Shown in pieces: positions 1 through 64,000 of a stretch of 64,000 nucleotides of DNA. The stretch lies in assembly GCF_009925085.1 (NCBI RefSeq), contig NZ_JAABNR010000005.1, forward strand, positions 1 through 64,000. Direction: 5' to 3'. Below the pieces are notes generated by a model. That model was not told where the DNA came from and ran no database searches. It saw only the letters and a list, made by a program, of their open reading frames with translations. A program made the translations under genes and the position numbers. The DNA is from Stagnihabitans tardus. GTDB lineage: Bacteria; Pseudomonadota; Alphaproteobacteria; Rhodobacterales; Rhodobacteraceae. Position 1 is the stretch's first letter. Each line of letters begins with the position of its first letter.

Positions 1-125
1 TCTTGGGAAAGAAGGGCCGAAGCCGGTCCATCTGGGCTTCGGTCAGCCAGAACAAGTTGCTCATAAATCAGGTCTCCTGGCCGACCGTGAATCACGGTCT
101 TAGAGCGTGATCAATGGGTCCTGAC
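1..125 (-). mobile_element. Left part of an IS5-type insertion sequence, transposase N-terminus only
   Basis: The minus strand opens at 64 with MSNLFWLTEAQMDRLRPFFP and runs off the window edge. This N-terminus (FWLT-x-AQ-x-RLxPFFP) is characteristic of IS5/IS427-type DDE transposases. The non-coding IS end should lie between 65 and about 125; the stretch around 108-127 containing gggtcctgaccc is the likely terminal inverted repeat, but the partner end is outside the window, so the boundary is a guess. The IS sits downstream of the aldolase gene that ends at 218 and marks the left edge of the accessory region. Confidence 0.75.
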
Positions 126-217
126 CCAAGGGGGCAGCTGGAGACTGCTTCGACGATTTTTTTGTCTTTCGTCAATTGCTGCTTCTGGCCCAAAGAGGGC
201 AATAAAGTGAACGCCCT

Positions 218-964
218 TCACCCCGCATAGCCCGCCCCCTCCTCGTCCAACAGCGCCTTGATCTCCCGCAAGTGGAACTCCGCAAACCCCGGGTAGGCTT
301 CCCATTCCCGAGCCGTCTTCTCGGCGACCTCATCCGACAGCACCCGCAGGGGGCGGCCGGTCTGCAGGGCCTTGATATAGGTCTCCGCCGCGCGTTCGAA
401 GTAGTAGAGGCGGTTGAAGGTCTCGGCGACCGTCTTCCCGATGATCAGCACGCCGTGGTTGCCCATCACCATGGCGATGACCTTGGGGTCGGAGAGCATC
501 GCGGCGCAACGCGCGCCCTCTTCCTCGAAGGCCATGCCGCCGTAAGACCCGTCCACCACCTGGCGGCCAAAGAACATCGCGGAGTTCTGGTCGATCGGCG
601 GCAGCACGCTATCCGCCAGCGAGGCCAGGACCGTCGCATGGATCGAATGGACATGCATCACGCAGCGCGCATGGGGGAGAGCGCGGTGGATCGAGCCATG
701 CAGGCCCCAGGCGGTGGGGTCGGGGGCATCGGGGCGCTCCATCGTGCCGGGGTCGTTGGCGTCGATCTCCACCAGGGAACTCGCCGTGATCCGCCCGAAA
801 TGCCGCCCGTTGGGGTTGATCAGGAAGCGCGAGCCGCTGTCGTTCACGGCCAAACTGAAGTGGTTCGCCACCGCCTCGTGCAGGTTCAGCTTCACGGTCC
901 AGCGGAAGGCGGCGGCCAGGTCCACGCGCTCGGCCCAGTTGGTGATATTCGCCCGCTCGTTCAT
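218..964 (-). CDS. Class II aldolase/adducin family protein
   Basis: A 248-residue cytoplasmic protein of the class II aldolase/adducin fold, which includes fuculose-phosphate aldolase and ribulose-phosphate 4-epimerase. Zinc-site motifs are visible: HVHS in the middle and MGNHGVLIIG later, followed by the usual YYFERAAETY helix. The ATG at 964 (MNERANITNW) is chosen over upstream TTG codons because it starts one base after the stop of the esterase at 966, so the two are translationally coupled. The substrate cannot be told from sequence. Decarboxylation or retro-aldol cleavage of a small hydroxy acid or sugar phosphate is usual for the family. Confidence 0.85.
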   Translation of the reverse strand: MNERANITNWAERVDLAAAFRWTVKLNLHEAVANHFSLAVNDSGSRFLINPNGRHFGRITASSLVEIDANDPGTMERPDAPDPTAWGLHGSIHRALPHARCVMHVHSIHATVLASLADSVLPPIDQNSAMFFGRQVVDGSYGGMAFEEEGARCAAMLSDPKVIAMVMGNHGVLIIGKTVAETFNRLYYFERAAETYIKALQTGRPLRVLSDEVAEKTAREWEAYPGFAEFHLREIKALLDEEGAGYAG

Positions 965-965
965 C

Positions 966-1847
966 TTATCCCCCATAGGGCCAGTGGCCCTCAGCCAGCG
1001 CGGCAATCGCCGCCTTGATCCGTTCGAAACTGTCGCGCGCGCGGGTCACAGAGTGGCGCGCGCGCAGATAGCCATGCACCAGGCCCTTTTCGGTGAAACT
1101 GACCGCCCTTCCCCCCGCCGCCCTCACCGCCGCCGCATAGGCCTCGGCATCGTCGCAGAGCGGATCACATTCGGCACCGAAGGCCACGGTCGGCGGCAGG
1201 CCCTCGAAGGGCCCAAGCAGCGGAGAGACCGAAGGGTCAGGCGCGGGCACTTCGCCGCCATGCCGGATGCCCGCGTAAAACAGCACATCGGCCCGGGTCA
1301 GCATCGGCGCATTTGCATGGGAGAGGTAGCTGCCCTTGTCATGGTCTCCGCCCAGGCCCGGATAGATCAGGACCTGGCCCTTCACGGCAACCTGGGCTGC
1401 CACGGCGGCACAAAGGTTGCCGCCCGCGCTGTCGCCCGCCAGGACCACATCGCCCAGGCTGCGCACGACCGCCAGGCAGTCGTCAAGCGCGGCGGGGTGG
1501 CGGTTCTCCGGTGACAGGCGATAGTCGACCAGAACCACCCGCAGCCCCGTGGCCGCGTTGATCTCGGCGCAGATGTCGTCGTGGCTGTCGAGGCCCCCCA
1601 CCACGAAGCCGCCGCCGTGCAGATAGACCACGGCCGGCGCGGCGCCCGCGAAATCCCGCACCCTCACGCCCGCGATCACATGATCGAGTGGCCGCTGCGG
1701 GTAATCGCGGTGGAAGACCGCGCACATGGCGTCATAGACCCGCCGCTGGCCCGCGATGTCCAGGTCCACCGCATCAGGCGGATAGGCGGCATCGGTGGCG
1801 CGGATGAAGGCCCAGGTCTCGGCGTCGATGAGTTTCGCGTAATCCAT
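966..1847 (-). CDS. Alpha/beta hydrolase, HSL-type esterase
   Basis: A 293-residue esterase/lipase of the hormone-sensitive-lipase family. The oxyanion motif HGGG is followed by the nucleophile elbow GDSAGG, then a DPLCDD segment carrying the probable catalytic Asp and GLVHGY carrying the His. No signal peptide is seen, so it should be cytoplasmic. It is the first gene of a two-gene minus-strand unit with the class II aldolase. An esterase feeding an aldolase suggests turnover of a small acyl ester or carbamate, but this is inference. The start MDYAKLIDAETW fits the family. Confidence 0.88.
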   Translation of the reverse strand: MDYAKLIDAETWAFIRATDAAYPPDAVDLDIAGQRRVYDAMCAVFHRDYPQRPLDHVIAGVRVRDFAGAAPAVVYLHGGGFVVGGLDSHDDICAEINAATGLRVVLVDYRLSPENRHPAALDDCLAVVRSLGDVVLAGDSAGGNLCAAVAAQVAVKGQVLIYPGLGGDHDKGSYLSHANAPMLTRADVLFYAGIRHGGEVPAPDPSVSPLLGPFEGLPPTVAFGAECDPLCDDAEAYAAAVRAAGGRAVSFTEKGLVHGYLRARHSVTRARDSFERIKAAIAALAEGHWPYGG

Positions 1848-1956
1848 GCCCGCAGTCTGCCCCAGGCCGCCGCCATCGCGCCAGCCCCTTGCCCCACTTC
1901 CGCCCGGATTCTTCGCAAGATTGAATCAAACAGGCCATGCTGGCAGGGAGGCGCCC

Positions 1957-2388
1957 ATGCAACTGATCCACACTTTCCCGCATCCCGGTCTTCTGTCCGG
2001 AGCCGGTATCCGTGTGCTTCTGCTGTCCGGTGAGGCCGACCCCATCGCCCGCAAGCTCGAGGCCCTGGGGGCCGAGGTTCAGGCCCGTGACGAGCTTTAC
2101 ACCGCACTGGCCGATATCCTGGACGACCCGCAGGACGCCGGGCTTTTCGTGATGGATTGCGACACGATCGAGGCCGAGGGCGTCGAGGGCGCCCGCAGGG
2201 CGCTGCGCATCCTGTCCGAGACGCGGCGCCATATCCCCGTCATCCTGATCTCGCGCGCTTTCCAGCGCCAGAGCTTCCCCGAGGACCGGTTCCAGCCCGT
2301 CGAGCTGCGGGCGCCCCTGTCGGCGGTGTCGCTGAAGGTGGGGTTCGAACATGCCCTGCGCGACCGGCTGGATGTGGCCTGCGCCTGA
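1957..2388 (+). CDS. Receiver-like hypothetical protein
   Basis: A 143-residue protein starting at the ATG at 1957, six bases after an agggagg ribosome site. It has the alternating hydrophobic-strand pattern of a response-regulator receiver domain: IRVLLLSGE early, then LFVMDCDTI where the phospho-acceptor strand would be, then HIPVILISR and a C-terminal helix. The Asp in VMDCD could be the phospho-acceptor, but there is no adjacent kinase and no output domain. It may be a stand-alone or degenerate receiver. It is convergent with the cold-shock gene, with a shared terminator between them. Confidence 0.7.
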   Translation: MQLIHTFPHPGLLSGAGIRVLLLSGEADPIARKLEALGAEVQARDELYTALADILDDPQDAGLFVMDCDTIEAEGVEGARRALRILSETRRHIPVILISRAFQRQSFPEDRFQPVELRAPLSAVSLKVGFEHALRDRLDVACA

Positions 2389-2400
2389 CAGGGGGCATGA

Positions 2401-2429
2401 AAAAAGGCGCGAGGGGCCTCGCGCCTTTT
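2401..2429. terminator. Bidirectional terminator
   Basis: A perfect palindrome, aaaaggcgcgagg paired with cctcgcgcctttt, flanked by an A run on one side and a T run on the other. It lies between the converging receiver-like gene (stop at 2388) and the cold-shock gene (stop at 2449), so it can end transcription from both sides. Confidence 0.9.
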
Positions 2430-2448
2430 CCCGAAATGTCGTGCGAGC

Positions 2449-2655
2449 TTACGCCAGCGAGATATTGATCGCCGATTCGCGGCCATCGCGGCCCGACTCG
2501 ATGTCGAAGACGACCGGCTGGCCGTCCTTCAGCGAGGTCAGACCCGCGCGCTGCAGAGCGGTGATGTGGACGAACACGTCCTTCTTGCCGCCTTCGGGGG
2601 CGATGAAGCCGTAGCCTTTGGTTTCATTGAACCATTTCACGGTGCCCTTGGCCAT
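2449..2655 (-). CDS. cspA: Cold-shock protein
   Basis: A 68-residue CspA-family nucleic-acid chaperone. The single cold-shock domain fills the whole protein: the [15 protein letters not shown] block contains RNP1 (KGYGFI), and DVFVHI is RNP2. The start MAKGTVKW at 2655 is preceded by an aggag site; six further in-frame residues upstream are unlikely to be translated. It binds single-stranded RNA or DNA and melts secondary structure. Alphaproteobacteria carry several paralogues, so the exact family member is uncertain. Confidence 0.95.
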
Positions 2656-2812
2656 CGTGAGTACTCCTGTCAAAACCCGCCCGCGGAATGCGGCGGCTCG
2701 GCTCAGTCAGCTTTTCGAAAGTCGGGCCGACGGGGGCGGACAGGTCGAAGACAACGTAGCAGTCTTCATATGCAAGAATGCGGGGGCCAAATCAAGACCC
2801 CCGCTGTTAACC

Positions 2813-3046
2813 TTAGGCCAAAGCCTTGGCAATCTGGTCTTTCAGCGACAGTCGCTGCTTGCGCAGGCGGGTTTCCTCCTCCTCCGAGATCGTGTCGACC
2901 CGGGTTTCCGCGCGGTGAAGCGCGCGGTTCACCTCGTGGTAGCTGTCGGCCAGCTTGCGGAAATGCTCGTCACTCTGGCGCAGGGCATGGATCGCCTCGG
3001 CCTTGGCGGGGAATTCGTCGTGCAGCTCGTGGGGGGTGTTGGACAT
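2813..3046 (-). CDS. YdcH/DUF465 family protein
   Basis: A 77-residue, highly charged helical protein of the DUF465 (YdcH, COG2841) family. Typical family words are visible: HELHDEFPAKAEAIHAL, then HEVNRALHRAE and a C-terminal LRKQRLSLKDQIAKAL coiled-coil helix. The start MSNTPHEL at 3046 follows a good aaggag site. The function is unknown in general. It is divergent from the ABC exporter that begins at 3171. Confidence 0.92.
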   Translation of the reverse strand: MSNTPHELHDEFPAKAEAIHALRQSDEHFRKLADSYHEVNRALHRAETRVDTISEEEETRLRKQRLSLKDQIAKALA

Positions 3047-3170
3047 CTTGGTCTCCTTTCGTCCGGACTGTCGCGCCTTGGGCCCTGCGCCGCCTTGACC
3101 TGCATCAAGCCCCCCCCTTTGCGCTTTGCCCCCCGTTGCGCTAGACCTGCCGCAAAAGGTGGAACCCGAC

Positions 3171-4967
3171 GTGCCCCGCATCCTCTCCCTGATCCTGGCC
3201 CCCTTCGCGCGTCTTCTGGGCAGCGCCCAGGTGAGGTCCACCCTGGGCCGCGTCATCGCGCAGAACGTGCCGCAGCAGAAGTGGACCTATGTCTTCGCGG
3301 GCCTGGCCATGGCGGGGGTCGCAGCCGCCACCGCCGCCTCGGCCTGGATCATGCAGGCCTTCTTCGACGCCATCGCCACGCCCTCGGACCGTGCGCAGGT
3401 CTGGACCGTCGCCGGGGCCATCGCGCTGATCTTCCTCTGTCGCGGGGTGTTTTCCTACCTGCAGGCCGTGCTTCTGGCCAAGGCGGGCAACCGCGTCGTG
3501 GCGGGGATCCAGTCGCGCATCTTCTCCCGGCTGATGGGCCAGGACCACGCCTTCTTCAGCGGCACCGAAAGCTCCGAGATCCTGATGCGGCTGACCCAGG
3601 GCGCGACCTCGGCCCGGGCGATGATCGACGCCCTGGCCGTGGGGCTGATCCGCGACCTTCTGACCTTCGTGGGCCTCGCCGCCGTCATGGTCTGGCAGCA
3701 TGCGACCCTGTCCCTGATGTTCCTGGTGATCGGCCCCCTGGCGGCCATCGGGCTGCGGCTGGTCCTGGCGGGGGTGCGGCGGCTGGCGGGGCAGGAGCTC
3801 TCCTCCATCGCCGATGTCTACCGCGTGCTTCAGGAAAGCGCGGCCGGCATCCGCATCATCAAGGCCTTCGCGCTGGAGGACCTGATGTCCGCCCGCATGG
3901 ACCAGGCCGTCCGCCAGACCGAGGCGCGGCAGAACGCCCGCACCCGCGTGGCCTCCTTGACCGTGCCGATGCTGGACGTGCTGGCGGGCTTCGCCATCGC
4001 GGGGATCCTGGTGATCTCGACCACGGCTCTGATCGGTGGAGAGGCGACCTCGCCCGGGCAGCTCATGTCCTTCGTGACGGCGCTGCTGATGGCCTATGAC
4101 CCGGCGCGGCGGCTGTCACAGACAAGGGTGGCGATCGAGGCCAATATGGTCGGCGTCAACCTGATCTTCGACCTGATGGACCGCCCCCTGGGCCTGGCCG
4201 AGGCGCCGGACGCGCAGGCTTTGCCTGGGGCGCCGCTGGAGGTCGCTTTCGACGGCGCGGGCTTTGCCTATGGCGAGAAGGTCGCCGTCCATCCCCTGAC
4301 CCTGACCTGCGCGGCGGGGCAGACGACGGCCTTCGTGGGCCCCTCGGGCTCGGGGAAATCGACGCTGTTGAACCTGGTTCTGCGGCTGCAAGACCCGACC
4401 TCGGGCGCGGTGCGGATCAACGGGCTGGACCTGCGGCAGGCGCAGATGGGCTCCTTGCGGGCGGCGATTGCCTATGTGGGGCAAGAGACCTTCCTCTTCT
4501 CCGACACCTTGCGCGAAAACATCCGGCTCGGTCGCCGCGATGCCAGTGATGCCGAGGTCGAGGCGGCGGCAAGGGTCGCCCAGGCCCATGACTTCATCGC
4601 GGCCCTGCCCCAGGGCTATGAGACCCCGGTGGGCGAGAACGGCGCCTTCCTGTCGGGCGGGCAAAAGCAGCGGATCGCGATTGCCCGGGCGGTCTTGAAG
4701 AACGCGCCGATCCTGGTCCTGGACGAGGCGACCAGTGCCCTGGACAATATCTCGGAACGTGGGGTGCGGGATGGGCTGGCGGCGCTGTCCCAGGGCCGGA
4801 CGACCATCGTCGTGGCGCATCGCCTGACGACGATCCAGCATGCCGACCGGATTTGCTTCCTCGAGGCCGGGCGCGTGGTCGAGGAGGGGACGTTCGACGA
4901 CCTCATGGCCCGGGGCGGCAAGTTCCGCGCGCTGCATGATGGGGCTGCGGGGGAAGCGGTGGGTTGA
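3171..4967 (+). CDS. ABC exporter, fused permease and ATPase (MsbA type)
   Basis: A 598-residue half-transporter: six predicted membrane segments in the first 310 residues, then an ATPase domain with Walker A GPSGSGKST, signature LSGGQKQR and Walker B ILVLDEATSALD. It probably works as a homodimer exporting lipid or drug-like substrates. I choose the GTG at 3171 because an aaaggtgg ribosome site lies eight bases upstream; a TTG at 3126 would add 15 residues. The stop codon lies inside a 22-bp inverted repeat shared with the converging gatZ, so both proteins end in Val-Gly. Confidence 0.88.
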   Translation: MPRILSLILAPFARLLGSAQVRSTLGRVIAQNVPQQKWTYVFAGLAMAGVAAATAASAWIMQAFFDAIATPSDRAQVWTVAGAIALIFLCRGVFSYLQAVLLAKAGNRVVAGIQSRIFSRLMGQDHAFFSGTESSEILMRLTQGATSARAMIDALAVGLIRDLLTFVGLAAVMVWQHATLSLMFLVIGPLAAIGLRLVLAGVRRLAGQELSSIADVYRVLQESAAGIRIIKAFALEDLMSARMDQAVRQTEARQNARTRVASLTVPMLDVLAGFAIAGILVISTTALIGGEATSPGQLMSFVTALLMAYDPARRLSQTRVAIEANMVGVNLIFDLMDRPLGLAEAPDAQALPGAPLEVAFDGAGFAYGEKVAVHPLTLTCAAGQTTAFVGPSGSGKSTLLNLVLRLQDPTSGAVRINGLDLRQAQMGSLRAAIAYVGQETFLFSDTLRENIRLGRRDASDAEVEAAARVAQAHDFIAALPQGYETPVGENGAFLSGGQKQRIAIARAVLKNAPILVLDEATSALDNISERGVRDGLAALSQGRTTIVVAHRLTTIQHADRICFLEAGRVVEEGTFDDLMARGGKFRALHDGAAGEAVG

Positions 4968-5011
4968 CACCCACCCTACCCGGCCTGGCGTAGGGTGGGT
5001 GTCAACCCACC
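4958..5011. repeat. 22-bp inverted repeat at a convergent junction
   Basis: Arms at 4958-4979 and 4990-5011 are exact reverse complements (left arm ggtgggttgacaccca followed by ccctac), separated by ten bases. The ABC exporter stop (4965-4967) lies in the left arm and the gatZ stop (5002-5004) lies in the right arm. The element has the same layout as the repeat at 56989-57041 (ggtg...caccctac / gtagggtg...cacc). It probably acts as a bidirectional terminator. Confidence 0.85.
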
Positions 5012-6243
5012 GCCCCCTGTGCCGCCCGGTTGTACAGCGCCACCACCCGCCCGACCGCCGCATCCAAAAGCCCCGAGGCCGTCGGTGCGCAAAGCCCCTC
5101 GGCCCAGACCGCGCCGAGGTGCTGGCTGACCAGGGTCTCGGGGATGATACGCTCGCCCAGCCGCTGTAGCACCGCCTCCGCCGCCTGGGCCGCAGGGGCT
5201 TGCGTCCAGTAATAGCGGATGCGGTCCGAGTAGGAGTAATGCCGCATCAGCCGCTGCTCCTGGGCCGAGCCGGGGTAGTATTTCGCCCAATGCTTCGGAT
5301 CGGAGAGCATCAGGGCCTCCATCGCCGCCTGGACCCTGGGGGGCTGGCCGTCGAGCTCTGCCGCGATCAGGTCGAGGCCATAAAGCGCCTCCCGCAGGGC
5401 AAAGGTCAGCCAGGGGCCGACCTTCAATATCGCGAAACCGTCGGTGACCAGGGCGCGCAGGGCCTCTTCCGACTGGTAATCCGTCGAATGGGCTTCGAAG
5501 ACCAGGCCGGGCAGGGCCTTCAGGCTTTCCGACAGCGCCCGCGCCTTGTCGGGCGCATAGGGGATGACGTTGGAATTGCCGAACTCCACCCCCGGCTGGA
5601 CGACCAGTCCGATGACGCGGTCGAAGGCCGAGGCCAGCCCCGCCTTTGCAAAGGCCGCGCGGTGATCCTCCACCGTCTGCGCCGCGGCCTTGGGGTCGGT
5701 CACGGCCAGGGTATCGACATGATGCAGCGCGCCGCCGGGGATCGGGACTTCGGTGCCGATCACATAGGCGGCAGCCCCATGTGCCTCGGCCACCTTGGCA
5801 AGCCTTGCGGCGCGGGTCGCCGTGACCTCATCGGGCAGCGCCTCGGGCTCGCCCGCGCAACCCATCGAGCAATCGAGGTGGATCTTGGTGAACCCCGCCG
5901 CCGCATAGGCCGCGACCATGGCCTCGGCGCGTGCCATGGCGGCCTCGGCGGACAGATGCTTCCACGGGTTCGGCCCGAGGTGATCGCCCCCGAGGATCAG
6001 GTCGGCCGTGTCAAAGCCCTCGACCGCCGCGATCCCTTCGACAAAGCGCCGGAAGTCGGTCGGGGTCATGCCGGTATAGCCGCCCTCCTGGTTGACCTGG
6101 TTGCAGGTCGCCTCGATCAGGACCGGCCCCCCGCGCCCCAGCCGCAGAGCCGCAGCGATGACACGCGGATGGGCCGAACAGATCGAGGGGATGCCACGGC
6201 GATAACGCCCCTGGGCCAGGTCGAGCAAAGCGGGATGAGTCAT
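5002..6243 (-). CDS. gatZ: D-tagatose-bisphosphate aldolase, non-catalytic subunit (GatZ/KbaZ)
   Basis: A 413-residue protein of the GatZ/KbaZ family. Typical blocks are GIPSICSAHP, EATCNQVNQEGGYTGM, LGGDHLGPNPW, HLDCSMGC, FEAHSTDYQ and the C-terminal HYSYSDRIRYYW. In enterobacteria it stabilises the catalytic tagatose-bisphosphate aldolase GatY/KbaY in galactitol or N-acetylgalactosamine catabolism. No GatY/KbaY gene is in this window, so it either acts with an aldolase encoded elsewhere or alone. It is divergent from the DeoR regulator, which probably controls it. The start at 6243 has an aggag site just upstream. Confidence 0.93.
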   Translation of the reverse strand: MTHPALLDLAQGRYRRGIPSICSAHPRVIAAALRLGRGGPVLIEATCNQVNQEGGYTGMTPTDFRRFVEGIAAVEGFDTADLILGGDHLGPNPWKHLSAEAAMARAEAMVAAYAAAGFTKIHLDCSMGCAGEPEALPDEVTATRAARLAKVAEAHGAAAYVIGTEVPIPGGALHHVDTLAVTDPKAAAQTVEDHRAAFAKAGLASAFDRVIGLVVQPGVEFGNSNVIPYAPDKARALSESLKALPGLVFEAHSTDYQSEEALRALVTDGFAILKVGPWLTFALREALYGLDLIAAELDGQPPRVQAAMEALMLSDPKHWAKYYPGSAQEQRLMRHYSYSDRIRYYWTQAPAAQAAEAVLQRLGERIIPETLVSQHLGAVWAEGLCAPTASGLLDAAVGRVVALYNRAAQGAVG

Positions 6244-6296
6244 GGGAACCTCCTGTTTCGATCAGTAACGATCAAGATTGCGATTGACAAGCTTCG

Positions 6297-6309
6297 TTTC
6301 ACAGTGAAA
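6297..6309. promoter_or_regulatory. Candidate DeoR operator between gatZ and deoR
   Basis: The 75-base divergent gap between gatZ (starts 6243) and deoR (starts 6319) contains the perfect dyad tttcac-a-gtgaaa at 6297-6309 and two cgatca words at 6269-6283. DeoR-family sites are commonly built from TTTC/GAAA half-sites. The position could repress both directions. Inferred only. Confidence 0.4.
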
Positions 6310-6318
6310 ACCACGGAT

Positions 6319-7089
6319 ATGAAATCTGAACGCGCCGCCCTGATCCGCCGGTATCTGCACGAACACGGCCCCTCTTCGCTGGCGGCCCTGTCGCAGGCGA
6401 CCGGGGCCTCTTTGCCCACGCTGCGCCGCGACCTGACCGAGATGGAGCGTCAGGGCCTGGTGATCCGCGACCACGGGGGGGCCTCGCTCGCCGAGAGTCA
6501 CCTCCGCGAGGCCGCCTTCGAGGCGCGCGAAGCCCTCGCCCTGCCGGAAAAGCGCGCCATCGCCGCCGCTGCCCATGCCCTCCTGACCCCCGGGGCCACG
6601 GTCTTCCTCGATGCTGGGACCACCGTCCTGCAACTCGCCCGCCGCATCCGGGCCGAACCCCTGGCCCTGTCAGTCTTCACCAATTGCCTGCCCATCGCGC
6701 AGACGCTCGCCGAGGCCGAAGGGGTCAAGGTCACGCTCCTCGGCGGCGCCTACCGGCCCGAAAACGCCTCGATCACGGGACCTTTGGCCGAGGCGATGCT
6801 GGAGAGCCTCTGGGTGCAGCACCTCTTCCTCGGCTGCGGATCGGTGGCGCCCGACCTGACCCTGACCTCGGCGGACGAGTCCGAGGCGCGGCTGAACGCC
6901 CGCATGATCTCGCGCGCCGCCCAAGCCACCCTTCTGGCCGATCCGTCGAAGTTCGGCCCCCGTCTGACCTATGGCTTCGCGCCCCTCGCCGCCGTGCATC
7001 GCGTCATCACCACAGAGCTTCCCCCCGACACCGCCGCCGCGATCCAAGCCGCTGGCGCAGCCCTCATCCAGACCCGGAGCCCGTCATGA
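6319..7089 (+). CDS. DeoR/GlpR family transcriptional regulator
   Basis: A 256-residue regulator. The N-terminal winged helix-turn-helix is clear (AALSQATGASLPTLRRDLTEM...GLVIRDHGGA). It is followed by the DeoR sugar-phosphate sensor domain (KRAIAAAAHAL, FLDAGTTVLQLARRI, VFTNCLPIAQTL, LLGGAYRPEN). The start MKSERAALIRRY at 6319 follows the divergent gap to gatZ. The stop overlaps the start of the SIS-domain gene (ATGA), so the two form an operon. Together with gatZ this points to an AgaR-like repressor of amino-sugar or galactitol use, responding to a phosphorylated intermediate. Confidence 0.93.
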   Translation: MKSERAALIRRYLHEHGPSSLAALSQATGASLPTLRRDLTEMERQGLVIRDHGGASLAESHLREAAFEAREALALPEKRAIAAAAHALLTPGATVFLDAGTTVLQLARRIRAEPLALSVFTNCLPIAQTLAEAEGVKVTLLGGAYRPENASITGPLAEAMLESLWVQHLFLGCGSVAPDLTLTSADESEARLNARMISRAAQATLLADPSKFGPRLTYGFAPLAAVHRVITTELPPDTAAAIQAAGAALIQTRSPS

Positions 7090-8030
7090 ATGTCACCGAA
7101 AAAGTCATCCGCGAACAATTCGCCTTCTGGCAGGGCGCGGCGAGTGCTCCCCTGCCGCAGATCACGCAAAGGACCGTCGTCGTGGTCGGCTGCGGGACCT
7201 CCTTCTACCTCGCCCAATCCATCGCGGCGGCCTTCAACGAGGGCGGGCGGCGGGCGATCCCGGTGCCGGGCGCCGAATGGGCGCGGCGGATGGGGACTTA
7301 CCTCGCCGACCGCAGCGATACCCTGGTGATCGGCCTCTCGCGGTCGGGGACGACGACCGAGACGGTGCAGGCCATCGAGGCCTCGCGTGCGGCGGGCCTG
7401 CCGACCCTGGCGATTTCCTGCGAAGAGGGCTCGACCATCCTTCAAGCGGCGGATCGGGCGATCTACCTGCCGACACACAAGGAAGAGGGGATCGTCATGT
7501 CGGTCTCGGCCAGCCTGATGCTGATCGCGGGCCTGCGGCTGGCGGGGGTGACGCCTGCGCGGGCGGCAGAGGCTGCGGCGGCGATGGCGGCGGTCGAGGG
7601 GGCCGATGACCTCCTGCGCGGCAAGGGGCATTTCGTCTACCTCGGCGCCGGGGCGATGTATGGCGCGGCCAATGAGGGGGGCCTCAAGCTGATGGAGATG
7701 TCGATCAGCCTCTCCCAGGCGTTCCACCCGCTGGAATACCGCCACGGGCCGATTTCGCTGATCGACGAGGGCTCGCTGGTCGTGATGCTCTATTCGGCGG
7801 AAACGGCGGAGGAAGAGGCCAAGGTGGTCGCCGATGTCCGCGCCAAGGGGGCCAAGGTCATCGGTTTTGGGGGCCCGGGGGATCTGTCGGTGGCCCTGGC
7901 CTCCAAGGGGCCCGCGCGGGCGGTCGAGGTTCTGCCCGCGCTGCAGCTCCTGGGCGAGAAGGTGGCGCTGTTGAAGGGTCTCGACACGTCGCAGCCCCGC
8001 CACCTGACCAAGGTCGTGACGCTGGTCTGA
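7086..8030 (+). CDS. SIS-domain sugar isomerase/deaminase (AgaS-like)
   Basis: A 314-residue protein with two sugar-isomerase (SIS) domains. The first has VVGCGTSFYLAQ and IGLSRSGTTTETVQA; the second has VYLGAGAMYGAANEGGLKLMEMS followed by HPLEYRHGP. These motifs match the isomerase half of GlmS and the AgaS family, which deaminates and isomerises amino-sugar 6-phosphates. No glutaminase domain is present. Its ATG overlaps the deoR stop by four bases. With gatZ next door, a role in galactosamine-type catabolism that yields tagatose phosphates is the best guess. Confidence 0.85.
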   Translation: MNVTEKVIREQFAFWQGAASAPLPQITQRTVVVVGCGTSFYLAQSIAAAFNEGGRRAIPVPGAEWARRMGTYLADRSDTLVIGLSRSGTTTETVQAIEASRAAGLPTLAISCEEGSTILQAADRAIYLPTHKEEGIVMSVSASLMLIAGLRLAGVTPARAAEAAAAMAAVEGADDLLRGKGHFVYLGAGAMYGAANEGGLKLMEMSISLSQAFHPLEYRHGPISLIDEGSLVVMLYSAETAEEEAKVVADVRAKGAKVIGFGGPGDLSVALASKGPARAVEVLPALQLLGEKVALLKGLDTSQPRHLTKVVTLV

Positions 8031-8051
8031 ACAGGGCTTTGGTGGCGCTGC

Positions 8052-8108
8052 GTAGCCCGGGGTATACCCCGGGTCTGCGGTGGAAACCCGGGGTATACCC
8101 CGGGCTAC
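8052..8108. repeat. Inverted pair of 20-bp GC palindromes
   Basis: Arms at 8052-8074 and 8086-8108 are exact reverse complements, and each arm itself contains the palindrome cccggggtataccccggg. It sits between the converging SIS-domain gene (stop 8030) and DUF4432 gene (stop 8115). A single copy of the same palindrome follows smc at 63732-63751, and a variant pair lies at 39056-39165. It probably works as a bidirectional terminator or REP-like element. Confidence 0.88.
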
Positions 8109-8114
8109 GCGGAT

Positions 8115-9131
8115 TTAGACCGAGTCCTGCGATCCGAACCGCAGCTCTGTGCGGAAGCGCTGCCCCGGCTCCAGCCACACCACCTGGCCATCCCGCATCG
8201 CCTGGGCTCGCCCGTCGGGCCGCGCCGTGGCTGGGAGCGCGAAACCCATGGCCTGGAACCCCGGATGCCGCGCCATCCAGCGCACCAGGTGGGGCAGGTC
8301 TGCGGGCTTCCAGGCCACGACATCGGCGTGCTTCCCATCGACCTGCCGCGCCTCGGTCCAGCCATCCGCCCCCGCCTTGGGCGCAAGGGTGAGGACCATG
8401 TCGCGCACCTCGGCCTCGGCGCCCGGGACGATGCGGTGAAAGCCCGGGTCCTTTTCCACCTGCGCATACCAGGCCAGGGCCGCCGCCGTGTCATGGGCAT
8501 TGGGCGGGCGGCGGTGGATCGCCCGGTCGTCCTCTTGCGCATCGGTCAGCCGCGCGCCCGGCACGGGGCGGAAGTTCACATGGGCGAGGTAGAAGAAGGG
8601 CATCCGGCCCCCGCCGATGTTCTCGACCTCGAGGCTTGCATGAAACAGGCTCTCCCCCTCATGCAGCCGCAGCCTCGGCCGGAAGGCAAAGGCATGCCCG
8701 AAGGCGACGCGGTCCAGGGCCTCGCCCGACAGCTCCACATAGCGGCCGACCTGGTCCTGGCCGAAATGCAGCTCGGCGCGGGCATAGGGGATGTTCGGGA
8801 GCTCCCCATGCAACGGGTGATCGTCGCCCGGCCCCGGATTTCCCAAAGAGGTCCCGCCGCAATGCAGGAAGAAGCCGCCATAGGTGCGCAGGTAATCGCG
8901 GGTCGCCACGGGGGCCGTGAACCCCGTCTCCATCGTCAGCCTGCGGCCCTGAAAGGTCGCGTCCCAGACCTGCTGACCCTGGAACGGCAGGAGGATGACC
9001 CGCCCTGCGCCGTTCTCGATCTCCAGCGCCTGCACCCCGGTGGGATAGGTGAAGGCCCTCACCACAATGGCGCCGTTGCGGGCCAGGAGGCGGTCGGTGA
9101 AGAGGTCGGGATAAAGCGGGAGCGTCGTCAA
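8115..9131 (-). CDS. DUF4432 family aldose-epimerase-like protein
   Basis: A 338-residue galactose-mutarotase-fold protein of the DUF4432 type. Visible words include RVILLPFQGQQVWDATFQGR, the TYGGFFLHCGG segment with HPLHGELPN, and FFYLAHVNFRPVPGA, which match the family's beta-sandwich. The likely role is anomerisation or epimerisation of an unusual sugar. The start is a TTG at 9131, with a gagg site upstream; no ATG occurs near the N-terminus. It lies 83 bases downstream of the lacI-type gene on the same strand and may be co-transcribed with it. Confidence 0.8.
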   Translation of the reverse strand: MTTLPLYPDLFTDRLLARNGAIVVRAFTYPTGVQALEIENGAGRVILLPFQGQQVWDATFQGRRLTMETGFTAPVATRDYLRTYGGFFLHCGGTSLGNPGPGDDHPLHGELPNIPYARAELHFGQDQVGRYVELSGEALDRVAFGHAFAFRPRLRLHEGESLFHASLEVENIGGGRMPFFYLAHVNFRPVPGARLTDAQEDDRAIHRRPPNAHDTAAALAWYAQVEKDPGFHRIVPGAEAEVRDMVLTLAPKAGADGWTEARQVDGKHADVVAWKPADLPHLVRWMARHPGFQAMGFALPATARPDGRAQAMRDGQVVWLEPGQRFRTELRFGSQDSV

Positions 9132-9214
9132 GGCGGGCCTCGTCAGGTTTGGTGTCGCGGGGCAGGCTTTCGGGTCCAGTCTGTGGCGCCCTCTCGGCGC
9201 CCAATCCTTGGCGT

Positions 9215-10201
9215 CTAGTCCTCCGGGATATTCTCGCGGAAGATGATGTGCTGGCGGGGCGGGATCGGCGTATAGGCCTCGCCGCGCAGGGCGGCGGTCA
9301 GGCAGGCCAGCGCCTCGCGCGCCTCGACCCTTGGGTTCTGGTCGATCACGGCATCCATCGTGCCATCGAGGAGCATCGCCTTGTTGCCCGGAGTCGCCTC
9401 ATGGCCGATGAGCACGATCTTGCCCGCCAGCCTCCGGTCCTTCAGCGCCTGGCCGATGCCGTAGCTGCCCGCGCCCACGTTGTAGATCGCGGCAAGGTCG
9501 GGGTGGCGGTCGATCAGGGCCAGGGTCTCGGCGCGGGCCTTCTCGCGGTCGTCCAGCATTTCGCGCAGCTCGACCACCTGAAGCTCGGGGAAATCCTCGT
9601 GCAGCACCTGGCGGAAGCCCATCTCGCGCTCCTGGTGGCCGCGGTAGGACAAGGACCCCGCCATCAGCGCCACCTTGCCCTGACCGCCCAGGAAGCGCCC
9701 CAGGACATGGCCCGCCAGCCGCCCGGCCTGGGCATTGTCGGTGCCGATATAGGCGATGCGCGGGGTGCTTTGGATGTCGGAACACAGCGTCACCACCTTG
9801 ACCCCCGAGGCGCAAAGCCCCCGGATCGCCTCGCGCACCAGGGGATGGTCCAGCGCAATCACCCCCAGCCCATCGACCGTGCCCCTGAGCCCCGCAATCC
9901 GGGCGGCAAGGGCAGAGGGATCGAAGCCCTCAAAGGTCTCGACCCGCGTCGCGACGCCTTCCGGGGCCTGGGCCTCGATCTGGGCGCGCAGCATCTGGAT
10001 GAAGGTATTGGTGCCCTGCGGCAGAAGGAAGGCCAGGCGCAGCGTCGGAGTGGCGCGGTCGATATAGCCCAGCCGCCGGGCCACGGCCAGGACATGGGCG
10101 CGGGTATGTTCCTTGACGCCAGGGCGTTCGTTCAGAACCCGGTCCACGGTTGCAGGCGAGACCCCGGCTTCGCGGGAAATGTCGGTCAGGGTGGCGCGCA
10201 T
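9215..10201 (-). CDS. LacI family transcriptional regulator
   Basis: A 328-residue repressor. The LacI headpiece is at the N-terminus (TLTDISREAGVSPATVDRVLNERPGV), followed by the hinge and a periplasmic-binding-protein-like sugar sensor (TLRLAFLLPQGTNTF, IALDHPLVREAIRGL, YIGTDNAQAGRLAG). The start MRATLTDI at 10201 is preferred over an upstream codon because it directly precedes the headpiece. It is divergent from the dual-ATPase importer operon at 10527, which it very likely controls, with several AAAATGATT words in the shared gap. Confidence 0.93.
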   Translation of the reverse strand: MRATLTDISREAGVSPATVDRVLNERPGVKEHTRAHVLAVARRLGYIDRATPTLRLAFLLPQGTNTFIQMLRAQIEAQAPEGVATRVETFEGFDPSALAARIAGLRGTVDGLGVIALDHPLVREAIRGLCASGVKVVTLCSDIQSTPRIAYIGTDNAQAGRLAGHVLGRFLGGQGKVALMAGSLSYRGHQEREMGFRQVLHEDFPELQVVELREMLDDREKARAETLALIDRHPDLAAIYNVGAGSYGIGQALKDRRLAGKIVLIGHEATPGNKAMLLDGTMDAVIDQNPRVEAREALACLTAALRGEAYTPIPPRQHIIFRENIPED

Positions 10202-10526
10202 CGTGTCTCCTCTGCCCTGAGGTAGGGCCAAGGCGCAGGGTTTTCAACAGGCGGTGTGGGTGACCTCAAAATGATTATTTTTCCATCTTTGCCCTTCGGC
10301 GCTGTGGTCTGGACTTGGATCAAGCACTTGGATTCCGGCCGATTTCTGCGTCGTGGTGTGTTGGAGCTGCGAAGAATCAGCGGAATCCCTTCATAGTGAC
10401 GCCAATTCATGCCAATGCAATCATCTTTTTGATGTTAAAGAGTGACGAAAATGATTGACTCATGCCTTGGGCCTCCCGCATAAACCCTCCTCACAGGCTT
10501 CGGGAGAAAGCCTTTGGGAGGAACCA
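10202..10526. promoter_or_regulatory. Divergent control region between lacI-type gene and importer operon
   Basis: This 325-base gene-free stretch is AT-richer than its surroundings. Three copies of a related word occur: caaaatgatt at 10267-10276, caatcatctttt at 10418-10429 and its inverted partner gaaaatgattga at 10447-10458. The last two form a dyad about 70-110 bases before the SBP start at 10527. They are candidate LacI-type operators. A gggagg ribosome site lies at 10516-10521. I see no open reading frame worth calling here. Confidence 0.5.
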
Positions 10527-12116
10527 ATGATCCATCGCATGACCCGGCGCGGCCTGATCAAGGCCAGCGCCAAGGCAGGACTTCTGGGCGCCGGCGCGCT
10601 CTTTGCCCCTCGCTTCATCGGCCAAGCCTGGGCGGCAGAGCTCGCCCCCGGCATGATCGGTGGCCCCACGGGCTTTGACGGCGCCGAGACCTATCAATAC
10701 GGCCCCGACACGCCCGAGGGCCGCGCCATCGAGGGCGCCCGCGCGCTCAAGGCCAAGGGCGTCGACAAGATCGTCGTCGGCCTCTCGGATGGCTCGATCG
10801 GCCAGTTGACCCAGCCCTTCCCCGCCGGCGCCCCCTCGATCAAGGAGCTTTGGGAGCGCGAAACCGGCATCACGCTCGAGATCGTGGGCCTGCCGAACGG
10901 GCAGGAATTCACCAAGACGATGCAGGATATTTCCACCTCTGCGGGCGGCTTCGACATCTATTCGACCGACTGGAACCGGCTGGGCGACCTCGCCGAGTCC
11001 GGCGGTATCGCGAAACTCGACGACTATGTCGCGGCCTACAAGCCCGAGTGGGACGATGCCGAGAATGGCTATGTCGGTGGCGCCCAGGGCGTGGCGCTCT
11101 TGAACCAGTATCGCGGCGCGACCTATGGCGTTTCGCTGGACGGCGACTTCCAGACCTGGGTCTACCGCACCGACCTCTTCGGCGATGCGAAAGAGCAGGC
11201 CGACTTCAAGGCCAAGACCGGCCGCGACCTGGCCGTGCCCAAGACCTGGGCCGAGCTCGACGAGGTCGCGGCCTTCTTCACCCGGCCCGACAAGGGCATG
11301 ATCGGCTGTTCCGACCTGCGCAACCAGGGCTGGGGCTATACCAACTGGGTGCAGCGTTTCACCTCGATGGGCAATCCGAACCAGTTCCTCTTTGCCGAGG
11401 ACGGGACGCCGCTCATCAACTCCGAGGCCGGGATTGCGGCGACCAAGGAATACGTGGCCTCGCTGGCGGTCCATTCGCCGGATGCGATCTCCTGGGGCTG
11501 GCCGGAGCAATATGGCTCCTTCGGCCAGGGCAATACGGCGATGACCTGCGCCTTCTCGAACCTGCCGAAGTTCCTGGACAATGCGGGCAACACCGGCAGC
11601 GTCGTCACCGGCAAGGTCGGCTCCATGCTGCCCCCGGGGCGCGAGGTCGGCGGCGGCCTCATCCGCCGCTCGGTCCTGTGGTTCTCGCTGACCGGCATGG
11701 TCTCCAGCCAGTCGAAGAACCCGGAGGCGGCTTACCTCTTGCTGCAATGGCTGGGCTCGGCGCGGATCTATGCCTGGATGACGGCCAACCCGGGCGGCTA
11801 TTTCGACCCCTTCCGGCTCTCGGACTTCAAGGACCCGCTGGTCCGCCAGACCTACCACGCCTACCACATGGACGTGGTTCGCGAGACGGTGGCCCGCACG
11901 GTCCCCACGATCAACTACGCGGGCGCGACCGCCTATCACAACGCCCTGGACGAGAACCTGATGGCGGCGCTCACGGGCGCCAAGGCCCCGGAACAGGCCA
12001 TGGCGGATGTGGAAACCGAATGGGCCAAGATCACCCGCCGCACGGGGGAAGAGAAGGTCATCGAGGCGATCAAGGCCAACCGCGCCGGCTGGCCCACCCT
12101 GGTCGACCCGGTCTAA
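10527..12116 (+). CDS. ABC importer substrate-binding protein, Tat-exported (CUT1)
   Basis: A 529-residue family 1 extracellular solute-binding protein, longer than the usual 410-450. A twin-arginine signal is visible (TRRGLIKASAKAGLLGAGA, cleavage near AWA-AE), so it is exported folded. The start MIHRMTRR at 10527 has a gggagg site six bases upstream. Downstream genes supply two permeases and two ATPases. The size and the two-ATPase setting recall the rhizobial glycerol importer GlpSTPQV, but the adjacent catabolic genes point to a cyclitol or sugar. The substrate is not known. Confidence 0.88.
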   Translation: MIHRMTRRGLIKASAKAGLLGAGALFAPRFIGQAWAAELAPGMIGGPTGFDGAETYQYGPDTPEGRAIEGARALKAKGVDKIVVGLSDGSIGQLTQPFPAGAPSIKELWERETGITLEIVGLPNGQEFTKTMQDISTSAGGFDIYSTDWNRLGDLAESGGIAKLDDYVAAYKPEWDDAENGYVGGAQGVALLNQYRGATYGVSLDGDFQTWVYRTDLFGDAKEQADFKAKTGRDLAVPKTWAELDEVAAFFTRPDKGMIGCSDLRNQGWGYTNWVQRFTSMGNPNQFLFAEDGTPLINSEAGIAATKEYVASLAVHSPDAISWGWPEQYGSFGQGNTAMTCAFSNLPKFLDNAGNTGSVVTGKVGSMLPPGREVGGGLIRRSVLWFSLTGMVSSQSKNPEAAYLLLQWLGSARIYAWMTANPGGYFDPFRLSDFKDPLVRQTYHAYHMDVVRETVARTVPTINYAGATAYHNALDENLMAALTGAKAPEQAMADVETEWAKITRRTGEEKVIEAIKANRAGWPTLVDPV

Positions 12117-12164
12117 GGCGCCCGCGATCCGGGCCCCCATCCGGGCCCTGATCTCGGCCCCGAT

Positions 12165-12190
12165 CCTGGCGCGGTCCCATACGCGCCAGG
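12165..12190 (+). promoter_or_regulatory. Intercistronic hairpin between SBP and permease
   Basis: A perfect 9-bp stem (cctggcgcg / cgcgccagg) with an 8-base loop in the 134-base gap between the SBP and first permease genes. There is no T run. Hairpins at this position usually protect or terminate most transcripts so that the binding protein is made in excess. Similar hairpins lie at 33518-33539 and 51919-51944. Confidence 0.55.
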
Positions 12191-12250
12191 GTCGCATCCA
12201 TCTCCTCGACTGGGGGAGGCCCCGTCCTCCCCCCCTTTCCCCGGACACAC

Positions 12251-13099
12251 ATGACCCGCGCGATCCTCCGCACCCTGGCCATCCTGGCCGCCCTGGCCGT
12301 GACGCTGATCCCGATCCTGTGGATGGTGTCGATGGCCTTCAAACCGCCCTCGGAATGGCAGGCGGCGGGCGAGGCCCTGACCTGGGTCCCCCGCGCGCCG
12401 ACCCTGGACAATTTCCGCTATCTCTTCGGCCAAGGCGGGTCCGACCTGATCGCCACGCTGGACCGGACGGCGGTCAAGCCGATCCTGTCCTCGCTTCTCT
12501 CGGCCTCGGTGGGCACGCTGATCGCCATGACCTGCGGGACCGCCGCCGCCTATGGGCTGAGCCGCTTTGGGTCCGGCGCCAACCTGCCGCTCGCGCTGAT
12601 CCAGTTGCGGCTCTTCCCGCCCATGGCCGTCATGATCCCGGTCATGATGATGTGGGCCTTCCTGGGCCTGATGGACACCTGGTTCGGCCTGGCCCTGGTC
12701 TATGGCATCGTGACCCTGCCCTTCGCCTTCTGGCTGATGAAGACCTTCTTCGACGACATGCCCAAGGAAATCGAGGAGGCAGCCCTGGTCGAGGGCTGCA
12801 CGCGGTGGCGCGTCTTCACCCGCGTCACCCTGCCGATGATGGCCGCCCCCTTGGCCGCCGCATCGCTCTTCGTCTTCATCCTGAACTGGTCGGACTACCT
12901 GATCGCGCTTTTGCTGACCACGCGGGAGTGGGTGACGATCCCGGTCTACATGGCCTCGCTGTCCTCTTCGATGACCGGTCAGCTTTACGGGGCGAAAGCC
13001 GCCCTGGGCCTGATCGCCGCCGTCCCCCCCGTGGTGCTGGGCGTCCTGATCCAGAAGCACCTGGTCCGCGGCCTGACCTTCGGAGCGCTGAAGCAATGA
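12251..13099 (+). CDS. Sugar ABC importer permease (MalG type)
   Basis: A 282-residue inner-membrane permease with about six membrane segments, beginning [20 protein letters not shown]. The ATPase-contact EAA loop is visible as [17 protein letters not shown] followed by TLP. It ends TFGALKQ, as CUT1 permeases of the MalG branch do. The stop overlaps the next permease start (ATGA), so the two are translationally coupled. The order MalG-type before MalF-type is the reverse of the more common arrangement. Confidence 0.9.
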
Positions 13100-13953
13100 A
13101 ACTCGGTCTCCGCCTTACCCTTCCGGCCCAGGTCCTGGTCCTCTTCATCTCGGTCTTCCCGCTGCTGATGCAGCTTTACATCTCTCTGACCGACTGGTCG
13201 CCCCTGTCGGGCGCGCCCTGGCCTCGCGCATGGGAGTTCTGGAACAGCTTCGCCAATTACACCGACATTCCCGGCGACCGCCGCCTCTGGGCCGCCCTGG
13301 GCCGCACGCTTCTGGTCATGGTGATCTGCGTGCCGGTGGAGTTCCTCCTGGGCCTCGGGCTTGGGCTTTTGTTCGTCGAGGATTTCCCGGGCAAGAAGCT
13401 GGCCTATTCCATCCTGATCATGCCGATGATGGTCGTGCCTGCGGTGGCGGGCTACATGTTCTTCATGCTCTTCCAGTCCGGGGGGCCGGTGAATGACCTG
13501 CTCTCGGTCTTCGGCCCGGTCACCATCGCCTGGCTCTCGGACCCCTGGCTGGCCCTCGTCGCCGTCATGGTCGCCGACATCTGGCAATGGACGCCCCTGA
13601 TGTTCCTGATCCTGCTGGCGGGCCTGGTGGGCGTGCCGCAAGACCAACTCCGCGCCGCCACCCTGCTGGGCGCCAGCCCCTGGCAAAGGTTCCGCACCAT
13701 CACCCTGCCGCGCATGAAAGTCATCATCACCATCGCCTTGGCCATCCGCGCCATCGAGGCCTTCAAGATCTTCGACACGCTTTACATCATGACCGGCGGA
13801 GGCCCCGGCGTCGCCACCGAGACCATCTCTGTCTATTTCTACAAGATCACCACCAATGACCTGATCTGGGGCTATGTCGCGGCGCTCGCGCTCTTCATCC
13901 TGGTCTCGCTGTCCATCGCCGCCCAATTCGCGATGAAGAGGATGGCCCGATGA
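13096..13953 (+). CDS. Sugar ABC importer permease (MalF type)
   Basis: A 285-residue membrane permease. The N-terminal hydrophobic segment [20 protein letters not shown] is followed by five further membrane segments, with the EAA-type loop [19 protein letters not shown] and TLPRM. The [17 protein letters not shown] segment near the C-terminus is typical of MalF-like CUT1 permeases. It starts within the previous stop and its own stop overlaps the ATPase start, so permeases and ATPases are tightly coupled. Confidence 0.92.
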
Positions 13954-14975
13954 CCGCCATCCATCTGCAAGGCCTGACGAAACGCTTCGGCCCCTTCACC
14001 GCGCTGCAACCCATGGACCTGGAGATCCGGGATGGCGAGTTCCTGGCGCTCCTTGGCCCCTCGGGCTGCGGGAAGTCCACCACGATGAACATGATCGCGG
14101 GGATGGAGAAGCCCACGGGAGGGCGCATCCTGTTCGGCGACCGCGACATGGGCGCCGTCCCGATGGCGCGGAGGGGCGTGGGCTTCGTCTTCCAGAACTA
14201 CGCGATCTTCACCCATATGACGGTGCGGCAGAACCTGGATTACGGGCTGCGCATGGCCGGGGTGGACCCGGGGCCGCGCACCGCTGCCATGGCCGAGCTT
14301 CTGGGCCTGACCGACCTCCTGGACCGGCCGTCGCAGGGCCTTTCGGTCAATATCCTGCAACGCCTGGCCATCGGGCGCTCGGCCATCATGGAGCCCGCGA
14401 TCTTCCTTTTGGACGAGCCCCTGTCCAACGTCGACGCCGCCTTCCGCGCCGTGATGCGGACCGAGCTGAAATCGCTGCAACGCCAGTTCCGGCAGACCAT
14501 GGTTTACGTGACCCATGACCAGCTCGAGGCCATGACCATGGCCGACCGCATCGCCGTCATGGATCACGGCGTGTTGCAACAGGTGGGCACCCCGCTTCAG
14601 GTCTATAACCGCCCGGCCAATACTTTCGTGGCGCGGTTCCTGGGCGCTCCGGGGATGAACCTCTTGCCGGGGCATGCGGTGCAGTCGGGCAGTGCGGTGC
14701 AGGTGGACCTCGGGCCCATCGGTCTGACGCCGCCCCTGCCGGGCCCGGCCTCGGGGCCGGTGACCTATGGCTTCCGCCCCGAAGAGGTCACGCTTGACCC
14801 CGCCTCGCCGCTGAAACTGCCTGTCACCCATGTCGAACGGATCGGCGCGCGCTGCATCGTCCACCTTGGCCCCGTGAAGGCCGTCTTCCCGGCGGGGACC
14901 GAGATCCCCTCGGGCGTCGTGGGCTTCACCCCCGGCAAACCCTGCCTCTTTGACGCCAAGGGGGGGCGCATCTGA
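13950..14975 (+). CDS. MalK-type ATPase with a degenerate signature motif
   Basis: A 341-residue ATPase of the CUT1/MalK class: Walker A GPSGCGKST (residues 36-44), Q-loop FQNYAIF, Walker B FLLDEP with the catalytic Glu at 156, switch His 189, and a C-terminal regulatory TOBE domain. The ABC signature, normally LSGGQ, reads LSVNI (131-135), while the flanking residues are normal. The neighbouring ATPase at 14975 has an intact signature but an altered Walker B. The two are therefore expected to form an asymmetric heterodimer. Coupled to the permease by ATGA. Confidence 0.92.
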   Translation: MTAIHLQGLTKRFGPFTALQPMDLEIRDGEFLALLGPSGCGKSTTMNMIAGMEKPTGGRILFGDRDMGAVPMARRGVGFVFQNYAIFTHMTVRQNLDYGLRMAGVDPGPRTAAMAELLGLTDLLDRPSQGLSVNILQRLAIGRSAIMEPAIFLLDEPLSNVDAAFRAVMRTELKSLQRQFRQTMVYVTHDQLEAMTMADRIAVMDHGVLQQVGTPLQVYNRPANTFVARFLGAPGMNLLPGHAVQSGSAVQVDLGPIGLTPPLPGPASGPVTYGFRPEEVTLDPASPLKLPVTHVERIGARCIVHLGPVKAVFPAGTEIPSGVVGFTPGKPCLFDAKGGRI

Positions 14976-15955
14976 TGGCCTCCATCGAATTCCGCAATGT
15001 CTGCAAGAGCTTCGGCACTGTGAAGGCCGTGGTCGATGCCAGCTTCAAGGTCGAGGACAACGCCTTCTTCTGCCTCTTTGGGCCGCCGCTCTCGGGCAAG
15101 ACCACGATCCTGCGGCTGATCCTGGGGCTGGAAACCCCCGACAGCGGCGAGATCCTGATCGACGGCAAGCCCGCCCTTGGCGTGGCCGAGCGCAATGTGG
15201 CCATGGTCTTCCAGAACCTCGCGCTCTTCCCCCATATGACCGCGCGCGACAACATCCGCTTTCCCCTGGTCGAACGCCGCCAGCCCGAGGCGCAGATTGC
15301 GCCCCGTGTCGCCTCGGTCGCGGAGAAGCTGCACATCACCCATATCCTGCACAAGCACCCCGGCCAGCTTTCGGGCGGGGAGCGTCAGCGGGTGGCCATC
15401 GCCCGCGCCCTGGTGCGGGACCCGGCGGCCTATCTGATGGACGACCCGATCTCCGCCCTGGATGCGCGCCTGCGCGAAGAGGCGCGGGTCGAGTTGAAGC
15501 GCATCCAGCGCGAGGCCGGGCGGACCCTGGTCTATGTCACCCATGACCAGGAAGAGGCCATGTCGGTCGCCGACCAGATGGCCGTTTTGGACCAGGGCCG
15601 GATCGTGCAGATCGGCACGCCTTCGGAGTTGTATGACCGCCCCCAGACGCCCTATGTGGCGCGGCTCCTGGGCTCTCCGCCGATGAACCTCTCGACCTCG
15701 GGCGCCTTTGGCCCGGGTCAGGTCGGCATCCGCCCCGAGGACCTGACCGTGACGCAATCTGACACAGGCGCCGCGCTGATCACCGGGGTGGAGCCCTTGG
15801 GCGGTTACACCGTCCTGACCCTGGCCCAAGGCCCCGAGACCTTTCGGGCGCTGTTGCGCGGTCAGCCGGAGGTCTCCCCCGGCACCCGCGCGACGCTTTC
15901 CGCCACCAAGACCCATCCTTTCACCGCAGACGGCCACCGCCAGACAGGAGCCTGA
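14975..15955 (+). CDS. MalK-type ATPase with altered Walker B
   Basis: A 326-residue MalK-class ATPase. Walker A is GPPLSGKTT (36-44) and the signature is a normal LSGGERQR (132-139). The Walker B reads AYLMDDPISALD, with Asp at 157 in place of the catalytic Glu. Switch His is at 190, followed by a shortened TOBE domain. It overlaps the preceding ATPase by one base (TGATGG). Paired with that protein, one composite ATP site is canonical and the other doubly degenerate. Two distinct ATPases per CUT1 importer are known from GlpST of the rhizobial glycerol system. Confidence 0.92.
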   Translation: MASIEFRNVCKSFGTVKAVVDASFKVEDNAFFCLFGPPLSGKTTILRLILGLETPDSGEILIDGKPALGVAERNVAMVFQNLALFPHMTARDNIRFPLVERRQPEAQIAPRVASVAEKLHITHILHKHPGQLSGGERQRVAIARALVRDPAAYLMDDPISALDARLREEARVELKRIQREAGRTLVYVTHDQEEAMSVADQMAVLDQGRIVQIGTPSELYDRPQTPYVARLLGSPPMNLSTSGAFGPGQVGIRPEDLTVTQSDTGAALITGVEPLGGYTVLTLAQGPETFRALLRGQPEVSPGTRATLSATKTHPFTADGHRQTGA

Positions 15956-15956
15956 C

Positions 15957-17021
15957 ATGGACTTCCGCCCCGACCCCGAAATCCGCTCGAAATCCCTGCC
16001 CATCGGCTGCATCGGCGCAGGCATGATCATGGCCGAATGCCACCTCGCCGCCTATGCCATGGCGGGCTTTCCCGTGGTGGCCATCGCCAGCCGCACGAAG
16101 GCCAAGGCGGAAGCAGTCGCCGCGCGTTATGGCATCCCCAAGACCCATGCGACGCCGCAAGACCTGATCGAGGATGCGGGTGTCGCGATCCTGGACATCG
16201 CCTACCCGCCCGACCTGCAACCGGCCCTGATCCGGGCGGCGCTGAAGCAGCCCCATATCAAGGCGATCCTGGCGCAGAAGCCGCTGGCCCTGACGCTGGA
16301 AGAGGCCCGGGCGCTCCGCGACGAGGCGGCAGCGGCGGGGAAGCTCCTGAGCGTCAACCAGAACATGCGCTATGACCAGTCGATGCGGGTGCTGAAGCAG
16401 ATCCTTGACGCGGGGATCCTGGGCACCCCGGTCTTCGCCCAGATCGACATGCATGCCATCCCGCATTGGCAGGACTTCCTGAAGGGCTACGACCGCCTGA
16501 CCCTGTCGAACATGTCGGTCCATCACCTGGACGTCATGCGCTTTCTGTTCGGAGAGCCCGAGAGCATCACGACCCAGACCCGCACCGATCCCCGCACGAG
16601 CTTCCCCCACCAGGACGGTATCACGATATCAACTCTGCGCTTCAAGGACGGACTGCTGGCGCTTTCCCTGGAGGATGTCTGGTCCGGCCCGCGTGAGGCA
16701 GGCTATCCGGACGACCAGCACATCACCTTCCGGGTGGAGGGGACCCTGGGCGTCGCCAAGGGCTCGATCGGCTGGCCGAATGGCAAGCCCTCGACCCTGA
16801 GCTACGCCACCAAGGCCAGTGGCGCATGGATCACGCCCTCCTGGGAGACCCATTGGTTCCCCCATGCCTTCATCGGCGTGATGGAGCAGCTGCAACACGC
16901 GGTCGCCACCGGCACCGAACCCGCCCTGACCGTGGCCGACAATGTGAAAACCGTGGCCCTGGTCGAGGCCGGTTACCGCTCCATCGCCCTGAACCGCACC
17001 GTTCAACTGTCTGAAATCTAA
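15957..17021 (+). CDS. Gfo/Idh/MocA family NAD(P)-dependent oxidoreductase
   Basis: A 354-residue oxidoreductase. The Rossmann motif GCIGAGMIMAECHLAAY is at the N-terminus, followed by a substrate domain with SNMSVHHLDVMRFLFGEP, carrying the family His-Asp pair. The usual EKP triad around residue 105 reads QKP here. The family oxidises ring hydroxyls of inositols, inosamines and sugars; rhizopine-related MocA is a founding member. It starts one base after the ATPase stop, so it belongs to the importer operon and should act on the imported compound. Confidence 0.92.
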   Translation: MDFRPDPEIRSKSLPIGCIGAGMIMAECHLAAYAMAGFPVVAIASRTKAKAEAVAARYGIPKTHATPQDLIEDAGVAILDIAYPPDLQPALIRAALKQPHIKAILAQKPLALTLEEARALRDEAAAAGKLLSVNQNMRYDQSMRVLKQILDAGILGTPVFAQIDMHAIPHWQDFLKGYDRLTLSNMSVHHLDVMRFLFGEPESITTQTRTDPRTSFPHQDGITISTLRFKDGLLALSLEDVWSGPREAGYPDDQHITFRVEGTLGVAKGSIGWPNGKPSTLSYATKASGAWITPSWETHWFPHAFIGVMEQLQHAVATGTEPALTVADNVKTVALVEAGYRSIALNRTVQLSEI

Positions 17022-17033
17022 AGGGAGGCAAAC

Positions 17034-17945
17034 ATGTTCCAATCCGGCATCTTCACCGGCTATTTCCCCTATGGTCTGGAGGAATCGGCCCGTCGCATCC
17101 GCAGCCACGGCTTCAACACCGTGCAGCTGGACCTGCATTTCAAGGACATCGATTTGGGCTTCGGCCAGATCACCAAGGCCAAGGCCAAACAGGTCCGCGA
17201 CACGTTCCGAAACCATGACCTGCCGATCTGCTGCATCAGCGGTTACACCAACATCATCCACCCCGACCTCGCCCACCGCAAAGCCAATATGGAGCGGCTG
17301 AAGGAGATCATCCGCTGGGCGCGGGAGTTCGGAACGCCTTATGTCATCTCGGAAACCGGCACCTTCAACACCGAATCCGAATGGATGTCGGACCCGAAGA
17401 ACAAGAGCCAGGAGGGTTTCGACCTCTGCGCCGCTGCCATCAAGGAGCTGTCCCAGGTGGCCTATGACCACGGCGCGCAGTTCCTCTTGGAGACCTATGT
17501 GAACAACGTCGTGGGCAGCGTCGAAGAGACGGTGAAGATGTTCGCCGCCGTCGATCACCCGGGGCTTGGCCTCTTGATGGACCCGACCAACTACTTCGAG
17601 GACCACAATATCGACAACATGGACGGGGTCTTGAACCAGGTCTTCGACACGCTCTCCGACAAGATCAAGATCGCCCATGCCAAGGACGTGGCCCGGGCCA
17701 AGGATACCACCGAAAAGCACGCCGATATCGGCGATGACGACGCGCTCGCCTCGCATACCTTCCGGGGCGTGGGTGCCATTGCGCTCGATGCGCCGGGGAT
17801 GGGGGTCTTGAACTATGACCTCTATCTTCAGCGGCTGGCGCAGAAGCACCCGAATATCCCGATCATCGTGGAACACCTGGACGAGGCCGATGTGCCCCGG
17901 TCCAAGAAATTCCTTGAAGACAAGATGCGCGCGAACGGATTGTAA
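17034..17945 (+). CDS. Sugar-phosphate isomerase/epimerase-type TIM barrel (IolE/MocC-like)
   Basis: A 303-residue AP-endonuclease-2-type TIM barrel. Probable divalent-metal ligands are visible as LETYVNN, LMDPTNYFE, IAHAKDV and IVEHLDEAD. This family includes IolE/IolI of inositol catabolism and rhizobial MocC. An aagggaggc ribosome site precedes the ATG at 17034. It follows the MocA-type dehydrogenase, so it probably isomerises or dehydrates the keto product. The exact reaction cannot be assigned from sequence. Confidence 0.87.
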   Translation: MFQSGIFTGYFPYGLEESARRIRSHGFNTVQLDLHFKDIDLGFGQITKAKAKQVRDTFRNHDLPICCISGYTNIIHPDLAHRKANMERLKEIIRWAREFGTPYVISETGTFNTESEWMSDPKNKSQEGFDLCAAAIKELSQVAYDHGAQFLLETYVNNVVGSVEETVKMFAAVDHPGLGLLMDPTNYFEDHNIDNMDGVLNQVFDTLSDKIKIAHAKDVARAKDTTEKHADIGDDDALASHTFRGVGAIALDAPGMGVLNYDLYLQRLAQKHPNIPIIVEHLDEADVPRSKKFLEDKMRANGL

Positions 17946-17953
17946 TGGCGAAA

Positions 17954-17977
17954 GGCGCGCCCGGAGGAGGGCGCGCC
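17954..17977 (+). promoter_or_regulatory. Intercistronic hairpin
   Basis: A perfect 9-bp stem (ggcgcgccc / gggcgcgcc) with loop ggagga between the TIM-barrel stop at 17945 and the DUF4432 start at 17992. No T run follows, so it is more likely an mRNA-stability or processing hairpin than a strong terminator. Confidence 0.55.
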
Positions 17978-17991
17978 ACTTCGGAGGAATG

Positions 17992-19167
17992 ATGCCCAAG
18001 CTTTACGGAGAAACCCTGTCGCGGCTGGATTTGGCGCGCATGTCCGGCGACGCCCGCGCCTTTGGCGGCGTCCGGCTGATGACGCTCGGCGATGGGCTGG
18101 AGCGCGGCATCCGCCTGCTGGAGTTCCGCGCCGGGTCCTTGCGGTTCACGGTGGCCGTCGACCGTGCCATGGATATCCTGGAGCTGGAATGGCAGGGCGT
18201 GCCCTTGCACTGGTCGGGGCCCTCGGGCCTCCGCTCGGCCAGCCTGCATGAATATGAAGGCGAGGGCGGGTTTTCCTGGGGCCGCAGCTTTACGGGCCTC
18301 CTGGTGACCTGCGGGCTGGACCACACTTTGGGCCCGGCGGAAGTTCCGGCCAGCAATTACAACTATCCCGGGGTCAAGACGATCCGCCACGGGCTCCATG
18401 GCCGCGTCTCCACGATCCCCGCCCGCCTGACCGGCTATGGCGAGCGTTGGGAGGGCGACCGCTGCATCCTTTGGGCGGAAGGCGAGATCCGCCAGGCCGC
18501 GACCTTTGGCGAGAACCTGACGCTGTATCGCCGCATCGAATGCGACCTGGGTTCCCAAGAGATCCGGCTGTCAGATCGGGTCGTCAACACCGGCTTTCTG
18601 AACACGCCGCATATGTTCTTCTACCACGTCAACCTCGGAGCCCCCCTCTTGGCCGAGGGCGCCCGCTACCTCGCCCCCATCACCGACACGCCTTGGGCCG
18701 CCCATGAGGCCCGCTACCGCGACCAGGGCGTCGGCTATCAGACCATCCCCGCCCCGCAGCGCCACTTCTCCGAACAGGTCTGGCAGCACGAGACCAAAGC
18801 CGACCCCCAGGGCGAGACCCATGTGGCCCTGGTCAACCCGCGCCTCGGCCTCGGCTTCATGGTGACGACGCGCAAGGATCAGCTCCCCTGCCTTTACGAA
18901 TGGCAGCACTTCCAGGAGGGCGGCTATGCTTTGGGGATCGAGCCCTCGACCCATCATGTGCTGGGCGACACTGCCGCGCGGGACCGCGGCGAGATGATCT
19001 GGCTCGGCCCCCAGGAAGAGCGCCGCTACGACAGCCGCTTTACCGTCCTGACCGACCTTGGCGCGGCGGAGGCCCGCATCCGCGCCATCCATCCCCAACC
19101 GCAAGATGATTACCCGCAGCCCTCGGGCCACTTCCGCCCCCTGACGGGCCGCCCGCAGAAAGAGTAA
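17992..19167 (+). CDS. DUF4432 family aldose-epimerase-like protein
   Basis: A 391-residue galactose-mutarotase-fold protein of the DUF4432 family: FTVAVDRAMDILELEWQG, then GLLVTCGLDHTLGP, TIRHGLHGRVSTIPARL, HMFFYHVNLGAPLL and YEWQHFQEGGYALGIEPS. It is longer than the 338-residue paralogue at 8115-9131. Of two overlapping ATGs (17989 and 17992) I choose the second, five bases after the ggagg site. It lies between the TIM barrel and the desaturase-like gene, so a catalytic step (epimerisation or ring opening) in the same pathway is likely. Confidence 0.85.
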   Translation: MPKLYGETLSRLDLARMSGDARAFGGVRLMTLGDGLERGIRLLEFRAGSLRFTVAVDRAMDILELEWQGVPLHWSGPSGLRSASLHEYEGEGGFSWGRSFTGLLVTCGLDHTLGPAEVPASNYNYPGVKTIRHGLHGRVSTIPARLTGYGERWEGDRCILWAEGEIRQAATFGENLTLYRRIECDLGSQEIRLSDRVVNTGFLNTPHMFFYHVNLGAPLLAEGARYLAPITDTPWAAHEARYRDQGVGYQTIPAPQRHFSEQVWQHETKADPQGETHVALVNPRLGLGFMVTTRKDQLPCLYEWQHFQEGGYALGIEPSTHHVLGDTAARDRGEMIWLGPQEERRYDSRFTVLTDLGAAEARIRAIHPQPQDDYPQPSGHFRPLTGRPQKE

Positions 19168-19170
19168 GCC

Positions 19171-20271
19171 ATGCCCCTGGATCAAACCGTCACCCAACGC
19201 GATTACACGCTGACCGGGCCCTCTTCCGAGAGGGCGCGCGAGCTCGGCCTGGCCTCGGCCGAATGGTATCACTCCGACATCCCCCGCAAGGTGATGAAGG
19301 AGCTTATGGCGCGGAAAGACGGCCCCGCGATCCGCGATACGGTGATCTGGGTGGTCGCCCATGTGCTGACGGCCTGGGGAGGCATCCACTTCTGGGGGAC
19401 CTGGGCCTGCGTGCCCTTCTGGATCGCTTACGGCGTGCTGTATGGCTCGGCTTGCGACTCGCGCTGGCATGAATGCGGCCATGGCACTGCGTTTCGGACG
19501 GCCTGGATGAACGATGTGGTCTACCACATCGCCAGCTTCCAGGTGATGCGCAATCCCGTGTCGTGGCGCTGGAGCCATGCCCGCCACCATACCGACACGA
19601 TCATCGTGGGCCGCGACCCCGAAATCGGCTGGATGCACCCGGTCTCGCTCTTCATGAAGCTCCTCAGCTTCACCTCGATCATCGATGCCTGGGTCTCGTT
19701 GAAGATCCTCGCCCGCAACGCCATGGGCAATTTCACCACCGATGAGCGTGATTACATCCCGGCGTCCGAGCTGCCCAAGGCCGTTCTTGCCGCAAGGGTC
19801 CATATGGCGATCTATGCGGCGACGGTGCTCGCCGCCGTCGCCTGGCAAAGCTTCATACCCTTCATGCTCATCGGCCTGCCGAGGCTCTACGGCTGCTGGC
19901 ACATGTATATGACCGGCCTCATCCAGCATGGCGGCCTCGCCGAAGACGTGCTGGACCACCGCCTGAACTCCCGCACCGCCTATATGAACCCCGTCAGCCG
20001 CTGGATTTACTGGAACATGAATTACCATGTCGAACACCACATGTTCCCCATGGTGCCCTATCACGCGCTCCCGCGCCTGCATGAGCTGGTGAAGGCGGAT
20101 TACCCCGCGCCTTGCCCCTCGATCTGGGCCGCCTATGCCGAGATGATCCCCGCCGTGATCCGCCAGCGCCACGAGCGCGGCTATTTCCTGAAAAAGACCC
20201 TGCCGCCGACCGCCCGCCCCTACCGCGAGGACCTGCAGCCCCCCGCCCCCACCCGAGAGGAGATGCGCTGA
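19171..20271 (+). CDS. Fatty-acid-desaturase-fold diiron oxygenase (MocD-like)
   Basis: A 366-residue integral-membrane enzyme with the three histidine boxes of the PF00487 fold: HECGH (100-104), HARHH (136-140) and HVEHH (286-290), plus hydrophobic segments near 56-95 and 210-240. Such enzymes use a diiron centre and O2 for hydroxylation or desaturation. The adjacent Rieske ferredoxin overlaps its stop by one base and is the likely electron donor. That pairing and the setting match mocD-mocE of rhizopine catabolism, where an O-methyl group is removed oxidatively, so lipid desaturation is the less likely role. Confidence 0.88.
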   Translation: MPLDQTVTQRDYTLTGPSSERARELGLASAEWYHSDIPRKVMKELMARKDGPAIRDTVIWVVAHVLTAWGGIHFWGTWACVPFWIAYGVLYGSACDSRWHECGHGTAFRTAWMNDVVYHIASFQVMRNPVSWRWSHARHHTDTIIVGRDPEIGWMHPVSLFMKLLSFTSIIDAWVSLKILARNAMGNFTTDERDYIPASELPKAVLAARVHMAIYAATVLAAVAWQSFIPFMLIGLPRLYGCWHMYMTGLIQHGGLAEDVLDHRLNSRTAYMNPVSRWIYWNMNYHVEHHMFPMVPYHALPRLHELVKADYPAPCPSIWAAYAEMIPAVIRQRHERGYFLKKTLPPTARPYREDLQPPAPTREEMR

Positions 20272-20576
20272 TGTGGGTTACCGCCTGCGCCCTTGACGAT
20301 ATCGACACCGAAGACCTGGTCCGCTGGGATCATGACGGCCGGACCTTTGCGATCTACCGCGACACCAAGGGCGCGGTCTTTGCCACCGACGGGCTTTGCA
20401 CGCATGAAAACGTGCATCTCTGCGACGGTCTGGTGATCGGCGACCAGGTCGAATGCCCGAAACACAACGGCCGCTTCGACTATAAAACCGGAGAGGCCAA
20501 GCGCCTGCCCTGCACGGCGCGGCTGAAGACCTGGGCCACGCGCGTCGTGGATGGGAACGTGGAGATCGACCTATGA
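20271..20576 (+). CDS. Rieske 2Fe-2S ferredoxin (MocE family)
   Basis: A 101-residue soluble Rieske ferredoxin. The cluster ligands are C43-x-H45 (CTH) and C62-x2-H65 (CPKH), with a 16-residue spacing. It is the size of stand-alone Rieske ferredoxins that serve oxygenases. It starts in the last base of the desaturase-like stop and ends overlapping the PanB-like start, so all three are co-translated. It should pass electrons to the diiron enzyme. No ferredoxin reductase (MocF equivalent) is encoded in the window, so this must be borrowed from elsewhere. Confidence 0.93.
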   Translation: MWVTACALDDIDTEDLVRWDHDGRTFAIYRDTKGAVFATDGLCTHENVHLCDGLVIGDQVECPKHNGRFDYKTGEAKRLPCTARLKTWATRVVDGNVEIDL

Positions 20577-21364
20577 GAAAGCGCCCGACCGTCGCCGACC
20601 TCCGCGCGCTGAAGGGGAAGAAGCAGCTGACCATGCTGCGCATCTTCACCGTGGAGGAAGCCGCCGCCGCCGAGGAGGCCGGGATCGATGTGGCCTCGGT
20701 GCCGCCCTCGCTGATCCGGCATCCCGATTTCCGCCAGGCGGCTCCGGGGATCTTCGCCATGACCGGGGTGGATCACCGCGAGATGGGAAGCCGCGAGGAT
20801 TACCTGCGGCTCTCCTGCGAGATGCTGATGAAAGGCGCCGATGCGATGTATTGCTCGGCCAGCCTGGAGACGGTGAGCTATCTCGCCCGGGAGCATATCC
20901 CGATCGTGGGCCATGTGGGCCTCGTGCCCTCGCGCGCGACCTGGACCGGGGGCTTCAAGGCGGTGGGCAAGACGGCGGAGCAGGCCCTGGCGCTGCTGCG
21001 CGAATGCCAGGCCTACGAAGATGCCGGCGCCTTTGCGGTCGAGATCGAGGTCGTGCCGGAGGAAGTGGCCTCCGAGATCAGCCGCCGGATGAAGAAGCTG
21101 CTTCTTTGGTCGATGGGGGCCGGGGCGGGCTGCGATGTGCAGTATCTTTTCGCCATGGATATCCTGGGTGAGCACAAGGACCACATGCCGCGCCACTCCA
21201 AGGTCTATCGCAACTTCGCCGCCGAATATGACCGGCTTCAGCGCGAGCGCGTGGCGGCCTTTGCCGAGTTCAAGGCCGATGTCGACGAGGGGCGCTTCCC
21301 CGAGGAGCGCTACCTGGTGAAGATGGACCCAGGCGAGCTGGCGAAGTTCAAGGCGGCGCTCTGA
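20573..21364 (+). CDS. PanB-like (ketopantoate hydroxymethyltransferase superfamily) enzyme
   Basis: A 263-residue paralogue of 3-methyl-2-oxobutanoate hydroxymethyltransferase. The C-terminal half aligns well by eye with PanB (IPIVGHVGLVPSRA, GGFKAVGKTAEQA, AVEIEVVPEEVA with the catalytic Glu, and a VDEGRFPEE tail). In the N-terminal half the metal-binding GDS motif reads PPS, and the positions of the second Asp and of the substrate Lys are not conserved. It is therefore unlikely to make ketopantoate. Cleaving or transferring a one-carbon or aldol fragment in the neighbouring pathway is the best guess. ATGA overlap with the ferredoxin gene. Confidence 0.82.
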   Translation: MRKRPTVADLRALKGKKQLTMLRIFTVEEAAAAEEAGIDVASVPPSLIRHPDFRQAAPGIFAMTGVDHREMGSREDYLRLSCEMLMKGADAMYCSASLETVSYLAREHIPIVGHVGLVPSRATWTGGFKAVGKTAEQALALLRECQAYEDAGAFAVEIEVVPEEVASEISRRMKKLLLWSMGAGAGCDVQYLFAMDILGEHKDHMPRHSKVYRNFAAEYDRLQRERVAAFAEFKADVDEGRFPEERYLVKMDPGELAKFKAAL

Positions 21365-21393
21365 GAGAAGAAAGCTGGCCCAAGCACATCACC

Positions 21394-22050
21394 TCACGCC
21401 ACCCCCAGGTTGCGGTTCAGCGCATTGGTCAGGTGGCGGGCCATGGCGGCCTCGGCCTGGGTCTCGTCGCGGATCAGGCAGGCGGCGATGACCTCGCGGT
21501 GTTCGCCCACCGACACCAGGGCGGCCCTTGGATAGACCGCCGCCTTGACCCTGATGATCCGCGCCATCAGTTGCAGGCGGCGGTAAGATGCGTCCACCAA
21601 CTCGTTGCCAAGGGCCGCGATGATCGTGGAATGGAAGGCGCCTTCCAGCTGCGAAAGCCTTGGCCCCACATCGGCATTGGGATCGGCGGCGGCAAAGCCC
21701 TCGGCGGCGGTGTCATGCAGCGCCATCATGTCGCGCAGGACGGGCTCCGGCGCGGTCATGGCAAAGGCGCGGGCGGCGGGACGCTCCAGCATGGCGCGGA
21801 ACTGGTAAGTCTGGCGCACCAGGTCGGTTGATCGTCCAATGACCTGGATCCCGCTGCGAGGATGAACCGTGACGATGCCATCGGCCTCGAGCAGTTTCAG
21901 CGCGTCGCGCACCGGGCCCAGGGGCACTCCGGTCACCGCGATCAGCGCGCCTTGCGTCAGACGCGCGCCCATCGCAAGGCGGGCGTCGAACAGCGCCTCG
22001 AGGATGCGCTGATAGGCAAGGTCGGAGAGGAGGGGCGTGTCGTGTTTCAT
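21394..22050 (-). CDS. GntR family regulator (FCD/FadR-type)
   Basis: A 218-residue regulator with an N-terminal winged helix (SDLAYQRILEALFDARLAMGARL...GVPLGPVRDALKLLEADGIV) and a helical FCD ligand domain containing RAMLERPAARAFA, QLEGAFHSTIIAALGN and the late HREVIAA. The FCD domain usually binds a small acid with a metal. It is divergent from the enolase-superfamily gene, and the gap contains an 11-bp-arm palindrome that is its probable operator. It is convergent with the PanB-like gene (30-base gap). Confidence 0.93.
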   Translation of the reverse strand: MKHDTPLLSDLAYQRILEALFDARLAMGARLTQGALIAVTGVPLGPVRDALKLLEADGIVTVHPRSGIQVIGRSTDLVRQTYQFRAMLERPAARAFAMTAPEPVLRDMMALHDTAAEGFAAADPNADVGPRLSQLEGAFHSTIIAALGNELVDASYRRLQLMARIIRVKAAVYPRAALVSVGEHREVIAACLIRDETQAEAAMARHLTNALNRNLGVA

Positions 22051-22096
22051 GACCTAAGGGTAACGGGAGGCTTGTGCGGCGGCAATAGATGTGATT

Positions 22097-22120
22097 GGCT
22101 ATCTGATAAATCAGATAGCC
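22097..22120. promoter_or_regulatory. Palindromic GntR operator
   Basis: Perfect inverted repeat with 11-bp arms (ggctatctgat / atcagatagcc) around a central aa. It lies in the 86-base gap between the divergent GntR gene (starts 22050) and the enolase-superfamily gene (starts 22137), ending 16 bases before the latter. FadR/VanR-branch GntR proteins bind such palindromes. No Shine-Dalgarno fits between the operator and the 22137 ATG, so transcription may start inside or just after it and give a leaderless message. Confidence 0.8.
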
Positions 22121-22136
22121 AGCCTGAGTCGATCAA

Positions 22137-23279
22137 ATGCACCCCTGCGCCATCAAGGACTTTACCCTGACGCGGTTCCAGTTTCGCCGCGATCGGGTCA
22201 TCGGCGATGCCCAGGTGAAGTTCGACACGTTCAACGCCCTGGCCCTGGAGCTTTCGGATGGCGCGGGCCATACCGGTCTGGGTTTTGCGCATTCCATGTG
22301 GGACGCGATGCCCTCCTTGGCCGCGCTGACCCAGACCTTCACGACCCATCTCTGGCCCGGGCTTGACGGAAAGCAGCCCGGCGCCCTGATCCACCGGATC
22401 GAGCGACCCCGGGGCGGCAATCAGCGTGACACGACTTACGGCTTCGCAGAGGCTTTGCAGATCGCGCTTTGGGACCTCGCCGCGCAGCAGGCGGGGCTGC
22501 CCCTGTCGGATTACCTCGGCGGCAGTCGCAGGACATCGCCCGTCTATGCCTCGGGGCTGGACTATCACATGACGGATGCCGAGTTCAGCGCCTTTTTCAC
22601 CCGCGCGGCGGACCTCGGCTTCACCGCCTTCAAGATCAAGGTCGGCCCGGATGCGGCTTGGAACCTGCACCGTCTCGACCTCCTCCGCCAGGCCGTCGGA
22701 CCACAGGCCGGCGTCATGGTGGACGCCAACGAGACCTGGAGCGCCAAGGAGGCCTCTGCGCAGCTCCACCTCTTTCACCGCGCGGGTCATCACCTGGTCT
22801 GGGCCGAAGACCCGATCCTGCGGACCGATTTCGACGGGTTGAAGGCGCTGTCGGCCGCCTGCCCCTGGACGCAGATCAACGCGGGCGAATATCTCGACGC
22901 CCCCGGTCGCGCGCGGCTGTTGATGGCGCGGGCCACCGATATCATCAATGTCCATGGCCGCATCACCGAGGTCATGCACACCGGCTGGCTGGCCGCCGAA
23001 CTGGGCATCCCGGTCGCGCTGGGCAACACCAACCTGGAAATCGGCGTCCATACCGCCTGCGCCTTGCCGGAAGTGCCCTGGCTGGAATACTCCTTCCAGA
23101 ATTACGACCACCTGGTCGAAGAGCCCTTCCGCATCCATGCCGGCGAGATCCATGTGCCCGACCGCCCCGGTCTTGGCCTGACGCTCTCGCAGGCCGCAAG
23201 GACCACCTGGTCGGCCCCCGAGCCACTGCAAGAGCTGCAAACCGGACCTGATTGCCAATTGTTTCAACCCCGGGCCTGA
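22137..23279 (+). CDS. Enolase-superfamily acid-sugar dehydratase/epimerase (MR/MLE type)
   Basis: A 380-residue mandelate racemase/muconate lactonizing enzyme family member. Visible: Lys-x-Lys at 166-168 (KIK), Mg ligands D196 (with N198), E224 (AEDP) and E251 (NAGEY). The His-Asp dyad of mandelate racemase is missing: by eye the Asp position is in NVHGR and the His position is Asn in VALGNTN. A Lys-based dehydratase, epimerase or cycloisomerase on a sugar acid is therefore likelier than a racemase. It heads an operon with a binding protein and two permeases and is presumably repressed by the divergent GntR protein. Confidence 0.88.
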   Translation: MHPCAIKDFTLTRFQFRRDRVIGDAQVKFDTFNALALELSDGAGHTGLGFAHSMWDAMPSLAALTQTFTTHLWPGLDGKQPGALIHRIERPRGGNQRDTTYGFAEALQIALWDLAAQQAGLPLSDYLGGSRRTSPVYASGLDYHMTDAEFSAFFTRAADLGFTAFKIKVGPDAAWNLHRLDLLRQAVGPQAGVMVDANETWSAKEASAQLHLFHRAGHHLVWAEDPILRTDFDGLKALSAACPWTQINAGEYLDAPGRARLLMARATDIINVHGRITEVMHTGWLAAELGIPVALGNTNLEIGVHTACALPEVPWLEYSFQNYDHLVEEPFRIHAGEIHVPDRPGLGLTLSQAARTTWSAPEPLQELQTGPDCQLFQPRA

Positions 23280-23300
23280 CCGGGACGGGAGGAGGACCCC

Positions 23301-24530
23301 ATGAAGTATCTGCTTGGAACCGCGCTGGCCCTGATGACCTCTGCCGCCATGGCACAGGAGCTGACCGTCTGGGACTGGAAGTCCGGCGACCCGGCTGCGG
23401 CGAGCTATATCGAGGCGGCCAAGACCGCTTTCGAGGCCGCCCATCCCGGGGTGACGGTGAATTTCGTCATGCAGCCGAATGACCAGTATTACACTTTGCT
23501 GGGCACGGCCCTGTCCTCGGGCGCGGGGCCCGATGTCTTCCTGATGAACGGTGGCGCCCAGGCCAAGGCGCGCTTCGATGCGTTGACCGATCTTTCGGCG
23601 GAGGCCAAGGGCCTGGCGGGCTTGGCCGAGTTCTCGGATGGCGCCACGGTCCATGCCCTGCCGATCACGATCCAGGGCTTCGTCGTCTATTACAACAAGA
23701 CGCTTTACGCCGATGCTGGCCTTGACCCCGAAAAGCCGCCCACCACCTGGGAGGAGCTGAAAGCCGCCTGCGAGGCGATCAAGGCCAAGGGCTCTGCCCC
23801 CTGTTTCGCCATGGGCAACAAGGAGGGCTATGGGGCGGAGTTCTTCGTCTCGGCCCTGGCGGCCTCGATGCTGACCGCCGAGGAACAGGCGGCCTTCGCG
23901 GAAGGCAAGCTCGCCTGGTCCTCGCCCAAGATGAAGGCGATCCTGCAGGCCTTTGTCGATACGCAGACCTGGGGCTGGTATGGCGAGGGCGCCAATTCCA
24001 CCGCCAAGTTCATGGATGAATACGAGATGTTCATGCGGGGAGAGGGCGCCAATACGATCGGGTTGCTCTCGGACGTGGCCCATTGGAAGCAGTTCGGCGA
24101 GATGATGGGGCCCGAGACCATCGGCGCTTTCCGTCACCCGGCCCCGGATGCGGTGACTTTGGCCGCCGATGGCGGGCCAATGCTGCCCCTGGCGGGGGGG
24201 ATCGGCTATGGCGTCAACAAGGCGGGGGCGCATGTCGATCTGGCGACTGACCTGGTGAAGACGCTGGCCGATGCCGGGCCCATCGCGGTCTTCACCAAGG
24301 ATGCCGGGATCCTGCCGGCCAATCCGGCGGTGGATACTTCGGGGCTTTCTTCGCCCACGCTGACCACGATCCTGCCCTGGACCCTGGGCGCCGCGCCCAT
24401 GGCCCATGCCAATGCCTCGGCGGCGGAGCTCGAGGCGCTGCACCAGCAAAGCCAGCTCCTCCTGAACGGCGAAACCACGGTTGACGCGGCCGCCGCCGCG
24501 TTGGACGAGGTCCAGGCCAAGGCGCATTGA
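23301..24530 (+). CDS. ABC importer substrate-binding protein (CUT1)
   Basis: A 409-residue extracellular solute-binding protein, family 1. The Sec signal peptide is MKYLLGTALALMTSAAMA, with cleavage before QELTVWDW. The mature part begins with the usual sugar-binding-protein strand and includes SSGAGPDVFLMNGGAQ and ALPITIQGFVVYYNKTLYADAGL. A strong gggaggagg ribosome site precedes the ATG. It is 21 bases after the enolase-superfamily gene and overlaps the first permease. The probable ligand is the sugar acid handled by that enzyme or its precursor. Confidence 0.92.
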   Translation: MKYLLGTALALMTSAAMAQELTVWDWKSGDPAAASYIEAAKTAFEAAHPGVTVNFVMQPNDQYYTLLGTALSSGAGPDVFLMNGGAQAKARFDALTDLSAEAKGLAGLAEFSDGATVHALPITIQGFVVYYNKTLYADAGLDPEKPPTTWEELKAACEAIKAKGSAPCFAMGNKEGYGAEFFVSALAASMLTAEEQAAFAEGKLAWSSPKMKAILQAFVDTQTWGWYGEGANSTAKFMDEYEMFMRGEGANTIGLLSDVAHWKQFGEMMGPETIGAFRHPAPDAVTLAADGGPMLPLAGGIGYGVNKAGAHVDLATDLVKTLADAGPIAVFTKDAGILPANPAVDTSGLSSPTLTTILPWTLGAAPMAHANASAAELEALHQQSQLLLNGETTVDAAAAALDEVQAKAH

Positions 24531-25384
24531 TGGAGAGCCGGACCGCCTGGGCCTTTCTGGCGCCCTCGCTTGTGCTGATCGCCCTTTTCCGCATCGCCCC
24601 CCTCATCTGGGGGGCGCAGCTTTCGTTGACCGATGCGCGGGGCATCACGCCGGGGGACTATGTCGGCCTCGCGAACTACCGCGAGCTGGCCAGCGACCCG
24701 GCCTTCCAGGATTCGATGTCCAACACGATCCTTCTGATTGCCACCCTGCCGGTCTGGGTCTGCTTTCCGCTCCTCCTGGCCATACTGATCCACCAGGGCG
24801 TGCCGGGGGGGCGGTTCTACCGCGCCACCTATTTCCTGCCCGCGATCCTGTCCTCGGTCATCGTGGGGTCGATCTTCAACACGCTTCTGCGCCGGGATGG
24901 CGCGGTCAACGCTTTGCTGAAACTGGCGGGCATCGCGCCGGTCGATTGGCTGGGCAGCTCCTCGACCGCGCTGATCTCCTTGATCGTGGTGCAGCTTTGG
25001 GCGACATTTGGCATGTCGCTGCTCATCTTCCTCGCGGGGCTTTCGACCGTGCCGCAAGACATGATCGAGGCGGCGACCTTGGACGGCGCGAAACTCCGCC
25101 ACATGATCTGGCATATCATCATCCCGACCCTGCGGCCGATCATCGAGTTCGTCGCCGTCGTCACCACCATCGGCATCCTGACCTCGATGTTCGGGCTGAT
25201 CTATGTGCTGACGGCGGGGGGGCCGGGGACATCCACCACGCTGCCCGAGTTCCTGATCTGGCTGGAGCTGGGGAAGCTCAACCGTCCCGGCTATGCGGCG
25301 GCGATTTCCATGGTGCTGTTTGCGCTGATGGCGGGGCTGGCCTGGGCGCAGATCCGCATCATGCAGAGGAATGCCGATGTTTAA
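24530..25384 (+). CDS. Sugar ABC importer permease (MalF type)
   Basis: A 284-residue permease with about six membrane segments, starting MESRTAWAFLAPSLVLIALF. The EAA loop reads DMIEAATLDGAKLRHMIWHI followed by IP, and TAGGPGTSTTLPEFLIW is the usual C-terminal MalF-type segment. The start ATG overlaps the binding-protein stop (TGATG). It works with the permease at 25377. No ATPase gene follows, so the pair must recruit a MalK-type ATPase encoded elsewhere. Confidence 0.92.
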   Translation: MESRTAWAFLAPSLVLIALFRIAPLIWGAQLSLTDARGITPGDYVGLANYRELASDPAFQDSMSNTILLIATLPVWVCFPLLLAILIHQGVPGGRFYRATYFLPAILSSVIVGSIFNTLLRRDGAVNALLKLAGIAPVDWLGSSSTALISLIVVQLWATFGMSLLIFLAGLSTVPQDMIEAATLDGAKLRHMIWHIIIPTLRPIIEFVAVVTTIGILTSMFGLIYVLTAGGPGTSTTLPEFLIWLELGKLNRPGYAAAISMVLFALMAGLAWAQIRIMQRNADV

Positions 25385-26183
25385 GCGGCTTTTGTCCCTC
25401 CCCATGGCGGTGATCGCCTTCACCTGCCTTTACCCTTTGTTCTTCACGCTGAACAACGCATTGAAGACGAACAAGGAATATATCCTCGACCGCTTTGGCC
25501 TGGTGTCGAGCCCGACCTTCGAGAACTTCGTCCAGGCCTGGACCCGGTCACGGCTGAGCGAATATTTCCTGAACTCGGTCACCGCCACGGTCGGGGCCTG
25601 CCTGCTCTTGATCCTCCTGTCCTCGATGGCGGGCTTTGCCCTGGCGATCCTGCGCTTTCCGCTGAGGAGGCTGGTCTTCATCGCGATCCTGGCCAGCCTG
25701 ATGATCCCGGTGCAGGTCGTGCTGGTGCCGTTTTACAAGACGATCATCGCCTTTGGGCTGCTCAATACGCGGCTGGGCCTGATCCTGAGTTACACCGCGT
25801 TCTTCCTGCCGTTTTCGATCTACCTGATGACCTCCTTCTACGCCGGGCTGCCGCGAGAGCTGACCGAGGCCGCCCGGATCGACGGCTGTTCCTACCCCCA
25901 GATCTGGTGGCATGTGATCTTCCCGCTGGGCAAGCCCGCGATGATCACCCTGGGGATCCTGAACGCGCTCTACTGCTGGAACGACGTGCTGATCTCGCTT
26001 CTGGTCTTGCAGAACGAACGCACGCTGATGGTGGGCATTGCCGCCCTGCGGGGCGAATACACCACCAACGTGCCCTTGCTATGCGCGGGCATTGTGCTGG
26101 CCGCCCTGCCCATCGTGGCGCTTTACCTGATCTTCCAGCGCCAGATCGTGAACGGCATCGCGACCGGAGCCGTCAAGGGCTGA
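25377..26183 (+). CDS. Sugar ABC importer permease (MalG type)
   Basis: A 268-residue permease. The first membrane segment is LPMAVIAFTCLYPLFFTLNNAL; the EAA loop is ELTEAARIDGCSYPQIWWHV then FPLG. It ends GIATGAVKG. I choose the ATG at 25377, six bases after agagga, over the in-frame ATG at 25371. It overlaps the previous permease by eight bases. Its stop codon directly abuts the stop of the converging SDR gene, with no intergenic base. Confidence 0.9.
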   Translation: MFKRLLSLPMAVIAFTCLYPLFFTLNNALKTNKEYILDRFGLVSSPTFENFVQAWTRSRLSEYFLNSVTATVGACLLLILLSSMAGFALAILRFPLRRLVFIAILASLMIPVQVVLVPFYKTIIAFGLLNTRLGLILSYTAFFLPFSIYLMTSFYAGLPRELTEAARIDGCSYPQIWWHVIFPLGKPAMITLGILNALYCWNDVLISLLVLQNERTLMVGIAALRGEYTTNVPLLCAGIVLAALPIVALYLIFQRQIVNGIATGAVKG

Positions 26184-26951
26184 TCACCACACCGTCAGCC
26201 CGCCATCGACCGCCAATATCGCCCCGGTGATCAAGCTGGCGGCAGGCGAGGCCAGGAACAGCACCGCCGCCGCGACCTCGTCCGCCTTGCCCATCCGGCC
26301 CAGAGGCGTATCGGCGATCCAGACCGGGATGCGCTCTTGGTTCTCGGGAACGGCCAGAACCATGGGCGTCTCGATATAGGTCGGCGCAACGGCGTTGACG
26401 CGGATGCCATGCGGCGCCCATTCGGCGGCCAGGTTGCGCGTCAGGTGATGCACGGCGGCCTTGGAGGTGTTGTAGGCCGTCTGCGCCTGGGGCCGGTTGA
26501 CGATGGTCCCCGACATCGACCCGATGTTGACGATCACCCCCCGTTTGGCCGCAATCATCGCCCGGCCAAAGGCGCGGGCGCACCAGAAGACGCCGCCCAC
26601 ATTCACCTCCATCATCAGCCGCCATTCCGCGTCGGTCAGGTTCTCCGCCGAGGTCCCATTCCGCCCCACGCCCGCGTTGTTGATCAGCACCGAGGGCGCC
26701 CAATCCTGAAGCTCTGCCGCGCAGGCGTCCATCCGCGCCGGGTCGGTCACATCGCCCTGGATCGCGCGCGCCTGGAACCCCTTGGCGCGGAGCCCCTCTG
26801 CCGCCGCCTCGGCCTCCTCGAGCCGGGGCTCCAGGATCACCAGCCGCGCCCCCGCCTCGCCCAGGGCCTCGGCGCAGGCGAGGCCGATGCCCCGCCCGCC
26901 GCCGGTGATCAGGGCCGTCTCTCCGGCCAGTCGAAAGCGCTCCAGGTACAT
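26184..26951 (-). CDS. SDR family oxidoreductase
   Basis: A 255-residue classical short-chain dehydrogenase. The nucleotide motif is TGGGRGIG near residue 16, followed by NNAGVGRNG, a catalytic YNTSK (Tyr-x3-Lys) and a C-terminal GAILAVDGGLTVW. This FabG-like type oxidises or reduces sugar or polyol hydroxyls with NAD(P). It is the last gene of the minus-strand operon 30766-26184 and overlaps the preceding SDR by one base through ATGA. Its stop abuts the stop of the converging permease. Confidence 0.9.
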   Translation of the reverse strand: MYLERFRLAGETALITGGGRGIGLACAEALGEAGARLVILEPRLEEAEAAAEGLRAKGFQARAIQGDVTDPARMDACAAELQDWAPSVLINNAGVGRNGTSAENLTDAEWRLMMEVNVGGVFWCARAFGRAMIAAKRGVIVNIGSMSGTIVNRPQAQTAYNTSKAAVHHLTRNLAAEWAPHGIRVNAVAPTYIETPMVLAVPENQERIPVWIADTPLGRMGKADEVAAAVLFLASPAASLITGAILAVDGGLTVW

Positions 26952-27673
26952 CAGATGTCGAAGGCTGCGGGGAGGATGATCACGTCGCGGATCGTGACCG
27001 TCCGGGGCCGCGAGAGCATGAAGACGGCCGCCGCGCCGATCTCTTCGGCACCCAGGAGCGCACCGTCGGCCTTGGCCTTGGCCAGGCGCTCGGGCAGCCA
27101 GTCCTTCAGCAGCGCGGTCTCCACCGGGCCGGGGGAGAGCTCGCCCACGCGGATGCCGTGCTTCAGGGCCTGGCGGCGGACGGCGTTCACGAAGGCGGTG
27201 ACGGCGTGTTTGGAGGCGGTGTAGATCGGCTCCCAGACCACCGGCGTATGGCCCGCGACGGAGGAGGTCGCGAGGATATCCCCCGTGCCGCGTTCGATCA
27301 TATGGGGCAGGACGCGGTGGATGCAGCGGAAGACCGCGTTGATGTTGAGGTAAAGCATCCGGTCCCAGGCATCGGCGTCGCCTGTCCAGGCCTCACCCGC
27401 GATATAGGCGCCGGCATTGGCGTGGAAGACGTCGAGGTGGGGGACCAGCTTCAGGATGCCGGGCAGGATCTGGTCGATCGAGGCCGGGTCCAAAAGGTCG
27501 GCCTGAAGCGCCAGGGCCTTGGGGCCAAGCTCGGCGCAGATGCGGGCCATGGCTTCGGCGTCGCGGTCGATCAGGACGACGGTCGCGCCCTCGGCCCAAT
27601 AGGCCTTGACGCAGGCCAGCCCGATCCCCGAGGCGGCGCCGGTGATGGCGATGGTCTTGTCTTTCAACAACAT
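26951..27673 (-). CDS. SDR family oxidoreductase
   Basis: A 240-residue short-chain dehydrogenase/reductase: TGAASGIG cofactor motif, FHANAGAY in place of the usual NNAG, and catalytic TASKH following IYT (Tyr-x3-Lys). The start MLLKDKTIAIT at 27673 lies two bases upstream of the pfkB-type stop. It belongs to the operon with the kinase, ROK regulator and ketose 3-epimerase, so it probably interconverts a polyol and a ketose. The substrate is unresolved. Confidence 0.9.
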   Translation of the reverse strand: MLLKDKTIAITGAASGIGLACVKAYWAEGATVVLIDRDAEAMARICAELGPKALALQADLLDPASIDQILPGILKLVPHLDVFHANAGAYIAGEAWTGDADAWDRMLYLNINAVFRCIHRVLPHMIERGTGDILATSSVAGHTPVVWEPIYTASKHAVTAFVNAVRRQALKHGIRVGELSPGPVETALLKDWLPERLAKAKADGALLGAEEIGAAAVFMLSRPRTVTIRDVIILPAAFDI

Positions 27674-27675
27674 GG

Positions 27676-28626
27676 TCAGATCCTTGCAGCGATGAATTGG
27701 TTCAGGTCTTGCAGCGTGCCTGCGCCCTCCATCGGGCCCAGCACGGTGACATTGCGGGCGCCCGCAGCCGCCGCCAGTCGCAGCGGCTCGGCCAGGCCCA
27801 GGCGGCGGGCGGTCAGATAGGCGGCGCCGAAGCAGTCGCCCGCCCCGGTCGGGTCGATCTCGGTGACGGCGAAGGCCGCTTGGTCGAGGCGCCCCTCGCG
27901 GGTGAAGAGCGTGGCGCCCTGGTCGCCCCGTTTCAGCACGATCTCGGGGACCTTTTGCAGCAAGGCCGCGACGGCCTCGGCCTCTGTTGCATCGGGGAGG
28001 CCAGCGGCCAGTTGCAGCTCGGGCCCCGAGGGGAGCAGAAGGTCGCATTGCGCCACGACCTGGGCGAGGCGGGCCGAGGTCTCGGGCGTCATCAGCTCTT
28101 TCCTCAGGTTGGGGTCCAAGGAGACGCTGCCGCCGCGCGACTTCACCGCCGGGATGGCCTTGGCCAGCACGGCCCAAAGATGGGGGATGGCAAAGGCCGA
28201 GCCCATGACATGCAGATGCCCCGCGCGGGCGACCAGGGCGCGCGCCTCGGGTGTCATGGCGATCTGCCCCGCCGCCGATTTCGCGATGTTGAAGACGAAG
28301 TCGCGCCCTCCGTCCGGGCGATAGCGGACAAAGGCCGTGCCGGTGGGCAGGTCGGGCGAGATCGCCACGGCCGAGACATCGGCACCATCCGCGCGCAGGC
28401 GATCGGTGTTCAGCCGCCCGAAGTCGTCGTCTCCGACGCAACCCACGATGCCCGCCTGGCCGCCCAGCCTGGCGCATTGCGAGATGAAGATGGCGGGCGC
28501 GCCGCTGGGAAAGGGGCCGCGCAGGTCCAGGGCCTCGGTAAAACCATGGCCGGGCAGGGTGGCCATGATCTCGACGAGGATCTCGCCGAAGGTGATCGTC
28601 GGGCCTAGAGAGTCAGGGGAAAGCAT
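27676..28626 (-). CDS. PfkB family carbohydrate kinase
   Basis: A 316-residue ribokinase-fold sugar kinase. The N-terminal [10 protein letters not shown] and [16 protein letters not shown] segments and the C-terminal [14 protein letters not shown] (catalytic Asp and anion hole) are clear. The start is uncertain: [15 protein letters not shown] at 28626 is chosen because the fold begins at ITFGE, but an ATG at 28683 is also open. With a ketose 3-epimerase and SDRs in the operon, it most likely phosphorylates a ketose or keto-deoxy sugar. Confidence 0.9.
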
Positions 28627-28734
28627 CGGGCCGGATCCAGGATAGCGCCTTGCGGCATCAGGTGAGGGGTCCGGCAACCCCATGATTCGACGTCAGGTTA
28701 GCCGGATTTGTCGCGCCGCGCAACATACCCTTCG

Positions 28735-29895
28735 TCAATTCGCCGCATCCGCTCCCGAGAGGGCGCGTTGATGCATCATGGCCGCCGCGCCAAAGGCCGC
28801 GCCGAAGGTGCTGTCGGGGGCAAGCTCGATGGGCGGCAGGGTAAAGCTCTGTGTCTGCGCGGTCAGCCGATGCACCTGCACCCGCGCCGCCACCAGCGGG
28901 TAAAGTGCCGCCACCGAGCCGCCGAGGATCACCCGGTCGGCATCGATGATCCGGCAGGTCTGGGTCAGGGCAAAGGCCAGGGTCTGGGCCCAGTCCTCGG
29001 CGATCAGCACGGCACGGGGTTCGCGTTCGGCCACTGCAGAGAGGAAGCTTGCGAGCGGTGCGCCATAGTCGGCCAGGAGGCGCCCCAGCCCCAGGCGCTC
29101 CTCGATCACGGGGCCGCCGGGGCCCATCTGCATGTGGCCGATCTCTCCAGCCAGGCCCCCGCCGCCGCGAAAGAGCCGCCCGTCGATCAGGATGCCGCCG
29201 CCGACCCCGGTCTCCATGTTGATCAGAAGCGTGACCCCGGGGGCCGAGAGCCTGCGCCCCCAGGTCACCCCCAGCGCCAGGGCATTGGCGTCGTTCTCGG
29301 CGCGCAGCGGAAGCCCCGGGGGCAGGTCGCCGACCTCGCGCGCAAGGGCCGCCAGGTCCAGGTCGCGCCAGCCCAAAAGCGGCGCAAGGCGCAGCCCCCC
29401 CGCCCGGTCCATCTGCGCCGGAACCGCGATGCCAATCCCTGCCAGCCGCCTCGGCCGCCCTGCCATTTGCAGCGCATGGGCCAGGGCCAGGCTGACCGAG
29501 GCCGTGGCGCCGTCGAAGGCCCGAGTCTCGGTGCGCAGCACCCGGGCCGAGAGGTCCAGCTCGACGACGGAAAGATGTTCGACCCCCAGTTCCAGCCCCA
29601 GGAAACTCATGGAATCGGGGATCAGGTCCAGGAGGATCCCGGGCCGCCCCGGCCCCGGTGCGGGGGCGCTGGCGGCGGTCTCGCGGACCAGGCCCTGGTC
29701 GATCAGGCTGGCGATGATATGGCCCGAGGAGGAGCGGTTGAGCCCCATGACTCGCGCCATATCGGCCCGCGTCATCCGCCCCTGTTCATAAAGCGCGCGC
29801 AGGGCGGCCTTTTCGCTGGGCAGATCGGGAAGGCGGGGCGGGCTGTGCATCGCGGCAGAATCGGCGTCCGGCGGCCTTTGGTCAAGGGCGCGCAT
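28735..29895 (-). CDS. ROK family transcriptional regulator
   Basis: A 386-residue ROK repressor with an N-terminal winged helix (SEKAALRALYEQGRMTRADMARVMGLNRSSSG) and a sugar-kinase-like domain (GIGIAVPAQ, AENDANALALG, NMETGVGGGILIDG, GEIGHMQMG). The cysteine zinc motif usual after GEIGH is absent. The ATG at 29895 overlaps the 3-epimerase stop by 14 bases; an in-frame ATG at 29850 is an alternative. It probably regulates this operon, acting on the TTGTTG dyad at 30783. Confidence 0.9.
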   Translation of the reverse strand: MRALDQRPPDADSAAMHSPPRLPDLPSEKAALRALYEQGRMTRADMARVMGLNRSSSGHIIASLIDQGLVRETAASAPAPGPGRPGILLDLIPDSMSFLGLELGVEHLSVVELDLSARVLRTETRAFDGATASVSLALAHALQMAGRPRRLAGIGIAVPAQMDRAGGLRLAPLLGWRDLDLAALAREVGDLPPGLPLRAENDANALALGVTWGRRLSAPGVTLLINMETGVGGGILIDGRLFRGGGGLAGEIGHMQMGPGGPVIEERLGLGRLLADYGAPLASFLSAVAEREPRAVLIAEDWAQTLAFALTQTCRIIDADRVILGGSVAALYPLVAARVQVHRLTAQTQSFTLPPIELAPDSTFGAAFGAAAMMHQRALSGADAAN

Positions 29896-30766
29896 TGGTC
29901 TGGCGCCGTCGCAGGGCCTCGGTCCGTTTCAGGTCGATGAAGGCTTTCGCATGGGCGGCCAGGGGCACGCTGTCCGTCCAGGTGTCGCGCCAGATCGCGC
30001 AGGCCAGCGACAGGCTCTCATCCACCACGGCGCCCGAGAAGCTCTCAAACGTCATGTCGCGGGCATAGCCGATGTCCAGGAGCGCATCGAACTGGGCGGC
30101 AAAGTCGATGACACCGTCGCCCAGGTAGCCCCGGTTCGATTCGCCGATGTGGAAATAGCCCAGGCGGTCGCCGGCCAGGCGGATCGCGGCCGCCGGATTG
30201 GCCTCTTCGATGTTCATGTGGAAGGTGTCGAGATGCAGCCGCACATCGTCGCGGCCCACCAGGTCGAGGTATTCCAGCCCCTGGGCCGTGGTGTTCAACA
30301 GGTTGGTCTCGAAGCGGTTGACGACCTCCAGCACGATTTCCACCCCGGCCGCCTTGGCCTTTTCGGCGGTCTTGGCGATGACCTCGGCGGAAGTCTTGCG
30401 GCCATCCGCCGAGGGCAGGGCGTTGTATTTCGTATGGGCCGAATAGAGGATCCCGCCCAACCGGACGCCCCCGATATCGCGCACCGCCGCTACGGCCGAG
30501 GCCAAAAGCGCCTCTCCGGCGGCGACCTTGTCGCGGTCGGTCGAGGAGATATCGGCCGAAACCGGCAGGCCCATGGTCACCGTTATCCCGAGGTCCAGCG
30601 CCTGGGCCCGTTTCGCCAGGGCGGAAAGGTCGAACTTCTCGGGCCGCAGATAGGCCAGCTCTATGGCCTTGAACCCGGCCTCTGCCGAGCGGTCCATCGC
30701 CATCTCCAGCCCCTCTTGCGTCGTGCCACCGGTCCAGACGAAAGAGTGAATGCCAAGCCGTGCCAT
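29882..30766 (-). CDS. Ketose 3-epimerase (tagatose/psicose 3-epimerase-like)
   Basis: A 294-residue TIM barrel of the D-tagatose/D-psicose 3-epimerase group. Metal ligands appear as E147 (VLEVVNRFE), D180 (HLDTFHMN), H206 (YFHIGES) and E241 (TFESF), with GESNRGYLG after the His. The enzyme epimerises free ketoses at C3 with Mn or Co. It is the first gene of the minus-strand operon (start 30766, gggag site upstream), divergent from the AraC regulator. Its product would be phosphorylated by the PfkB kinase downstream. Confidence 0.9.
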   Translation of the reverse strand: MARLGIHSFVWTGGTTQEGLEMAMDRSAEAGFKAIELAYLRPEKFDLSALAKRAQALDLGITVTMGLPVSADISSTDRDKVAAGEALLASAVAAVRDIGGVRLGGILYSAHTKYNALPSADGRKTSAEVIAKTAEKAKAAGVEIVLEVVNRFETNLLNTTAQGLEYLDLVGRDDVRLHLDTFHMNIEEANPAAAIRLAGDRLGYFHIGESNRGYLGDGVIDFAAQFDALLDIGYARDMTFESFSGAVVDESLSLACAIWRDTWTDSVPLAAHAKAFIDLKRTEALRRRQTNARP

Positions 30767-30782
30767 GGGGGACTCCTATATG

Positions 30783-30922
30783 TTGTTGTGTGCAACAAAA
30801 TCACGAAACCGCAGCGAGTCAAGTGGGTTTCGCAGCGGATGCCCCTGCGGCAATGCAGGCGCAGCAGGAATAACCAGTTGACACGACTCGGCTTGCGGAT
30901 GATTTGTTGTTTAAAGCAACAT
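30783..30922. promoter_or_regulatory. Divergent promoter region with TTGTTG/CAACAA dyads
   Basis: The 170-base gap between the 3-epimerase gene (starts 30766) and araC-type gene (starts 30937) holds the dyad ttgttg-tgtg-caacaa at 30783-30798, 17 bases from the epimerase start. A weaker related one, ttgttg-7 bases-caacat, lies at 30904-30922, 15 bases from the AraC start. Each is placed to control one direction. The ROK and AraC proteins encoded on either side are the candidate binders. Confidence 0.6.
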
Positions 30923-30936
30923 AACGGGAGGGGAAG

Positions 30937-31881
30937 ATGAAGGGACAGCTTCGGCTTGTGCCGCATTACGAAGTCATCGTTTGCCCGCCCGAGGAAAGCT
31001 TCCGCTGGTACAGCCACGACTACCCCTGGCACCTGGCCAAGTTCAACTATCACCCGGAGTATGAGCTGCACCTGAACCGCATCTCCTCGGGGACGATGAT
31101 GGTGGGCGACTACCTGGGCGACTTTGGCCCGGGGAACCTGGTGCTGACCGGGCCCAATGTGCCGCACAACTGGGTGTCGAATATCGCGCCCGGAGAGGTG
31201 ATCCGCACCCGCGACATGCTGATCCAGTTCACTCCGGACTGGGCCGAAAAAATCGCGGGCCTGTGCCCCGAGCTGGGCCGGCTGCGGGCGCTTTTCGACG
31301 ATGCGGCCTGGGGGGTGGAGTTCTCGGGCCTGACGGCACGAGACGGCGCGCGGATGCTGGAGGAACTGGGGACGGCCACGGGGCCTGACCGCTTCTTCCT
31401 CTTCCTGCGGCTCCTGGAGCGGCTGGGGCGGAACCCGGCGGACCGCCGCAAGCTCTCGCGCCAGGCGCCCCTGGAGGCCGCGGCCCTGCCGGGCCAGGTC
31501 GACCGCGCCATGCGCTTCCTGAACGAGAACCTCTCCGAAGAGATCGACCTGACGACCGCCGCCGCCAAGGCCGGGCTGACGCCGCAGACCTTCTCCCGCG
31601 CCTTCAAGCGCCAGACCGGGCATACTTTCGCCAGCTACCTGGTGATGGCGCGGGTCTATGCGGCCTGCACCGCGCTGACCCAAAGCCATGCGCCCATCAC
31701 CGATATCTGCTTTGACGTCGGCTTCAACTCGATCGCCAACTTCAACCGGCAGTTCCTGAAGATCACCGGGCGCACGCCGTCCGACTACCGCCGCGCCGCC
31801 CACCGAATCGCCGCCGAAGGTCATGACGTGACAGAACAGTTTTCGCCCCGGGAATCGCGTATTTCAGGCGGAAAAGGTTAG
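30937..31881 (+). CDS. AraC family transcriptional regulator
   Basis: A 314-residue regulator with an N-terminal cupin-type sensor ([24 protein letters not shown]) and two C-terminal helix-turn-helices ([20 protein letters not shown], then [20 protein letters not shown] and RTPSDYR). It is a typical activator of sugar or polyol genes. It lies upstream of and parallel to the pentitol importer operon (32081-39055), which it presumably activates, and divergent from the 3-epimerase operon. Confidence 0.93.
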
Positions 31882-32013
31882 GTCTGGCGCGGTCTGCGCG
31901 TGGCGCGACCCCGTCCCGACCCCTAACGTAGATGAACGCCAAATCCCCGACGGCTCCGGCAAGCCATTGGGAAGTCAGGCGAATTCTGTCCGAAGTCGCG
32001 AGAGGAGGCGCGA

Positions 32014-32029
32014 TTTCCGGGCCCGGAAA
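32014..32029. promoter_or_regulatory. 16-bp perfect palindrome upstream of importer operon
   Basis: The sequence tttccgggcccggaaa is a perfect palindrome 52 bases before the binding-protein start, inside the 199-base gap after the AraC gene. It may be an operator or simply a GC-rich dyad. No other signal in the gap is convincing except the aaggagga ribosome site at 32069-32076. Confidence 0.35.
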
Positions 32030-32080
32030 CCTGCGCCCATAGCGCGGGAAAGACCAAGACAATCCAGCAAGGAGGAATGG

Positions 32081-33508
32081 ATGTATCTCAAGTCCAAGAT
32101 CACGGCCATTGCGGCCGTTCTGATGACCACCGCCTTCCCCGCTTTCGCCGACTTCTGGTCGGATGCGGGCGCGAAATACAAGGGCGTCGTGCTGCACGGC
32201 GTGACCGAAAGCTCGCCGCCCTCGGTCTATATCAAGGAAGTCCTGGCCCCGCAGTTCGAAGCCGCCACCGGCATCAAGGTCGAGATCGAGACGACCTCCT
32301 GGGACCAGATGTACGACAAGGCCATCAAGGACATGGAGGCCGGGACCGGTCTGTATGACATGGTCTATATCGAGCAGGACATCATCTACGCCTATCTGTC
32401 GCGCAACTTCCTGGTCGACATGACCCAGACCCTGGCCGACAAGCCGGAGCTGAAGGCGCCGACCTATGACGACGCCAACTTCACGACCTTTGCGAACTAC
32501 TTCAAGAACGCCGACGGGCATCTGTTCGGCGTGCCGATGGAAGCCTTCATCAAGCTGTATCTCTACCGCAAGGACCTGTTCGAGAACCCGGACATCCAGG
32601 CCGCCTACAAGGCCAAGACCGGCAAGGACCTGGCGCCCGCGACGACCCACGAGGATTACACCGCCATCGCCGAATTCTTCACCGAATACGGCAAGGAAAA
32701 GGGCATGGAGCTTTGGGGCACGACCGCCCAGGCCCATACCGGCCATGCAGCTTCGTGGTACGAATACTACGAGTCGATCGCGCCCACCTTCGGCGTCTAC
32801 AACTGGGGCATCGACCCGGCCAACAACTATGCGGCCTCGGTCGCCAATGGCGGTCGGATGAACTCGGATGAAGCCAAGGCGGCCATGAAATACTGGCTGC
32901 ACCTGCGCGACATCGCTCCGCCTGAATCGGCCCAGTCGACCTGGACCGAGACCGCGACGACCTTTGCCGCCGGCCGTGCGGCCCAAGGGCTGATCTATGG
33001 CGAGAACGCCGCCTGGATTGCGTCCGATGCCGAGAAGTCGAAAGTCGTGGGCCAGGTCGGTTTCGCGCTTCCCCCGCTCGCCGATGGCGTGATGGCGGCG
33101 GCCGAGGGCGGCACGGGCTATATCGGCTACTATGACGGCGGCGCCTTTGGTCTGCCGGTGACCTCCAAGAACCAGGAAGCCGCGCTTCTCTTCCTGCAGT
33201 TCATTGGCCAGAACGAGGTTCAGCCCGACTGGGCGGTCGCGGCTCCGCGCATCACCAACTCCGCCACCTATGACGACCCCAAGGTCGTGGCGATGGATGC
33301 GACGCTGGGCGGCTACTACACGATGCTGAAGGACCAGGGCAAACTCTTCGCCGGTGCGCCGCCCTATCCGTTCCACGCCCAGGTGCGTGAAGCGACCGCG
33401 CCGATCTTCTATCAAATCCTGACCGGGGCCATTGGCCCGGATGAAGGTCTGGATGCGATGGCCGCCAAGGCCGAGGAAGAGCTGACCAACCTCGGGTATC
33501 GTCAATAA
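32081..33508 (+). CDS. Polyol/sugar ABC importer substrate-binding protein
   Basis: A 475-residue extracellular solute-binding protein, family 1. The Sec signal is [23 protein letters not shown], cleaved before DFWSDAG. The mature part has [20 protein letters not shown] and [20 protein letters not shown], usual for this subgroup. The start at 32081 has a strong aaggagg site. Dehydrogenases downstream suggest a pentitol or hexitol ligand (xylitol, arabitol). A 9-bp hairpin follows the stop, and two permeases come next. Confidence 0.92.
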
Positions 33509-33517
33509 CACCAAGAT

Positions 33518-33539
33518 CCCCGGCCGGAGACGGCCGGGG
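33518..33539 (+). promoter_or_regulatory. Intercistronic hairpin between SBP and permease
   Basis: A perfect 9-bp GC stem (ccccggccg / cggccgggg) with loop gaga, ten bases after the binding-protein stop and 18 before the permease start. No T run follows. It probably sets a high binding-protein to permease ratio by stabilising the upstream message. Confidence 0.65.
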
Positions 33540-33557
33540 CTCCCAGGGGAGGGGAAG

Positions 33558-34439
33558 ATGAGATCGAACAGAACCGGCTGGCTGATGCTGGCCCCCACGC
33601 TTGCCATCCTTGGCACCTTCGGCATCCTGCCCTTCATCTATGTGGTTTACGTGGCCTTCCACCGCTGGAACCCTTTCGGCGCCAGCCCCGACATGGTCTA
33701 CAACGGCGCCAAGAACTTCCGCCGCCTGGTCTTCGATGCGGAATTCCTGACGGCCATCGCCTATACGCTGAAATTCGCGGTCTTCGCCGTGGGGTCAGAG
33801 GTGATCCTGGGCTATTTCCTCGCCCAGCTTCTGATGAAGAACTTCCCCGGCAAGGCGTTTTTCCGCACCATCCACACCCTGCCGCTGATCGTGGCGCCCA
33901 TCGTCGTGGGCTCGGTCTGGCGGCTGATGACCACGCCCTCCATCGGGATCATCCCGCATTACCTGAACGAGTTCTTCGGCTATGACATGAACATGGGAAG
34001 GGACGCGGGCACCGCCTTCCTGATGACCGTGATCATGGACATCTGGCACTGGACGCCGCTCGTCACCCTGACGCTTCTGGCCGCGCTGCTGGCTCTGCCC
34101 CGTGACCCCTTCGAGCAGGCCGAGATCGACGGCGCCAACCGGCGGCAGATCTTCTGGCACATCACGCTCCCGATGATCAAACCGGCCATCCTCGCCACGG
34201 TCTTCATCCGCCTGATGGACGCGCTCCGCACGGTCGACGAGGTCTGGATGCTGACCGGAGGCGGCCCGGGCGATGCCACCCGCTATGTCGGCCTGCATAT
34301 CTGGAAGGTGGTCTTCCCCAAGACCGACTACGGCTATGGCTCGGCGATTTCCATCATCGTCCTCTACCTGACCCTGGTCATGTGCTGGATTCTTTACGTG
34401 GCGCTGGTCGCCCCCCGTCCGAAGAAAGAGGTCCTGTGA
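33558..34439 (+). CDS. Polyol/sugar ABC importer permease (MalF type)
   Basis: A 293-residue permease beginning [20 protein letters not shown], with about six membrane segments. The EAA-type loop is [19 protein letters not shown] then TLPM, and [18 protein letters not shown] is the MalF-type C-terminal segment. An aggggaggggaag ribosome site precedes the ATG. The stop overlaps the next permease start (TGATG). Confidence 0.93.
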
Positions 34440-35269
34440 TGCGCGGTCCCATCTCGCAACTCATGCTTTGGCTGGCCCTGTCCTTCCTGACGCTGTTTCC
34501 GATCTACTGGCTTTTCGTCATCTCGGTCACCCCGGCGGTGGAGCTGTTCTCCACCCCCTCGATCCTGATCGACACCGCGATCTGGACCAATTACCGCGAG
34601 ATCTTCCACGACGAGACCCTGCGGCGCTACATGCTGAACTCGGTCATCATCTCGACGGGCAATGCCTGCCTGGTGACGGTCCTGGCCTTCTTCGCCTGCT
34701 ATGCGCTGTCGCGCTTCGACCTGGGCGGGAAAGAGAACATCTTCTTCTGGACCATCACCAACCGGATGGCGCCCGCGGCGGTCTTCCTGCTGCCCCTGTT
34801 CCTTCTCTTCACCAAGGTCTTCGCCATCGGCGACTGGAAGCTTTACGACACCCATGTCGGCATGATCCTGCTTTACTGCACCTTCAACCTGCCCTTCGCG
34901 ATCTGGACCCTGCGGCCCACCATCGACGGCATCCCGAAAGAGCTGGACGAGGCCGCAACGGTTGACGGCGCCTCGACCTGGACCGTGATCCGCCACGTGG
35001 TCTTCCCCCTGGCCGCCCCGGGCCTCGCGGTCACGCTGATCCTGACCTGGGTCTTCGCCTGGAACGAGTTCCTGCTGGCGGCCACGCTCACCTCCTTCAA
35101 CGCCCGCACCATCACCACGGGGCTTTCCGAATACGTGACCACGACGGGGACGGAATGGGGCAAGATGGCCTCCATCGCCATCATCACCCTGATCCCGGCG
35201 CTCGTGATCTTCTCGGTCGTCCAGCGTCATATCGTGGCGGGCCTCACCTTCGGCGCGGTCAAGGAGTAA
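34439..35269 (+). CDS. Polyol/sugar ABC importer permease (MalG type)
   Basis: A 276-residue permease: [20 protein letters not shown] forms the first membrane segment, the EAA loop reads [20 protein letters not shown] then FPLA, and the C-terminus is [13 protein letters not shown]. It starts in the stop codon of the preceding permease. Four bases after its stop comes a 59-residue membrane-protein gene, so the whole set is one operon. Confidence 0.93.
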
Positions 35270-35273
35270 GCCC

Positions 35274-35453
35274 ATGAAGAAACGCGGTTTCCTTCCCATC
35301 GTCACCAACTGGTTCGACAGGCTCTTCATCGGCATCTACCTTTGGGTTGCCATAGAGTTGTTCTGGCTGCGCTTCCTGGAAGCTTACGCGCCCTTGACTT
35401 TCGCCCATCTGCTTTCCTTGGCTGTGGCCCTGTTGATCCTCACCCGCGGCTGA
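35274..35453 (+). CDS. Small two-helix membrane protein
   Basis: A 59-residue open frame with ATG at 35274, preceded by an aaggag site at 35261-35266. The start is [20 protein letters not shown], followed by a hydrophobic helix ([15 protein letters not shown]) and a second ([17 protein letters not shown]). It sits exactly between the last permease and the dehydrogenase genes with four bases on its left, so it is probably translated as part of the operon. Small membrane proteins in this position are known in some importers (GlpU/DUF2160 in the glycerol system), but I recognise no family here. Confidence 0.7.
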
Positions 35454-35476
35454 TGCGGCCCACCATGGAGATAGCG

Positions 35477-36514
35477 ATGAAGTCGCTCGTTCTGGAAGAA
35501 AAACTGAAACTCTCGCTGCGGGATTTCCCGATTGAGGAAGCCCTGGGGCCGCGCGATGTGCGCATCGGCATCCATACGGTCGGCATCTGCGGGTCGGATG
35601 TGCATTACTACACCCATGGCGGCATCGGGCAGTTCATCGTGCGCGAACCGATGATCCTGGGGCATGAGGCCTCGGGGACGGTCACGGAAGTTGGGGCGCA
35701 GGTGACGAACCTCAAGGTCGGCGACCGCGTCTGCATGGAGCCGGGGATCCCCGACCCGAACAGCCGGGCGTCCAGACTTGGCATGTACAACATCGACCCC
35801 GCCGTGCGCTTCTGGGCCACGCCGCCGGTGCATGGCTGCCTGCGGCCTTCGGTCGTGCATCCGGCCGATTTCACCTTCAAGCTGCCCGACAATGTCAGCT
35901 TCGCCGAGGCCGCGATGGTCGAGCCCCTGGCCGTCGGCGTCCATGCCGCGACCAAGGCGCGCGTGAAGCCCGGCGACGTCGCTTTGGTCCAGGGCGCCGG
36001 GCCGATTGGCCTGGTGACCGCGCTGTCCGCCCTGGCGGCGGGCTGCGCCAGGGTCTTCCTGACCGATGTCGACGATACGAAGCTGGAAATCGGGGCGAGC
36101 CTCTCCAAAGCCATCACTACGATCAATGTGGGCAAGGGCGACGCGACGGCGGAAATCCTGCGTCAGACCGAGGGTTGGGGCGTCGAATGCGTCTTCGAAT
36201 GCTCGGGCCACCCCCGCGCCGCTGGCCAGGTCTTCGACGCGCTCTGCCCCGGCGGGGTCGTGGTCTTCGTGGGCATCCCGGTCGAGCCCTTCCACTATGA
36301 CCTCGGCAAAGCCATGGTCCGCGAAGCCCGCGTCGAGCAGATTTTCCGCTATGCCCATGTCTTCCCGCGCTGCGTCGGCCTGATCGCCAGCGGAGCCATC
36401 GACGTCAAACCCCTCATCACCCGCAAATTCGCCTTCGAGGACTCGGTCCATGCCTTCGAGGTCGCGGCCACCGCGCCCAAGGGCCAGGTGAAAATGCAAA
36501 TCGAATTGCCATAA
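35477..36514 (+). CDS. Zinc-dependent polyol dehydrogenase (xylitol/sorbitol dehydrogenase-like)
   Basis: A 345-residue medium-chain dehydrogenase of the sorbitol/xylitol dehydrogenase group. The catalytic zinc site is [15 protein letters not shown] and GHEASGTV, followed by [16 protein letters not shown] (the SDH hallmark) and the cofactor motif GAGPIG, with Asp ending the second Rossmann strand (LTDVDD), which favours NAD. Start ATG at 35477, six bases after ggag; an ATG at 35465 is also in frame. It should oxidise the imported polyol to a ketose such as D-xylulose. Confidence 0.9.
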
Positions 36515-36523
36515 GGAGCCATA

Positions 36524-37579
<1,056 letters not shown>

Positions 37580-37590
37580 CGTCCTCCCAA

Positions 37591-37649
37591 CGGAGGGGCG
37601 GTCACCCCTCCGGGACAGCGGGCCGCGCCTTGGCAGAAAGGCGCGGCCC
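37591..37649 (+). terminator. Tandem hairpins after the ATPase gene
   Basis: Two stem-loops: cggagggg-loop-cccctccg (37591-37612) and a 12-bp stem gggccgcgcctt / aaggcgcggccc with loop ggcaga (37620-37649), followed only by gtctc. They probably reduce, rather than abolish, transcription into the SDR and HAD genes starting at 37671. Confidence 0.65.
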
Positions 37650-37670
37650 GTCTCAAACAAGGAGAAGAAC

Positions 37671-38393
37671 ATGGATTTCACCGGCAAAAGGGTGCTCTTG
37701 ACGGGCGCAGGCAAGGGGATCGGCAGGGTCCTGGCCGAGATGCTTTTGGCGCGGGGGGCGCAGGTCGTGGCGCTGACCCGCTCAGCGGGCGATGTGGAGG
37801 AGCTGCGGGCCTTGGGCGCCGAGGCGCAGCAGGTGGACCTTGCGGATGCCGAGGCCACAAGGGCGGCGGCGCGGGCCGCGATGCCTTGCGACTACCTGAT
37901 TTCGAACGCCGGGACGACGGAGTTGCAGAGCTTTCTGGACACCACGGTTCAGGCCTTCGACCACCTGATCGCGGTGAACACGCGGGCTCCGATGATCGTG
38001 GCGCAGGAATATGCGCGGGATGTGATCGCGCGGGGCGCCAAGGGGGCGATCGTGAACGTCTCTTCGGTGGCGAGTTTCGTGGGCATCCCGGATCACGCGG
38101 CCTATTGCACCAGCAAGGCCGGGGTGGATGGGCTGATGCGGGTCATGGCGAAGGAGCTGGGGCCCAAGGGCATCCGCGTCAACAACGTCAACCCGACGGT
38201 CACCCTGACGCCCATGGCGGTCAAGGCCTGGTCCGATCCCGCGAAATCGGCGGGGATGCTGAACCGCATTCCGCTTGGTCGTTTTGCAGAAAGCGCGGAA
38301 GTGGGCGAGGTCGTGCTTTTCCTTCTGTCCGATGCGGCCTCGATGATGAACGGTGTTTCGCTTCCCGTGGATGGCGGCTACATGATCGCCTGA
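37671..38393 (+). CDS. L-xylulose reductase/DCXR-like SDR
   Basis: A 240-residue SDR: TGAGKGIG cofactor motif (11-18) and catalytic Tyr145-x3-Lys149 (YCTSK). Several stretches recall dicarbonyl/L-xylulose reductase from animals: ARGAKGAIVNVSS, GIRVNNVNPTVTLTPM, MLNRIPLGRFAE and the LPVDGGY end. It probably interconverts L-xylulose and xylitol (or a related pentulose-pentitol pair), consistent with the zinc dehydrogenase and importer in the same operon. An aaggag site lies eight bases before the ATG. Confidence 0.88.
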   Translation: MDFTGKRVLLTGAGKGIGRVLAEMLLARGAQVVALTRSAGDVEELRALGAEAQQVDLADAEATRAAARAAMPCDYLISNAGTTELQSFLDTTVQAFDHLIAVNTRAPMIVAQEYARDVIARGAKGAIVNVSSVASFVGIPDHAAYCTSKAGVDGLMRVMAKELGPKGIRVNNVNPTVTLTPMAVKAWSDPAKSAGMLNRIPLGRFAESAEVGEVVLFLLSDAASMMNGVSLPVDGGYMIA

Positions 38394-38407
38394 ATCAGGA
38401 GGCGCGC

Positions 38408-39055
38408 ATGGAATTTACCGGTAAGCTGGGGCCGTTTCAGGCCTTTCTCTTTGATATGGACGGCACGATCCTGACCTCGATTGCCGCGGTGGACCGCGCC
38501 TGGCGGGCCTGGGCGCGGCGGATCGGGACGGATGAAGAGGCGGTCATGGCCTATATGCATGGCCGCCGGGCGCGGGATACGATCAGCCATTTCATGGTGG
38601 GCGCGCCGGATGCCGCCATCGACGCCGAGGCCGATTGGCTCGAGGCCTTCGAGCTTTCGGATATCGGCGGGATCGAGCCCATCCCGGGGATCCAGGCGGT
38701 CTTGGAGGCGGCCAAGGGGCGCTGGGCGCTGGTGACCTCGGCCACGCCGGGGATCGCCCGGGCGCGGGTCAAGGCGGCGGGGCTGAGCCTGCCAGAGGTC
38801 GTCGTGACCTCGGCCGATGTGACGCGGGGCAAGCCCGATCCGATGGGCTACCTGATGGCCGCCAAGGCGATGGGCGTCGATCCGGCGGCTTGCCTGGTCT
38901 TCGAGGATGCCCATGCCGGGATCGCGGCGGGGCAGGCTGCGGGCGCCACGGTCATGCAGATCCTCGGCACCGAGGCGCCGCAGGCCGAACATGGCATCCG
39001 CGATTATTCCGGGGTTTCCGTGACCTTCGACGGCGGGCTTTGGTTCCAACGCTAG
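38408..39055 (+). CDS. HAD-family sugar phosphatase
   Basis: A 215-residue HAD hydrolase: nucleophile motif FLFDMDGTIL, motif II VTSAT, then RGKPDPMGYLMAA and the acidic motif VFEDAHAGIAAG. The cap domain is of the beta-phosphoglucomutase/YfbT type. It would dephosphorylate a sugar or polyol phosphate. Its N-terminus MEFTGKLGPFQ echoes the preceding SDR's MDFTGKR. Last gene of the operon; a GC palindrome begins one base after its TAG stop. Confidence 0.9.
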   Translation: MEFTGKLGPFQAFLFDMDGTILTSIAAVDRAWRAWARRIGTDEEAVMAYMHGRRARDTISHFMVGAPDAAIDAEADWLEAFELSDIGGIEPIPGIQAVLEAAKGRWALVTSATPGIARARVKAAGLSLPEVVVTSADVTRGKPDPMGYLMAAKAMGVDPAACLVFEDAHAGIAAGQAAGATVMQILGTEAPQAEHGIRDYSGVSVTFDGGLWFQR

Positions 39056-39165
39056 CCCCGGGGTTTACCCCGGGCTACGCAGCGGAAGCAGAGCGCCCTC
39101 CCCCCGCGCCACGGTGCAGATGATGCACTCGGACAGGGGGTGCGTAGCCCGGGGTAAACCCCGGG
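39056..39165. repeat. Inverted pair of GC palindromes between converging genes
   Basis: Arms 39057-39081 and 39141-39165 are exact reverse complements over 25 bases (core cccggggtttaccccggg then ctacgca), with 59 bases between them. It lies between the converging HAD gene (stop 39055) and betC (stop 39171). It is a variant of the 8052-8108 and 63732-63751 repeats, with a TTTA instead of TATA centre. Confidence 0.88.
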
Positions 39166-39170
39166 TCTGC

Positions 39171-40679
39171 CTATTCCCCGCGTGGGAAGCGCTTGTTTTC
39201 CTCAAGCACGTTCAGGTCCATGTGGTTGCGCATATAGCGTTCCGAGGCGAGTTTCAGCGGCTGGTAGTCCCAGGGGTAGTAATTGCCGTTGCGCAGGGCC
39301 TCATAGACGACCCAGCGGCGGGCCTGGCTTTGGCGGACCTCGGCGTCATAGGCATCGAGGTCCCAGCGTTCCTCGGCCATGACCTGGAAATGCGCGAGAA
39401 CCTCGGCGGCGCGGGGATCGGTGGCCAGGTTGACCTCTTCCTCCGGGTCGGCGTTCAGGTCGAAGAGCATATCCGGATCGGCTTTGCAGCGGATGTATTT
39501 CCAGGCGCCCTGGCGCAGGCAGACCATGGGCGTGATCGTGCCCTCGGCTGCATATTCCATGGCCACCGGGGTCAGGCGCGGGGTGCCCTGCGCCAGGGGG
39601 ACCAGGCTCTCGCCATCGGTCCAGGGCATGACCTCGTCCATCGAGATCCCCGCCAAATCGCAGAGCGTCGGCGTCAGGTCGATGGTGGAGACGGGGGTTT
39701 CCACGAGGCCCGGGGTCAGGCCCTCGGCCGAGATCATCAGGGGCACGCGGGCGGCGCCGTCGAAGAAGTTCATCTTGAACCAGAGCCCCTTGCGGCCCAG
39801 CATCTCGCCATGGTCGGAAACGAAGACGACGATGGCCTCCTGGCGGGAGGCGCGCATCGCCTCGAAGATCTCGCCGATCTTGCTGTCGACGTAAGAGATA
39901 TTGGCGAAATAGCCTTGGCGGGCGCGGCGGATGTGTTCGGCGGTGACCTCCAGGCCGCGCCAATCGCAGGCATCCATCAGGCGCTGGGAATGGGGGTCCA
40001 TGTCCTCGTAAGCCAGCGACGAAGGCGGCTCGAGCTCCGGGATGCCCTCGTAAAGGTCCCAGAACTTGCGGCGGGCCACGAAGGGGTCGTGGGGATGCGT
40101 AAACGAGGCCGTCAGGCACCAGGGGCGGGGGTCGAGGCCTCGGGACAGGTCATAGATCTTCTGCACCGCCTGGTGGCAGACGTCGTCGTCATATTCCAGC
40201 TGGTTGGTGATCTCGGCCACGCCCGCGCCCGTCACTGAGCCGAGGTTGTGATACCACCAATCGATCCGCTCACCGGGTTTGCGGTAGTCGGGGGTCCAAC
40301 CGAAATCGGCGGGGTAGATATCGGTGGTCAGACGCTCCTCGAAGCCATGCATCTGGTCGGGGCCCACGAAATGCATCTTGCCCGACAGCGCCGTCTGATA
40401 GCCCGCGCGGCGCAGGTGGTGGGCATAGGTCGGGATGTCCGAGGCGAACTCGGCCGCATTGTCATAGACCCGCGTGCGGCGGGGCAATGCGCCCGACATG
40501 AAGGCGGCACGGGCGGGGGCGCAAAGCGGCGAGGGCGTATAGGCGTTCTGGAACCGCACCGAATTCTCGGCCAGGGCCCGCAGGTTCGGCACATGCAGGA
40601 AGTCCGCCGGACCATCGGGGAACAGGGTCCCGGTCAGCTGGTCCACCATGACGATCAGGATATTCGGGCGCTTGGTCAT
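39171..40679 (-). CDS. betC: Choline sulfatase
   Basis: A 502-residue cytoplasmic sulfatase. The formylglycine-type motif is CAPAR (53-57), with metal Asp in VMVDQ near 13 and the later FVSDHGEMLGRKGLWFK. The C-terminal RYMRNHMDLNVLEE block is the extension typical of choline sulfatases. The enzyme hydrolyses choline-O-sulfate to choline and sulfate. The rest of the usual bet operon (betI, betA, betB) is not nearby. It is divergent from the CocE-type hydrolase. Start at 40679 with agggag upstream. Confidence 0.9.
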   Translation of the reverse strand: MTKRPNILIVMVDQLTGTLFPDGPADFLHVPNLRALAENSVRFQNAYTPSPLCAPARAAFMSGALPRRTRVYDNAAEFASDIPTYAHHLRRAGYQTALSGKMHFVGPDQMHGFEERLTTDIYPADFGWTPDYRKPGERIDWWYHNLGSVTGAGVAEITNQLEYDDDVCHQAVQKIYDLSRGLDPRPWCLTASFTHPHDPFVARRKFWDLYEGIPELEPPSSLAYEDMDPHSQRLMDACDWRGLEVTAEHIRRARQGYFANISYVDSKIGEIFEAMRASRQEAIVVFVSDHGEMLGRKGLWFKMNFFDGAARVPLMISAEGLTPGLVETPVSTIDLTPTLCDLAGISMDEVMPWTDGESLVPLAQGTPRLTPVAMEYAAEGTITPMVCLRQGAWKYIRCKADPDMLFDLNADPEEEVNLATDPRAAEVLAHFQVMAEERWDLDAYDAEVRQSQARRWVVYEALRNGNYYPWDYQPLKLASERYMRNHMDLNVLEENKRFPRGE

Positions 40680-40834
40680 ATTCTTCTCCCTGCGGGGTTG
40701 GAAATGGCTAAACTTCGCCGGGCGCGGCTGGCAAGGGGCGATTTTGGCCCGTGTCGCTTCTGCCCCGAAAAGCGGCGCAACTGGGCGGGGCGCAGGGGTT
40801 TTCCCGGTGCCTGATGGCGCAAACGGAGACAAGC

Positions 40835-42838
40835 ATGACAGTGCGCAGCGCATTCCCCTTCGAGGTCGTCGAAACCGAAGACATGGGGATCGTGATGAGC
40901 GACGGGGTCAGGCTCTCGGCCCGGGTCTGGATGCCCAGGGATGCCGGGATGAACCCGGTTCCGGCGGTGCTGGAATACATCCCCTATCGCAAGCGCGACG
41001 GCACTTTGCCGCGCGATGAGATGATGCATCCCTATTTCGCGGGCCATGGCTATGCGGCGGTGCGGGTCGACATGCGGGGGAATGGCGACTCGGAAGGGTT
41101 GATGACCGACGAGTACACGATCCAGGAGCTGGCCGATGCCTGCGAGGTGATCGAGTGGCTGGCGGCTCAGCCCTGGTGCAGTGGCGCGGTGGGGATGATG
41201 GGGAAGTCCTGGGGCGGGTTCAACTGCCTTCAGACGGCGTTTTTGCAGCCCCCGGCCTTGAAGGCGGTGGTCTCGGTCTGCTCGACCTCGGATCGGTTTG
41301 CGGATGACATCCACTACAAGGGCGGCTGTCTTCTGGGCGAGAATTTCGGCTGGGGCGCGGTGATGCTGTCCTATTCGTCTCGCCCGCCGGACCCGCTGTT
41401 GCGCCCGGATTGGCGCGAAATGTGGTTGGCGCGGCTGGAGGCGGAGCCCTGGCTTGCGCCGCGCTGGGCGGAGTTTCAGGAGAAGTCGGACTACTGGAAA
41501 CATGGCTCCATCGGCGAGGATTGGGCGCAGAATATCGTGCCGATCCAGGTCTGGGGCGGCTGGGCGGACAATTACATGAACACGGTCGCGAAGATCGTGG
41601 GCAATGTGCCGGGGGCCAAGGGGATCGTTGGACCTTGGGTGCATCAATATCCGCATACGGCGGTGCCGGGGCCGAAGGTCGGGTTCCTGGATGAGGCCCT
41701 GCGCTGGTGGGATCGCTGGTTGAAGGGCGTCGACAATGGGGCCGATGCGGACCCGGCTTACCGCGTCTGGATGATGGAGTCCGAGGCGCCGGATGCCAGT
41801 GCGAAGGCGCGGGCTGGGCGCTGGGTGGCGGGGGGGCTTGATGAGGGCGTTTCGCGGCAGGTCTTGCGGCTGACCCCGGGGGGCTTCGCGCCCCCCGGAC
41901 CCCCCGCGGGATATTTGGGAAAAGATGAAAGCCTGGGGGTGATCGCTTCGCCGCAGCACCTGGGGATGGATGCCGGGGAGTTCTTCCCCATGGGGCTGAA
42001 TGCCGAGATGCCGGGGGACCAGGCGGCGGATGACGCCTTCTCTTTGTGCTTTGACGGTTCGGTGCTGGGGGAGCCCCTGGCCCTGATGGGGGCGGCGCGG
42101 CTGTCGTTGCGGCTGTCCTCGGACAAGCCCCTGGGCTTTGTCGTGGCGCGGCTTTGTGACGTGGCGCCGGATGGGAGTTCCGTGCGGATCGCGCATGGGA
42201 TGCTGAACCTCTGTCATCGCGACTCCATGGAGGAGCCGTCTCGGCTGGTCCCGGGGCAGGCCTATGACCTGGCCTTTGACCTGGACCAGATGGCCTACCG
42301 GGTGGCCAAGGGGCACCATCTGCGGCTCGCCCTGTCGAATGCCTATTGGCCCTTTGTCTGGCCCTCGCCCGAGGCGGGGCGGCTGACGGTTGAGGCCGGG
42401 TCCTTGGACCTGCCCGTACATCAGGGCGGCGGGGCTTGGGAGCCTCCGCCCGCGCAACATGCCAAGCCTTGGGCGCATGAGGTTCTGCGGCCCGCAAAGA
42501 CCACCCGCAAGGTCGAGCGCGACCTGATCACCGGCTCCCGCGCCATGGTCGTCGTGGATGACCTGGGCGATGTGAAGAACCTGGCCCATGGGCTTTGCAC
42601 CGGCGAGACCATGACCGAGCGCTGGGAGATCGGTGAGGGTCCCCTTTCCGCCGTGGCGACCCATACCTGGGAGCAGCGGCTTTCCCGTGGCGATTGGCAG
42701 GTCAGGACCGAGGCCTGGGCCGAGATGACCGCGACCGCGACCCATCTGCGGATGCGGGCGCGGCTCGTGGCCCATGAGGGCGCGGTCGAGGTCTTCCGCC
42801 GCGACTGGGATGATACGGTCGAGCGCCGCTTCGTCTGA
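40835..42838 (+). CDS. CocE/NonD family (X-Pro dipeptidyl-peptidase-like) hydrolase
   Basis: A 667-residue serine hydrolase of the CocE/NonD family. The N-terminal alpha/beta domain has YRKRDGTLPRDE, VRVDMRGNGDSEG and the nucleophile elbow GKSWGG (Ser about 125). The C-terminal part is the jelly-roll X-Pro-peptidase domain. Residues about 346-366 (TPGGFAPPGPPAGYLGKDE) are encoded by a 'GATATTT' dispersed repeat lying in frame. The family cleaves esters, amides or glutaryl-acyl groups. It lies upstream of a Dpp-type importer. ATG at 40835 with a ggag site is preferred. Confidence 0.88.
   Translation: MTVRSAFPFEVVETEDMGIVMSDGVRLSARVWMPRDAGMNPVPAVLEYIPYRKRDGTLPRDEMMHPYFAGHGYAAVRVDMRGNGDSEGLMTDEYTIQELADACEVIEWLAAQPWCSGAVGMMGKSWGGFNCLQTAFLQPPALKAVVSVCSTSDRFADDIHYKGGCLLGENFGWGAVMLSYSSRPPDPLLRPDWREMWLARLEAEPWLAPRWAEFQEKSDYWKHGSIGEDWAQNIVPIQVWGGWADNYMNTVAKIVGNVPGAKGIVGPWVHQYPHTAVPGPKVGFLDEALRWWDRWLKGVDNGADADPAYRVWMMESEAPDASAKARAGRWVAGGLDEGVSRQVLRLTPGGFAPPGPPAGYLGKDESLGVIASPQHLGMDAGEFFPMGLNAEMPGDQAADDAFSLCFDGSVLGEPLALMGAARLSLRLSSDKPLGFVVARLCDVAPDGSSVRIAHGMLNLCHRDSMEEPSRLVPGQAYDLAFDLDQMAYRVAKGHHLRLALSNAYWPFVWPSPEAGRLTVEAGSLDLPVHQGGGAWEPPPAQHAKPWAHEVLRPAKTTRKVERDLITGSRAMVVVDDLGDVKNLAHGLCTGETMTERWEIGEGPLSAVATHTWEQRLSRGDWQVRTEAWAEMTATATHLRMRARLVAHEGAVEVFRRDWDDTVERRFV
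41872..41931 (+). repeat. Dispersed 'GATATTTGGGAAAAGATGA' element inside a coding region
   Basis: A C/G-rich hairpin stretch (ggggggcttcgcgcccccc) followed by ggacccccc and then gatatttgggaaaagatga. The last block is identical to the intergenic copy ending at 48002, and a related copy is at 59695-59742. Here it lies in frame inside the CocE-type hydrolase gene and adds about 20 residues rich in Gly and Pro. Confidence 0.85.
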
Positions 42839-42923
42839 AAAATACGCTTTGTTTTGGCGCGGTTTCGCGCTTTGATGGCTTCAAAGGACAACCCGCAACA
42901 GACGGGACAACAGGGAGAAGAGA

Positions 42924-44516
42924 ATGTCGGAACAAATGAAAGACCTCGTGCGGCTGGCAGCCAGCGGCAAGATCAACCGCCGCGCCTTCGTGGGCCGGAT
43001 GGGGGCGCTTGGCCTTTCGGCCACCACGGCCAGCACGATGTTCGGCATCGTGGCCCATGCGGAAGGCGCGCCGGTGATGGGCGGCACCTTGCGTGCGGGC
43101 GTCCAGGGCGGGCAATCGACCGATTCGCTCGATCCGGCGCTGGCGGCCTCGGATGTGCCCTTCATGATCAACATGACCTGGGGCGAGACCCTGGTCGAGC
43201 TGGAGCCGGGTGGGGTTCTCTCCATGCGCGTGGCCGAAGAAGTGACCTCGAACGCCGATGCGACCGAGTGGAAGTTCAAGATCCGCCAGGGCGTCACCTT
43301 CCACAATGGCGCGCCGGTGACGGCCGAGGACGTGGTGGCGACCTTGAAGCGTCACACCGATGACAAGGCGCAGTCGGGCGCCCAAGGCCTGGTCAAGGGC
43401 ATCGCCGAGATGACCGCCGAGGGCGATACGGTGACCCTGAAGCTCGCGGCGGCCAATGCCGACCTGCCCTTCCTGATGGCCGATTACCACCTGATCATCC
43501 AGCCCGGCGGCGGTGTGGACAATCCGGCAGCGGGCATCGGCTGCGGCGCCTATATGGTCAAGGAGTTCGAGCCTGGCGTGCGCTGCGTCATGGAGAAGAA
43601 CCCGAACTACTGGGACAAGACCCGTGGCTTCGCCGATGTCGTCGAGGTCCTCTCGATCAACGACAACACCGCGCGGACGGCAGCGATCACTGCCGGTCAG
43701 ATCCACATGATGACCCGCGTCGACCCCAAGATCGCCGAGATGCTGGCAAGCGCCGAAGGCGTCGTGATCGAGCGCGCGGCGGGCCCGGGCCACTATGTCT
43801 TCATCATGCATTGCGACAAGGCGCCCTTCGACAACAACGACCTGCGCATGGCCTTGAAGCTTTCGGTCAAGCGGGCCGAGATGGTCGAGAAGATCCTGGG
43901 CGGCATGGGCTCGATGGGCAATGACTTCCCGATCAACGCCGCCTATCCGCTGTTCGACGAGACGATCCCCCAGCGCGAATTCGACGCGGCCAAGGCGGCG
44001 GAGCACTACAAGGCCTCCGGTCACGACGGCTCGCCCATCGTGCTGCAGGTGGCGCCTGCCGCCTTCCCGGGCGCGGTGGATGCGGCGAACCTCTTCGTGG
44101 CCTCGGCCAACGAGGCGGGGATTCCGCTGACCATCAAGCTGGAGCCCGATGACGGCTATTGGTCGAACGTCTGGAACGTCGCGCCCTTCTGCGCCTCCTA
44201 TTGGGGCGGGCGTCCGGTGCAGGACCAGATGTATTCGACGGCCTATCTGTCCACCGCCGACTGGAACGACACCAAGTTCGTCGATGCCAATTTCGACGCG
44301 CTTCTGGTGGCGGCACGGGGCGAGCTCGATCCGGTCAAGCGCAAGGCGCAGTATTCGGAAATGGCCAATATCCTGCGTGACACCGGCGGGTTGATCTGCC
44401 CGATGTTCAACGACTGGGTGGAAGGCCGTCGCGCCGAGGTCGGTGGCTGGCAGGCCAACCCGGCCGGCACGCTGATGGACGGCAAGGCCTTGGTGAAGTG
44501 CTGGCTGAACGCCTAA
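42924..44516 (+). CDS. Dipeptide/opine-type ABC importer binding protein, Tat-exported (family 5)
   Basis: A 530-residue family 5 extracellular solute-binding protein. A twin-arginine leader is present (NRRAFVGRMGALGLSA, cleavage near AHA). Family features include GGTLRAGVQGG at the mature start, EWKFKIRQGVTFHNGAPVTAEDVV and the NPNYWD segment. It precedes two permeases and a fused ATPase, so it is the receptor of a Dpp/Opp-type importer. The ligand is unknown; neighbouring hydrolases argue against simple peptides. An aggga site precedes the ATG. Confidence 0.92.
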   Translation: MSEQMKDLVRLAASGKINRRAFVGRMGALGLSATTASTMFGIVAHAEGAPVMGGTLRAGVQGGQSTDSLDPALAASDVPFMINMTWGETLVELEPGGVLSMRVAEEVTSNADATEWKFKIRQGVTFHNGAPVTAEDVVATLKRHTDDKAQSGAQGLVKGIAEMTAEGDTVTLKLAAANADLPFLMADYHLIIQPGGGVDNPAAGIGCGAYMVKEFEPGVRCVMEKNPNYWDKTRGFADVVEVLSINDNTARTAAITAGQIHMMTRVDPKIAEMLASAEGVVIERAAGPGHYVFIMHCDKAPFDNNDLRMALKLSVKRAEMVEKILGGMGSMGNDFPINAAYPLFDETIPQREFDAAKAAEHYKASGHDGSPIVLQVAPAAFPGAVDAANLFVASANEAGIPLTIKLEPDDGYWSNVWNVAPFCASYWGGRPVQDQMYSTAYLSTADWNDTKFVDANFDALLVAARGELDPVKRKAQYSEMANILRDTGGLICPMFNDWVEGRRAEVGGWQANPAGTLMDGKALVKCWLNA

Positions 44517-44520
44517 GGTC

Positions 44521-45477
44521 ATGCACCCGCTCATAACCCTCGTGGTCCAGCGCATTGCGCTGGGCCTCATCCTGCTTCTGGCGGTCTCGGTGCTGATCTT
44601 TCTCGGCGTCGAGGCCCTGCCGGGGGATACCGCCCAGGCCATCCTGGGCCAGGGCGCGACGCCCGAGACGCTCGCCAACATGCGTGAGAGCCTGGGGCTG
44701 AACGAGCCCGCGATCAGCCGCTATTTCACCTGGCTTGGCCATGCGCTGACCGGGGATTTCGGCGTGGCGCTGACCAACAAGATCGACATCGCCCAGGCGA
44801 TTGGCCAGCGCTTGGGCAATACGCTGTTTCTGGCCGCCTGCGCCGGGGTCATCGCGGTGCCCTTTGCCATCGGGCTGGGGCTTCTGGCCGCGCGCCACAA
44901 TGGGCGCTGGCCGGACAAGCTGATCTCCGGTGTGACGCTGGCCGCGATCTCCTTGCCCGAGTTCGTCGCGGCCTATTTCGTGATCTACCTGCTGACCCAG
45001 GTCTTTCCGGTGCTGCAACCGGTCTCGATGGTCTTTCCGGGCATGGGCTTCCTGGAGCGCCTGCACGCCGTGGCCCTGCCGGTCATCGTGCTGGTCATGG
45101 TGGTGCTCGCCCATATGATGCGGATGACGCGGGCGGCGATCCTGAACGTCATGCAGTCGCCTTACATCGAGACCGCCGAGCTAAAGGGCCTGTCGCCCAT
45201 GCAGGTCATCTGGCGCCATGCTTTGCCCAATGCGGTCGCTCCCATCGTCTCGGTCGTCGTCATCAACCTGGCTTACCTGGTCGTGGGCGTCGTCGTGGTC
45301 GAGGTGGTGTTTTCCTATAACGCCCTTGGCCAATACCTGGTCGATCACGTGACCAAGCGCGACCTGCCGGTGGTGCAGGCCGTGGGTCTGATCTTTGCCG
45401 CCGTCTATATCGGGCTGAACATCTTTGCCGATGTCGTGGGCATCGTGGCCAACCCGCGCTTGAGGCATCCGAAATGA
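44521..45477 (+). CDS. Dpp-type ABC importer permease (DppB-like)
   Basis: A 318-residue permease. The N-terminus IALGLILLLAVSVLIFLGVEALPGD with LGQGATPETLANMRESLGL is the DppB hallmark, and the ATPase-contact loop is ETAELKGLSPMQVIWRHALP. About six membrane segments. It starts four bases after the binding-protein stop and overlaps the DppC-type gene by four bases (ATGA). Confidence 0.93.
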   Translation: MHPLITLVVQRIALGLILLLAVSVLIFLGVEALPGDTAQAILGQGATPETLANMRESLGLNEPAISRYFTWLGHALTGDFGVALTNKIDIAQAIGQRLGNTLFLAACAGVIAVPFAIGLGLLAARHNGRWPDKLISGVTLAAISLPEFVAAYFVIYLLTQVFPVLQPVSMVFPGMGFLERLHAVALPVIVLVMVVLAHMMRMTRAAILNVMQSPYIETAELKGLSPMQVIWRHALPNAVAPIVSVVVINLAYLVVGVVVVEVVFSYNALGQYLVDHVTKRDLPVVQAVGLIFAAVYIGLNIFADVVGIVANPRLRHPK

Positions 45478-46289
45478 GAATACCCTTTTCGGCCTTGCTG
45501 GGTCTTGCCGTCATGGGGCTCATGCTCCTGTCCTCGGTGCTGGCGCAGTGGGTCGCGCCCTACGGGCTGAACGAGACCGTGGGCAAGGTCTGGGAGAACC
45601 CATCGGCCACCTTCTGGCTGGGCACGGACCAGATCGGCCGAGATATCCTCTCGCGGCTCTTGTACGGCGGGCAGGTGACGATCTTCGTCGCGGCGGCCTC
45701 TTCGGCGCTGGCCTTTTCGATGGGGGCCTTCTTTGGCTTCCTGGCGGCGGTGCGGGGCGGTTGGGTCGATACCACCCTGTCGCGGATCGTCGATGTGATG
45801 ATGGCGGTGCCCTCGCTGATCGTGGCGCTGGTCGTCCTCTCGGTCCTGCCCTTGACGCTGCCGACACTGATCCTGGTCATGGGCGTGCTGGATTCCACCC
45901 GCGTCTTCCGCCTGTCCCGCGCCGTGGCCGCCGATATCGCGGTCATGGACTATGTCGAGGCCGCCAAGCTGCGCGGTGAGGGGCAAAGCTGGATCATCTT
46001 CCGCGAGATCCTGCCCAATGCCATGTCGCCCCTGGTGGCAGAATTCGGCATGCGTTTCATCTTTGCCGTGCTTTTCATCTCGACCCTGTCTTTCCTGGGC
46101 CTGGGCATCCAGCCGCCCGATACGGATTGGGGCGGCATGGTGCGGGAAAACAAGGAGGGCCTGATCTACGGCAAATCCGCTGCCATGGTGCCGGCGGCGG
46201 CCATCGCGGTCCTCGCCATCGCGGTCAATACCGTTGCCGACTGGATCTTGTCGCGCACCTCCTCCCTGAAAGGAGGCCGCAATGGCTGA
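45474..46289 (+). CDS. Dpp-type ABC importer permease (DppC-like)
   Basis: A 271-residue permease with the DppC features LGTDQIGRDILSRLLYGGQ, MMAVPSLIVALVVLSVL and the contact loop DYVEAAKLRGEGQSWIIFRE followed by LPN. It ends in a lumenal-cytoplasmic segment typical of the family. It overlaps the fused ATPase gene by eight bases, so the two are co-translated. Confidence 0.93.
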   Translation: MRIPFSALLGLAVMGLMLLSSVLAQWVAPYGLNETVGKVWENPSATFWLGTDQIGRDILSRLLYGGQVTIFVAAASSALAFSMGAFFGFLAAVRGGWVDTTLSRIVDVMMAVPSLIVALVVLSVLPLTLPTLILVMGVLDSTRVFRLSRAVAADIAVMDYVEAAKLRGEGQSWIIFREILPNAMSPLVAEFGMRFIFAVLFISTLSFLGLGIQPPDTDWGGMVRENKEGLIYGKSAAMVPAAAIAVLAIAVNTVADWILSRTSSLKGGRNG

Positions 46290-47913
46290 CCTGCTGAGCA
46301 TCAAGGACTTGGTGATCGAGGCGACCTCATATCCTCCGGGCGAAAAGCCTCGGACCGTGACCTTGGTCGACGGGGTCTCGGTGTCCTTGGAGAAGGGGCG
46401 GGTCCTGGGCCTGATCGGCGAATCCGGGGCAGGGAAGTCGACGATCGGCCTCGCCGCCATGGCCTATGGGCGCGGCGGGGTGCGGCTGACCGGCGGAGAA
46501 GTCCGCTTGAACGGGCGCAACATCCGGGGCGCCGGGGCTGTGACGCTGCGCGAGCTGCGCGGGCGCGAGGTGACCTATGTCGCCCAATCCGCCGCCGCCG
46601 CCTTCAACCCGGCGAAAAAGCTGATGGAGCAGGTGATCGAGACCTGCCTGCTGCACAAGATCATGACCCGCCCCGCCGCCGAGGCGCGGGCGGTGGAGCT
46701 TTTCCGCAAGCTCGGCCTGCCCAACCCCGAGGGTTTCGGCAACCGTTACCCGCACCAGGTCTCGGGCGGGCAGTTGCAGCGGGCGATGACCGCGATGGCC
46801 CTGTGCCCCAAGCCTGACCTCGTGATCTTCGACGAGCCCACGACGGCCCTGGACGTGACGACGCAGATCGAGGTCCTGGCCGCGATCAAGGAGGCCATTC
46901 ACGATCAGGGCGTGGCAGCCATCTACATCACCCATGACCTGGCCGTGGTGGCCCAGGTCGCCGATGACATCATGGTGTTGCGCCATGGCAAGACGGTGGA
47001 ATATGGGCCGACCGATCAGATCATCAACCGCCCCGGGCAGGCCTATACCCAGGCCCTGGTCTCGGTGCGCGAGATTGCCCATGTCGAAAAGCCCGATGCG
47101 GCGCCGATCCTGACGGTGGATGCGGTGACGGCGCGCTACAAGGGCACCAATTTCGATGTGCTCAAGCGGGTCTCGGTCGCCGTGGCGCCGGGGCAGACCC
47201 TGGCGGTGGTGGGCGAATCGGGGTCGGGGAAATCGACCCTGGCGCGGGCGATCACCGGGCTTTTGCCTGCGGGCCAGGGGGCGATCACCTTTGCCGGGCG
47301 GTGCTTGTCGCCGGACCTGGCCGGGCGGTCGCGCGACGACCTGCGCGAGTTGCAGATGATCTACCAGATGGCCGACACCGCGATGAACCCGCGCCAGACC
47401 GTCGGCACGATCATCGGTCGGCCCCTGGAGTTCTATTTCGGCCTGAAGGGCGCGGAAAAGGCGAAACGGGTGGCCGAGCTGCTGGACCAGATCGAGATGG
47501 GCAAGGGCTTTGCCGAGCGCTATCCGGCCGAGCTTTCGGGCGGCCAGAAGCAGCGCGTCTGCATCGCCCGCGCCCTTGCCGCCAAGCCCAAGCTGATCAT
47601 CTGCGACGAGGTCACCTCGGCGCTTGATCCCCTGGTGGCCGATGGCATCCTGAAGCTGCTGCTGGAGCTTCAGGCGCGGGAGGGGGTGGCCTATCTCTTC
47701 ATCACGCATGACCTGGCCACCGTGCGCGCCATCGCCGACAAGATCGCAGTGATGTATCGCGGCGAGGTTGTGCGCTATGGCCAGAAGTCCGATGTGCTGA
47801 GCCCGCCCTTTGACGATTACACCGACCTTTTGCTGAGCTCGGTGCCCGAGATGCGGCTGGGCTGGCTGGAAGAGGTGCTGGGGCGCCGCAGGATGGAAAG
47901 CGCGGGGAACTAG
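46282..47913 (+). CDS. Dpp-type ABC importer ATPase, two domains fused (DppD-DppF)
   Basis: A 543-residue protein with two complete ATPase domains. The first has Walker A GESGAGKS (46-53), signature VSGGQLQR and Walker B DLVIFDEPTTALD. The second has GESGSGKST (about 311), signature LSGGQKQR and LIICDEVTSALD, where Val follows Glu. Each domain carries the oligopeptide-type extension, although the cysteines of the usual iron-sulfur tail are not evident. It replaces separate DppD and DppF subunits, as in YejF/GsiA-like systems. Confidence 0.93.
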   Translation: MADLLSIKDLVIEATSYPPGEKPRTVTLVDGVSVSLEKGRVLGLIGESGAGKSTIGLAAMAYGRGGVRLTGGEVRLNGRNIRGAGAVTLRELRGREVTYVAQSAAAAFNPAKKLMEQVIETCLLHKIMTRPAAEARAVELFRKLGLPNPEGFGNRYPHQVSGGQLQRAMTAMALCPKPDLVIFDEPTTALDVTTQIEVLAAIKEAIHDQGVAAIYITHDLAVVAQVADDIMVLRHGKTVEYGPTDQIINRPGQAYTQALVSVREIAHVEKPDAAPILTVDAVTARYKGTNFDVLKRVSVAVAPGQTLAVVGESGSGKSTLARAITGLLPAGQGAITFAGRCLSPDLAGRSRDDLRELQMIYQMADTAMNPRQTVGTIIGRPLEFYFGLKGAEKAKRVAELLDQIEMGKGFAERYPAELSGGQKQRVCIARALAAKPKLIICDEVTSALDPLVADGILKLLLELQAREGVAYLFITHDLATVRAIADKIAVMYRGEVVRYGQKSDVLSPPFDDYTDLLLSSVPEMRLGWLEEVLGRRRMESAGN

Positions 47914-47916
47914 CGC

Positions 47917-48006
47917 CGGGGGGACTGCCGTCCCCCGGACCCCCTGCCCAAAGGGGAGCACGCTCCCCTTTGGAAACCCCGTGGATATTTGGGAAAAGAT
48001 GAAAGC
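47917..48006 (+). repeat. Dispersed 'GATATTTGGGAAAAGATGA' element, long form
   Basis: It begins three bases after the ATPase stop with a C/G hairpin (ggggggactgccgtccccc), contains a second hairpin (aaaggggagc-acgctcccctttgg) and ends with gatatttgggaaaagatga. It separates the importer operon from the phosphodiesterase-like gene, for which it offers an upstream in-frame GTG and ATG that are probably not used. Confidence 0.85.
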
Positions 48007-48019
48007 GAAAGAGGGCGCT

Positions 48020-48856
48020 ATGGCGAAGGTGCTGTTGATCTTGCTGGATGGGGTGCCGTGGCGGAATTGGCGGCGGCTTTTCGGCAATCTGGAGGGCTGG
48101 GTGGCCCATGGCGAGGCGCGGGTCTGGCGGATGCGGTCGGTTTTGCCTTCGACCTCGGGGACTTGCTATGCCTCCATTCACACCGGGCTGGCGCCCCAGG
48201 TCCATGGGATCTGGGGCAATGCGACGCGGCGGAGGCTGGAGTTTCCGGATATCTTCTCCGAGGCAGTGAAGGCGGGGCTGAAGACCGGGGCGGTGACGCA
48301 TTCCTTCTGGTCGGAGTTCTTCAACCGGGCGCCTTTCGATGTGGTGGGCGATATCGAATATGACGAGCCGGGCGGGCCGATCACCCATGGGCGGTTCCAC
48401 ACGATGACCGGCGACAGTTCGTATAACCAGATGACCCCTGCCGATGTGGACCTGTTTGCGACGCTGACGATGCTGTGCGAGCGCAAGGGGATCGACTACG
48501 GCATCCTGCATACTTGCACCCTGGACAGCCTGGGGCACCGGTTCTTCCATGACTGCGAAGAGATGGATGACGGCTGTTACCGGATGGACGAGGCCCTGGC
48601 CAATTTCATCCCGCGCTGGCGGGCGGCGGGCTATGAGGTCATCGTGACCGCCGACCACGGCCAGGACGCGCGGGGCCATCATGGCGGGACGACGGAAGAG
48701 CAGCGGGATTTCGCGCTCTATTACTTCGGCGCGGGCGAGGGGCCGGGCAAGGATGTGCTTCTGGACCAGTTGGCCCTTGCGCCGACGATCCTGACGCGGC
48801 TGGGGGTGGCGGTGCCCGAAACGATGAAGGCAGTGCCGTTTCTGACCGCGGGGTGA
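48020..48856 (+). CDS. Alkaline-phosphatase-superfamily phosphodiesterase
   Basis: A 278-residue type I phosphodiesterase/nucleotide pyrophosphatase-like enzyme. Metal and catalytic motifs: LLILLDGVPW near the start, LPSTSGTCYASIHTG (nucleophile Thr or Ser), TLDSLGHRFFHD and TADHGQDARGHHGG. No signal peptide, so it is cytoplasmic. I choose the ATG at 48020, preceded by aaagagg; further upstream in-frame codons lie in a dispersed repeat. Following the Dpp-type importer, it may cleave a phosphonate or phosphodiester taken up by it. Confidence 0.85.
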   Translation: MAKVLLILLDGVPWRNWRRLFGNLEGWVAHGEARVWRMRSVLPSTSGTCYASIHTGLAPQVHGIWGNATRRRLEFPDIFSEAVKAGLKTGAVTHSFWSEFFNRAPFDVVGDIEYDEPGGPITHGRFHTMTGDSSYNQMTPADVDLFATLTMLCERKGIDYGILHTCTLDSLGHRFFHDCEEMDDGCYRMDEALANFIPRWRAAGYEVIVTADHGQDARGHHGGTTEEQRDFALYYFGAGEGPGKDVLLDQLALAPTILTRLGVAVPETMKAVPFLTAG

Positions 48857-48884
48857 ACGGGGGCGAACTGGCCGTTTTCTCTGA

Positions 48885-48966
48885 GCCGCCCCGGGCTTGA
48901 CCCGGGGCCTCGACCCCCAGGTCGCACCCTTTCCGTCGAGGCCACGGGGCTCAAGCCCGGGGCGGC
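48885..48966. repeat. Imperfect 30-bp inverted repeat, bidirectional terminator
   Basis: Arms 48885-48914 (gccgccccgggcttgacccgg continuing to cctcgac) and 48935-48966 are near-exact reverse complements with two small differences. It lies between the converging phosphodiesterase-like gene and the frc-cluster ROK regulator, and probably terminates both. The sequence type (CCCGGGCTTGA...TCAAGCCCGGG) is common in Rhodobacterales intergenic regions. Confidence 0.8.
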
Positions 48967-48985
48967 GGGGAGAAGGGGGCTGCCG

Positions 48986-50197
48986 TCACGCCTCGCGCGC
49001 TGCGGCGTTCTGGTCGATCAGGTAGCGCTGGCTGAGCGGGATGGCGGCTGCGCCCAAAGACCGCGCCTGTGCGCCCAGCGTGCCTTCGCGCAGCAAGGGG
49101 GGCGCGATGCCCGAGAGGTCTTGCCGCAGGAAGGCCTCTTGCGTGGCCTGCACCATCCGGGCGCGCACCCAGGGCGGCATCCAGCCGTCGATCAGCACCG
49201 AATCAAGCTCCAGCAGCGTCGTGGCCGAAAGGATCGCGCCCGCCAGGCCCTCGGCCGCCAGGGCGATCCAGCGGTCCAGCACCGCGTCCGAGACCTGCCA
49301 GGTGTCGGGCTGCTCCCAGATGTGGTCCGAGCTTTCGCCGGCCGCCTCCATCATCTCGGCCAGGACCGAAAGCGAGGCGCTGTCGAAGAGCCGGCGCATC
49401 CGGCCATCGGGGCCCTGCACGGGCATGGGGCCCACCCCCGCCGCATTGCCGGTGCGGCCCAGGTGCAGCTGGCCGTTCAGAACCAGCCCGCCGCCGATGA
49501 AGGTGCCGAAGTAGAAATACAGGAAATCCTTGGGACGCTCCTTGGTGCCGAAGACCAGCTCCGCCCCACAGGCCGAGGTCGCGTCATTCTGGACATAGAC
49601 CGGCAGACCGGTGACCTCGGCCAGGGCTGCACGCATGTCCACGTCGCGCCAGGCGTCCATCTCGTCCTGCGGCGCACCAAGCGCCTCGACCCAGGACCAA
49701 AGCTGGAAGGGCATCGCCACGCCAAGCCCGGCCACACGCCCGCGCAGGTCTGGGGCAAGAACCGACAGAAGTCCGGGCAGCGCGCCCGCGACGAAGCCCA
49801 CCACGGCTTGCGGCGTGGGGTAACGGTAGATGCGGCGGTGGGTGCCGCGCACCACGCCCTGGAAATCGACCAGCACCAGGTCGGCCGACCGCCGCCCGAT
49901 CTTCAGCCCCAGGAAGAAGGCCCCGTCGGCGTCCAGCGACATGGGCACCGAGGGCTGACCGATGCGACCGCGCACCGGCTCGCCGCGCATGAGAAGCCCG
50001 TCCTGTTCGAGCGCGCGCATGATCACGCTGACGGTTTGCGCCGACAGGCCCGTCATCCGCGCGATGTCGGATTTCGCCAAGGCGCCGTGCTGGCGGACCA
50101 GGGAGAGCACCAGACGTTCGTTATAGGCGCGCATCCCGGACTGGTTCGTCCCGCGCGGCGCCTCTGATCGGTCTGTGGGCTCGGTGATGTGTTGCAT
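48986..50197 (-). CDS. frcR: ROK family regulator of the fructose cluster
   Basis: A 403-residue ROK repressor: winged helix at the N-terminus (NERLVLSLVRQHGALAKSDIARMTGLSAQTV), then the ROK sensor (GLGVAMPFQ, VQNDATSACGAELVFG, YFGTFIGGGLVLNG). The zinc cysteine cluster is missing. It is encoded divergently from the frcB importer genes and after the FucU-type gene, matching the position of FrcR in rhizobia. The start MQHITEPTDR at 50197 lies seven bases after the FucU-type stop. Confidence 0.88.
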   Translation of the reverse strand: MQHITEPTDRSEAPRGTNQSGMRAYNERLVLSLVRQHGALAKSDIARMTGLSAQTVSVIMRALEQDGLLMRGEPVRGRIGQPSVPMSLDADGAFFLGLKIGRRSADLVLVDFQGVVRGTHRRIYRYPTPQAVVGFVAGALPGLLSVLAPDLRGRVAGLGVAMPFQLWSWVEALGAPQDEMDAWRDVDMRAALAEVTGLPVYVQNDATSACGAELVFGTKERPKDFLYFYFGTFIGGGLVLNGQLHLGRTGNAAGVGPMPVQGPDGRMRRLFDSASLSVLAEMMEAAGESSDHIWEQPDTWQVSDAVLDRWIALAAEGLAGAILSATTLLELDSVLIDGWMPPWVRARMVQATQEAFLRQDLSGIAPPLLREGTLGAQARSLGAAAIPLSQRYLIDQNAAAREA

Positions 50198-50204
50198 GGC
50201 CGCC

Positions 50205-50648
50205 TCAGGCCGGTCTCCCATTCGCGTCGATGACGCCTTTTCGCAGGATCACATTGGCAAACAAGGCGGATTCCGTGGTGGCGACGATTGTATGGGCCGC
50301 GCGGATCCGGGGGTAGAGATCTGCCCCTTTCAAGGGCAGGACGGTGAAATTCGGGGCAAGCTCGGAAATCGCCGCGTCGAAATCGCGGTGGAAATCGCCC
50401 GTCTGCGCGGGGTCGTTGTTCAGGCTCGCGCGCATCACCGCATGGGGGACGGAGCGGTCCAGGGGCATCACCGCCAGGATCGCCCGGACCAGCGCCATCG
50501 AGCCATGACCATCGGCGCGCACCAGGCGGCGGGCATGTTCCTGCGCCGGGTAATTCGCATCCACCAGCGCGATTTCGTCGCCATGGCCCATCGACCGCAG
50601 CGTGAAAAGAAGGTCAGGCCCCAAGATGGGCGGAATACCGATCAGCAT
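50205..50648 (-). CDS. RbsD/FucU family sugar mutarotase
   Basis: A 147-residue RbsD/FucU-fold mutarotase. MLIGIPPILGPDLLFTLRSMGHGDEIALVDANYPA contains the family GHGD-x-DAN catalytic motif, and ATTESALFANVILRKGV is the C-terminal signature with the active-site Tyr replaced in this stretch by Phe. It would speed anomer interconversion of the imported sugar. First gene of a two-gene minus unit with the ROK regulator, divergent from frcB. Start ATG at 50648. Confidence 0.9.
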   Translation of the reverse strand: MLIGIPPILGPDLLFTLRSMGHGDEIALVDANYPAQEHARRLVRADGHGSMALVRAILAVMPLDRSVPHAVMRASLNNDPAQTGDFHRDFDAAISELAPNFTVLPLKGADLYPRIRAAHTIVATTESALFANVILRKGVIDANGRPA

Positions 50649-50736
50649 CGAGGTCCCCAGGTTGCGAATGTCTTGCCCTCTCCTCCAAGCGGGCAATTCA
50701 GGCCGCAGACTGCGGCGGCGGGGCCCGACTGTCAAT

Positions 50737-50757
50737 AATAAATCACACTGATTTATT
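50737..50757. promoter_or_regulatory. Palindromic operator upstream of frcB
   Basis: A perfect inverted repeat with 9-bp arms (aataaatca / tgatttatt) around cac, 111 bases before the frcB start and 89 bases upstream of the FucU-type start. A possible -35 element (ttgacg, 50762-50767) follows directly. The AT-rich palindrome fits a ROK-family operator, so FrcR-type control of both divergent units is likely. Confidence 0.7.
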
Positions 50758-50867
50758 TATCTTGACGAGGCTTTGGGAATCGGCTTTTCTGCCGCCATCG
50801 CCGGGGAGAGGGAGATCGCCCCGGGATGAACCGGATGAAAAGTCCACATTCCTTGGGAGGAATATCC

Positions 50868-51878
50868 ATGACGTTCAAAGCCGCTCTTCTGGGCGCTGCT
50901 GCGCTTGCCCTGGTCGCTGGCTCTGCCTCGGCTGCCGACCTGGCTTGCCTGATCACCAAGAACAACACCAACCCCTTCTTCGTGAAGATGAAGGAAGGCG
51001 CCGAGAAGGCCGCCGCCGAAGCTGGCCTGGACTTCCAGGCCTATGCAGGTGAAGTGGACGGCGACGCCGCCCCGCAGATCACCGCCATCGAGAACTGCGT
51101 CACCGCTGGCGCCAAGGGTATCCTGATCACGCCCTCGAACGACTCGGTCGGCCCGGCCCTGAAGGCTGCCCGCGAAGCTGGCATCCTGGTCATCGCCCTG
51201 GACACCCCGCTCGCCGACAAGGACGCGCAGGACATCACCTTCGCGACCGACAACTTCGAAGCCGGCCTCCTGATCGGCAAGTGGGCTGCTGCCCAGCTGG
51301 GCGACAAGGCGGCCTCCGCCAAGATCGCGATGCTGGACATCAACAAGGACAACATCTCGGTCGACGTCGCCCGTGACACCGGGTTCCTGGTGGGCTTCGG
51401 CATCGAAGTTCCGGACCTGACCGTCATGGGTTCGGAAACCGATCCCCGCGTGATCGGCCACGAATCCTCGGGCGCCAACCCCGAAGGCGGCCAGAAGGCC
51501 ATGGAAACCCTGCTCGCCAAGGACCCGGACATCAACGTGGTCTACACGATCAACGAGCCGGCCGCCGAAGGCGCCTACCAGGCCCTGAAGGCCGCTGGCA
51601 AAGAAGGCCAGGCGCTGATCGTTTCGGTCGACGGCGGTTGCCCGGGCGTGGCTGCGGTCAAGGACGGCCGGATCGGCGCGACCTCGCAGCAATACCCGCT
51701 CCTGATGGCGTCCAAGGGCATCGAGGCCATCGTGGCCTTCGCCAAGGACGGCACCAAGCCCGCCGTGACCGAAGGCCTGTCCTTCTACAACACCGGCGTG
51801 AACCTGGTGACCGACAAGCCGGTCGATGGCGTGCCCTCGATCGACACCACCAAGGGCACCGAGCTCTGCTGGGGCTAA
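50868..51878 (+). CDS. frcB: Fructose ABC importer binding protein
   Basis: A 336-residue periplasmic CUT2 binding protein. The Sec signal is TFKAALLGAAALALVAGSASA, cleaved before ADLACLITK. The mature protein has KNNTNPFFVKMKEGAEKAA, SNDSVGPALKAAREAGI and the VYTINEPAAEGAY segment typical of FrcB. The start at 50868 follows gggagg. The downstream permease, ATPase and kinase reproduce the FrcBCAK layout of Sinorhizobium, where fructose is the main substrate and ribose and mannose also enter. Confidence 0.93.
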   Translation: MTFKAALLGAAALALVAGSASAADLACLITKNNTNPFFVKMKEGAEKAAAEAGLDFQAYAGEVDGDAAPQITAIENCVTAGAKGILITPSNDSVGPALKAAREAGILVIALDTPLADKDAQDITFATDNFEAGLLIGKWAAAQLGDKAASAKIAMLDINKDNISVDVARDTGFLVGFGIEVPDLTVMGSETDPRVIGHESSGANPEGGQKAMETLLAKDPDINVVYTINEPAAEGAYQALKAAGKEGQALIVSVDGGCPGVAAVKDGRIGATSQQYPLLMASKGIEAIVAFAKDGTKPAVTEGLSFYNTGVNLVTDKPVDGVPSIDTTKGTELCWG

Positions 51879-51918
51879 GCCTGGGTTCAGTAAGTCAGGC
51901 TCTCTGACTTGATTAACG

Positions 51919-51944
51919 GAAGGGCGAGGTTACTCTCGCCCTTC
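51919..51944 (+). promoter_or_regulatory. Attenuator hairpin between frcB and frcC
   Basis: A 10-bp stem (gaagggcgag / ctcgcccttc) with 6-base loop, followed by ttcat. It stands 40 bases after the frcB stop. It may terminate most transcripts, keeping binding protein in excess over the membrane parts. Confidence 0.7.
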
Positions 51945-51972
51945 TTCATACCGGAGGGGGGGCATCCGAGCG

Positions 51973-53088
51973 ATGAGCAGTCCAGAGACACCGACCAAGA
52001 CGATTTCCGATTTCGAGGCCAAGCTGGCCGAGGCCGACAAGACCGTCGCCCAGTTCGAGGCCGATGACGCTTCGACCTTCAACGTGATCAAAGGGGTGCT
52101 GCGGCGCAATCCGACGCTGATCCCGGCGGCCGTTCTGATCGTTTCCTACCTGGCCTTTGGCCTCGTGGCCTTTGCCATGGACCATGGCAACTTCTTCCGC
52201 GGCACCGTCCTGTCGACCATCCTGCAGCAGATGACGGTCGTGGGCTTCATCGCCCTGGCGCAGACCCTGGTCATCCTGACCGCCGGCATCGAGCTTTCGG
52301 TGGGCGAGATCCTGATCATGTCGGCCCTGATCATGGCGAACCTGGGCGTCAATCCCGGCGAGCCCGAGATCGCGGGCTGGCCTGCGCCCTTGGCAATTGC
52401 GGCGGGCATCGGCATCGGAGCCTTGATGGGGCTCTTGAACGGGATACTCATCACCAAGATCAAGCTGCCGCCCTTCATCGTGACGCTGGGGACGCTGTCG
52501 ATCTTCCGCGCGCTGAAGCTGGCCTATTCCCACTCGGAATCGGTGCGCAACGTCGATATCGAGGCCAAGTCGCCGCTTCTTCTGTTCTTCGGCCAGGGTT
52601 TCAAGTTCGGCAGCTTTACCGTGACCTTCGGCATGATCGGCCTGTTCCTTTTGGCCGCCGTGGTCTGGTTCGCGCTGAACCGCACCGCCTGGGGCCGCCA
52701 TGTCCATGCCATCGGCGATGATCCCGATGCGGCGATGCTCTCGGGCATCAAGGTCGACCGCGTGCTGATCTCGGTCTACACCGCTGCCGGCGCCATCTGC
52801 GGCCTGACCGCCTGGGTCGCCATCGGCCGCGTCGGTTCGGTCTCGCCCATCGCTTTCGGCGACATCAACCTGGCCTCGATCACCGCCGTGGTGATCGGCG
52901 GGACCTCGCTCTTCGGCGGCCGCGGCTCGGTCGTCGGAGCGGTCCTCGGCGCCATCATCGTGCAGCTCTTCACCACGGGCCTTTCGGTCGCGGTGCGGGT
53001 GGACGACTACTGGCAAACCTTTGCGGCGGGCTGCCTTGTCATCGTCGCCGTGGCTTTGGATCAATATATGCGGAGGGCTTCGAAGTGA
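51973..53088 (+). CDS. frcC: Fructose ABC importer permease
   Basis: A 371-residue CUT2 (RbsC-type) permease with a hydrophilic N-terminal extension of about 50 residues (DFEAKLAEADKTVAQFEADD) and then eight or more membrane segments. The family words TAGIELSVGEILIMSALI, GLLNGILITKIKLPPFIVTLGT and VVIGGTSLFGGRGSVVGAVLG are present. Its TGA overlaps the GTG start of frcA. Confidence 0.93.
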   Translation: MSSPETPTKTISDFEAKLAEADKTVAQFEADDASTFNVIKGVLRRNPTLIPAAVLIVSYLAFGLVAFAMDHGNFFRGTVLSTILQQMTVVGFIALAQTLVILTAGIELSVGEILIMSALIMANLGVNPGEPEIAGWPAPLAIAAGIGIGALMGLLNGILITKIKLPPFIVTLGTLSIFRALKLAYSHSESVRNVDIEAKSPLLLFFGQGFKFGSFTVTFGMIGLFLLAAVVWFALNRTAWGRHVHAIGDDPDAAMLSGIKVDRVLISVYTAAGAICGLTAWVAIGRVGSVSPIAFGDINLASITAVVIGGTSLFGGRGSVVGAVLGAIIVQLFTTGLSVAVRVDDYWQTFAAGCLVIVAVALDQYMRRASK

Positions 53089-53864
53089 CCCAACCCATCA
53101 TCAAAGCCCGTGGCCTGATGAAGCGCTATGGCACGGTTGTCGCCATGAACGGCTGCGATTTCGACCTTTACCCCGGCGAGATCCTGGGCGTGATCGGCGA
53201 CAACGGGGCGGGGAAATCCACCCTCATCAAGGCGCTCTCGGGCGCCGTCACCCCCGACCATGGCACGATCGAGCTGGAAGGCCGCGAAGTCCACTTCCGC
53301 GGCCCGGAAGAGGCGCGGAGCGCGGGGATCGAGACGGTTTACCAGACGCTCGCCATGTCGCCCGCGCTGTCGATTGCCGACAACATGTTCCTGGGTCGTG
53401 AGTGGCGCAAGCCCGGCATCCTGGGCAGCGTGTTCCGCATGACGGACCGGGCGCGGATGAACGCCTTCGCCCGGGAAAAGCTGTCGGAACTGGGTCTGAT
53501 GACCATCCAGAACATTGACCAGGCGGTCGAGACGCTCTCGGGCGGTCAGCGTCAGGGCGTCGCGGTGGCACGGGCGGCGGCTTTCGGGTCCAAGGTCGTG
53601 ATCCTCGACGAACCGACGGCGGCCCTGGGCGTCAAGGAAAGCCGTCGCGTGCTGGAGCTGATCCAGGACGTGCGCAAGCGCGGCATCCCGATCATCCTGA
53701 TCAGCCACAACATGCCGCATGTCTTCGAGGTCTGCGACCGCGTCCATGTGCATCGCCTGGGCCGCAGGCTCTGCGTCATCGACCCGAAAAAGCACTCGAT
53801 GTCGGATGCGGTGGCCTATATGACCGGGGCGAAACTCCCCGATGACGTGAACGAGGCCGCATGA
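53085..53864 (+). CDS. frcA: Fructose ABC importer ATPase
   Basis: A 259-residue single-domain CUT2 ATPase, about half the length of RbsA, which is characteristic of FrcA. Walker A GDNGAGKST, signature LSGGQRQ and Walker B VVILDEPTAAL are intact. It starts with GTG at 53085 overlapping the frcC stop, with cggagg upstream. It likely dimerises to power FrcC. It overlaps frcK by four bases. Confidence 0.93.
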   Translation: MTQPIIKARGLMKRYGTVVAMNGCDFDLYPGEILGVIGDNGAGKSTLIKALSGAVTPDHGTIELEGREVHFRGPEEARSAGIETVYQTLAMSPALSIADNMFLGREWRKPGILGSVFRMTDRARMNAFAREKLSELGLMTIQNIDQAVETLSGGQRQGVAVARAAAFGSKVVILDEPTAALGVKESRRVLELIQDVRKRGIPIILISHNMPHVFEVCDRVHVHRLGRRLCVIDPKKHSMSDAVAYMTGAKLPDDVNEAA

Positions 53865-54466
53865 CACCGCAAGCGCTGGCAGAGCTGATCCTTGCAAAAG
53901 CCAGCGCGAAAGGGGGCCGCTTCATCGCGGCCCTCGCAGGCCCTCCGGGGGCCGGGAAATCGACCCTGGCCGAGACGCTGGTGGGTCTGCTTGGCCCCTC
54001 GTCGCGGGTCGTGCCGATGGACGGCTTTCACTATGACGACGCCATCCTGATCGCGCGCGGCCAGCGCAACCGCAAGGGCGCGCCCGAGACCTTTGACGTG
54101 GCGGGCTATCGGCATCTGCTCTCGCGCCTCCGCGAGGAAGACGAGGTCGCCATCCCGGTTTTCGACCGCTCTCTGGAGCTGTCGCGCGGATCGGCCGATA
54201 TCGTGACGCGGGATCATCGCATCCTGGTCACCGAGGGCAATTACCTCCTCTTGAACGAGGCGCCCTGGACCGAGCTGCGCTTTGACATGACCGTGATGAT
54301 CGAGGTGCCCGAGGCGGAGCTTGATCGCCGCTTGCTGGCGCGCTGGGATTTCTACGGTAAGACGCCCGAGGAAGCCCGGGCCTGGATCGACGGCAACGAC
54401 ATGCCGAACATCCGCCGCGTGATCCATGGCTCGCGCGAAGCGGATCACCGGATCGTCTGGCGCTAA
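53861..54466 (+). CDS. frcK: FrcK-like sugar kinase (uridine kinase/PRK fold)
   Basis: A 201-residue P-loop kinase: GPPGAGKST near residues 27-35, [12 protein letters not shown] (catalytic Asp), then VTEGNYLLL and [12 protein letters not shown]. It resembles the nucleoside/phosphoribulokinase fold and ends the frcBCAK operon, where it is thought to phosphorylate the imported ketose. ATGA overlap with frcA. Its stop overlaps the stop of the converging acetyltransferase gene. Confidence 0.9.
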
Positions 54467-54915
54467 AGCGACTTCCCGAACCAATGCGTGGCGGGCGCCC
54501 CGGTATAGGGGGCGATCTCCGCCCAACCCAGAGCCTGATAAAGCGCAATCGCCGGCGTGAGGTTGCGGTGGGTGTCGAGCTTCAAGGCCGTGTATCCCAT
54601 CGCCCGCGCGTGATCCTCGGCCGCCGTCATCAAGCGGCGGGCCAGGCCCATGCCCCGCGCCTCATCCATGACGTAAAGCCGCTTCACCTCGGCCGTTCCC
54701 GCGTCCAGCGGCCGCAGAAGCACGCAGCCCAAGGGCCGCCCCTCCTCGGCCAACAAGCAAGCGCCGCGCGGGCCGTGGAAGTCGGTGGCATCGGGCATCG
54801 GCAGGGGGATCGGGTTCGGCCCCTCTTCCGGCACGGCGCCTTCAAGGAAACGGGAATAGGCCGCGATGCAGGCCCAAAGCGCGGGATCGTCGGGGGAGGT
54901 GAGGCGGATCAGCAT
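54463..54915 (-). CDS. GNAT family N-acetyltransferase
   Basis: A 150-residue GNAT protein. The acetyl-CoA-binding core is visible as [21 protein letters not shown] (R/Q-x2-G-x-G/A type) and ending [20 protein letters not shown]. Start [10 protein letters not shown] at 54915. Its stop codon overlaps the frcK stop on the other strand by four bases, so there is no room for a terminator. The substrate is unknown. Confidence 0.87.
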
Positions 54916-54967
54916 GGCCGCGACCCTAAACGCATGGGTGTCAGGGTCAAGCACTTGACTCCGCCCC

Positions 54968-55000
54968 TTTCCCCCCGTGAAACAGGGGAAAACGGGGGGG
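54968..55000 (+). promoter_or_regulatory. Hairpin that could mask the nadD ribosome site
   Basis: The runs ccccccgt (54971-54978) and acgggggg (54992-54999) can pair over eight bases, and the G run is the only Shine-Dalgarno-like sequence before the nadD ATG at 55003. Pairing would hide it. No T run follows, so a terminator is unlikely. Confidence 0.35.
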
Positions 55001-55002
55001 AA

Positions 55003-55599
55003 ATGCACCAGGGCTTTCCGGCAGCTTACCGCGGCATGGTCGTGGGTCTTCTGGGCGGGTCCTTTGACCCGGCCCATGACGGCCATGTGCAGATCACGCG
55101 CGAGGCCCTGCGGCGCATCGGCCTCGACCGCGTCTGGTGGCTGGTCTCGCCCGGCAACCCGCTGAAATCCCGCGCGCCTGCGCCCATGGAGGACCGCCTG
55201 GCCCGGGCACGCGCGCTGATGGAGGACCCCCGTGTCACCATCACCGACCTGGAAAGCCGCCTCGGCACCCGGGCCACGGTGGACACGATCCGCAAGCTCC
55301 AGGCGCTTTACCCGCAGGTGACCTTCGTCTGGATCATGGGGGCCGACAACCTGGTGCAGTTCCACCGCTGGAGCCGTTGGCGCGAGATCCTGGCCCGCGT
55401 GCCGGTGGCCGTCATGGCACGCCCGGGTTCGGGCCTTTCGGCGCGGCTCTCGGTCACGGCCCGCGCCTATGCCCGGGCGCAAACCCGCCCCGAAGCCCTG
55501 TTGCGCCAGCCCCCGGCCTGGTGCTTCATCAACATGCCGCTGAACGCCGCCTCTTCGACCGCCATAAGGGCGCGGGGCGACTGGCGAGGAGAAAGCTGA
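55003..55599 (+). CDS. nadD: Nicotinate-nucleotide adenylyltransferase
   Basis: A 198-residue NadD. The nucleotidyltransferase motif is [12 protein letters not shown] (residues 18-29), followed by [28 protein letters not shown] and [10 protein letters not shown] near the C-terminus. It transfers AMP from ATP to nicotinate mononucleotide in NAD synthesis. An ATG at 55036 (MVVGLLGG) is a possible alternative start. Its stop overlaps the dacB ATG. Confidence 0.95.
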
Positions 55600-56987
55600 T
55601 GGACCTGACGAGACGCGTTCTTCTGGCCGGAATGGGGGCGGCGCTGGCGGCCCCTGCCCTGGCGAAATCCGCCCCGGGGATCAAGGACCTTGTGGCGGCC
55701 GCCAACCTGAAGGGGACGAGTTCGATCCTGGTGGCCGATGTGGGCTCGGGCCGGGTGGTGGAAAGCCTGAACCCGGGGGCAGACGTGCCCCCCGCCAGCG
55801 TCGCCAAGGCGATCACCACGCTTTTCGCGCTGGAGCACCTGGGCGCGCGCCGCTTTGCCACCCAGGTCCTGGGCACGGGGCCCCTGGTCGAGGGGCGGCT
55901 GAAGGGCGACCTGATCCTTCTGGGCGGGGCCGATCCGACTTTGGACACGGACAGCCTGGGCGACCTGGTTGCCGCTTTGGCCAAGCGGGTCAAAAGGGTC
56001 GAGGGCCGGTTCCTCGTCCATGCCGCAGCCCTGCCGGAGCTTGCGCGGATCACCGACGACCAGCCCGACCATGTGGGTTACAACGCGGGGATCTCGGCCC
56101 TGGGGCTGAACTTCAACCGCGTGAGCTTTGAATGGGGCAAGGGGGGCGCCAACCCGCAGATGCTGGCGCGGGGCGAGCGCTATATCCCCGAGGTCTCGGG
56201 CATCAAGGTCAAACTGGCCGACCGTGAGAGCCCGCTGTTCACCTATGCCGACAAGGGGGCCGAGACCTGGACAGTGGCCAAGCCCGCGCTGAAGAAGGCG
56301 GGCAGCCGCTGGCTGCCGGTGCGCCGCCCGGCCGACCATGCCGCCGAGGTTTTTGCCCGCCTTTGCGCCGCCCAGGGCATCGACCTGCCCCCGCCCGAGC
56401 GGATCGCGGCCCTGCCCCAGGCCTCGGTCCTGGCCGAGCGCTCCAGTGACCCCCTGCCGGATATCCTGCGCGATATGCTGCGGTTTTCGACCAATGTGAC
56501 GGCGGAGACCATGGGGCTTGCGGCCTCGGGGGCGGGCGACCTGCGGGGCTCTGCCGGGGCGATGAGCGACTGGGCGAAATCCGCCCTGGGCTTCCGGGGG
56601 CGCTTCGTCGATCACTCCGGCCTTGGGGCGGCCAGCCGGGTCACCGCCGAGGGCATGGTCCAGGCGCTGATGGCCGGAGAGCGGCGCCAGCCGGGGCTGC
56701 GCGGGCTCTTGAAGGAACAGGGCGTGCTGGGCCCGGATGGCAAGAAGGTCAAGGGCGGGCCGGTGCGCTGCGTGGCGAAGTCGGGGACGCTGAACTTCGT
56801 CTCGGGCCTCGCGGGCTTCATCGAAAGGCCGCAGGGCGACCTGTGTTTCGCGATCTTCTCGGCCGATGTGGCAAGGCGCGAGGCCGTCCCCCTGGCCGAG
56901 CGCGAAGGCCCGCCCGGGGTCAAGTCCTGGCTCGGCCGCGCGCGGGAGCTGCAGAGCCAGCTCATCGCGCGGTGGGCAGAGGTGTAA
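55599..56987 (+). CDS. dacB: D-alanyl-D-alanine carboxypeptidase/endopeptidase (PBP4, S13)
   Basis: A 462-residue periplasmic penicillin-binding protein of family S13. Signal: TRRVLLAGMGAALAAPALA. Active-site motifs: Ser67-x-x-Lys70 (SVAK), Ser297-x-Asn299 (STN) and Lys394-Ser-Gly (KSGT), with the long insertion between the first two that characterises DacB. It trims or cleaves peptidoglycan cross-links. It starts within the nadD stop, so the two are coupled. Followed by a 22-bp inverted repeat. Confidence 0.93.
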   Translation: MDLTRRVLLAGMGAALAAPALAKSAPGIKDLVAAANLKGTSSILVADVGSGRVVESLNPGADVPPASVAKAITTLFALEHLGARRFATQVLGTGPLVEGRLKGDLILLGGADPTLDTDSLGDLVAALAKRVKRVEGRFLVHAAALPELARITDDQPDHVGYNAGISALGLNFNRVSFEWGKGGANPQMLARGERYIPEVSGIKVKLADRESPLFTYADKGAETWTVAKPALKKAGSRWLPVRRPADHAAEVFARLCAAQGIDLPPPERIAALPQASVLAERSSDPLPDILRDMLRFSTNVTAETMGLAASGAGDLRGSAGAMSDWAKSALGFRGRFVDHSGLGAASRVTAEGMVQALMAGERRQPGLRGLLKEQGVLGPDGKKVKGGPVRCVAKSGTLNFVSGLAGFIERPQGDLCFAIFSADVARREAVPLAEREGPPGVKSWLGRARELQSQLIARWAEV

Positions 56988-56988
56988 C

Positions 56989-57041
56989 GGTGCGCTGAAG
57001 CGCACCCTACGCAAGCGGGGTAGGGTGCGCTTCAGCGCACC
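56989..57041. repeat. 22-bp inverted repeat between converging dacB and terB-like gene
   Basis: Arms 56989-57010 and 57020-57041 are exact reverse complements (left arm ggtgcgctgaagcgca continuing to ccctac) with nine bases between. It is of the same family as 4958-5011, likewise between converging genes. It starts two bases after the dacB stop and probably terminates transcription in both directions. Confidence 0.88.
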
Positions 57042-57054
57042 ATCCTTCGCACCG

Positions 57055-57480
57055 TCACGGGCGCAGGTGTCGCACCCGCGCGCCCCATTCGATGGCCGCC
57101 GCATGGAGCCGGTCGATGGACAGCTCCTCGCGGACCTCTTCCAGCATGTGCAGCTCTGCCTCGCGCACCGCGCCATCCGCCGAGGCCACATCGCAAGCCA
57201 GGGCATAGGCCGTCTCGAACAGCTTCTCCGGCAGCCCGTCGCGGATCAGGCCGAAGAGCGCGGCCAGCCCGTCCTCTTCCTCGAAGAGGTCAAAGACCGT
57301 CTGGGCGATGACCCGGATCCGGTCGCCGTCGTAATCGGCAAAGACCGGCAGATGGCCGACGATCTTCTGGATCGCCACCAGTTCGGAGGTGCGCATCTGC
57401 TCATCCGAGGCGGAAACCGCGATCATGACGGCGATCAGCGCGTCTTGCGGCGAGAGAGAGGCGAGCATGGGGTCGGACAT
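57055..57480 (-). CDS. TerB-family tellurite-resistance-like protein
   Basis: A 141-residue all-helical TerB-type protein: DALIAVMIAVSASDEQMRTSELVAI (metal-site-like acidic region) and later YALACDVASADGAVREAELHMLEEV, the repeated D-G-x-x-x-x-E TerB pattern. Start MSDPMLASLSPQD at 57480, with an aagga site. TerB-fold proteins bind metal and act in stress responses; the true role here is unclear. Confidence 0.87.
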   Translation of the reverse strand: MSDPMLASLSPQDALIAVMIAVSASDEQMRTSELVAIQKIVGHLPVFADYDGDRIRVIAQTVFDLFEEEDGLAALFGLIRDGLPEKLFETAYALACDVASADGAVREAELHMLEEVREELSIDRLHAAAIEWGARVRHLRP

Positions 57481-57579
57481 TGCGGTTCCTTGGGTCATTT
57501 CCCTTACAATATTGACGCGCTGCGCCCCCTTCAATAGACGAACCAAGCGGCGGCACGGGGCCGCCCATAGGAGACTGCG

Positions 57580-59160
57580 ATGACCGCCTTGCGCGATGCT
57601 GCGATGAAGTCGAAAGCCTGGCCCTTTGAAGAGGCGCGGGCTTTGCTGAAACGGGCAGAGGCCGGGGCGGCGAAGAAGGGCTACGTGCTTTTCGAAACGG
57701 GCTATGGGCCGAGCGGTTTGCCCCATATCGGCACCTTTGGCGAGGTGGCGCGCACGACGATGATCCGCCGCGCCTTCGAGGTGATCTCCGATATCCCGAC
57801 GCGGCTGATCTGCTTCTCGGACGACCTGGACGGGATGCGGAAAGTGCCGGAGAACGTGCCGCAGCAAGAGCTTCTGAAGGCCAATATCCAGAAGCCGCTG
57901 ACCTCGGTCCCCGATCCATTCGGGCTGTATGACAGCTTTGGCGGCCATAACAACGCCATGCTGCGGCGGTTCCTCGATACCTTCGGCTTCGAATACGAGT
58001 TCTATTCGGCGACCGAGTTCTACAAGTCCGGGGCCTTTGACGACACGCTGCGGCTGGCCTGCGAGCGCTATGACGCGATCATGGCGATCATGCTGGCAAG
58101 CCTCCGCGAGGAGCGTCAGCAGACCTATTCCTGCTTCCTGCCGATCCATCCCGAAACCGGCCGCGTGCTTTATGTGCCGATGAAGGAGGTCAACGCCAAG
58201 GAGGCCACGATCACCTTCGACGACGAGGATGGCCGCGAATGGACGCTTCCGGTGACGGGCGGCAATGTGAAGCTGCAATGGAAGCCCGATTTCGGAGCCC
58301 GCTGGGCCGCGCTTGGCGTCGATTTCGAGATGTATGGCAAGGACCACTCCACCAACACGCCGATCTATGACGGGATCTGCGAGGTCCTGGGGGGGCGCAA
58401 GCCCAACCACTTCAGCTATGAACTGTTTTTGGACTTCGAAGGTCAGAAGATCTCGAAATCCAAGGGCAATGGGCTGACGATCGACGAATGGCTGGCCTAT
58501 GCGGCGACCGAGTCGCTGTCCTATTTCATGTATCAAAAGCCCAAGACGGCGAAGCGGCTCTGGTGGGATGTGATCCCCAAGGCGGTGGATGAATACCACC
58601 AGCAGCTGAAGGCCTATCCGACCCAGGATATCGACGCACAGGTCAACAACCCGGTTTGGCATATCCATTCCGGCAAGGTGCCTGAAAGCAAGATGGTGGT
58701 CTCCTTCGGGATGCTCTTGAACCTCGCCTCGGTGGCGGGGGCCAAGGATGCGGCGGGGCTTTGGGGCTTCATCAAGAAATACGCCCCCGATGCCAGCCCC
58801 GAGGGCAACCCGGACCTCGATGCGGCGGCGGGCCATGCCCTCGCCTATTTCAACGACAAGATCGCACCAAGCCGCGTCTATCGCCTGCCCTCGGACAAGG
58901 AGCGCGCCGCGATCCTCGACCTGCGGGGTCGGCTGTTGGCCTATGACGGCGCGGCGGATGACGAGGCTTTGCAGAACATCTGCTACGCCGTCGGCAAGGA
59001 ACACGCGTTCGAGCCGCTCCGCGACTGGTTCAAGGCGCTTTACGAGGTGCTGATGGGCGCCTCGGAAGGCCCGCGCTTCGGGGGCTTCATCGCGCTTTAC
59101 GGCGTGGCGGAAACCGTGGCGCTGATCGACCGGGCGCTCGGCGGAGAGCTTGCCGCCTGA
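57580..59160 (+). CDS. lysS: Lysyl-tRNA synthetase, class I
   Basis: A 526-residue class I lysine-tRNA ligase (archaeal-type, found in alphaproteobacteria). The HIGH-type motif is HIGT (49-52, in [12 protein letters not shown]), the KMSKS-type motif is KISKS (290-294), and [18 protein letters not shown] is a family hallmark. It charges tRNA-Lys. The taggag site lies six bases before the ATG. A good terminator follows. It is divergent from the terB-like gene. Confidence 0.95.
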
Positions 59161-59220
59161 CGCCTGGCGCCAGAATCTTCGCAGAAAATTCGTGAAGGTC
59201 GCCTTGCCAAAGAAAAATCC

Positions 59221-59249
59221 GGGCCGCGTGAAACCACGCGGCCCTTTTT
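59221..59249 (+). terminator. Rho-independent terminator after lysS
   Basis: A 10-bp stem gggccgcgtg / cacgcggccc with loop aaac followed by five T residues, 60 bases after the lysS stop. The next gene begins at 59282. Confidence 0.93.
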
Positions 59250-59281
59250 CGCGTATCATCCTCACCAACATGGAGGTGATG

Positions 59282-59674
59282 ATGCGCTATGCCGTATTTG
59301 CCTTGGCCGTCCTGGCCGCTCCTGCCTTCGCCCAGGAGGCCGAGATCGCCGAAACCATCAATGGCCAGATGGAGGCCTTCCGCGCCGAGGATGTGGTGAC
59401 GGCCTTCACCTTCGCCTCTCCGACGATCCAGGGGATCTTCGGCACGCCGGAGAACTTCGGCAAGATGGTCCGCGAGGGCTATCCCATGGTCTGGAAGCCC
59501 GGCGCGGTGCAGATGATGGAGCTGCGCACCGTGGCGGGGGCGCTTTGGCAGCGCGTCCGGGTCGCGGATTCGGGCGGGCGGGGCTGGTACCTGGATTACC
59601 GCATGGTGCCGGGGCCCAAGGGCTGGCTCATCGATGCGGTGCAGCTTCTGCCGATGCAGGACCTCGGCGCCTGA
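59282..59674 (+). CDS. DUF4864 family secreted protein
   Basis: A 130-residue protein with a Sec signal (RYAVFALAVLAAPAFA, cut before QEAE). The mature part has a SnoaL/NTF2-like feel: IAETINGQMEAFRAEDVVTAFTFASP, YPMVWKPG and GWYLDYRMVPGPKGWLI, which fits DUF4864. The ATG at 59282 is preferred to 59270 and 59279 by spacing from the tggagg site. No function is known. Confidence 0.83.
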   Translation: MRYAVFALAVLAAPAFAQEAEIAETINGQMEAFRAEDVVTAFTFASPTIQGIFGTPENFGKMVREGYPMVWKPGAVQMMELRTVAGALWQRVRVADSGGRGWYLDYRMVPGPKGWLIDAVQLLPMQDLGA

Positions 59675-59694
59675 GCCTGTGGAGCGGTCGGAGC

Positions 59695-59742
59695 GGGGGT
59701 TTCACACCCCCGCACCCCCGTGGGATATTTATGAAAAGATGA
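59695..59742. repeat. Dispersed 'GATATTT-ATGAAAAGATGAA' element
   Basis: It contains gggggtttcacaccccc, gcacccccg, then ggatatttatgaaaagatgaa, a variant of the copies at 41872 and 47917. It lies between converging genes; the last codons and the TAA stop of the minus-strand acetyltransferase (59729-59731) come from this element. Confidence 0.82.
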
Positions 59743-60184
59743 ATTTGGAGAAGGTGATCGAGGTGGGGCGGTCGTAGCCCTTGTGCGCCGTGCGGGCGGT
59801 CTCGGTGAAGCCGAGGGCGCGAAAGGTGGCGTGGTTTTCGGTCAGTTCAACGCGGGTTTGCAGGCGGAGTTCGGGCAGGCCAAGGGCCCTGGCCCGGGTC
59901 TCGGCATGGGAAATCAGCGCGCGGGCGAGGCCCTGGCGCTGGTGCGCGGGGTCCACGGCCAGCTTGCCGATGTAAAGGTGGTCGGGAAAAGGCGTCAGGA
60001 TCACGCAGGCCAAGAGAAGCCCTCTCGATGGCAGGGTCCAGACCTCTCCCCTGGTCGCGGCAAGGCTCTCCGGCGTCAGGTCCCGGGCCGAGGAGGGCGG
60101 GTCGATGCGCCCCTCCATCCCGGCGAAGGCGCGCAGGATCAGGGCGTGGACGGCGTGGAAATCGGTCGCGAGGGTCGGGGTCAT
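59729..60184 (-). CDS. GNAT family N-acetyltransferase
   Basis: A 151-residue GNAT protein: YIGKLAVDPAHQRQGLARALI contains the acetyl-CoA Q-x2-G-x-A site, and ENHATFRALGFTETART is the fold's C-terminal part. Start MTPTLATDFH at 60184. The C-terminal KFIFS and the stop are encoded by a dispersed repeat, so its end may differ between strains. Divergent from smc. Confidence 0.88.
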   Translation of the reverse strand: MTPTLATDFHAVHALILRAFAGMEGRIDPPSSARDLTPESLAATRGEVWTLPSRGLLLACVILTPFPDHLYIGKLAVDPAHQRQGLARALISHAETRARALGLPELRLQTRVELTENHATFRALGFTETARTAHKGYDRPTSITFSKFIFS

Positions 60185-60280
60185 CCTTTGATTGTGGGGC
60201 AAAGGGGGCTTTGCCGCAAGATGTTGGGGATAAACCCGGGCGGGCGTTGACTCACAGGCCCATGGCGGCACAATGGCGGG

Positions 60281-63200
60281 ATGCGCATGAACCGCCTCCG
60301 CCTGAATGGGTTCAAATCCTTCGTCGATCCCACGGATCTGATGATCCTGGAGGGGCTGACCGGTGTCGTCGGCCCCAATGGCTGCGGCAAGTCGAACCTC
60401 TTGGAGGCGCTCCGCTGGGTCATGGGGGAGACTCGTCCTTCGGCCATGCGCGGTTCGGGAATGGAGGATGTGATATTCAACGGCTCTGGCAGCCGTTCGG
60501 CGCGGCACTTTGCCGAGGTCTCCTTGATCCTGGACAATTCCGACCGGCTGGCCCCTGCGGGGTTCAACGACAATGACACGATCGAGGTCATAAGGCGGAT
60601 CACGCGGGATGCGGGCTCGGCCTACAAGGCCAATGGCAAGGATGTCCGCGCGCGGGATGTGCAGATGCTCTTTGCCGATGCCTCGACCGGGGCACATAGC
60701 CCGGCGCTGGTGCGGCAGGGGCAGATCTCCGAGCTGATCAACGCCAAGCCGCGCGCCCGGCGGGTGATCCTGGAGGAGGCTGCGGGGATCTCTGGCCTCT
60801 ATGCGCGCCGGCACGAGGCCGAGCTCAGGCTTTCGGCGGCGGAAGCGAACCTTCTGCGGGTCGATGACGTGCTGGAGGGGCTGGCGCAGCAGCTTTCGAC
60901 CCTGACGCGGCAGGCCAAACAGGCGGCGCGCTATCGCGAGATCGGCACCGAGCTGCGGCGGGCCGAGGGGATGCTTCTCTACCGCCGTTGGCGCGAGGCC
61001 GAGATCACCCGGGCGGAAGCCGAAAGCGCCCTGCGTCAGCGGCTGGTCCTGGCGGGGCAGGCCGAGGTGGCGGCACGGGGGGCCTCCAAGGCCCGCGAGG
61101 CCGCCGAGGATGCCCTGCCGCCCAAGCGCGAGGAAGAGGCGGTGGCCTCGGCCATCCTGCAACGCCTGACCCTGCAACGCGACGCCTTGGGCAACGAGGA
61201 GAGCCGCGCCTTGGCGGCGATCGAGGCGCTGAAAGCCCGCATCCTCCAGATGGGCCGCGATGCGGAGCGGGAACAGGGGCTCAACCGCGACGCGGGCGAG
61301 ATGATCGAGCGGCTGGACTGGGAGGTCGAGCAGCTGATGCGCGCCTCGGAAGGCCAGGAGGAGCGGCTGGCCGAGGCGGGCGACCTCGCCCGGGCGGCGG
61401 CGGCGGAACTGGCCGCGCGCGAGGCCGAGCAGACCGCGGCCACCGAGGATGCCGCGCGGCTGGGCGCGCGGCACCAGTCGGCCGAGCGGCTGATCGCCGA
61501 CAGCCGCCGTGGTGTGGAACGGGCCGAGGCCGAGGCCCTGCGGGCCAGGGATGCGGTGGCGGCGGCCTCAGAGGCGCTGGAAACCGCCGGAGAGGCGGCG
61601 GAGGCCCTGGCCGAGGCGGTGTCAGAGGCCGTCGACCTGGCCGAGGCGGCCGAGGAAACGCTTCTCGCCGCCGAAGAGGCGCGGGCCGAGACCCAGACCC
61701 GCGAGGCCGAGGCGCGGGCGGTGCGCTCCGGCGCCGAGGGCGAGGCTGCGGCCTTGCGGGCCGAAGTGGGCGCCTTGGCGCGGCTGGTGCAGCGGGAGAC
61801 AAGCGAGGGCGGCGCGATCCTCGACCGGATCGAGGTGGAACCGGGCTTCGAGGCGGCCCTTGGCGCGGCCTTGGGCGATGACCTCAGGGCGCCGGAAGTG
61901 GGCTCGGAGGCGCGGTCGGGCTGGGTGGCTTTGGCGGAGGTCGATCAGGGGCTTCCGGCGGGCGTCAGGCCGCTCGCGGGGCATGTGGTCGTGCCCGAGG
62001 CCTTGATGCGGGCCGTGTCGCAGATCGGGATTTGTGAAGCTGCGGAGGGCCCGGGGCTGCAAGGGTCACTCTTGCCGGGGCAGCGGCTTGTGTCGATGGA
62101 GGGCGACCTTTGGCGCTGGGACGGGTTCCGGGCCGGGTCGGAGGATGCGCCCTCGGCGGCTGCGGCGCGGCTGCGGCAGCTCAACCGCTTGGTGCAGCTG
62201 AAGCGCGACCTGGAGGAGGCTCAGGCCAAGGCCGATGGTGCCGCCCGGGCGCATGAGGCCTTGGCGCAGCGGCTGGCCGATCTGACCCGCGCCGACCAGA
62301 TGGCGCGCGAGGCGCGGCGGGCAGCGGATGCGCGGGTGACCGAGGCGAACCGGGCGGCCAGTAGGGCGGACAGTGAACGCTCGATGGCCGAGGGGCGGCT
62401 AGAGACGGCGCGGCTGGCGGTGGCGCGGCATGAGGAAGAGGCCTTGCAGGCCGGGCTGCGGCTGGCGGAGGCGGAAAGCGCGCAGAGGGAGCTCGGCGAC
62501 CTTGGGGCGGCGCGGGCGCTGGTCGAGGATATGAAGGTGGCGGTCGAGGGCGCGCGGATCGCGATGATGACGCGGCGGGCCTCGCTGGATGAACTCCGCC
62601 GCGAGGGTGAGGCGCGGGTCAAGCGGCGGCAGGAGGCGCAGAAGGAGCTTTCCGGCTGGAAGCACCGGCTGGAGACGGCGGGGCGCCGGATGGCCGAGCT
62701 GACGGAGCGGCGGGCCGAGGCCGAGGAGGAGCTCGCCGAGGCCATGGAGGTGCCCGAAGAGATCGCCGCCAAGCGCGAAGAGCTGGCCGATGCCATGGCG
62801 GAGGCCGAGGCGCGGCGGGCCAGGGCCTCGGATGCCTTGTCGGTGGCGGAAGCGGCTTTGCGGGCGGCCTTCGAGGCCGAGCGCGAGGCGGAACGGGCGG
62901 CCGGTGAGGCGCGGGAGGCGCGGGCCCGGGCCGAGGCGCGGGTCGAGGCCTCCAAGGCGGCCAGCACCTATGCGGCGGAACGCATCGCCGAGGAGACCGA
63001 GGGCACGCCAGAGCAGCTTTTGGACACTCTGCGGTTTGACCCCGACCGCATGCCCTCGGTCGAGGAGCTGGAGACTGACGTGGCGCGGCTCCGCCGTCAG
63101 CGCGAGGCCCTGGGGGCGGTGAACCTGCGGGCCGAGGAGGATGCCAAGGCGGTCTCGGGGGAATATGACGCTCTGGTCTCCGAGAAGGTCGACCTGGAGG

Positions 63201-63730
63201 AGGCGATCAAGAAGCTCCGCGCCGGGATCGCTGGCCTGAATCGCGAGGGGCGGGAGAGGCTTCTGACCGCCTTCGAGCAGGTGAATGCCAATTTCGGGAC
63301 GCTGTTCACGCACCTTTTCTCGGGCGGCGAGGCGCGGCTTGTGCTGGTGGAAAGCGAGGATCCGCTCGAGGCGGGGCTGGAGATCATGTGCCAGCCGCCG
63401 GGCAAGCGGCTCTCGACGCTGAGCCTTTTGTCGGGGGGCGAACAGACCCTGACGGCGCTGGCGCTGATCTTCGGCGTCTTCCTCGCCAATCCCGCGCCGA
63501 TTTGCGTGCTGGACGAGGTGGATGCGCCGCTCGATGACGCCAACGTCACCCGCTTCTGCGACCTGATGGACGAGATGCGGCGGCGGACCGAGACGCGCTT
63601 CCTGGTCATCACGCACCATGCGGTGACCATGGCGCGGATGGACCGGCTTTTCGGGGTGACCATGGCGGAGCAGGGGGTCAGCCAGCTCGTCTCGGTCGAT
63701 CTGAAGCGGGCGGAGGCCTTGGTGGCGTAA
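60281..63730 (+). CDS. smc: Chromosome segregation protein SMC
   Basis: A 1149-residue SMC ATPase. N-terminal head with Walker A GPNGCGKSN (32-40), long charged coiled coil from about 170, hinge at about 505-625 (EVEPGFEAALGAALGDDLRAPE...), return coil, and C-terminal head with signature LSLLSGGEQTL and Walker B PICVLDEVDAPLDD near 1075-1095. It forms the condensin that organises and segregates the chromosome. The start MRMNRLRLNGF fits the family's MRFxRLRL start. Coil is unusually Ala/Arg/Glu-rich, as in GC-rich genomes. Confidence 0.96.
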   Translation: MRMNRLRLNGFKSFVDPTDLMILEGLTGVVGPNGCGKSNLLEALRWVMGETRPSAMRGSGMEDVIFNGSGSRSARHFAEVSLILDNSDRLAPAGFNDNDTIEVIRRITRDAGSAYKANGKDVRARDVQMLFADASTGAHSPALVRQGQISELINAKPRARRVILEEAAGISGLYARRHEAELRLSAAEANLLRVDDVLEGLAQQLSTLTRQAKQAARYREIGTELRRAEGMLLYRRWREAEITRAEAESALRQRLVLAGQAEVAARGASKAREAAEDALPPKREEEAVASAILQRLTLQRDALGNEESRALAAIEALKARILQMGRDAEREQGLNRDAGEMIERLDWEVEQLMRASEGQEERLAEAGDLARAAAAELAAREAEQTAATEDAARLGARHQSAERLIADSRRGVERAEAEALRARDAVAAASEALETAGEAAEALAEAVSEAVDLAEAAEETLLAAEEARAETQTREAEARAVRSGAEGEAAALRAEVGALARLVQRETSEGGAILDRIEVEPGFEAALGAALGDDLRAPEVGSEARSGWVALAEVDQGLPAGVRPLAGHVVVPEALMRAVSQIGICEAAEGPGLQGSLLPGQRLVSMEGDLWRWDGFRAGSEDAPSAAAARLRQLNRLVQLKRDLEEAQAKADGAARAHEALAQRLADLTRADQMAREARRAADARVTEANRAASRADSERSMAEGRLETARLAVARHEEEALQAGLRLAEAESAQRELGDLGAARALVEDMKVAVEGARIAMMTRRASLDELRREGEARVKRRQEAQKELSGWKHRLETAGRRMAELTERRAEAEEELAEAMEVPEEIAAKREELADAMAEAEARRARASDALSVAEAALRAAFEAEREAERAAGEAREARARAEARVEASKAASTYAAERIAEETEGTPEQLLDTLRFDPDRMPSVEELETDVARLRRQREALGAVNLRAEEDAKAVSGEYDALVSEKVDLEEAIKKLRAGIAGLNREGRERLLTAFEQVNANFGTLFTHLFSGGEARLVLVESEDPLEAGLEIMCQPPGKRLSTLSLLSGGEQTLTALALIFGVFLANPAPICVLDEVDAPLDDANVTRFCDLMDEMRRRTETRFLVITHHAVTMARMDRLFGVTMAEQGVSQLVSVDLKRAEALVA

Positions 63731-63731
63731 G

Positions 63732-63751
63732 GCCCGGGGTATACCCCGGGC
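63732..63751. repeat. 20-bp perfect GC palindrome
   Basis: gcccggggtataccccgggc, two bases after the smc stop, between smc and a converging partial gene. It is identical in core to both arms of the 8052-8108 repeat. Likely terminator-like role. Confidence 0.85.
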
Positions 63752-63760
63752 TACGCGGCT

Positions 63761-64000
63761 TTACCGTTGCGCGCCCAGGTCCAGCGTGTGCTGCCGGAGC
63801 CAGGCCAGGAAGCCGCGCGGGTTGCCCTTCCACTTGGCCAGCTCATCGGCGGAGAGGGGCTCTCCGATGATCGGGCGCTGGGGTTTGAAGAGGCTGCGGC
63901 GGATTTCATAGAGCAAGAGGCCCTGGCGCAGGGTCGCCGAAATGAGGTTGGCGATCTGGTAGGCGCGGGAGTTCTGACCGGGGAAGAAGATCGGCAGGAT
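63761..64000 (-). CDS. Partial gene, C-terminal 79 residues, unknown
   Basis: The minus strand is open from the window edge to a TAA at 63761-63763, encoding a C-terminus that reads IFFPGQNSRAYQIANLISAT in its first part and ends GFLAWLRQHTLDLGAQR. The high-GC codon use is like that of its neighbours and the frame ends just before the palindrome, so it is probably a real gene converging on smc. I do not recognise a family from this fragment. Confidence 0.6.
   Translation of the reverse strand: MLPIFFPGQNSRAYQIANLISATLRQGLLLYEIRRSLFKPQRPIIGEPLSADELAKWKGNPRGFLAWLRQHTLDLGAQR

Follow-up and report, generated by a model that had tools for sequence, protein, structure and literature searches.

The window, a stretch of 64,000 nucleotides of Stagnihabitans tardus, carries eleven genes on the forward strand between positions 10527 and 21364, as determined from open-reading-frame calls and a profile search of the window and with the starts checked (Table 1). 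Coding regions overlap at 13096/13099, 13950/13953, 14975, 20271 and 20573/20576, confirming the single-strand, overlapping gene set that the first-pass annotation had described. A LacI-family regulator gene and a second DUF4432 gene lie outside this range and are divergent to it; the two DUF4432 proteins are 27% identical over 233 amino acids. Relatives of the LacI protein (49-63%) adjoin related operons (L020, L021, L023, L030, L046, L050, L068 and L070), and a simple palindrome search for a LacI operator produced nothing consistent.

Table 1. Genes of the operon and of the divergent pair beside it (positions in the window)
Feature	Position	Strand	Profile match and remarks
Second DUF4432 (aldose-epimerase-like) gene	8115..9131	-	PF14486, E 1.3e-25; strand shared with lacI
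LacI-family regulator	9215..10231	-	PF00356/PF13407; divergent to operon
CUT1-type solute-binding protein	10527..12116	+	PF01547 (SBP_bac_1)
Importer permease 1	12251..13099	+	PF00528 (BPD_transp_1)
Importer permease 2	13096..13953	+	PF00528 (BPD_transp_1)
Importer ATPase 1	13950..14975	+	PF00005 (ABC_tran); UgpC/MalK-like, below cut-offs
Importer ATPase 2	14975..15955	+	PF00005 (ABC_tran) and TOBE_2
Gfo/Idh/MocA dehydrogenase, sugar cassette	15957..17021	+	PF01408 (GFO_IDH_MocA), E 2.5e-16
TIM-barrel sugar epimerase/hydratase-like enzyme, sugar cassette	17034..17945	+	PF01261 (AP_endonuc_2), E 1.4e-27
DUF4432, aldose 1-epimerase-like, sugar cassette	17992..19167 (start 17989 or 17992)	+	PF14486, E 5.7e-94
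MocD-type membrane diiron oxygenase, module	19171..20271	+	PF00487 (FA_desaturase), E 1.1e-34
MocE-type Rieske ferredoxin, module	20271..20576	+	TIGR02377, above cut-off
PanB paralogue, module, proposed one-carbon transfer enzyme	20573..21364	+	PF02548 (Pantoate_transf), 131 bits

The best PDB match of the solute-binding protein is a sugar ABC transporter (5iai; E 4e-12), and the CUT1 label used here for the importer is our reading of this protein. The Gfo/Idh protein matches 5uhw best in the PDB (100 bits) and scores far below the IolG equivalog cut-off (94.9 bits against 355). Its identity to MocA of the moc-type cluster used as a reference (L150) is 28.8% over 191 amino acids only, so that it is not a MocA orthologue and its designation as the moc counterpart is rejected. 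The TIM-barrel protein shows no match to the IolE-like protein of the same cluster at E 1e-4, IolE is absent from its NCBIfam matches, and its scores lie far below the cut-offs of the NCBIfam epimerase models that it does match. By structure comparison its model is nearest to D-tagatose 3-epimerase and UlaE, with YcjR (6wn6; E 1.1e-10, 17% identity, rank 36) and AtHYD lower within the top 50, and the kinds of genes around it parallel a Ycj-type set. The MocC/IolE identity proposed for it was thus also given up in favor of a relationship to sugar 3-epimerases. The DUF4432 protein of the operon matches 3ty1, a putative aldose epimerase (E 2.4e-25), and the regulator and binding protein belong to the LacI and SBP_bac_1 families instead of being MocR and the CUT2-type MocB.

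The moc comparison holds for the two genes that follow. The diiron protein contains three histidine boxes (HECGH, HARHH and HVEHH, read in its sequence) and is 61.0% identical over 349 amino acids to MocD of the reference cluster, and the ferredoxin encoded next to it belongs to the MocE family (TIGR02377, 153.4 bits against a cut-off of 136.15) and is 61.2% identical over 98 amino acids to MocE of that cluster, which is taken as moc by its gene order and not by comparison with strain L5-30. This reference was chosen because a search of the R. pisi genome of L093 did not yield the R. pisi moc cluster known from the literature; for MocD and MocE it returned only the L093 unit and one MocE match far below the cut-off. 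A Phyllobacterium locus (L014) was dropped as a candidate rhizopine cluster, as the desaturase there is in a different setting. A tree of PF00487 proteins, in which characterised lipid desaturases are not included, places the diiron protein beside the moc-cluster MocD and apart from two other proteins of the genome (L298 and L300), the third (L299) being unplaced on a very long branch. No ferredoxin reductase gene is present in the operon or linked to it within the window, in agreement with the earlier observation that a MocF-type reductase is missing; two versions of the operon from Mesorhizobium (L061 and L066) do include one. Elsewhere in the genome, the protein that best matches the MocDE-linked reductase of R. 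johnstonii (C11:23639-24850) shows 42% identity to it along the full length.

The last gene encodes a relative of ketopantoate hydroxymethyltransferase (PanB; EC 2.1.2.11), with which it shares the PF02548 family, the fold (TM-score 0.73 of the model to 3vav) and the residues His114 and Glu159, which align with a conserved histidine and glutamate of solved PanB enzymes. It differs in scoring below the panB equivalog cut-off (90.9 bits against 207.55, with residues 97-246 aligned), in its metal-site positions and in its association with oxygenases. Glu157 and Glu159 are kept in all 181 sequences compared and His114 in 180 of 181, whereas Gly65, Tyr93 and Ser95 align with Asp84, Lys112 and Glu114 of the E. 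coli enzyme (1m3u), and the weakly aligned position of Asp45 is an aspartate in only 32 of the 181. These four residues of E. coli PanB are the canonical N-terminal metal-site residues; since three of them are missing and the fourth mostly so, homology by itself does not predict a folate reaction for the paralogue. Below the PanB enzymes, the structures that the model matches next include aldolases and lyases of the isocitrate-lyase type. The paralogue is 57% identical over 257 amino acids to that of the reference cluster. Placing PanB outside moc, as was initially done, fits the published gene list, but in a moc-type rhizobial cluster a PanB paralogue and purU (above the TIGR00655 cut-off) directly follow mocF.

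At locus L020 all eleven genes are found again in unchanged order (63-87% identity; LacI 59%), and variants of the set occur in other Rhodobacterales and in Mesorhizobium; the association of these genes is therefore not due to chance. Four of the nine family genomes bearing this TIM-barrel protein have the sugar genes without the diiron, ferredoxin and PanB genes, and the core sugar pathway is thus independent of them. Conservation of the operon elsewhere without the diiron-ferredoxin pair, which the first-pass annotation regarded as adverse to its proposal, is accordingly seen in part. The operon is a sugar cassette, which also exists alone elsewhere, joined to a separable module. The cassette comprises the LacI switch and the CUT1 importer, the Gfo/Idh/MocA dehydrogenase, the TIM-barrel protein as a putative keto-sugar epimerase or hydratase, and the epimerase-like DUF4432 protein; in the module, the MocD-type diiron oxygenase of the membrane is combined with the MocE-type Rieske ferredoxin and the PanB paralogue.

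A census of PanB-paralogue loci covers 132 loci from 139 rows; four rows from the genome itself were read separately, and G274:C114 and G073:C5 (adjacent to included rows) and G142:C143 (a contig-end fragment) were omitted. A MocD-type oxygenase, a PF04116-type oxygenase or MocE lies within approximately 6.5 kb at 119 of the 132 loci, with the overlapping regions L186/L215 and L218/L227 counted apart and some regions ending at contig ends, and is the immediate same-strand neighbour at 93. MocD at an identity of at least 38% is found near the paralogue at 61 loci (∼0.14 expected by chance) and any MocD-type protein at 74 (at most ∼2 expected), the chance figures being based on ∼124-127 close MocD rows, with genome size taken to average 3.9 Mb. 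Of the 13 loci with neither oxygenase nor ferredoxin in reach, nine have PanB-like proteins of less than 40% identity; annotation was by tblastn against reference proteins, by which diverged genes may be missed. Around MocD, PanB was linked in 44 and MocE in 61 of 80 named loci (80 of 557 relatives; within 9 kb, with some contigs short), suggesting that neither is indispensable in cis. MocD-MocE-PanB is a recurring unit, for which O-demethylation is the predicted activity.

The surroundings of the unit vary. The folD and purU genes are both added in linked versions L013 and L154, and purU in L058, L061 and L066, although purU/folD linkage is seen in only three of the 80 named loci and four of the 132 census loci. 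A Nitratireductor locus has the order MocD-MocE-reductase-purU, with PanB not seen in the annotated stretch, and MocD-MocE units adjoin iolG, iolC and iolD in Marivivens (iolG and iolD above cut-offs) and in Rhizobium Q54. The S. tardus genome contains four MocE-PanB units, two of which have a PF04116 oxygenase in place of MocD. The paralogue is thus common to modules with differing importers and two oxygenase families, and such a common partner fits a one-carbon step rather than one substrate. A separate MocD-type unit of this genome (L141) has a CUT2 importer (77, 67 and 76%) and a TIM-barrel protein (56%) matching the inositol-linked Marivivens genes.

The rhizopine catabolic system (mocCABRDEF) of Sinorhizobium meliloti and Rhizobium leguminosarum, in which mocDEF removes the O-methyl group of rhizopine, is among the closest known systems, sharing relatives of MocD and MocE, and in the moc-type cluster of R. 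leguminosarum A1 the gene immediately after mocF encodes the same PanB paralogue. The present operon differs from moc in the absence of MocF and of MocA and IolE-like orthologues, in its regulator (LacI in place of MocR) and importer type (CUT1 in place of CUT2), and in the additional DUF4432 gene. In rhizopine catabolism, mocDEF is described as acting as a ferredoxin-oxygenase system (Bahar 1998, via PMC5789663 and PMC5132102), and mocDEF units outside moc are reported beside FixV-type LacI regulators in rhizobia (PMC3538637) and beside xylA2 in Pseudomonas syringae (PMC5132102). These units contain the same oxygenase-ferredoxin pair, the rhizobial ones being adjoined by a TIM-barrel gene and accompanied by a LacI regulator, but as described there include the reductase gene mocF, which is absent here. 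The PanB paralogue adjoins several of the rhizobial units; the available text of PMC3538637 contains neither panB nor ketopantoate, that of PMC5789663 does not contain ketopantoate, and no description linking a PanB paralogue to demethylation was found in the literature searched. For the sugar part, the ycj genes of E. coli, as outlined in the available part of PMC11543891, encode the same kinds of proteins (an ABC importer, two sugar dehydrogenases, the epimerase/isomerase YcjR and the LacI-type repressor YcjW); the TIM-barrel match is at the level of the fold only, and ycj has phosphorylases and a phosphoglucomutase, with no oxygenase listed. Marine Flavobacteriia demethylate 6-O-methyl-D-galactose oxidatively with release of formaldehyde (PMC10033563), the chemistry proposed here, but use a P450 and its redox partners rather than a membrane diiron protein and a Rieske ferredoxin, and the abstract does not mention a PanB paralogue.

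The closeness of the diiron and Rieske proteins to the moc-cluster MocD and MocE, together with the tree grouping, makes oxidative O-demethylation of a polyol or sugar ether the best reading of this pair. It is somewhat favoured, overall, that an imported sugar derivative has its O-methyl group oxidised by MocD and MocE and that the PanB paralogue hands the one-carbon unit to tetrahydrofolate; demethylation, substrate, electron donor and the step assigned to PanB are all inferred here. The imported compound could be an O-methylated sugar, a methyl glycoside or a related polyol ether. NAD(P)H would supply electrons, by way of a reductase gene product from elsewhere in the genome, to MocE and from there to the diiron centre of MocD, which would hydroxylate the O-CH3 group to a hemiacetal that frees the sugar hydroxyl. 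The PanB paralogue may then take the one-carbon unit, as free formaldehyde or as the hydroxymethyl group itself, to methylene-tetrahydrofolate, from which FolD/PurU-type enzymes could produce formate. The demethylated sugar would be oxidised, probably to a keto-sugar, and then epimerised and broken down by the cassette. Counting against the PanB step, formaldehyde assimilation into tetrahydrofolate in E. coli survives deletion of panB together with ltaE (PMC7073904, consulted in part), and the formaldehyde-tetrahydrofolate step can therefore be spontaneous. A tentative and rather doubtful extension is that a family of proteins now annotated as PanB comprises one-carbon transferases of oxidative O-demethylation, passing the hydroxymethyl group formed by MocD-type or PF04116 oxygenases to tetrahydrofolate without free formaldehyde, as an exchangeable module in many sugar and cyclitol pathways.

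An unlikely alternative is that the diiron enzyme directs its hydroxylation not at an O-methyl group but at a carbon in the ring or side chain of the sugar, and that the PanB paralogue acts as a carbon-carbon lyase on a downstream keto-acid, by a retro-aldol reaction in the style of the isocitrate-lyase superfamily. The aldolases and lyases among the structural matches agree with this, and retention of Glu157, Glu159 and His114 with changed canonical metal-site positions fits altered chemistry. However, the MocD-MocE-PanB set occurs in a moc-type cluster with purU adjoining and with folD and purU in L013 and L154, and the spread of the PanB paralogue over modules of differing importers and oxygenases suggests that a small product is common to them, which a lyase specific to one sugar would not explain. 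That the pair is an ordinary acyl-lipid desaturase lying by chance beside a sugar operon is very improbable: the Pfam name FA_desaturase and a weak NCBIfam DesB match (26.7 against a cut-off of 500) are opposed by the grouping with the moc-cluster MocD apart from two of the three other PF00487 proteins of the genome (the third unplaced, in a tree that lacks characterised lipid desaturases), by start/stop codon overlaps with MocE and PanB and by recurrence of the entire operon, diiron gene included, in other genomes.

The first-pass annotation had instead proposed import and oxidative opening or demethylation of an O-methyl (amino) cyclitol or sugar. No support was found for ring opening by the diiron enzyme; demethylation is retained, whereas the cyclitol route through MocA- and MocC-type proteins is disfavoured. 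A moc-like operon in which such proteins would handle the ring in the manner of rhizopine catabolism is improbable, more so than the lyase: the MocD and MocE identities and the location of related units inside inositol operons would agree with it, but the Gfo/Idh and TIM-barrel comparisons and the iolG score do not, and both the regulator and the importer type are replaced. Inositol is also a less likely substrate than a sugar because the separate L141 unit matches the inositol-linked Marivivens genes and because the operon includes DUF4432, which resembles a putative aldose epimerase, an activity for which a cyclitol pathway would probably have no use. O-demethylation of a sugar derivative thus remains the preferred reading.

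O-methylated sugars and cyclitols are widespread in plants and algae, and to our knowledge their O-demethylation by diiron-type enzymes is known mainly from rhizopine genetics. The MocD/MocE chemistry is probably akin to that of rhizopine moc, while a PanB relative in sugar demethylation would be new with respect to the literature searched. According to PMC5789663, no other component of Mimosa root exudate reached the concentration of pinitol (145 uM final in the test medium). If the proposal is correct, the operon contains a widespread, movable demethylation module, rhizobial mocDEF loci outside moc would gain a likely role in the use of methyl-inositols, a gene family named after a vitamin enzyme would have to be renamed and the catcher of the one-carbon unit would become directly testable.

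The first-pass annotation had proposed a rhizopine-like (moc-type) operon acting on an O-methyl (amino) cyclitol or sugar, and the genes it described are present, with their ORFs and families confirmed and five overlapping junctions between them. The ferredoxin scores above the TIGR02377 (MocE family) cut-off and the PanB-family protein falls below the panB equivalog cut-off. The host genome is 4.59 Mb in size and 99.76% complete. The Cis90 match within the operon may represent a real antisense RNA or a mere trace of conserved coding sequence. The GntR-enolase pair that follows the operon also adjoins the same kind of operon in three other loci (L030, L046 and L158), and because of this recurrence a downstream sugar acid may be its substrate.

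Coordinates of the operon and of neighbouring features in the window
Feature	Position	Strand	Content or relation
Operon	10527-21364	+	SBP, two permeases, two ATPases, Gfo/Idh/MocA, AP_endonuc_2 TIM barrel, DUF4432, FA_desaturase-family diiron protein (MocD type), MocE-family ferredoxin, PanB-family protein
LacI gene and second DUF4432 gene	8115-10231		Divergent from the operon
Putative DeoR-type regulator and SIS-domain (sugar isomerase) gene	5200-8030		Upstream of the second DUF4432 gene; by reading of ORFs
Ruegeria Cis90 sRNA match (Rfam)	11623-11853	-	63.1 bits (gathering 50); antisense to the binding-protein gene
GntR (FCD) regulator and enolase-superfamily gene, then sugar-binding-protein and permease-like ORFs	21394-25384		After the operon

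The moc reference is locus L150 on plasmid pRLa11 of R. leguminosarum A1, in which Gfo/Idh and sugar-binding protein genes diverge from a PLP-dependent aminotransferase-family gene (MocR type) that is followed in succession by MocD, MocE, an FAD reductase, a PanB paralogue and purU. This locus is regarded as a moc cluster solely for its gene order, which matches the published mocA-B / R-D-E-F (PMC6668481, PMC10107442). The proposed kinship with moc holds for one part of the operon: the window MocD, MocE and PanB paralogue match their L150 counterparts at 61.0% (349 aa), 61.2% (98 aa) and 57.2% (257 aa), whereas Gfo/Idh reaches only 28.8% over 191 aa and the TIM barrel has no match to the L150 IolE-like protein at E 1e-4. 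A tree of 41 proteins, which contains no characterised lipid desaturase, places the window MocD in a partly unresolved group with the moc MocD; two other host PF00487 proteins (contigs C3 and C7) fall outside this group and a third (L299) is unplaced on a very long branch. At the sequence level, the MocD-MocE-PanB module thus resembles a moc-type cluster.

The PanB paralogue is found at 1e-30 in 83 of 394 genomes of the same family. A census covered 132 of the 139 places listed, each with flanks of about 6.5 kb and annotated with reference proteins, and shows a repeated linkage to oxygenases: MocD lies in 74 of the 132 loci, a PF04116-type oxygenase in 40 and MocE in 84, with at least one of these in 119 and one as the immediate same-strand neighbour of PanB in 93. 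The linked share is 22/22 at 55% and over identity to the window PanB, 54/56 at 45-55%, 13/15 at 40-45% and 30/39 under 40%. By rough estimates, about 0.14 loci with MocD at 38% or more would be expected by chance (61 observed) and at most about two with any MocD-type gene, assuming five per genome (74 observed). Counting against the linkage are MocD loci that lack PanB: near MocD in the 80 named loci (best 80 of 557 MocD relatives), the PanB paralogue occurs in 44, MocE in 61 and neither in nine, and in several loci of Mesorhizobium MocD, MocE and a reductase stand together but PanB is absent. The PanB-like proteins of L252, L254, L260 and L275, which are more distant at about 36-40% identity, have neither an oxygenase nor a ferredoxin nearby. 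In L022, L023, L041 and L070 MocD adjoins PanB, and no ferredoxin match lies in between or elsewhere within 9 kb. None of the open papers searched links PanB paralogues to mocDEF.

Four PanB paralogues of the host, that of the window among them, fall in the strong range. A further MocD-type gene (60% identical) accompanies one of them on contig C36, where the neighbouring TIM protein and CUT2 importer match inositol-linked Marivivens genes. Two further PanB operons (L141 on C36 and L143 on C21 of host genome G000) contain a PF04116 FA_hydroxylase gene, a CUT2 importer, Gfo/Idh, a TIM barrel and a MocE-type ferredoxin, which in the C36 operon is slightly below the TIGR02377 cut-off (128.4 versus 136.15); neither contains a MocD gene, and together they hold two of the three host PF04116 genes. 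On pSymA of S. meliloti RU11/001 (L149), LacI, PF04116-type, MocE, binding-protein and reductase matches lie in a row with no PanB match. Three host IolD-type genes (contigs C1, C2 and C21) exceed the curated cut-off, and one shares its contig with a PF04116-MocE-PanB operon. Because the oxygenases and importers vary while the PanB paralogue stays, it should act on the one-carbon unit that is their common product.

The PanB paralogue retains the PanB fold (predicted model pLDDT 83, TM 0.73 to 3vav). E157 and E159 are present in 181 of 181 aligned sequences and H114 in 180 of 181, H114 and E159 presumably matching catalytic residues. Of the canonical residues D45, D84, K112 and E114, which we take to be metal-binding, the last three (1m3u numbering) align with G65, Y93 and S95; at the D45 position, where the alignment is weak, Asp occurs in 32 of 181 sequences. 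A folate link is seen in a minority of loci (three of the 80 named loci, best 80 of 557, and four of the 132 census loci): purU comes after PanB in L150, as do both purU and folD in L013, the L154 cluster holds both, and purU also occurs in L058, L061 and L066; the L150 purU and L013 folD each score above a curated cut-off. In E. coli, PanB is named as a candidate for transferring formaldehyde to THF, and its deletion together with ltaE is reported to have left growth unchanged (PMC7073904). We infer an O-demethylation in the operon, the reaction of the PanB paralogue and a reductase supplied in trans, with a candidate on contig C11.

As to the substrate, several relatives of the module lie in an inositol context. 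MocD-MocE units adjoin iolG, iolC, iolD and a CUT2 importer in Marivivens LCG002 and Rhizobium Q54, iolG and iolC in Marivivens JLT3646 and iolG in Nitratireductor. S. meliloti 2011, presumably a close sister of strain 1021, has a MocE match on its 1.68-Mb replicon, and ml28 carries a full MocD-MocE-reductase-PanB unit on pSymB. Since strain 1021 is reported as not using rhizopine (PMC8343143), yet these strains carry such genes, MocD-MocE units of this kind probably serve other methyl ethers. Two papers describe LacI and epimerase genes beside mocDEF, suggesting an inositol derivative (PMC3538637), and mocDEF homologues induced by exudate with pinitol as its most concentrated component (PMC5789663). 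For the window cassette, a keto-sugar route appears likelier than a cyclitol route, because the nearest structures to the TIM model (mean pLDDT 76) are D-tagatose 3-epimerase and UlaE, followed lower in the ranking by YcjR and a 3-keto-glucal hydratase, at 12-18% identity, and DUF4432 resembles the putative aldose 1-epimerase 3ty1. The substrate of the operon would be a sugar.

The window TIM protein recurs at 74-87% identity in 20 of the 80 named MocD loci (best 80 of 557). Importer parts, Gfo/Idh, TIM, DUF4432 and MocD occur together in 12 of these 20 (L020, L023, L025, L045, L055, L058, L061, L063, L066, L067, L068 and L090), ten of which also have MocE and PanB (L025 lacks both and L023 lacks MocE). 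An extra CUT2 importer lies between TIM and DUF4432 in ten of the 20, and in L061 and L066 a MocF-type reductase gene separates MocE from PanB, with purU after PanB. A 348-aa protein without a Pfam match (L009:17172-18218 and relatives) accompanies MocD in 15 of the 80 named loci (best 80 of 557), often behind a CUT2 importer.

Among the 394 family genomes, nine contain the TIM protein (E 1e-50), and in five, including the window, MocD adjoins its gene. The other four (L294-L297) have LacI, Gfo/Idh, TIM and DUF4432, with a CUT1 importer in L295 and L296 and CUT2 in L294, and show no MocD, MocE or PanB match within 18 kb; at 1e-30 their genomes lack a PanB paralogue, and a MocD relative is either absent from them or distant, its best E value being no better than 6e-26. 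In L295 and L297 a putative CoA-transferase-like gene follows the cassette, on the side where the window has MocD-MocE-PanB. The cassette therefore exists without the diiron-ferredoxin pair, a finding that the first-pass annotation had itself set against its reading. The operon is modular, and the occurrence of the cassette without the module argues that the cassette acts on a sugar without methyl groups and that the module extends its range of substrates.
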